The notes beneath the pieces were generated by a model. It did not search any database and had not been told where the DNA came from. It saw nothing but the letters and a program-made list of their open reading frames with translations. Source: a virus. Taken from it: a DNA stretch of 25,725 nt. Positions 1-25,725 of this stretch are shown here, in pieces. The DNA lies in the IMG/VR virus record IMGVR_UViG_3300017727_000137, positions 1 through 25,725 of that record; one strand, given 5' to 3'. The translations under genes and the position numbers were made by a program. Each line of letters starts with the position of its first letter. The stretch's first letter is position 1.

Positions 1-2
1 AA

Positions 3-2978
3 CTATTTACTATAAGTCAAACAGGTGACGCAGTCTTTAGAGGAAATGGTAATTTAACAGCACTTGGAACTCTTCAAGCGTACAGCACTTTATACACAAG
101 AAGTAATTTACAAGTATTAAATGCCGCAAGCAATGGTTGGAATACTTGGGCTAGTAGATCAAATGGTAATTATAATTTAACTGTTGGAACTATCTCAAGT
201 GGAAATATCTCTAGTGGTGCTATAACAAGTAGTGGAAATATATCAGGTGTTCTTGGAACTTTTGCCGCACCAAATGCTGTTACAGGCTCTGTATTAATAA
301 CTGGCGGTAATACTAGTGTTTCAGCATTTGGTGAAATCAATTCAGAATTAAACTTTGGTTCAAATGATGGTTCTGCTACTGGAAATATTGGTGGAAGTAT
401 TAAAAGCGTTACTGAAGCTAGTAATGGTGCTTATGTTGGCATGGCTTTCTATACTGCAAGGCAATCAAGAAGCCCAGTTTTAGAAGAAGCAGTAAGAATT
501 AGTAATGATGGAAACTTAAACTTAAAAACTGGACATTTACAAATAAATGGCACAACTGTAATAGACTCCTCTCGTAACCTTACCAACATAGGAACAATCT
601 CTAGTGGTGCTATTACAAGTTCAGGAACAACTACTGTTGGCGATCTTGTAATTAATACTGTAAATACCACAATTAACACTACCCAACCTGCTATACGCAA
701 GGGCGGGGGCGGAGAAATGTTCCTTGATGCTCCTGGGCACATCATACTTAACATTGATACAAATAATAATAATACTGATAGAGTTTTTGCAGTTAGAACA
801 AATTCTACTACAAGTAATTTATTTGTAGTAAATGAATCAGGTAATCTCATTGTTGGAGGAGACGGATTCTTTGGTGGCTCAAAGTTAGAAGGCGATAACA
901 AAGAGATTCTTAGATACAATGATGCATGGCTAAGACTAAATCCTGCAAATGAATTTACTAGTGGTATATATTGTGGCACTGGAGTATTAAGAACAGATGG
1001 AACCTTTCAAATTGGTAGTAGTGGAAGTGCTTTTAATGTAACAAATGCTGGTAATGTTACAGTCGCAGGAACTATCAGTAGTGGTGCTATTACAAGTGGT
1101 GGAGTTTTAACACTTAGTTCTGTTGCTAGTGATACTCTTAATTTTTCAGGAACTACAAACAGTGATACAAGAGGTATTTCTTTTAATGGAAAGGCAGCAG
1201 TTACAGCAGATAGTGCAGATGGTTGGTTAAGATTTAATAACAATAGCGAATTTACAAATGGAATGTTTAGCCCAGGCGGAGCTTGGATTAATGGTTTTGT
1301 ACGTAGTAGTCTATTTCAAATCTCAACAACTACAGTAATAGACTCCTCTCGTAATTTAACCAATATAGGAACTATCTCTAGTGGTGCTATTACAAGCACA
1401 GGGAATATAACAACAAGTCAACACATACAACTTGGTAGTGGTTATAACTTATCTTGGGGTGGTACTTATGGAGCTAATAAACCTACTATTGCAGGAGCAG
1501 GTGGTTTTATAGCTTTCTATCCCACTGGAGCTACTGATGGTGAGGTAATAAGAATTGATGCTGATGGTATTGATATGAATAGTCATAATCTTACCGAGGT
1601 TGGAACTATCAATAGTGGTGCTATTACAGCACCAAAAATTAATGCTACAGCAACAGGAATGAGTGAATTTGCCACAAATATGTCTTCACAAGACGACTGG
1701 ATAAACTCTCCTATATCTATTCGTGAAAGAGGGTTAGCAGGAGCAGGAGATGGCGAAGATAGAGATTCTCCTAATTTAAATTTCCACTGGAGTGCTAGAG
1801 TTGCAAATTCTTTATGGATGAATGCAAGTGGTGCATTAAGCTATGGGAGTTATTCATCTACTGGAGTTCCCTCTGCTAATGGTACTTTTAGAGCAGGTGC
1901 ATATCAAGTTGGTAACACAACAGTAATTGATACCTCAAGAAATCTCGTAAACATAGGAACTGTATCTAGCGGGACACATACTATTACTGCTAATGGCAAT
2001 GCAATATTAATGCAGACTGCATCTGATCCAAGTAATTACTATGCTTACATATCTGCAAATTATAATTATGGACAAGTCTTTTCAATAAAAGCAAAAGGTG
2101 CAGGTAGCGAATATACTTTAATGGATTGGGGAGATGCAGCAGGTTTAGAGTTTCATGGTGGTGCTGCACAAAGCATAAAATTCAGTAGTCATAACTTATC
2201 AAGCATAGGAACTCTTGATACTAATGCTTTTTGGACAACATCAAGTGCAACCTCACACTGGGGTGCAGGTGGTACTGTTTATGGCACGTTAACTTGGGAT
2301 GCTGCATACGCTTCTATTTATGGTGCTTCAGGAAAAGAACTAAGACTTGGCTCAAGCGGAGGACAAGATAAGCTAACTATTAAAACAGATGGCAATGTAA
2401 CTATTAATGGTGGTGGTGCTTTGCAAATGAGCGACACTACAGTAATAGATGCCTCTCGTAACATTACGTCTAGTCAATTATATATGGGTTCTTGGACTCC
2501 AAGTGATGCAACTTCAGTTGGTAGAATTGGTAAAGTTACAGATAGAGCTGCGGGGTCAATAACAAACCAATTAGGCACTAATGCTAATTCAATATGGGAA
2601 ATTGTAGACTATGATTGGACAGTTGTTTTAGCAAAAGTTACTGATGCAGGAAATTTTACAGCTTCAGGCAACGTAACAGCTTATTCAGATGAAAGATTAA
2701 AAACTAATATACAAACATTAGACAGTAAAAAAGCATTACAAATGCGTGGCGTTAGCTTTATTAAAGATGGTGTTAAAGGTAGTGGTGTCATTGCACAAGA
2801 GATAGAAGAAATAGCACCTGAACTTGTATTAACAGCAGATGATGAAATGGGTACTAAGTCAGTAGCTTATGGAAACCTAGTAGGATATTTAATTGAAGCT
2901 ATAAAAGAACAACAAAAAGAGATAGAATATATGAAGTCAGAAATTAAACATTTACAGGAGAATAATAATGGCGATTAG
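3..2978 (+). CDS. Phage tail fibre with C-terminal S74 intramolecular chaperone (5' truncated)
   Basis: The reading frame is open from the left edge, so the start lies outside; about 991 codons are present. The body is rich in Gly, Ser, Thr and Asn, with recurring modules of the type TTVIDSSRNLTNIGTISSGAIT (near 549, 1326, 1914 and 2437, plus shorter GTISSGAIT copies), typical of trimeric beta-structured fibres. The C-terminus is a peptidase S74 chaperone domain: it begins SDERLK, with the expected nucleophile Ser at codon 2685 and the partner Lys at codon 2700, continues with GVIAQEIEEIAPELV, and ends in a coiled coil (EAIKEQQKEIEYMKSEIKHL). In this family the domain trimerises the fibre and then cuts itself off just before that Ser, which would release 97 residues. 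The role is probably host receptor binding. First ATG inside the window is 441, but homology-like repeats continue upstream of it, so 441 is not the start. Confidence 0.93.
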   Translation, partial: LFTISQTGDAVFRGNGNLTALGTLQAYSTLYTRSNLQVLNAASNGWNTWASRSNGNYNLTVGTISSGNISSGAITSSGNISGVLGTFAAPNAVTGSVLITGGNTSVSAFGEINSELNFGSNDGSATGNIGGSIKSVTEASNGAYVGMAFYTARQSRSPVLEEAVRISNDGNLNLKTGHLQINGTTVIDSSRNLTNIGTISSGAITSSGTTTVGDLVINTVNTTINTTQPAIRKGGGGEMFLDAPGHIILNIDTNNNNTDRVFAVRTNSTTSNLFVVNESGNLIVGGDGFFGGSKLEGDNKEILRYNDAWLRLNPANEFTSGIYCGTGVLRTDGTFQIGSSGSAFNVTNAGNVTVAGTISSGAITSGGVLTLSSVASDTLNFSGTTNSDTRGISFNGKAAVTADSADGWLRFNNNSEFTNGMFSPGGAWINGFVRSSLFQISTTTVIDSSRNLTNIGTISSGAITSTGNITTSQHIQLGSGYNLSWGGTYGANKPTIAGAGGFIAFYPTGATDGEVIRIDADGIDMNSHNLTEVGTINSGAITAPKINATATGMSEFATNMSSQDDWINSPISIRERGLAGAGDGEDRDSPNLNFHWSARVANSLWMNASGALSYGSYSSTGVPSANGTFRAGAYQVGNTTVIDTSRNLVNIGTVSSGTHTITANGNAILMQTASDPSNYYAYISANYNYGQVFSIKAKGAGSEYTLMDWGDAAGLEFHGGAAQSIKFSSHNLSSIGTLDTNAFWTTSSATSHWGAGGTVYGTLTWDAAYASIYGASGKELRLGSSGGQDKLTIKTDGNVTINGGGALQMSDTTVIDASRNITSSQLYMGSWTPSDATSVGRIGKVTDRAAGSITNQLGTNANSIWEIVDYDWTVVLAKVTDAGNFTASGNVTAYSDERLKTNIQTLDSKKALQMRGVSFIKDGVKGSGVIAQEIEEIAPELVLTADDEMGTKSVAYGNLVGYLIEAIKEQQKEIEYMKSEIKHLQENNNGD
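558..619 (+). repeat. Tail-fibre module repeat, copy 1
   Basis: A 62-base segment nearly identical to 1335-1396 (5 mismatches by eye). It encodes VIDSSRNLTNIGTISSGAIT. Weaker copies follow near 1921 (VIDTSRNLVNIGTVSSG) and 2443 (VIDASRNIT). The copies are in frame, and mark where fibre modules could recombine. Confidence 0.85.
1335..1396 (+). repeat. Tail-fibre module repeat, copy 2
   Basis: Second copy of the 62-base segment at 558-619, 777 bases downstream (259 codons, so in frame). Same encoded module with five base differences seen by eye, mostly silent. Confidence 0.85.
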
Positions 2979-3240
2979 TAATGTAACCACAGTTCAAAGA
3001 TGCGAAGTGTATCCTCTTATGGACTCAACTGCAGCTGCAACAGCAAATACAAAATACCCATCAGTAATGGTAGTTTATAACAACACATTAACTGGTACAG
3101 GTGGAGATGCAGGAGTTGATGGGGCTGTAAGCACAGTTGTAAAGCACTTAAATAAATTTGTAGAAGACGGCGGAGATGCTACAGATGTATCAGGCGAAGA
3201 CGCATTAGTGCAAACTATATGCGGAGCTATCTGGGCGTAA
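2968..3240 (+). CDS. Small phage protein of unknown function (90 aa)
   Basis: An AGGAG ribosome binding site at 2956-2960 lies 7 bases before the ATG, and the gene overlaps the tail-fibre stop by 11 bases, so translation is probably coupled. The protein has no signal peptide or membrane segment. It is rich in Ala, Thr, Gly and Val, with a loop-like stretch GTGGDAGVDGA and an acidic EDGGDATDVSGED segment, and ends in GAIWA. I do not recognise a family. Position right after the fibre suggests a virion or fibre-accessory role, but this is inference only. Confidence 0.75.
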   Translation: MAISNVTTVQRCEVYPLMDSTAAATANTKYPSVMVVYNNTLTGTGGDAGVDGAVSTVVKHLNKFVEDGGDATDVSGEDALVQTICGAIWA

Positions 3241-3247
3241 CTAGCTA

Positions 3248-3964
3248 ATGTCCGATATACCAACATCGGGTGCAATTAGCCTCAACCAAATGCACACGGA
3301 AGTTGGCGGATCCTCTGGGTCTACAGTTTCTATAAATGATGCGGATATTAGAGGATTAATAGGCAAGGCTTCAGGAGCCACCATGTCGTTTAGTGAGTGG
3401 TATGGGGCTTCTGCTGCATCAATAAGTACATGGGCAACGTCAGGCATATCTACCGTTCCAGATCCCTGGGGCTTTAAAAGTTTTACTTCTTCTTTCTACG
3501 CACAAGTAGGTTGTACCTATGCTCAAAAAGTAGATACTGCAAATGATAGGCTAGAGCATAGATTCTCTACTTATGACTCGGGGACCGCACAAACTTATGC
3601 ATATGGATATCAAACATATGAAGGATTAGACAGTGCTACCTTTGAATGTAAGGCTGTTTATAGTGTCAGTTCTTCAGGAACCGTGGGTAGTGTAGAAAAT
3701 CCTACTGGAGGAGCCCCCTCATCAGGAACATGGACAACTGTAAGTACATCTGCCTACACTCCTTTCTTTCAATGGAAAGTTACCGTCAACTCTGGTAGCG
3801 GAACTAGATCCTTAAGCGGGAATGCTACTTTTTATATGAGAGCTTCTTTAAGTGGTACCTACTACCCCAGCTCTACTGGTTACAATAGTGGATCTAAAAA
3901 CATATCTTTAAGTGCGACAAGAGGAACTCAAGGACCAGGCGGACCTGGCGGAGGAGGTTTATAA
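3248..3964 (+). CDS. Phage virion-type protein with Gly-rich C-terminus (238 aa)
   Basis: Begins SDIPTSGAISLNQMHTEVGG and continues through INDADIRGLIGKASGATMSFSEWYGAS, an N-terminal segment I associate with structural or tail-associated proteins of marine tailed phages (recollection, not searched). The middle (about residues 60-215) is Ser/Thr/Tyr-rich and looks like beta-sandwich material; the end is RGTQGPGGPGGGGL, a flexible glycine tail. There is no clear Shine-Dalgarno; the gene starts 7 bases after the previous stop and is probably translated by reinitiation. A small hairpin (CCGAT 3252-3256 with ATCGG 3265-3269) sits over codons 2-8. Likely a fibre-tip or capsid/tail decoration protein; exact role unknown. 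Confidence 0.75.
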   Translation: MSDIPTSGAISLNQMHTEVGGSSGSTVSINDADIRGLIGKASGATMSFSEWYGASAASISTWATSGISTVPDPWGFKSFTSSFYAQVGCTYAQKVDTANDRLEHRFSTYDSGTAQTYAYGYQTYEGLDSATFECKAVYSVSSSGTVGSVENPTGGAPSSGTWTTVSTSAYTPFFQWKVTVNSGSGTRSLSGNATFYMRASLSGTYYPSSTGYNSGSKNISLSATRGTQGPGGPGGGGL

Positions 3965-4119
3965 TGAACTTAAGCCTAGTCAATAACGTCCCATACATTA
4001 TTCAACAACATGATGAAAATACTTTTACTATTGTAGATGTTAGCACTGAGGAAGATGTAAAAACATTTACTACTCTAGAGGCGGCAGAAAATTACATGTG
4101 GACTAATTTAGTTGATTAA
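3964..4119 (+). CDS. Small protein of unknown function (51 aa)
   Basis: The ATG overlaps the previous TAA by one base (TAATG), the coupling seen at several other junctions in this window. The product starts MNLSLVNNVPYIIQQHDENT and ends YMWTNLVD. It has alternating polar/hydrophobic residues (TFTIVDVSTEEDVKTFTTLEAAENY), suggestive of a small alpha/beta fold, and no membrane segment. Not recognised. Supported by tight packing, conserved coupling style and absence of any other gene there. Confidence 0.6.
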   Translation: MNLSLVNNVPYIIQQHDENTFTIVDVSTEEDVKTFTTLEAAENYMWTNLVD

Positions 4120-4137
4120 TCAATCAAATGATATAAT
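4112..4137 (+). promoter_or_regulatory. Candidate promoter/operator before the lysis-curli block
   Basis: A perfect 12-base palindrome TTGATTAATCAA (4112-4123) straddles the stop of the 51-aa gene, and a consensus-like TATAAT follows at 4132-4137. TTGATT could be a -35 element, but the spacer is only 14 bases against a usual 16-18, so a sigma70 promoter is uncertain. It lies in one of only two gaps over 10 bases in the window, which makes a regulatory role plausible. Confidence 0.35.
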
Positions 4138-4150
4138 AAATGCTTCACAC

Positions 4151-4159
4151 AGGAGGTGA
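4151..4159 (+). promoter_or_regulatory. Strong Shine-Dalgarno AGGAGGTGA
   Basis: This is a near-perfect complement of the 16S rRNA 3' end, placed 6 bases (after AGGAGG) before the ATG at 4163. It is one of the strongest ribosome binding sites in the window and fixes the start of the 52-aa membrane protein. Confidence 0.8.
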
Positions 4160-4162
4160 AAT

Positions 4163-4321
4163 ATGGATTTTTTATTAGATATAATAACAACAGTTACTTA
4201 CATTGTTACTGGTGCGTCTTTAATAGCTGCTTGGACTCCGTCTGAAAAGGATGATAAGTGGATAGGAAAGATGTTTTCCTACATAGATTTACTTGCACTT
4301 AATTTTAAAGTCAAGAAATAA
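4163..4321 (+). CDS. Small holin-like single-TM protein (52 aa)
   Basis: The start is set by AGGAGGTGA at 4151-4159. One hydrophobic segment (about residues 3-24, LLDIITTVTYIVTGASLIAAW) is followed by a charged stretch TPSEKDDKWIGK and a second weakly hydrophobic part (FSYIDLLALNF) ending in KVKK. Small proteins with this TM plus 'TPxxKDD..IGK....D.LALN' pattern occur in many tailed phages near lysis genes; that is from memory. Four bases separate it from the next TM protein. It could be a holin, an antiholin or another small inner-membrane protein. Confidence 0.7.
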   Translation: MDFLLDIITTVTYIVTGASLIAAWTPSEKDDKWIGKMFSYIDLLALNFKVKK

Positions 4322-4325
4322 GTAA

Positions 4326-4673
4326 ATGGATGCGGTTGCGATAATAACCGAATTAGGTTTTCCTGTTGCAGCTGCATTCGGACTAGGTTGGTTTATATAC
4401 AAATTAATAATGCGTATTGTAGACGGCATGGAAACTAAACTCGATGTTGTTGATCAAAAGGTAGCAGAACAAATATCAGCAATAGAAGAGCGTTTAGGAT
4501 CTAAACTTGATTCTCAACACGGTATTCTGGTAGCATTAATTGACAGAGTGCGAAGTTTAGACAACGAGATTATAAGGCAAGATACTCTTATAAAAACTAT
4601 TCTCGGAGTACCACAGTTAATAGATAGCAATAAGATTGCTAAGGCGGATAGAGATGACCAAAGAAGAGATTAA
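4326..4673 (+). CDS. Holin-like protein: N-terminal TM plus coiled coil (115 aa)
   Basis: One transmembrane segment (about residues 12-31, FPVAAAFGLGWFIYKLIMRI) is followed by an amphipathic coiled coil (about 35-95) and a basic tail KADRDDQRRD. This TM-then-coil arrangement with a charged C-terminus resembles class III-type or BhlA-like phage holins and small lysis-region proteins of marine phages. The Shine-Dalgarno is weak; translation may be coupled to the 52-aa gene 4 bases upstream. The end overlaps the CsgF-like gene by 20 bases. Function as a holin is inference from topology and neighbours. Confidence 0.7.
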   Translation: MDAVAIITELGFPVAAAFGLGWFIYKLIMRIVDGMETKLDVVDQKVAEQISAIEERLGSKLDSQHGILVALIDRVRSLDNEIIRQDTLIKTILGVPQLIDSNKIAKADRDDQRRD

Positions 4674-5151
4674 AGAAGCCAAAGAAAAAGATTTAATAAT
4701 TAAAATTGTATCTTTGATAGGCATAGTTTTATTTGTATGTATATTTGTACAGAATGTAAAATCAGATGAAATGGTACATAAATTTAAGTCGCCTTCTTTT
4801 TCGGGGATAGGAACATCAGCCCATTATTTAACTATAGAAAATCAACAATATTCTAGGCGTATGACCGTGAAGGCAGAGCTGAAAGCATTGCAAGATGAAA
4901 TAGAAAGAGACAAAGAAAATACAACACTTGCAAGATTTATAAGAAACTTAGAGTCTAGAATATATGCACAGTTATCTAGACAGCTTGTAGAGAATCTATT
5001 TGGAGAGACTCCCAGCGATAGTGGTGTTTTAACTTTAGAAGGAAACACTATAGAGTATAATGTTGTAGACGGAATAATAACTTTAAACATTACAGATTCA
5101 GATGGTAATACGACAACTATATCTCTTCCTATCGGGAATTTTGCTTTCTAG
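4654..5151 (+). CDS. csgF: CsgF-like curli secretion accessory protein (165 aa)
   Basis: CsgF binds the mouth of the CsgG outer-membrane pore and helps present curli subunits. The match is by eye: after the hydrophobic export signal, DEMVHKFKSPSFSGIG...YLTIENQQYSRR lines up with the E. coli CsgF mature N-terminus (MTFQFRNPNFGG...LLNSAQAQNSY), the part that inserts in CsgG. FIRNLESRIYAQLSRQLVENLFG and a C-terminal beta part (GNTIEYNVVDGIITLNITDSDGNTTTI) also follow the family order. At 165 aa it is longer than E. coli CsgF (138), partly because a charged 15-residue stretch precedes the hydrophobic segment (about 16-33). Start chosen at 4654 (AAGGCGG at 4641-4647, 6 bases away) rather than the in-frame ATG 4636. 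It overlaps the upstream gene by 20 and the CsgG-like gene by 50 bases. Confidence 0.88.
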   Translation: MTKEEIKEAKEKDLIIKIVSLIGIVLFVCIFVQNVKSDEMVHKFKSPSFSGIGTSAHYLTIENQQYSRRMTVKAELKALQDEIERDKENTTLARFIRNLESRIYAQLSRQLVENLFGETPSDSGVLTLEGNTIEYNVVDGIITLNITDSDGNTTTISLPIGNFAF

Positions 5152-5968
5152 CTGTGCTTTATTATTTGACCCAATAGAAAACAACATACCCCCGTTACAA
5201 AGAATAGAGAAGCCAGAGATTGGATCTCTTCTTGTATATGAGCTTGCATCAATAAAAAATGCAAATAAGGTAAAGCCAGTTATAGCTATATACGCAGGAT
5301 CTTTTACAGACCAAACAGGGCAAAGAAGAAGTAATAGCAACTATGCAACATTCTCAACAGCAGTAACACAATCCCCAGACGCATATCTTATAAGAGCACT
5401 TAAGCATGCTGGAAGTAATAATGACGGCTTTTTTGAAGTTGTTGAACGTGTTGGATTGGACAACGTAACAAAAGAACGTCAAATAATAAGAAGTACACGA
5501 AAAGAATTTAAAGAAAATACACAATTACAGCCATTAATGTTTGCAGGTTTGCTAATGCAAGGTGGTGTGATATCTTATGAAAGTAACCTAAAAAGCGGTG
5601 GTGCAGGTGCTAGATATCTTGGAATAGGAATGTCTAGACAATATAAGCAAGACACAGTGACTATATCATTAAGAACTGTATCTGTAAGTACGGGAAAGGT
5701 TTTGCTTGAAGTGTTGGTAACAAAGACAATACTTAGTGCATCTATTGATAGTGATGTTTTTAGATTCATAACTGATGCAACTGAGCTGGTAGAAATTGAG
5801 GGCGGTTTAGTTAGGAATGAGTCTACAAACATAGCATTACAAACAGCTATAGAAACCGCAGTATTACAAACAATTAAGGAAGGTGCAGAAAAAGGATATT
5901 GGAGCATTTATGAAAACATTAAAACTATTAACTGCGATGATGATTGTGTTTCCGCTATACGCGGCTGA
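5102..5968 (+). CDS. csgG: CsgG-like curli outer-membrane secretion lipoprotein (288 aa)
   Basis: CsgG is a lipoprotein that forms a nine-subunit barrel in the outer membrane and passes unfolded curlin. This protein has a lipoprotein signal with lipobox LSSC (Cys18, followed by Ala, compatible with outer-membrane sorting). It then follows E. coli CsgG nearly block by block: FTDQTGQ, TFSTAVTQSPDAYLIRAL, ERVGLDNVTKERQIIR, LMQGGVISYESNLKSGGAGARYLGIG, ISLRTVSVSTGKVL, VTKTILS, VFRFI, and IALQTAIETAVLQTIKEGAEKGYW. Phe84 aligns with the E. coli pore-constriction Phe56; the Asn next to it is Thr here and the constriction Tyr is shifted. Length is 288 against 277. No ribosome site is visible; start ATG lies inside csgF (50-base overlap), and the 3' end overlaps the curlin-like gene by 59 bases. 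Confidence 0.95.
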   Translation: MVIRQLYLFLSGILLSSCALLFDPIENNIPPLQRIEKPEIGSLLVYELASIKNANKVKPVIAIYAGSFTDQTGQRRSNSNYATFSTAVTQSPDAYLIRALKHAGSNNDGFFEVVERVGLDNVTKERQIIRSTRKEFKENTQLQPLMFAGLLMQGGVISYESNLKSGGAGARYLGIGMSRQYKQDTVTISLRTVSVSTGKVLLEVLVTKTILSASIDSDVFRFITDATELVEIEGGLVRNESTNIALQTAIETAVLQTIKEGAEKGYWSIYENIKTINCDDDCVSAIRG

Positions 5969-6620
5969 CAACGAAATATATGTTGACCAATCAGGAGCTA
6001 CAGCTAACATAGATTTAGAACAACTAGGATCATCTAATATTATTGGAGGTCTTAATTCAATAGCAGGAACCCTCACACCACTAGATCTTGATGGACTTAA
6101 TTTAACACTTGATATTAATCAAATAGGTAATACTAATAAATTTCTAGGTGATATATATGGCGATAACGTAACGGGGTTTTTTGAGTTTGACGGCGATAGC
6201 AACACCTTCACAATTCAAGCAGATCCAACAGATACTTACGGTATAAGTGGTTCAGATTATAATGTTGATGTAACTGGAAATTCTAATACATTTACCTTAG
6301 ATACAGGAGTAAGTGCACTCAGTGAAAATCTAGATCTTGATTGGATCATCAATGGCGACAGCAACACATTTGATTTTGATATAAACTATGATGGTGCCAC
6401 TAACTATGTAGATGTTGATGGCGACAGCAATACAGTTAATTTTACAGGAAGTGGTTATGCAGGAGGATATTTCTACCTTGATCAAACGGGAAACAGTAGA
6501 ACCTTCAACATCATACAGTCTTCAACTCTTGCTTCTGATTGGTTACAGATTAACTCTACTGGTTCTAATGGCACTATTTGTGTCGTTCAGAACGATGGCG
6601 GAACCTCCACAGGCTGTTGA
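5910..6620 (+). CDS. Exported curlin-like repeat protein, candidate CsgG substrate (236 aa)
   Basis: Start 5910 is preferred over the in-frame ATG 5883 because GGAG (5901-5904) precedes it by 5 bases and it gives a clean Sec signal peptide, MKTLKLLTAMMIVFPLYA, cut near AYA/A-DN. The mature part begins NEIYVDQSGATANIDLEQLG, close to the curlin repeat theme (Asn, Gln-x-Gly spacing). It then carries repeated strand-turn-strand motifs: DINQIGNTNKF, FDGDSNTFTI, VTGNSNTFTL, INGDSNTFDF, DGDSNTVNF, DQTGNSRTFNI, spaced 22-28 residues. Canonical CsgA repeats (Sx5QxGxGNxAx3Q) are not strict here, so it is a divergent CsgA/CsgB-type candidate. Two cysteines (224 and the last residue, 236) are unusual for a curlin. 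Overlaps csgG by 59 bases and the FecR gene by 164. Confidence 0.78.
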   Translation: MKTLKLLTAMMIVFPLYAADNEIYVDQSGATANIDLEQLGSSNIIGGLNSIAGTLTPLDLDGLNLTLDINQIGNTNKFLGDIYGDNVTGFFEFDGDSNTFTIQADPTDTYGISGSDYNVDVTGNSNTFTLDTGVSALSENLDLDWIINGDSNTFDFDINYDGATNYVDVDGDSNTVNFTGSGYAGGYFYLDQTGNSRTFNIIQSSTLASDWLQINSTGSNGTICVVQNDGGTSTGC

Positions 6621-7650
6621 TATAGGAAATATATCTGAGCTCACGGGCTCAGCACAGGTTATAAGAGACAAGCCATATCAGGCAAAACAAAGATTTGATA
6701 TACAGCAGAATGATGAAGCTATTACTACTAATGGTCGCATGGCTATTACCTTCCTTGATGAGTCTCAGGTAAAGTTAACAGAGAACTCAACTCTAACTAT
6801 AGACGAATATATATTTGACCCCAACCCCAGTAAATCAAAAATGGCTATTACGTTTGGACTTGGTACTGCTAGGTTTATTACTGGCGGATTAAACAAAATA
6901 GACAAGAACAATATAGATCTTAAAACGCCAACAGCTAACATAGCAATTCGCGGTACTGACTTTACGGTTACTGTAGATGAGATAGGCAGATCATTATTAA
7001 TCCTTTTGCCAAATGAACTGGGTGTTGCAAGCGGGGAAATAATAGTCACCACGGCAATAGGTTCAGTAACTCTTAATAAACCATACCAGGCAACAACAGT
7101 TGATGTCTTTGAAAAATCTCCAAGCCCACCAGTGATACTTGACCTAACTCTAGACCTGATAGACAACATGCTAATAGTAACGCCACCAAAGCAAGAACAA
7201 GTAATAGAAGACTCTATTCAGACAAACAAAAAAAGCATTCTAGATTTTGATGACCTGGACATAGATTATCTGGAAGAAGACTTTTTAGATTCTGATAAAG
7301 ATCTAGAGTTTACAGAGCTAGATATAAACTATTTAGATGTAAATTTCTTAGAAGACTTATTAGATGTAATAGATGCACTACAAGAAATCAATCAGGAAGA
7401 TCAGCTAGCCCAAGACGCAACATCTATCAATATAGTTGGAACTAAATTTGGTCAAGATCTAAACACACAAATAACATCTTTTGTAACAGGAGAGGTGTTG
7501 ACCATTATGCGTAGCGTAAGCGATACTGCTAGGTTAGATATAGACTCCTCTCAGAGCTATACTATTATCTTTTTACAAGACGGCACTTCTAATATTATTA
7601 AAGTAAACGGCGGAACAGGTAGCACTATTAAAATCACTCAAACTAATTAA
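6457..7650 (+). CDS. Exported FecR-domain protein (397 aa)
   Basis: The FecR-type beta domain (about residues 64-172) is clear: GSAQVIRDK, TTNGRMAITFLDESQVKL, NSTLTIDEYIFDP, GTARFITGGLNKI and the hallmark LKTPTANIAIRGTDF. A C-terminal extension has an acidic block (about 260-310) with repeated DIDYLEEDFL / ELDINYLDVNFLEDLL, and a small beta domain to the end. Start is uncertain. ATG 6595 would begin MAEPPQ and lose an obvious signal peptide (LTLLVLMALFVSFRTMA, cut before EP). ATG 6457 has AGGA at 6446-6449, 7 bases away, and is used here; it gives a long n-region. TTG 6478 behind AGGAGG (6461-6466) is another candidate. The signal is encoded inside the curlin-like gene in another frame. The stop overlaps the cyclase start (TAATG). 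Confidence 0.8.
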   Translation: MQEDISTLIKRETVEPSTSYSLQLLLLIGYRLTLLVLMALFVSFRTMAEPPQAVDIGNISELTGSAQVIRDKPYQAKQRFDIQQNDEAITTNGRMAITFLDESQVKLTENSTLTIDEYIFDPNPSKSKMAITFGLGTARFITGGLNKIDKNNIDLKTPTANIAIRGTDFTVTVDEIGRSLLILLPNELGVASGEIIVTTAIGSVTLNKPYQATTVDVFEKSPSPPVILDLTLDLIDNMLIVTPPKQEQVIEDSIQTNKKSILDFDDLDIDYLEEDFLDSDKDLEFTELDINYLDVNFLEDLLDVIDALQEINQEDQLAQDATSINIVGTKFGQDLNTQITSFVTGEVLTIMRSVSDTARLDIDSSQSYTIIFLQDGTSNIIKVNGGTGSTIKITQTN

Positions 7651-9398
7651 TGAAACGTATACTATTCACAATACTTATAATACTAGGAATGCCATTGGTA
7701 TTTAAAAGCACTCCTACAGAAATACTTAAATTAAAAATATACGATGCTTTAGTCAAAGAACAGGATCCATCTGGTTATTTTACAGTCATAAATCTTGATG
7801 AAGATTTTATAAACCAAGAGGGCGGATATCCAGTTCCAAGATCCAGGCTTGCACAAATAAATAAAGATATATTAGATGCTGGTGCTTTGGGGGTGGGTTG
7901 GGTTATTGCATTTCCTCACCCAGATCGACTCGGGGGAGATAAAGAATTTGCAGAGTCTTTACAACAAGGTACATCAATATTGGCAATGTTTGAAGCCCCA
8001 AATCAAATATACCCAAAAACAGTTGGAACTGTAATGCTGGGTACAGGTAAAGGTGGTATGTTATCCAAAGGTGTAGTTCAAAATACTAACAACCTTAGAA
8101 ATTATATACAACAGGGTATTGCAACTGCACCTACCGATATAGACAATCTTGTCAGAAGAATACCTCTATTATTAAAAACACCTGACGGATATGTTCCCGC
8201 GTTTGGCACGGAGGTTTTAAAAGCACTCGTTGGTGCAGATACTTATGTCATCAAAAGCAATGAGCTTGGTATAGAAGAGATAAGGGTGAAAGGATTAGAT
8301 CCTGTTAAAACAGATTCACTGGGAAGAAAGTGGATTAGTTGGATAAGAACACCAGAAACCACATTGGATGAAATGAATGTTCTTAATAAGTTTGTTTTTA
8401 TTGGAGTTACTGCTCCAGGAATCTCACCACAAATAGCAACCCCAGTTGGATTATTAGAACCACATAAAATTCAAGCTGCATTATCTGAGTCAATTCTTGT
8501 AAAAAACTCTCCAAGGGTTCCAGATTTTGCTTTGGCGTTGGAAATTGCAATTTTTGGAATTTTCGTGTCTCTGACATGGCTTGTAATTAATTATCTTGGT
8601 GTTACTAAGGGCATATGTATGGCAGTAATTTTGCTGTTAACCACGGGGCTCTCAGGAGTTATTAGCATTCAAAAAGGGTTTTTGATAGATTTTTCGTGGA
8701 CTTTTGTGTCTCAGTTTATAACTGGAGCTATTGCGTTCTATTTGAACTTTAGAAAGCAGCATAAATTGCGTCAACAGATAAAAAAACAATTTGAACATTA
8801 TCTAGATCCAAGACAAGTTAAACAATTACAAAAAAATCCAGACCTCCTGAAACTCGGGGGAGAAAAAAAAGAAGCAACATTTTTATTTACAGATGTTAGA
8901 GGCTTTACAAATTTAAGTGAGAAGCTAGAACCAGAACAAGTAACAGAAATTATGAACAAGGTTTTAACAGTTCAAGTGGAATGCGTTCAGGCTCATGGTG
9001 GTATGGTAGATAAATTTATTGGCGATGCATGTATGGCTATTTTTTCAGCACCACTATATTTAGATCAGCATGAGAAGAGGGCGGTAGCTTGTGCACAAGA
9101 TATGAGAACAGCAATAAGACAGTTGCAAAAAGAATTACCAGAATCAATAGCAATTGGTATTGGAGTAAATACTGGATATGCAGTTATTGGAAACATGGGA
9201 TCACAAACAAGATTTGATTATTCTGCTATTGGTGACTGTGTAAATACAGCTGCTAGATTAGAGTCAGCAACCAAGGAGGCGGGCGTAGATATATTGATTG
9301 GCGAATCAACTGCAAAAAAAGTCAATAATAAGTTAAAATTGTTAGAACCAATAAAAGTTAAAGGAAAAGAAAAGCCTTTAATCATATATACAGTTTAA
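7650..9398 (+). CDS. CHASE2 sensor-adenylate cyclase, class III (582 aa)
   Basis: An integral inner-membrane enzyme predicted to turn ATP into cAMP. Order: N-terminal TM (about 4-19), periplasmic CHASE2-type sensor (about 25-285, with VINLDEDFINQEGGYPVPRSRLAQI and a C-terminal KFVFIGVTA), three TMs (about 293-315, 320-341, 346-366), linker helix, then the class III cyclase domain (about 405-582). Catalytic residues are all visible: metal-binding Asp415 (LFTDVRGFT) and Asp459 (DKFIGDACMAIF), adenine-binding Lys455, Ser525 at the second base-contact position (FDYSAIGD; Thr or Ser there is typical of class IIIb), and transition-state Asn532 and Arg536 (VNTAARLES). It should therefore be active. 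Coupled by TAATG to the FecR gene; FecR-CHASE2-cyclase pairs occur on bacterial chromosomes, so FecR may feed the sensor. Confidence 0.94.
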   Translation: MKRILFTILIILGMPLVFKSTPTEILKLKIYDALVKEQDPSGYFTVINLDEDFINQEGGYPVPRSRLAQINKDILDAGALGVGWVIAFPHPDRLGGDKEFAESLQQGTSILAMFEAPNQIYPKTVGTVMLGTGKGGMLSKGVVQNTNNLRNYIQQGIATAPTDIDNLVRRIPLLLKTPDGYVPAFGTEVLKALVGADTYVIKSNELGIEEIRVKGLDPVKTDSLGRKWISWIRTPETTLDEMNVLNKFVFIGVTAPGISPQIATPVGLLEPHKIQAALSESILVKNSPRVPDFALALEIAIFGIFVSLTWLVINYLGVTKGICMAVILLLTTGLSGVISIQKGFLIDFSWTFVSQFITGAIAFYLNFRKQHKLRQQIKKQFEHYLDPRQVKQLQKNPDLLKLGGEKKEATFLFTDVRGFTNLSEKLEPEQVTEIMNKVLTVQVECVQAHGGMVDKFIGDACMAIFSAPLYLDQHEKRAVACAQDMRTAIRQLQKELPESIAIGIGVNTGYAVIGNMGSQTRFDYSAIGDCVNTAARLESATKEAGVDILIGESTAKKVNNKLKLLEPIKVKGKEKPLIIYTV

Positions 9399-9406
9399 GA
9401 GGAATT

Positions 9407-9889
9407 ATGAAAGCATTATTAAAAAACATAGTAGGTGCAGTCGCCCCAACCTTGGGTTCTGCATTGGGCGGACCAATGGGAGGCATGGCAGCTAATATGA
9501 TATCTGAAGTACTAGGCGTTCCCAACACACCTAAGTCAATACAAAAAGCCATACAAGAAGCAACACCAGAACAGATGCTTGAGCTAAAAAAAGCAGAGCA
9601 GGCATTTGAAGTTCAGATGAGAGAGCTAGATGTAGATGTCTTTAGGCTAGAGGTTGCTGATGGACAAGATGCCAGGAACAAGTTTAGTAAAGATTGGACA
9701 GCAAGAATTATGGGAATAGCAGTTGTTGGCGGATTCATGGGTTACATCTTTCTTGTTACCTTGCAGCCACCAGAGCAAAACAGCGAAGCTTTAATAAATT
9801 TAGTTTTAGGATATTTAGGTGGTTTGGCTAGTGCTGTGATATCTTTTTATTTTGGTGCTTCTAACTCATCAAACGATAAACAGGATTAA
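9407..9889 (+). CDS. 3TM-type phage holin (160 aa)
   Basis: GAGGA at 9399-9403 precedes the ATG; 8 bases follow the cyclase stop. An Ala/Gly-rich amphipathic N-terminus (about 7-34) leads to a helical linker (TPEQMLELKKAEQAFEVQ...DVFRLEVADGQDARNKF). Then comes the signature KDWTARIMG, two TMs (about 101-119 and 128-149) and the end SFYFGASNSS. This matches the '3TM holin' family of phages and gene transfer agents, which permeabilise the inner membrane at lysis. It is the third holin-type protein in the window and closes the right side of the curli-type cassette. Confidence 0.85.
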   Translation: MKALLKNIVGAVAPTLGSALGGPMGGMAANMISEVLGVPNTPKSIQKAIQEATPEQMLELKKAEQAFEVQMRELDVDVFRLEVADGQDARNKFSKDWTARIMGIAVVGGFMGYIFLVTLQPPEQNSEALINLVLGYLGGLASAVISFYFGASNSSNDKQD

Positions 9890-9892
9890 CGC

Positions 9893-11560
9893 GTGGCTGG
9901 ATTTAAACTTACAACATTTAGCGGGATAAACAAAAAGATCTCTCCAAGACTTATACCAGAGGATATGGCTCAGGACGCACAAAATGTTTTTTTGGATTCA
10001 GGAAGAATAGAAGGCTTGCCAATAGATGTCAATGATGCATCAGAGCCAAGCACGCATCCAGCAAGTGATATATCAGGAACAACAAAGACAATACACAAAG
10101 TAACCGCAAATCAATGGCTTACATTTGATGATGATGTTGACATTATTAACAGCCCTATAAAAGAGGACCAATATGGAAGATTCTACTTTACTGGCTATGG
10201 TACTTTTCCTAAGTACGGCAATAGCTCTACTTTGTTTTCAGGATCTGGTCCCTATCCAACTGCAACATTTAGGCTTGGTCTTCCAAATCCAGCAGCAATA
10301 ACAAGCATAGCTGTCGATAATACATCAGCAGATCCAGGTGCTGCAATCAGCTCAAGAGCCTATTTATACACAGAGGTTACAAGTTTTGGAGAGGAAGGTC
10401 CTCCATCCGCAGTCACCTCAAGCGACATTGTTGACGCATCGAACGGCTCAACCATAACAGTAACCCTTCCCGCAATAACATCAGGCAACTACTCAATAGC
10501 TAAAAGAAGGATTTATAGAACAGATGTTAATGGTGTGTTTAGGTTTGTTGGAGACACAACAACAACAACAGCACATGCAATTAGCGATACTGTCCTGGAT
10601 GATGTTCTCGGGGAAGAAATAGAATCAGCCGACAATCTTGCACCGCCAGATGATGTAACAGCATCACATCCAGACGGACCAATGTTAGGGCTTACTACTA
10701 TGCCAAACGGTATTACGTCAGGCTTCTCAGGAAATACTTTACTATTTAGTGAAGCATTTTTACCACACTCATACCCACTTGGTAATCAGTTAACGACAAA
10801 AGACGATATTGTTGCTATAGCATCTATCGCCTCGGGTCTTCTTATAACAACTAAAGGCAAACCATTAATGGCTTCTGGAACAGACCCAAGCTCTATGGCT
10901 ATGGTTGAAATAGATGCAAATCTGCCCTGTAGCAATAAAAGATCTTTAGTAGACATGGGAGAGTATGCGATTTACTCTTCTCCAGATGGATTGGTGCTAG
11001 CATCAAATTCAGGAATACAGCTTATAACTGAACAAATAATGACAAGAGATCAGTGGCAAGACTATTACCCAGAGAATGTGGATGGCTACGAGTATGAAGG
11101 AAAGTATATTGGATTCACATGGGACGGAACAAACTCCTCCACTAAAAGAGGATTTCTATTTGATCCTAGGGGACAGAAGAATGCTTTTGTTAACTTAGAC
11201 TTTTATGCAACCGCAGGATATAACGATAGACAAGAAGATGTTTTATATTTGGTAATAAACGGAACTCTTAAAAAATTTGTACAGGGCACAACTCCCAGAT
11301 CTTATCTTTGGAAATCTAAAGAATTTTATACAAACAGACCGCTGTCACCAGGAATAGCAAAAGTTAGTGCAGAGTCGTATAGCTCACTTACTTTTAAAAT
11401 GTATGCTGATGGAAATTTAAAGCATACACAAACCGTAACAAGTGAAAATATATTTAGATTACCTGGAGGATATAAGGCTAAATCTTTTGAGATACAATTA
11501 GAAGGAACAGACATAGTTAATGAAGTTTGTGTTTATGAGAGTCCACAGGAGATAGTCTAA
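9893..11560 (+). CDS. Phage virion structural protein, tail/hub-associated type (555 aa)
   Basis: Starts at GTG 9893 (AGGA 9882-9885, 7 bases upstream). The N-terminus FSGINKKISPRLIPEDMAQDAQNVFLDSGRIEGLP has the pattern 'G..kk.sp.llp...Aq.A.N..l..G.l..l' shared by many podovirus structural proteins of about this length. Around 200-260 is a fibronectin-like strand set (KRRIYRTDVNGVFRFVGDTT). It is followed by GNTLLFSEAFLPHSYP, typical of proteins annotated as tail or minor virion proteins. No membrane segment. It lies directly before the long fibre and shares AGGAG at 11547-11551 with that gene's start. The exact position in the particle is inference. Confidence 0.8.
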   Translation: MAGFKLTTFSGINKKISPRLIPEDMAQDAQNVFLDSGRIEGLPIDVNDASEPSTHPASDISGTTKTIHKVTANQWLTFDDDVDIINSPIKEDQYGRFYFTGYGTFPKYGNSSTLFSGSGPYPTATFRLGLPNPAAITSIAVDNTSADPGAAISSRAYLYTEVTSFGEEGPPSAVTSSDIVDASNGSTITVTLPAITSGNYSIAKRRIYRTDVNGVFRFVGDTTTTTAHAISDTVLDDVLGEEIESADNLAPPDDVTASHPDGPMLGLTTMPNGITSGFSGNTLLFSEAFLPHSYPLGNQLTTKDDIVAIASIASGLLITTKGKPLMASGTDPSSMAMVEIDANLPCSNKRSLVDMGEYAIYSSPDGLVLASNSGIQLITEQIMTRDQWQDYYPENVDGYEYEGKYIGFTWDGTNSSTKRGFLFDPRGQKNAFVNLDFYATAGYNDRQEDVLYLVINGTLKKFVQGTTPRSYLWKSKEFYTNRPLSPGIAKVSAESYSSLTFKMYADGNLKHTQTVTSENIFRLPGGYKAKSFEIQLEGTDIVNEVCVYESPQEIV

Positions 11561-14500
11561 TGGCTAAAACAAGGGGAACCTTTGTTGTACCAAGAAGCTT
11601 CGATAACGAAGGCAAAAGGTTTGCTAATTCACTTAATGATTCAATAGCACAGCTCAAAGGCGAAAAAGGAGATAAGCTCGATTCAGCAGTAACTTTCAGA
11701 GATCTTATTGATTCAGGTATAGCAAAAAGAAATTTCTCTTTTACGTCTGGAGGTTCTAGCTTTGTTATTATAGGAGGCAGCGAGGATCAGGGCGAAGAGC
11801 CAACAGTCCCAACAGGGGTTACAGCAGACGGAGCCTTTGAAAACATATTAATTTCTTGGGATAGTCCATTTTATAGAGGACACTCGCACACAGAGATTTA
11901 TGTAAATACCTCGGACACTTTTGCAACAAAAACATTTATAGCATCTGTAAGTGCAGCGGTGTTTTCACATCAGGTTGGGACGGGTCAAACAAGATACTAC
12001 TGGCTTAGAAATGTAAGCTCTAACGGAAAGAAAAGTGGGTTTAATTCTATAAATGGAGTAGAGGCATCAACTGCAATAGATATTGGTGCAGTTATGAGCG
12101 AGCTCAATGAATCAATATCTCAGCTTCCAGGGTTTGCAACATTAAATTCAGACATAACTGTAAACCTAAATTCTCAAACGGTAGCACTACAGAACGCGGT
12201 TACATCTATAGATACAGCCGTTGATACGGCACAGGCAGCAGCAACGTCAGCACAGTCTACAGCAAACACAGCAGCCAGCGATATAACATCATTGGCTTCA
12301 ACACTAAGCACCCTAACAACTACAGCTACGCAAACAATAAGATCTGAAACTCCACCGCAAAACAGAAACGACAACAGCTCTCTTCAGGCTGGAGATATTT
12401 GGATTGAAACTGATAACAATAATCAGATATATATTTATACGGGGTCTTCTTGGTCAACAACATCTTCAGGAGCAGCATCTTCCGTTGATACAACATTGCA
12501 GTCACAGATAGACGCAAACGAGCTGGCTATTGAATCCAATGCTGATAATATACTTTTAGTTGCTGGTGTCGCTGGTGCTACTAATATATCAACATCAGTA
12601 AACATAACGTCTTTAAATTCAGCCATAACAGACGGAACGACTGGTTTATCTGCTAATGCCTCTGCTATATCTAACTTAACAACAAGGGTAACTTCTGCTG
12701 AGGGCAGTATAACTACAAACTCACAAGATATAACATCCCTTACTAACAGCTTGTCTACAGCTAATAGCAACATAACGAGTAATGCCTCATCAATAAATAG
12801 TTTACAAAATCAGATAACAGCTAACGATGGAGATATAACATCTGTATCATCAAGCGTAACCTCTCTTACTAACAGTTTATCCACAGCTAACACCAATATA
12901 ACAGCCAACTCTAGTGCTATCACTGGGCTGACATCTAGCGTGTCAACCATAAATGGTACTTTAACTACTGCACAGTCAGATATAACAGCCCTTGAGTCAA
13001 GCGTAACAACCGCAGAGGGAAATATAACAGCCAACTCTAGTGCTATCACTGGGCTGACAAGCTCTATATCTACAGCAAATGGAAATATATCTACCTTGCA
13101 ATCAGATGTAACATCTTTGGAAACAGACCTAACAACCGCAGAGGGAAACATAACAACAAACACATCTGCAATATCTACTTTGCAAAGCTCTGTGTCTGCA
13201 AATGATAGTGATATAACAGCAATTAATGCGTCTATAACTTCTTTAAATACGTCTGTAAATAATGCAAATACAAACATATCAACCAACGCTTCAGCTATAA
13301 CAGGTTTAGATACAAGAGTTACCTCAAACGAATCGACCCTTACAACAAGGGCAGCGGCTACCGATGTAACGGCTTTACAAACATCATTGAACACATTATC
13401 AACAGAGGTAGACACAAAGACAAGAACCTTCGCTCAAGGCAGCGTTCCAACAGCAACGTCAATAGGGGATCTTTGGATAAATACAAATGATGATAATAAA
13501 GTATATAGAGCTTATTCAGCTACGGCTGATGAGATAGCAACAGGAGAGTGGCAGCTATTAAGGGATGAGGGTATAGTTGTCAACGCAGGAGCCATAAGCA
13601 CACTACAAAGCACTGTTAGCACTCAAGGCAATAATATAACCTCTAACTCATCTGATATATCAACATTAACAAACAACCTGGCAACAGCTAATGGAAGTAT
13701 ATCTGCTAACTCTGGTGCTATAACTTCTTTACAGTCAACGGTCAGCACTCAAGGCAATTCTATATCAAGCATATCTAACGATGTAACATCATTGGATAAT
13801 ACTGTAACTACCATACAAACAGATTTAGATGCGGCAGAGGTAACAATAACTTCAAACTCTAGTGCTATTAGTGGATTAGATAGTAGAGTTACCACAGCAG
13901 AAGGATCTATAACCTCACAAGCTAGTGATATAACAGCACTACAAACATCTGTCTCTGGAAATGATACGGATATATCTGGTCTGTCCAGCTCAGTATCGTC
14001 CTTGCAAGCACAGGTAACTTTAAATGATGGAGATATAACAGCTATAAATAATAGCATCACATCGCTTGAGTCTCAAATCACAAATAATGATGATGATATA
14101 TCTGGACAGTCAACAGCTATTAGTTCTTTACAGTCTTCTGTTAATCAACAGGGAACAAACATAACAGCAAATGCTTCTGCTATAACCCAAATCACCAGTG
14201 ATGTTAATGGTGTTTCTTCAAGCGTTACACAGCTATCTTCAACAGTTGCAGATATAGAAGGTAATGCAGCAGCAGCCTATGTATTACAGGTAGCAGCAGG
14301 GAGCAATCCACCAAGAATCGGCGGCATGGTTATTGAAAATAATGCATCCGCTGGCACAGGAACTGTTGATGTAACTTTTCAAACTGATAGCTTTCAAATA
14401 GTATCACCTAATGGTGGTTTTATATCTTCGCCATTTATAGTTAGAAGCTCTGCAACAACATTAAACGGAGTAAGTGTTCCAGCTGGTGTTTATATGCAAG

Positions 14501-15663
14501 ACGGATTTATACAAAACGGAACTATAACCAACGCAAAAATAGGCAACGCTGCAATTGATGATGCAAAAATTGATAGTCTAAGTGCAACAAAAATAACATC
14601 AGACACTATAGATGCGGCAAGAATAGATGTTAATGGATTAATAAGTGCTAATAACATAATTGTTGAAGGCAATCTGTCTACAGACGGACAAACTTCTATC
14701 CACGGCGGTAATATACAAACTAGCACAATCTCTGCTAACAAGTTAACAATTACACCCGTAGAGGCAGGCGGAACAGCTGCTGACATAAACAATAACACCA
14801 CGACCATCGAAGGCGGGAAAATAAAAGCAAACACCATAACTGTAGAAAATGTAAATACAGATAACTTTGCACTGCCAACAAAAGGCGGAAAGAAATCAGG
14901 AACAGAAATTGGTGGTTTCTATTATAATGATATTAGGCATGCTCATGTAGCAGAGATAGGAACTGGAGCAGGATTCTACACTGGCTTTGTAAGAGCAAAG
15001 GGCGGAGCAGGTCAGGTCAAAACAGTAAACTTTTTTATATCTGATGGCGATTTTGGAAACAATGGAAGTCCAACATCAAATGCTCCATATGATGTAAATA
15101 CACACACGTCTACAAATGGAGATACAACAGCACCCAGTGAATCTCAATCCCATATAGTTTATATAACACCACTTATAGAAAAACTTCCAGGGCTAGTTAG
15201 TTCATCAAGGCTTGTATCATCTGCGGACACTACTAACATACCTCTAACATTTAGATATGAAGGAAGTGGAACTCTAAACTTTTTTATTAGGGGTCAGGGT
15301 GACAGCAATCCAGCCTATGTAGATTATGTGGAAGCAAGGTTTATGAAGTTTGGAGTCAACACCCCTAATCAATTTACTTTTACTGATAAGTACGGGCAAG
15401 CAAAAAACACAACAATAACAAGTAACACGCAAACTCTTAGCGGATCCTTCACAAGTGCTACGGCATCATTCCTCACAGGAACTCACACGAGTGCAGAGTT
15501 TAGTATCAATGGTGGTGCCTATTCAAACGCAGCAAGGACTGTAAGCAACGGAGATCAAATAACTATACAGCTACTGTCTAGCAGTACTGGATTTAATACA
15601 AGAAATGCAATACTCCAGATTGGAGAAACACAAGATACTTGGTCGGTAACAACGGTATTCTAA
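11560..15663 (+). CDS. Long coiled-coil tail fibre / GpJ-C-terminus-like protein (1367 aa)
   Basis: ATG overlaps the previous TAA (TAATG); AGGAG at 11547-11551. Order: an N-terminal attachment part with a collagen-like hint (LKGEKGDK, about 32-39); a fibronectin III-like domain (about 81-170, PTGVTADGAFENILISWDSP...YYWLRNVSSNGKKSG); a Ser/Thr/Ala-rich helical stretch; a GDIWIETDNNNQIYIYTG module (about 264-300); twelve perfect 21-residue repeats (codons 12604-13359); a second module GDLWINTNDDNKVYRAY (about 627-668); ten more repeats (13594-14244). Then comes a DUF1983-like part (NPPRIGGMVIE...FQIVSPNGG...DGFIQNGTITNAKIG) and a beta-rich C-terminus. It is a probable trimeric host-contact fibre. 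No S74 chaperone is present here, unlike the first fibre. Confidence 0.88.
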   Translation: MAKTRGTFVVPRSFDNEGKRFANSLNDSIAQLKGEKGDKLDSAVTFRDLIDSGIAKRNFSFTSGGSSFVIIGGSEDQGEEPTVPTGVTADGAFENILISWDSPFYRGHSHTEIYVNTSDTFATKTFIASVSAAVFSHQVGTGQTRYYWLRNVSSNGKKSGFNSINGVEASTAIDIGAVMSELNESISQLPGFATLNSDITVNLNSQTVALQNAVTSIDTAVDTAQAAATSAQSTANTAASDITSLASTLSTLTTTATQTIRSETPPQNRNDNSSLQAGDIWIETDNNNQIYIYTGSSWSTTSSGAASSVDTTLQSQIDANELAIESNADNILLVAGVAGATNISTSVNITSLNSAITDGTTGLSANASAISNLTTRVTSAEGSITTNSQDITSLTNSLSTANSNITSNASSINSLQNQITANDGDITSVSSSVTSLTNSLSTANTNITANSSAITGLTSSVSTINGTLTTAQSDITALESSVTTAEGNITANSSAITGLTSSISTANGNISTLQSDVTSLETDLTTAEGNITTNTSAISTLQSSVSANDSDITAINASITSLNTSVNNANTNISTNASAITGLDTRVTSNESTLTTRAAATDVTALQTSLNTLSTEVDTKTRTFAQGSVPTATSIGDLWINTNDDNKVYRAYSATADEIATGEWQLLRDEGIVVNAGAISTLQSTVSTQGNNITSNSSDISTLTNNLATANGSISANSGAITSLQSTVSTQGNSISSISNDVTSLDNTVTTIQTDLDAAEVTITSNSSAISGLDSRVTTAEGSITSQASDITALQTSVSGNDTDISGLSSSVSSLQAQVTLNDGDITAINNSITSLESQITNNDDDISGQSTAISSLQSSVNQQGTNITANASAITQITSDVNGVSSSVTQLSSTVADIEGNAAAAYVLQVAAGSNPPRIGGMVIENNASAGTGTVDVTFQTDSFQIVSPNGGFISSPFIVRSSATTLNGVSVPAGVYMQDGFIQNGTITNAKIGNAAIDDAKIDSLSATKITSDTIDAARIDVNGLISANNIIVEGNLSTDGQTSIHGGNIQTSTISANKLTITPVEAGGTAADINNNTTTIEGGKIKANTITVENVNTDNFALPTKGGKKSGTEIGGFYYNDIRHAHVAEIGTGAGFYTGFVRAKGGAGQVKTVNFFISDGDFGNNGSPTSNAPYDVNTHTSTNGDTTAPSESQSHIVYITPLIEKLPGLVSSSRLVSSADTTNIPLTFRYEGSGTLNFFIRGQGDSNPAYVDYVEARFMKFGVNTPNQFTFTDKYGQAKNTTITSNTQTLSGSFTSATASFLTGTHTSAEFSINGGAYSNAARTVSNGDQITIQLLSSSTGFNTRNAILQIGETQDTWSVTTVF
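12895..12933 (+). repeat. 39-base exact direct repeat, copy 1
   Basis: Identical by eye to 13021-13059. The copies are 126 bases apart, exactly two 63-base repeat units, so recombination between them would keep the coil in register. Confidence 0.88.
13021..13059 (+). repeat. 39-base exact direct repeat, copy 2
   Basis: Second copy of 12895-12933, spanning the junction of coil units 7 and 8 of the first array. Confidence 0.88.
13594..14244 (+). repeat. Second array of coil repeats (nine of 21 residues, one of 28)
   Basis: Units such as ISTLQSTVSTQGNNITSNSSD continue the same 21-residue period after the second GDLW module. The fourth unit (VTSLDNTVTTIQTDLDAAEV...) is 28 residues, one extra heptad, so the coil phase is kept. 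Confidence 0.88.
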
Positions 15664-15664
15664 T

Positions 15665-15997
15665 ATGATTCATGAATTTAACTACACATACGAATTTGTA
15701 AGACTGAACTCAGATATGGTTCATGGAATAAAGGTTATTACTGAGGTTGTTGTAAACATAACAGCCGTAAGAACAGATGATGAAAGCGTTTCTGCAACAA
15801 AAGAGGATTGGGTAACTTTTTCACCTTACAGTAGAGTAAAGAGACTTGATGATGAGATGTTGCATATAGATTTTGTTACTAATGACATTGCACTACAGTG
15901 GGCTATAGCAATATTTTCAGAAAAAGAAAGCGACCTAAATACCATATTTACTGCTATGATTTATGGTATAGATTATGTACATCCACCAGAGGAATAA
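15665..15997 (+). CDS. Small phage protein of unknown function (110 aa)
   Basis: Begins one base after the fibre's stop (TAATATG). The product starts MIHEFNYTYEFVRLNSDMVH and alternates strand-like segments (GIKVITEVVVNITAVRTD, EDWVTFSP) with acidic helices (DEMLHIDFVTNDIALQWAIAIF). It ends DYVHPPEE, with no signal peptide or TM. I do not recognise the family. Being between the fibre and the internal-virion block, it may be a fibre assembly factor or minor virion protein; that is inference from position only. Confidence 0.72.
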   Translation: MIHEFNYTYEFVRLNSDMVHGIKVITEVVVNITAVRTDDESVSATKEDWVTFSPYSRVKRLDDEMLHIDFVTNDIALQWAIAIFSEKESDLNTIFTAMIYGIDYVHPPEE

Positions 15998-16045
15998 GCT
16001 TTGATACATGTAATAAAAAGTGATATCTTACAAGAAAAATGTTAA
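15988..16045 (+). other. Possible disrupted 5' end of the acetyltransferase-like gene
   Basis: AGAGGA (15988-15993) stands 7 bases before a TTG at 16001, which opens a 14-codon frame reading (M)IHVIKSDILQEKC and stopping at 16043-16045. That frame runs into the next gene with a one-base offset at an A5 run (16035-16039). A sixth A would fuse it to the ATG at 16039. Confidence 0.45.
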
Positions 16046-16443
16046 CTCAAGTTGATGTAAGAATTTATTGGGAATTCATAGAGCCTGGATTGCGGGAAAT
16101 AAAAAAAGTCGCAAACCCAGAATGGAGACCAGAAGATATATACACAGCTATAGTAAATGGGATAGCAGAGCTTCACATAGATATAGAACAAAATCCCTGT
16201 GAAAGTTTTATTATCCTACAGGAAAAGCCAAGTGTTTTTCAGCCAACTAAGTCATTGTTAATTTGGGTGGCATATGACAAGAGAGACAATGCTAACAGGA
16301 GATATATGAAATATATTGAAGAGATGGCTAAAGATAGGGGTTGTAACAAAGTAGAGCTTTGGACACCATGGAATGCATTGGCAACTGTATTATCAAAACA
16401 GGGCTACGAGACTAAACAATATATAGTGGAGAAAAAAATATAA
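16039..16443 (+). CDS. GNAT acetyltransferase-like phage protein (134 aa as read)
   Basis: The core has a GNAT-like order: a helix with PEWRPEDIYTAIVNGIAEL, strands ESFIILQEKP and SLLIWVAYD, a long helix YMKYIEEMAKDRGCNKVELWTP, and a closing NALATVLSKQGYETKQYIVEKKI, as in small phage proteins of this fold (some podoviruses encode a related internal virion protein upstream of their core proteins). The canonical acetyl-CoA loop (Q/RxxGxG/A) is not visible, so catalysis is doubtful. The ATG at 16039 lacks a good Shine-Dalgarno. The natural N-terminus may lie upstream at TTG 16001 with a frameshift between. The stop overlaps the next ATG by one base. Confidence 0.7.
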   Translation: MLTQVDVRIYWEFIEPGLREIKKVANPEWRPEDIYTAIVNGIAELHIDIEQNPCESFIILQEKPSVFQPTKSLLIWVAYDKRDNANRRYMKYIEEMAKDRGCNKVELWTPWNALATVLSKQGYETKQYIVEKKI

Positions 16444-17006
16444 TGTCAGGCGGCGGATCAACACAAGTAAAAGATACGGCAGCACAGAAGAAGTTAGCTT
16501 CTATAGCCGCACAAAGGTTTAATCTTTATCAACAATATTATGTACCTTTAGAAAATCAATATATGTCAGATGTTTTTTCTATGAAAGACGATGCAGCTTT
16601 TTCTAATGTAGAAAGTTTTGTCACAGCAATCCAACAACCAGAGTTTCAATCTGCAAGAAGAAACATGCAACAAAGAGCATTCTCTATGGGAGCAGATCCA
16701 ACAAGCGGTCAATATCAGGCAGTAGCATCACAAATGCAGCAAGCTCAAGCACAAGGAATGGGAAGAGGGACCGCTGAAGGTCTTTCTGGTCAGCTAGATA
16801 GATACTATCAAGGCATGCAAAATATAGTAGCAATGGGTCAGGGACAGGCTGGTCAGGCTATGTCAGGTCTAGGCGATGTCGGTCAGCTTGCACAGTCAAG
16901 AGCAAAATCTATTGCACAAGAATCCATGGGAGATTACACCTCTGCACTAGGTGCCGCAGGAACAGCAGCTGGTTTGGGTTATGGTTATTATAAAGGCAAG
17001 GGTTAA
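16443..17006 (+). CDS. Internal-virion-like protein (187 aa)
   Basis: ATG overlaps the upstream TAA; a GTGGAG site lies at 16426-16431. The protein is rich in Gln, Met, Ala and Gly. It begins SGGGSTQVKDTAAQKKLASIAAQRF, then NLYQQYYVPLENQYMSD, RNMQQRAFSMGADPTSGQYQAVASQMQQAQAQGM, and ends in a small Gly/Ala hydrophobic segment (LGAAGTAAGLGYGYYKGKG). This composition and position fit the small internal core / DNA-ejection proteins of podoviruses (T7 gp14-like in role, not clearly in sequence). It shares layout with the next gene. Confidence 0.68.
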   Translation: MSGGGSTQVKDTAAQKKLASIAAQRFNLYQQYYVPLENQYMSDVFSMKDDAAFSNVESFVTAIQQPEFQSARRNMQQRAFSMGADPTSGQYQAVASQMQQAQAQGMGRGTAEGLSGQLDRYYQGMQNIVAMGQGQAGQAMSGLGDVGQLAQSRAKSIAQESMGDYTSALGAAGTAAGLGYGYYKGKG

Positions 17007-17497
17007 TGGATAATAATTACGGAAATTTTCAAGGTCTGTTTGGTAACTCTATGTATGGACAGGGTGGGTATTTTAATCAAAATAATAATTTATATGTAAA
17101 TCCTTTTAGAAGCGGAAGTCAATCAGCCCAAGACACTCTTTCGGATTTATATGAACAAGAATTTCAAGATTACTTGAATAGATTCTTTCCTGTAGAAAAA
17201 GATCTTATAGCACAAATGACAACAGGCTTTGAGGAACTACAACAAGAAGAAATAGGCAGAGCACAGTCAGCCGTAGCAAAGCAGTATGCTAATGTAAGGG
17301 GTCAGGAAACAAGAAGACAGCAAGGATATGGGCTTAATTTAAGACCTGAGTCCCAAGGAGATTTTCAAAGATCAGAAACGTCTGCGTTAGTAGCAGCAAG
17401 AAATTTTGCACGAATGAGATCAGGGGAAAGAAGACAACAAATTCTATCTGGCGGTCTTGGAAGTGCTATGACACAAAGGAGTACATTAAGTGGCTAA
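17006..17497 (+). CDS. Internal-virion-like protein, probable relative of the preceding gene (163 aa)
   Basis: ATG overlaps the upstream TAA by one base. An Asn/Gly/Tyr-rich N-terminus (NNYGNFQGLFGNSMYGQGGY) leads to a helical part: FFPVEKDLIAQMTTGFEELQ, AVAKQYANVRGQETRRQQGY, LNLRPESQGDFQRSETSAL, ARNFARMRSGERRQQILSGG. By eye this parallels the previous protein: YVPLENQYM, RNMQQRAFSMGADPTSGQY and a run of Gln/Arg helices. No TM. The likely role is in the internal core or ejection apparatus. AAAGGAG at 17475-17481, inside this gene, serves the next one. Confidence 0.65.
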   Translation: MDNNYGNFQGLFGNSMYGQGGYFNQNNNLYVNPFRSGSQSAQDTLSDLYEQEFQDYLNRFFPVEKDLIAQMTTGFEELQQEEIGRAQSAVAKQYANVRGQETRRQQGYGLNLRPESQGDFQRSETSALVAARNFARMRSGERRQQILSGGLGSAMTQRSTLSG

Positions 17498-17966
17498 AGG
17501 ACTAGGTGGTTTAATAGGTGCTGGTAGAATACAAAAAGAGCAAGCTCTTGCTGGTCTTACCAGATCCGCACAATTAGAAACGCAAACAGAAAATATTAAT
17601 AGGCAACTTTCTGCACAAAAGAAAGCTGCACAAATGAATGTCATTGGAACTGGCGGGGGAATTACAGCTGCGTCTTTACTAGCAAAGCGTGGTGCTTCAA
17701 AAGTAGCAGGCGGTGCATTAATGTCATCAGTGCCAGGAGGTACAGCCGCTGCAACAGCAGCAGCAAACCCAATAGCAGCACAGATGGGTTTGTTGGGTGG
17801 AACAACAGCAGCAGCAGGCGGAGCAGCAGGAACAGCAGCAGCAGGAACAACAGCAGCAGCAGGTGGAACAGCCGCGGCAGGCGGAGCTGGAGCATTGGCA
17901 GCAGCAGCACCATGGGCAGCATTAATTATAGGCGGAGGATATCTTCTTAAGAAGTTATTTGATTAA
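17490..17966 (+). CDS. Ala/Gly-rich protein with C-terminal membrane segment (158 aa)
   Basis: Starts at GTG 17490 with AAAGGAG (17475-17481) 8 bases upstream, overlapping the previous stop by 8 bases. Residues 1-50 are helical and charged (GAGRIQKEQALAGLTRSAQLETQTENINRQL). Residues 50-140 are low-complexity Ala, Gly and Thr, and the end is a hydrophobic glycine-zipper-like segment (AAPWAALIIGGGYLLKKLFD). Its place among internal-virion-like genes fits an ejection or membrane-channel protein that inserts in the host membrane. No family recognised with confidence. Confidence 0.65.
   Translation: MAKGLGGLIGAGRIQKEQALAGLTRSAQLETQTENINRQLSAQKKAAQMNVIGTGGGITAASLLAKRGASKVAGGALMSSVPGGTAAATAAANPIAAQMGLLGGTTAAAGGAAGTAAAGTTAAAGGTAAAGGAGALAAAAPWAALIIGGGYLLKKLFD
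17740..17920 (+). repeat. GCA/GGA-rich low-complexity coding repeat
   Basis: Dense runs of GCA with GGA and ACA codons encode Ala/Gly/Thr stretches (GTAAAGTTAAAGG type). The near-exclusive use of GCA for Ala suggests growth by slippage or unequal exchange. Confidence 0.75.
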
Positions 17967-17968
17967 AA

Positions 17969-19546
17969 ATGGCAAATGAATTTGGAACAGGTTTTAGTCA
18001 GGGATTAAACTATTATACTAAGTTTGCAGAAATGCAGCAGAACAAACTCTTAGACGAAGAAAGATTAAAAACAGAAAAGCTTAGACAAGAAAGCTATCAG
18101 TTTGAATTGGAAGAAAAAAAATCTACTCAAGATACAAGAATCGCAGGCATAGAATCTGAAACAGAATTTAGAACCGCAAGAGCAGAAAAAACAAGAACCG
18201 AAACAGATGAATTTATTGCTCAAGCAAACAACAGAAAACAAAATGCAGATTTGCTTCTTGAAACAAACAAAAATAATTTAGAAATTACAGACTTGCAACT
18301 AACAGCACAGGCAATTAAAACAGATGACGCAGTAAAGTCTAGAGCTTTTACAAATTTAATGAACGCATATGCTATTGCTGGCGATACATCAATAGATATT
18401 GACGTAAGGGCATCCATGGTGGAGGATTCGTTAACACAAGTAAGACCATACATCGACTGGACAAAATACTTAGATGATAGCTATTGGCAGGGCTGGGAAA
18501 AAATTACCCCACAACTTGAGTCTGGTGACTTTGAGGGCATAGCAAGAGATCATTCAGATGTTCTTTCCGTCATATATAAAGACAGCCTAGATACATTTAA
18601 AGGAAAAGATTTTGTTGCAAAAGACGGAAGGAAAGGAGTAATACAGGGAGTAAAGCTTTCAGGAGCCTTTAATCCCATAGCAGAATCTGCAAACTCTTTG
18701 GTTGGGGGAACATATTCTGTTCTTTTTGAGGGACAAACAGAGCCAGAAGATGTGTTTACTTTTATGCCAGACAAAGCACAGCATGCAAAAACCATAAAAG
18801 AAGATCAGGAAGGTTCTGATGCCAAGGTTGTTTCTATTGCAGATATGGTAGACAAGGTTTCCGCAGAGAAGGACTTCGCTATGTATTTAATACAGAGTCC
18901 CGAAACATTTAACTCCTTAATGAAAGCATCTAAGGGCAGTATTAGCCTTACTGGTTCGCCTGCTGACAAGAAAAATAAAGTAGATATCTATAATAAAACT
19001 AAAGATAAAAGAACAAAAACCCTGGGCGAAGCACTTAAAAAAGCTACTGAGTTTTCTGAAGAGCAATACGGGGGAGAAAGTGAATATCTGCAATATCTTT
19101 ACAATAATCTACCAGCACCAATAACAACATCAAACATTCAAAAGACAACAGATGAGTATGGTGACGAGACATATGAATACAAGGATGGAAAAAATGCAGA
19201 TACCTTGACCGCAGAATACCATAAACAATATTTAAATTTAGAGAAAATAACAGGCGATATTGAAAACGCATATGCTGCTTTTGAAAATCTTGAAAAAAGA
19301 CTACCAGGACAAAAAGCAATGTATAGTTTTGGACCAGTATCTATGTCATTTGATAAAACAAAATCCTATGTGGATGCAATTCTTGAGGATACCTACGGTG
19401 CAGACCTCTATAATAAATACAAACAAGACGCATCTATTCAATACGAAAGAGCTTACAATGGCAGAAGTCTTGAAGATGCAACCGATGCAGAGTATCTTGC
19501 ATTTATGGAAGCCTTTATAGAAAGAAACTCAACTATAGGAAACTAA
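17969..19546 (+). CDS. Internal-virion-like structural protein (525 aa)
   Basis: Begins ANEFGTGFSQGLNYYTKFAEM, followed by a long charged coiled coil (about 20-115, DEERLKTEKLRQESYQFELEEKK...). A mixed alpha/beta central part (about 120-300) contains YIDWTKYLDDSYWQGWEKI and VIYKDSLDTFKGKDFVAKDGR, and a helical C-terminus ends AEYLAFMEAFIERNSTIGN. No TM or enzyme motif. Its size, coiled coil and position just before the giant protein resemble the middle internal core protein of T7-like phages (gp15 role), but I see no direct sequence signature, so the function is inferred from gene order. Confidence 0.68.
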   Translation: MANEFGTGFSQGLNYYTKFAEMQQNKLLDEERLKTEKLRQESYQFELEEKKSTQDTRIAGIESETEFRTARAEKTRTETDEFIAQANNRKQNADLLLETNKNNLEITDLQLTAQAIKTDDAVKSRAFTNLMNAYAIAGDTSIDIDVRASMVEDSLTQVRPYIDWTKYLDDSYWQGWEKITPQLESGDFEGIARDHSDVLSVIYKDSLDTFKGKDFVAKDGRKGVIQGVKLSGAFNPIAESANSLVGGTYSVLFEGQTEPEDVFTFMPDKAQHAKTIKEDQEGSDAKVVSIADMVDKVSAEKDFAMYLIQSPETFNSLMKASKGSISLTGSPADKKNKVDIYNKTKDKRTKTLGEALKKATEFSEEQYGGESEYLQYLYNNLPAPITTSNIQKTTDEYGDETYEYKDGKNADTLTAEYHKQYLNLEKITGDIENAYAAFENLEKRLPGQKAMYSFGPVSMSFDKTKSYVDAILEDTYGADLYNKYKQDASIQYERAYNGRSLEDATDAEYLAFMEAFIERNSTIGN

Positions 19547-19549
19547 GGT

Positions 19550-22500
19550 GTGGCAGATACATTTGACTTCAACAACCCTCTCGGACTTGACGAGGAACTA
19601 GAAAAAGAAAACTCTTTATTGGGCTCACCTGATATTGAAAAACCGCAAGAAGATAAGCCCTCAGAGTTTAGCTTTGAAGATCCCTTAAGACAAGAATACC
19701 TAAGAAAAACAGCAACGGGTCCAGTTCCTTCTGACTTTGATGGAAGTCCAATAGGTTCTGCTGTAAGTTTTATAAACAAGGTTTTTGTAAAACCTTTCGT
19801 AACTCTTTCAGAAGAAGCAGAAGAAAGATATCCAGAATCACCCATTGAAAATTTGCTTTATGCAGGAGATATAACAAAAAGTCTTGCATTTAAAGAAAGA
19901 ACCGAGCAGGCTCTTTCTGCCGCAGGTCTGGTAAATGAAGAAGAAATAGCAAAGTACAAAAAAGGCGAAGCTCAATTTGGAGTTGGGGATTATGGTGCGG
20001 GGGCATATGCAGAATTTTACAACGCGAAACTGCAAATAAGAGCCAAAGATAGATATAAAAATGATGCAAAGTACAAAAAATCTGTAGATGATAATCTTGC
20101 AATAGCACAAAAAGAGTCTATTAAAGAGTTTGCAAAGATTGATAAGGCTATACAAAAAAAGAGGTCTGATAACAACCTTGGACCCTACGGGAGCTCTGTA
20201 TCTAGTGCAGTAGAAAGTATTGCTGTTATAGGTACTGGAATGGCTGTGAATTATCTTTCTGGTGGCAGAGCAACACCAGCTATAACAGGAGGAACGCTTA
20301 CATACTTTGGTTTGCAAACAGCGGCAGCATCTTATTCTGAGGCAAGACAGCAAGGAATACCTCACGAACAAGCCTTTGGTTATGCAAGCATAAATGGAAT
20401 ATTAGAGGCTGGAACGGAAATGGTTCCAGTTATGAGATTCCTTTCTCCGAGGAGTAAAGGAACAATAAAAGATATATTAAAATTTGACTTAGCGACAGTA
20501 GCGGCTGATGTTACCCTGGAAAATGTTAACAGCTTATTACAAGAACATAACTCTGTCTGGTTTGATTTGGAGTCAGAACTAAAAACCGCATACGAAAACA
20601 AAAACGACCCGCTATATGAAGGAAGGTCTGTATCAGAGGTCTTGGTTGATATTGCTGGGCACACAACTCTTTCATCTATCATTGCGGCTGGATCTATATC
20701 TGCGTTTAGAAGCACTGGGGGTATTATATACAGTGATGAGGTTAAAACGCTTATAAGGAATCAAAAAGATAATCCCGAGCTTGAGTTGTTTATTGAAAAC
20801 TTTTCAAATAATGTTAACAACTTACAATTAAACTACAACGCAATTGATAGTGCATCAAGAATACTTTTAGATCCAAACACCAACGGCAAGGGATGGACCG
20901 CGGATGAGGTAATTGCATTAGAATACTTTAATCAACCTTTTATAGATTTCAGAAAGCCTTTAGTGGTTGGAGAAGAGGGAGAAGTTTCTCAGCCAGATGA
21001 ATATGTAGAATCTCTTCAGCTTAAGTTTCCAGCAAAAAAACAAGAAGAGTTTAATTTTAATGACCCTCTTTCAGGAGTTTTTAAAAAGAAAGTTGCGGGA
21101 CCACAAACTTCTGAAATAGATTTAAATCTATCTCCAATAATAACTCAAAGGCTTGACGCAAATATAAATCTTCTTGAGACAGACCTGCCCCTCAACCCAA
21201 CTTTAAATATAGACCAGATAAGAAATGATACATATGATCAAAAAGAATTAGATCTAACAAAAAATTTAATCATAGATACAAGAACCTTTGAAGAAAAATT
21301 ATTAGAGGACCCATCTGGAGAACAAAAGTATTATAGGTTTAGAGACTTAAATAACGAAGAGGGTATAAACGCTTCTAAAGGAATTATAGATTTAACCAAG
21401 TCAGGAATGCCACTTGATATATTTACAGATCTTGATTTTGTTGGCGTTCATACCAAAGACAATAGATATAAAACATTTGACGCCTCATATGGAATCTACA
21501 TGCCGACACTCAGGGGCGTATCCTTCTCTCCTATATCTGGAATATCAGAGTTAAAATTTACAAACAAGTTAGGATCTAAGTTAAATTTAAGATCAACCAT
21601 AGCCCATGAAATGGGACATCATATAGACTTTACAATTGCAAGATCTCCTAGCGATAATCTTAATATACTTCAACCAGCAACAGCAGGGTCTCCTTTATTT
21701 AATTTACCAAACTTTAACTACAACGAAGGCACGGGCACTCTAGATATTGCGGACAACTCTGGCGGGGAGATAATGAAAGAGGCACTCAGAATGTTCAATG
21801 AGGGTCAGAAGGGCAGATACTATGACGGCAACATGCTTAGATATCCATTTAATGAAATGATTGGAATGAATGGAAGTATGAACCCAGCTCAAGAAAGAAT
21901 GATTAAAGCAGAGGTGTTTGGTCAGCTTCATGAATTATATTATACTAATAGATCACTGCTAGAAGAGAAGGCTCCAACAGCACTAAAATTAATAGAGGAA
22001 CTAAACGATGCAATTTCAATTGACGGAACTACAAAGAAAGCTGAGAGAGTACAACTTGCTTTTCAAACACCCAGTGCCCAGCGAAGTATTGAGGTTTCAG
22101 ACAGAAGAACAGACGTTGAAGATGATAGATCAGGCGATATCGTCTCAGAAACCAGTGCAAGACTGGTTGGACAGGAAGAATCTACAGACAGGGACGGTGT
22201 TCGACCTGAAATATCAGAACTAAAACAAGTAGGTACAACTGGTCAGGTTGTTGGAGCTCCAGAGGGAATGGACTCCAAACAAAAAGTAGGTGCACTCAGG
22301 CGAAAAATGAGAGGTCTAGCCAAGGAAGGCGTTTCTCAAAGATTCTGGTATGAGCAAAGTGGTCAAGCACTACTAGATGTAACAAACAACAACAAAGAAA
22401 ACGCAGACAAACTTGCACAGGTTATTGCAATAACATCACCAGGAACCCCAGTAGAGGCAAACTTCAACTATGCACTACAGGCTTACTATCAATATATTGC

Positions 22501-25500
22501 TGGAGAAACAGTAAAGACTGGAAGATTCCCTAAAGCAATGAGCGAAAAGATAATTAATGTCTTTGAGGGCAAGGACTGGGGGGGAAGAAAAACCAACGAA
22601 TTTTATAACAATATTATGAGGGTTATAGATCCGTCCAGGACACAGGGAGTAACCGTAGATGTTTGGATGGTCAGGGCATTTAACTTTGATACTGACGCAC
22701 CAACGCCAGCACAATACTCATTCGTAGAAAATGAAATACAGAAAATATCTAATCAACTTGGTTGGGAACCCCAACAGGTACAGGCTGCTATATGGACGGC
22801 TCAAAAGGCTAGAGATGAAGGGACCGATGTAAATGCTGCTGGGTTTAATTATGCCAATGCACTAGAAAAATCATTAGGTCAAATAAGCTGGGAGTCTATA
22901 CCAGGAAGAACATCAGGGCATATGCCTGAGATGTTTAATGCACCATACGAGCAGTTGCAGGAATACCATGTTGCAATATCGAAAGCTTTACAAGATGAAA
23001 GCGGATCAGACCTTGTTGCTAATACTCTGGGGATACTATCGCCTGGAATAGTCGAGGCACCAGGATTCTTTGAGGGTAAAGTCAGCCCAGGATCACAAAC
23101 ACAAATAGCTTTAACAAAGATATACAAGGCAGATCCAAAAACAGAATTTGCAAAACTAGAACCAGCGTCAGAGGACCTAGCAAAAGCATACTCGGCAGCC
23201 CTTGGAATACTTTTAAAGCAGGACGGTATTGGGTATCACAAACCATTCTTCCAAAAGGGAATAGCTAAGACTAAGTTAAATGGAATGGATATTAATATAG
23301 GAAGACCATTAACTGAAAACGAAACACAGATGCTTGCAGAGGCAATGGAAAAAGAGTCAGGAATCAAGGACTATAACCCTATAGGGACAGCAAATGGTGC
23401 AAGGCTAATTAACTTTTCATACCTTGACATACCAAACTTAAAATTTAAAAAGATTGTAAACAATGTTTTAAATGGTGTACAATTTGAAAATAACGAAGAT
23501 GTTGATCTTGGACAATTTGCGTCTAGCGAAGGATATCTTTCTAACAACTGGAGTAAAAATAAAAATGGCGAAAGTTACATTGAGAGTATTAGAGGAATCT
23601 CACCCGATCTTCAGGGAAGGGTTGAGAATATCGTCAGGGACCTCAAACAGAGAATTGATGAAGTCGACCAAACCTTCTCAGAAAAATACGGATGGAAAAG
23701 AGATGAATCAATCAACTCAAACTACACAGGACAAGCAGACCTAACACCCCCAACCCTATCTAAAAAGGTTCTACCAGAAGAAGAATCTCAATTCGATATT
23801 TACGAGACAATGACATCCAACGATGCGTCTCAACTATTTCAAACATTCTCAACTTTTCAAGAACAGGCTGTAGATAAACTAGACAGGCTAAAAGCTTTTG
23901 AAGAAAAGCTAGGAAAATTAGTTAGCCCAAAAGAAATGAGGAGACTGTCTGTTGTAAGAAAAACAGATGTGTATCATGGAAAGGTTAAGTACGGAATGGA
24001 CAAGGCTGTGGAGGCAACCACAGAAATATCTGAGTTCTTAAATAGCGTCAATATATCAAGAGAAGAGTTCAACGATTTTCTTAAAAACCTGCACGCCCCA
24101 GAAAGAAATAAAAAGATCAATGAAAAATACAACAAAGAAATACCCGAGCTTGAGGCTGAACTTCTTGCTGAAACGGAAAAAAGCAAAAGAACTGTCCTTA
24201 AAGGAAAGATCACTAAAAGAAAAAATGTATTAGCAAAATACCAAGACAGCGGATCTGGAATAAAAACAGACAAAGCGATTGAGACTCTCGAGTCTATTGG
24301 AATTAAGTTTGATGAAAAGACAAACAAGGCAAGTGCAAATAATGAAAAAGGTAAGAACCTCTTAGATGCATTCAAGCTACTTGAATCATATCAACAGGAC
24401 ACATTAAATATATACAGAGATCAAGATCTTGTGGATGAGCAAACCCTGGAGGACTGGGATAGCTCATATAGATACTATGTGCCGCTAGTTGGATTCTCTG
24501 TTGAAACTATTGAAGACAGCTCACCAAGAGCAACTGGCGGCGGAATAAGTGTGTTTGGAAGAGAGGTAATGGAGGCTAAGGGAAGGACCTCTGAGTCAGG
24601 ACCACCTTTAGAACAGGCTGTTATAAGAAGGCAGTCGGCTGTGGTTCGGGGAGAAAAGAACTTCATAGACAAATCCTTGGCGGAGCTTGTTAATACATTC
24701 CCAGATAAGAAGCTATGGCAGGTCAGGGGTGTAAAAAGAAACGAAAGACCACACGAGTGGGATGGCAAAGAATCTAAAATAGGATTTAAGGAAAATGGCA
24801 AACAAAAGTTTATTGTTATAAAAGACGAGAGACTAGCAAAGGGATTAGATGCTTGGGGAAATAACAGTATGCATTGGTCAATTGGTGTAATGAGAGGACT
24901 CACAGGAACACTTTCCAGCCTATATACATCACTCGCTCCAGAATTTATTGTTGGAAACTTCTTTAGGGATTATCAAACTGGGTACTTTAATTTATTAAAA
25001 GAACAAGAGATAGAGGGAGGAAGAGCACAGAACCTAGATCTTGCAAAGGCGTTCAAGCCCAACAATATAGCTAAGACAATGAGGCAGCTTAAGGATGGCT
25101 ATGTAACTAAAAGCTTACAAGAAAAAGATCCAGAAACATTTGCACTCTTTGATGCGTTCCAGAAGTTTGGTGGTCAGACTGGTTATGTGAATGCCAAAGA
25201 CATAGATCAAATAGCAAAAGCCATGGAAGAGCTTTCTTTAGTTCACTCTGGAAAGGGAAAGGTAAACGCCAAGAAGGTTTATAACTCAACATTTAAAATG
25301 GTTGAAAATGTAAACAATGCTATTGAAAACACTGCAAGGTTTGCTGTCTTTAAAGAATACATTAACGCCGCTGGCGGTACAAAGAAAGCATCCAAACAAG
25401 ACTTCGATGATGCCGCAGTTCTGGCAAAGAACTTAACTATAAACTTTAACAGATCTGGAAAACTTGGACCTGTAGTTAACGCATTTTATATTTTTGCAAA

Positions 25501-25725
25501 CGCATCTGTTCAGGGTTCTGTAAACATGTTTAGAGGAATGAACCCAATAGGATTTGAGAATGGAAAAGTTGTTTGGAGCGGGGTTTCAAAGTCCGCAAAA
25601 AATATAATCGGCGGTCTTACTGGTCTTGGTGCACTTGTGCAGATGTACTCAATGTTGGTATCAGATGAGGACGAGGATGGAAGACTCCTTATTGACAAGA
25701 TACCAGATCACGAAAAAGAAAGATT
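19550..25725 (+). CDS. Giant polyvalent virion protein with HExxH metalloprotease motif (3' truncated, >2058 aa)
   Basis: Starts at GTG 19550 (AGGA 19537-19540, 9 bases upstream), 3 bases after the previous stop, and stays open to the window edge. Visible parts: charged N-terminus; Gly/Ala-rich hydrophobic region (about 214-264); a metallopeptidase-like segment with His686-Glu687-x-x-His690 (HEMGHHIDF) and candidate third zinc ligand Glu788 (KAEVFGQLHELYYTN); a helical domain (about 930-1060) with FWYEQSG, ITSPGTPVEANFNYAL and GVTVDVWMVRAF; coiled coils (about 1440-1600). A C-terminal part has LAPEFIVGNFFRDYQTGY (about 1796-1813) and LTINFNRSGKLGPVVNAFYIFANASVQGS (about 1960-1990). The last two are features I associate with large polyvalent protein domains injected with phage DNA. 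Position matches T7 gp16-like ejection proteins. No lytic transglycosylase motif was seen in the part present. Confidence 0.85.
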   Translation, partial: MADTFDFNNPLGLDEELEKENSLLGSPDIEKPQEDKPSEFSFEDPLRQEYLRKTATGPVPSDFDGSPIGSAVSFINKVFVKPFVTLSEEAEERYPESPIENLLYAGDITKSLAFKERTEQALSAAGLVNEEEIAKYKKGEAQFGVGDYGAGAYAEFYNAKLQIRAKDRYKNDAKYKKSVDDNLAIAQKESIKEFAKIDKAIQKKRSDNNLGPYGSSVSSAVESIAVIGTGMAVNYLSGGRATPAITGGTLTYFGLQTAAASYSEARQQGIPHEQAFGYASINGILEAGTEMVPVMRFLSPRSKGTIKDILKFDLATVAADVTLENVNSLLQEHNSVWFDLESELKTAYENKNDPLYEGRSVSEVLVDIAGHTTLSSIIAAGSISAFRSTGGIIYSDEVKTLIRNQKDNPELELFIENFSNNVNNLQLNYNAIDSASRILLDPNTNGKGWTADEVIALEYFNQPFIDFRKPLVVGEEGEVSQPDEYVESLQLKFPAKKQEEFNFNDPLSGVFKKKVAGPQTSEIDLNLSPIITQRLDANINLLETDLPLNPTLNIDQIRNDTYDQKELDLTKNLIIDTRTFEEKLLEDPSGEQKYYRFRDLNNEEGINASKGIIDLTKSGMPLDIFTDLDFVGVHTKDNRYKTFDASYGIYMPTLRGVSFSPISGISELKFTNKLGSKLNLRSTIAHEMGHHIDFTIARSPSDNLNILQPATAGSPLFNLPNFNYNEGTGTLDIADNSGGEIMKEALRMFNEGQKGRYYDGNMLRYPFNEMIGMNGSMNPAQERMIKAEVFGQLHELYYTNRSLLEEKAPTALKLIEELNDAISIDGTTKKAERVQLAFQTPSAQRSIEVSDRRTDVEDDRSGDIVSETSARLVGQEESTDRDGVRPEISELKQVGTTGQVVGAPEGMDSKQKVGALRRKMRGLAKEGVSQRFWYEQSGQALLDVTNNNKENADKLAQVIAITSPGTPVEANFNYALQAYYQYIAGETVKTGRFPKAMSEKIINVFEGKDWGGRKTNEFYNNIMRVIDPSRTQGVTVDVWMVRAFNFDTDAPTPAQYSFVENEIQKISNQLGWEPQQVQAAIWTAQKARDEGTDVNAAGFNYANALEKSLGQISWESIPGRTSGHMPEMFNAPYEQLQEYHVAISKALQDESGSDLVANTLGILSPGIVEAPGFFEGKVSPGSQTQIALTKIYKADPKTEFAKLEPASEDLAKAYSAALGILLKQDGIGYHKPFFQKGIAKTKLNGMDINIGRPLTENETQMLAEAMEKESGIKDYNPIGTANGARLINFSYLDIPNLKFKKIVNNVLNGVQFENNEDVDLGQFASSEGYLSNNWSKNKNGESYIESIRGISPDLQGRVENIVRDLKQRIDEVDQTFSEKYGWKRDESINSNYTGQADLTPPTLSKKVLPEEESQFDIYETMTSNDASQLFQTFSTFQEQAVDKLDRLKAFEEKLGKLVSPKEMRRLSVVRKTDVYHGKVKYGMDKAVEATTEISEFLNSVNISREEFNDFLKNLHAPERNKKINEKYNKEIPELEAELLAETEKSKRTVLKGKITKRKNVLAKYQDSGSGIKTDKAIETLESIGIKFDEKTNKASANNEKGKNLLDAFKLLESYQQDTLNIYRDQDLVDEQTLEDWDSSYRYYVPLVGFSVETIEDSSPRATGGGISVFGREVMEAKGRTSESGPPLEQAVIRRQSAVVRGEKNFIDKSLAELVNTFPDKKLWQVRGVKRNERPHEWDGKESKIGFKENGKQKFIVIKDERLAKGLDAWGNNSMHWSIGVMRGLTGTLSSLYTSLAPEFIVGNFFRDYQTGYFNLLKEQEIEGGRAQNLDLAKAFKPNNIAKTMRQLKDGYVTKSLQEKDPETFALFDAFQKFGGQTGYVNAKDIDQIAKAMEELSLVHSGKGKVNAKKVYNSTFKMVENVNNAIENTARFAVFKEYINAAGGTKKASKQDFDDAAVLAKNLTINFNRSGKLGPVVNAFYIFANASVQGSVNMFRGMNPIGFENGKVVWSGVSKSAKNIIGGLTGLGALVQMYSMLVSDEDEDGRLLIDKIPDHEKER

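Follow-up and report, generated by a model that had tools for sequence, protein, structure and literature searches.

The window, meaning the whole stretch of DNA analysed, is the 25,725-nt IMG/VR virus record IMGVR_UViG_3300017727_000137 (positions 1 to 25,725). Its + strand carries an overlapping run of csgF, csgG, a curlin-like gene, fecR and a gene for a CHASE2-adenylate cyclase, which ends at 9398 and is flanked by a tail-fibre gene (441-2978) and by internal-virion and tail genes (9893 on). The features of this five-gene module, and of the small membrane-protein genes that hydropathy places before it, are listed below with the evidence used for each.

4163..4321, + strand: 52-aa ORF with one hydrophobic segment (sequence, hydropathy, gene-order lists)
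4326..4673, + strand: 115-aa membrane/coiled-coil protein preceding csgF (Pfam and PHROG profile matches)
4654..5151, + strand: csgF, predicted CsgG partner (PF10614, pairwise alignment)
5102..5968, + strand: csgG, predicted outer-membrane lipoprotein pore (PF03783, E. coli CsgG structures)
5913..6620, + strand: divergent curlin, predicted exported fibre subunit (family profile, PF07012 members, model)
6529..7650, + strand: FecR-domain protein (PF04773, structure model, Foldseek)
7450..7647, + strand: FecR C-terminal beta domain with curlin-type last strand (model, alignment, tail pattern)
7650..9398, + strand: CHASE2 sensor plus class III adenylate cyclase, predicted inner-membrane protein (PF05226, PF00211, conserved residues)

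Each downstream start falls within the preceding gene, and we therefore regard the overlaps within the module as real. Signal-like stretches occur at the starts of CsgG, the curlin and FecR (hydrophobic segments; curlin by eye). Seven pairwise comparisons gave pN/pS values of 0.03 to 0.41 in the module genes, similar to the adjoining virion gene; these values, which are rough because synonymous sites are near saturation, suggest that all module genes are under purifying selection. The 52-aa ORF is found at the same place ahead of the module in some of the loci, and the 115-aa protein matches phrog_18771 (E=1.8e-16), a family without assigned function, with 0 Pfam families above cut-off and 0 kinase matches at E<=1. 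The preliminary description set the csg genes between holin-type genes and virion genes; the virion-gene context stands, but the holin-type label for 4326-4673 goes back to one weak match to the holin family phrog_1296 (E=0.015).

CsgF is identified by PF10614 (E=2e-17, 64 bits vs a cut-off of 25.8), and a pairwise alignment sets FKSPSFSG at its N-terminus against FRNPNFGG of the E. coli protein. CsgG is identified by PF03783 (E=2.1e-47, 161.6 bits vs a cut-off of 20.8) and by solved E. coli CsgG structures (E=1.6e-41), so that both genes and their coordinates agree with the first description. Of the CsgG motifs reported there, the lipobox LSSC (by eye) and the pore-segment Phe are present, F84 of the FSTAV segment aligning with the E. 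coli residue, but Thr replaces the E. coli Asn before this Phe and the E. coli Tyr is out of register. We take the Phe, Asn and Tyr concerned to be pore-lining residues of E. coli CsgG. F84 is kept in the six window-type rows of the CsgG alignment and is Leu in the phages HTVC008M and Melnitz. CsgG is likely to be an outer-membrane pore.

CsgE, CsgC and CsgD were previously noted as absent from this DNA; a Pfam scan of ten proteins encoded at 441-9889 likewise matched none of them, and all three are described as dispensable for modules of the alphaproteobacterial type in PMC9599517. The implied minimal curli system is incomplete, as it overlooks FecR (6529-7650) and the CHASE2-cyclase (7650-9398). 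A CsgG pore without CsgE could instead admit nutrients or cofactors, an idea raised in PMC7029224 and PMC9599517 and compatible with the missing CsgE. Uptake of this kind leaves the curlin and CsgF without explanation, the FecR protein adjoins a CHASE2 cyclase, and FecA- or FecI-type matches number 0 among the ten scanned proteins; we consider it very improbable.

The window curlin-like protein alone has 0 PF07012 matches in Pfam. Its family includes 14/36 members matching PF07012 at E<=0.1 (best 2.5e-8), the Melnitz gene at the same position passes the PF07012 cut-off (26.0 vs 20.7 bits), and the family profile matches a bacterial curlin profile built from E. coli CsgA and CsgB together with six curlins encoded in operons of Alphaproteobacteria (hhalign, 98.3% probability, E=2e-14), a score that the repeats somewhat inflate. 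Together these three lines identify the third gene as a divergent curlin, which upholds the original curlin-like label at the level of the family. The curlin alignment comprises the window and 35/47 relatives, the omitted ones being mainly second copies and two isolate records. AlphaFold predicts a wholly beta-stranded protein (pLDDT 84.7, pTM 0.80), and this model has 0 PDB relatives at E<=0.001 in Foldseek; VIA-align superposed it on the CsgA fibril 8enq (Z 11.4, rmsd 8.8 over 109 residues), ranked under several unrelated beta solenoids. With a likely CsgG pore, its CsgF partner and an exported curlin encoded side by side, we predict that the CsgG-CsgF pore probably exports the curlin into surface fibres.

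Searches of viral contigs recovered 129 loci encoding a relative of CsgG and 187 encoding a relative of the cyclase, of which 80 were kept in each case. All 77 kept CsgG-bait loci whose downstream sequence extends for 2.6 kb or more carry the curlin, FecR and the cyclase, and all 29 cyclase-bait loci with at least 5.2 kb upstream carry CsgF, CsgG, the curlin and FecR; the two scans share contigs (e.g. L002 and L090), and these counts are of loci and ORFs rather than of independent events. A module without the cyclase occurs on one metagenome-assembled genome (MAG) contig, L086. The possibility that the window is a chimera or contamination, a doubt attached to the first description, is rejected because the same run of genes recurs on many separate contigs, in 77/77 CsgG-bait loci with enough downstream sequence. 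Its mention of csg-like genes in marine phages was likewise borne out, as such genes are described in PMC7029224, PMC9599517 and PMC9004378.

The module is of a kind already published from pelagimyophages, HTVC023P-type podophages and the methylophage Melnitz. The type VIII secretion module of pelagiphage HTVC008M (NC_020484) has the same CsgF-CsgG-curlin-FecR-cyclase order and a CsgG 43.0% identical to that of the window, but has a second curlin between FecR and the cyclase, which the window type lacks. Wittmers et al. (2022; PMC9599517) give FecR and the cyclase in the same order as here; the window differs from their pelagiphage module in belonging to a different, integrase-bearing lineage. 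They also name an upstream histidine kinase. This candidate gained no support from the three upstream ORFs scanned, which gave no kinase match at E<=1: 4326..4673 of the window, L082:4182-4460 of HTVC008M and L083:4410-4754 of Melnitz. Melnitz (MZ577097), a T4-like myophage of OM43 and in this respect unlike the window phage, carries the same csgGF module with FecR, two curlin-repeat proteins and a cyclase in its GenBank annotation, and its CsgG is 45.0% identical to that of the window over 75%; PMC9004378 says that Melnitz lacks csgA/csgB. What we believe to be new here is the integrase-bearing lineage, the CHASE2 sensor on the cyclase and the curlin-type end of FecR. The word CHASE2 is absent from the main texts of PMC7029224, PMC9004378 and PMC9599517, and none of the open-access titles searched concerned a phage FecR-CHASE2 pair or a curlin-like FecR end.

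The curli operons of bacteria, csgBAC/csgDEFG in E. coli and csgF-csgG-curlins in Alphaproteobacteria, have CsgF, CsgG and curlin with signal peptides in common with the window. The E. coli system also has CsgE, CsgC and CsgD, none of which was matched near the window module. Among 385 genomes of one class, 7 had a CsgF match, and no bacterial operon combining csg genes, FecR and a cyclase was found among them. In five alphaproteobacterial csg operons (G070, G099, G187, G308 and G352) FecR and cyclase genes number 0/5 within about 9 kb, in contrast to the window, which has both; G002 offered four contigs that are phage-type or too short to judge, and G183 fell under the cut-off and was unused. 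The five genome-contig hits L085-L089 show phage gene order and are taken for phage contigs within MAGs.

The constant gene company of CsgG bears on a role in lysis timing or breach of the outer membrane, with CsgG as a gated pore aiding virion release, as proposed for Melnitz in PMC9004378. Such a role would suit the small membrane-protein genes that precede the module, and the CsgG pore is placed in the outer membrane, a point that we count against it. It needs no curlin, FecR or cyclase, yet all 77 loci keep these with CsgG, and it appears improbable.

The FecR-domain protein (PF04773, E=3.2e-10), for which we picked the TTG start at 6529 from the signal-like stretch, was modelled with an overall pLDDT of 69.9 and pTM of 0.48. 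The model comprises a signal-like helix (2-21), FecR domain strands (31-191), a disordered low-confidence linker (~215-306) and a C-terminal beta domain with strands at 308-371 and block pLDDT of about 69-80. It resembles the signalling domains 4m0h_B (E=6.2e-5) and PupR 6ovk_R (E=5.2e-4) in Foldseek, and the protein is predicted to be exported. Its last strand in the window is IKITQTN, with Q371. This Gln is the sole invariant residue of the C-terminal domain in 35/35 aligned rows (the window plus 34/40 non-redundant relatives; L065, L080, L098, L118, L145 and L161 were omitted).

We summarized these ends as a tail pattern, hydrophobic-x-hydrophobic-x-Gln plus at most four residues, which was defined after the tails had been seen, and counted it after dropping L001 (a piece of the window), ORFs open at a contig end and ORFs under 80 aa. 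The pattern is present in 153/153 closed module FecR ORFs (68/68 distinct tails), in 14/72 distinct curlin tails from the module and in 14/1101 distinct tails of other ORFs from the same loci. It occurs in 0 of the tails of CsgF, CsgG, the cyclase, the upstream membrane protein and two virion genes. E. coli CsgB ends in MAIRVTQR, and several curlins of bacterial operons have similar ends. The FecR C-terminal domain profile matches curlins weakly (22% for phage curlins, 0.7% for bacterial curlins), and 0/35 members of the domain match the repeat of curlins, even with the threshold relaxed to E<=10. In a comparison with a CsgB-like nucleator, FecR shares the end pattern while the curlin-profile match is weak or absent, and the modest reading, which stops short of kinship, is that the FecR tail and the curlins may share a docking strand.

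A QxG precedes the last FecR strand in 53/56 distinct tails without a gene between FecR and the cyclase vs 3/11 with an intervening gene, counts that are uncorrected for kinship; this distribution would fit FecR assuming the role of the second curlin. Across the 385 genomes of one class, the FecR C-terminal domain was found only on two phage-type G002 contigs, apart from a weak match in G266 (E=0.0013).

The last gene encodes a protein with CHASE2 (PF05226, E=3.9e-26) and cyclase (PF00211, E=1.1e-21) domains and, by hydropathy, an N-terminal cluster of membrane segments and a central cluster at 295-341. D415, K455, D459 and R536 are present in 113/113 distinct relatives, N532 in 111/113 and D523 in 103/113, and the class III adenylate cyclase residue set, presumably the metal Asp pair, the Lys/Asp for adenine, the Asn and the Arg, is complete in the window protein. 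We predict that this membrane enzyme makes cAMP. Its position directly after an exported FecR-domain protein presents the arrangement of a FecR-CHASE2 pair, which is a bacterial one judging from gene order: FecR lies near CHASE2 in 21/40 alphaproteobacterial CHASE2 loci, where the CHASE2 proteins counted need not all be cyclases (the genomes of L266 and L267 lack a PF00211 match). FecR is also reported in Campylobacterota cyclase clusters (PMC9239204). The window has both csgF/csgG and a curlin-type FecR end, in contrast to the bacterial FecR-CHASE2 loci, in which csgF/csgG occur in 0/40 stretches and the tail pattern in 0/17 closed FecR proteins.

A reading close to the published one, put forward in PMC7029224 and PMC9599517, is plain fibre display, in which fibres would coat or clump infected cells to catch siblings or exclude rivals and FecR and the cyclase would just regulate fibre production. 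The pore, its partner and the curlin are all present, as display would need. It leaves the curlin-like FecR end and the CHASE2 sensor unexplained, Melnitz cultures showed no clumping according to PMC9004378, and the phages have no CsgD or CRP-type target, the cNMP-binding domain PF00027 being found in 0/18 phage records. We regard plain display as possible but doubtful.

From the computed gene identities, constant company, export signals, cyclase residues and constant FecR tail, we infer instead a surface-fibre device in which a curlin-tailed FecR reports to the cyclase. The csgF-csgG-curlin-fecR-cyclase run would act as one unit in the infected, perhaps lysogenic, cell. Lipoprotein CsgG would assemble with CsgF into an outer-membrane pore, through which the curlin would be exported to form surface fibres. 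FecR, exported to the periplasm or surface, would use its C-terminal domain, via the curlin-type strand, to dock on, nucleate or cap the curlin, and its FecR domain would contact the cyclase at its CHASE2 sensor in the periplasm. The state of the fibre or subunit would thereby set cAMP output. That FecR links fibre or subunit state to cAMP output in this way is a tentative proposal.

The fibre-device reading as a whole is favoured by a module that stays unsplit in 77/77 CsgG-bait and 29/29 cyclase-bait viral loci, by the retention of the CHASE2 and cyclase domains, membrane segments and catalytic residues, by an exported FecR with a fold like cell-surface-signalling domains, by a tail pattern found in 153/153 FecR ORFs with bacterial CsgB and curlin ends alike, and by the proximity of FecR to CHASE2 in bacteria, the QxG contrast and purifying selection. 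It is weakened by the post hoc definition of the tail pattern, the weak curlin-profile match and the occurrence of such tails in only 14/72 curlins; by the absence of a cNMP-binding domain from 18/18 phage records and 58/60 Pelagibacter-family genomes; and by the lack of clumping with Melnitz and by the five bacterial csg operons, which have neither FecR nor a cyclase in their vicinity. The study of the FecR-domain protein SMc02177 (PMC5498481) was counted against a sensor role of FecR. On balance we hold the whole reading to be a serious possibility that falls short of probable. A self-contained fibre-sensing device, in which the curlin-ended hybrid FecR would join the fibre or unsecreted curlin and report to the CHASE2 cyclase as a phage-borne outside-to-inside cAMP pathway, is somewhat unlikely. 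For the curli modules of marine phages, the FecR end and CHASE2 sensor offer a concrete clue to a possible route from fibre to second messenger, in which FecR would be recast as an envelope signalling partner instead of an iron regulator.

The lineage of the window was approached through G390, a 54.8-kb record with a CsgG identical to that of the window and 11/17 sampled window 40-mers shared. No PolA (PF00476) was found in the window or in the near-identical G390, records that may be incomplete, and the G390 terminase (TerL) is nearest to that of Roseobacter phage CRP-7 (35.6%); these two results speak against an HTVC023P-type podophage identity for the window. A tyrosine integrase is encoded in 6/18 phage records (G389, G390, G391, G393, G394 and G395), which are those sharing virion genes 3' of the module with the window. 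The window, itself a fragment, contains no integrase; its presence in 6/6 of the longer lineage records suggests that the window lineage is probably temperate. The module might then act beyond lytic growth, altering host sticking and sensing, and the self-contained device, if real, could also work in lysogeny and would constitute lysogenic conversion.

Host clues were sought in tRNA genes (0 in 12 loci) and Rfam families (0 matches above gathering score). Among 60 genomes from the family to which Pelagibacter MAG G004 belongs, a cNMP-binding domain occurs in 2 and a class III cyclase also in 2, one of the cyclases sitting on the phage-type contig of G004. Should SAR11 prove to be the host, the phage would supply a messenger without a recognised receptor. 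The module extends to phages of several other types: it is present in HTVC008M and Melnitz, in G398 together with an HTVC023P-like PolA (48.9%), in G401 together with an HTVC104P-like terminase (62.9%), and in G396 with a further terminase type, 49.3% identical to that of an uncultured phage.

A tyrosine integrase (PF00589) is encoded by each of the six longer records that belong to the window lineage (G389, G390, G391, G393, G394 and G395) and is absent from the other 12 of the 18 phage records searched, the window itself being among these 12. Three features are located on G390, a 54.8-kb related phage record with a CsgG identical to that of the window:

G390:C1:43879-44298 (L244:647-1444), tyrosine integrase, PF00589
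L243:7134-7613, - strand, DUF5675 protein, PF18925, E=1.2e-28
L243:8354-8403, + strand, hammerhead ribozyme type I, sub-threshold match (27.1 bits, family cut-off 34 bits, E=0.016)

The DUF5675 gene is close to a short ORF adjoining the terminase and is possibly a lysis gene.

Two further ORFs were recognized in the window:

3248-3964, ORF of 238 aa, residues 1-66 matching phrog_26746, E=1.4e-19
19550-25723, ORF that stays open past the window end and spans at least 2058 aa

No match was obtained for the 238-aa ORF beyond its first 66 residues, and the predicted protein is a variable body bearing a shared N-terminal module.

The csgF-csgG-curlin-fecR-CHASE2 adenylate cyclase module, or its CsgG, is also encoded on other contigs. 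On a Maricaulis MAG contig (L086) the module lacks the cyclase and the next phage gene follows FecR directly. OR851715.1 (L084), an unverified 'Salmonella phage' fragment of 1499 bases and wastewater origin, encodes a CsgG with 42.6% identity to that of the window. Within the species collection, the phage-type module is present on contigs L087, L089 and L183 of the bacterial MAGs G002 and G004 (the latter Pelagibacter), probably representing phage contamination, and such contigs inside bacterial MAGs can distort family counts.

In the Pelagibacter family, genomes G102 (locus L266) and G301 (L267) each encode a CHASE2 protein with FecR nearby. Neither genome has a PF00211 cyclase match, and therefore CHASE2 at these loci must feed an output other than a cyclase.
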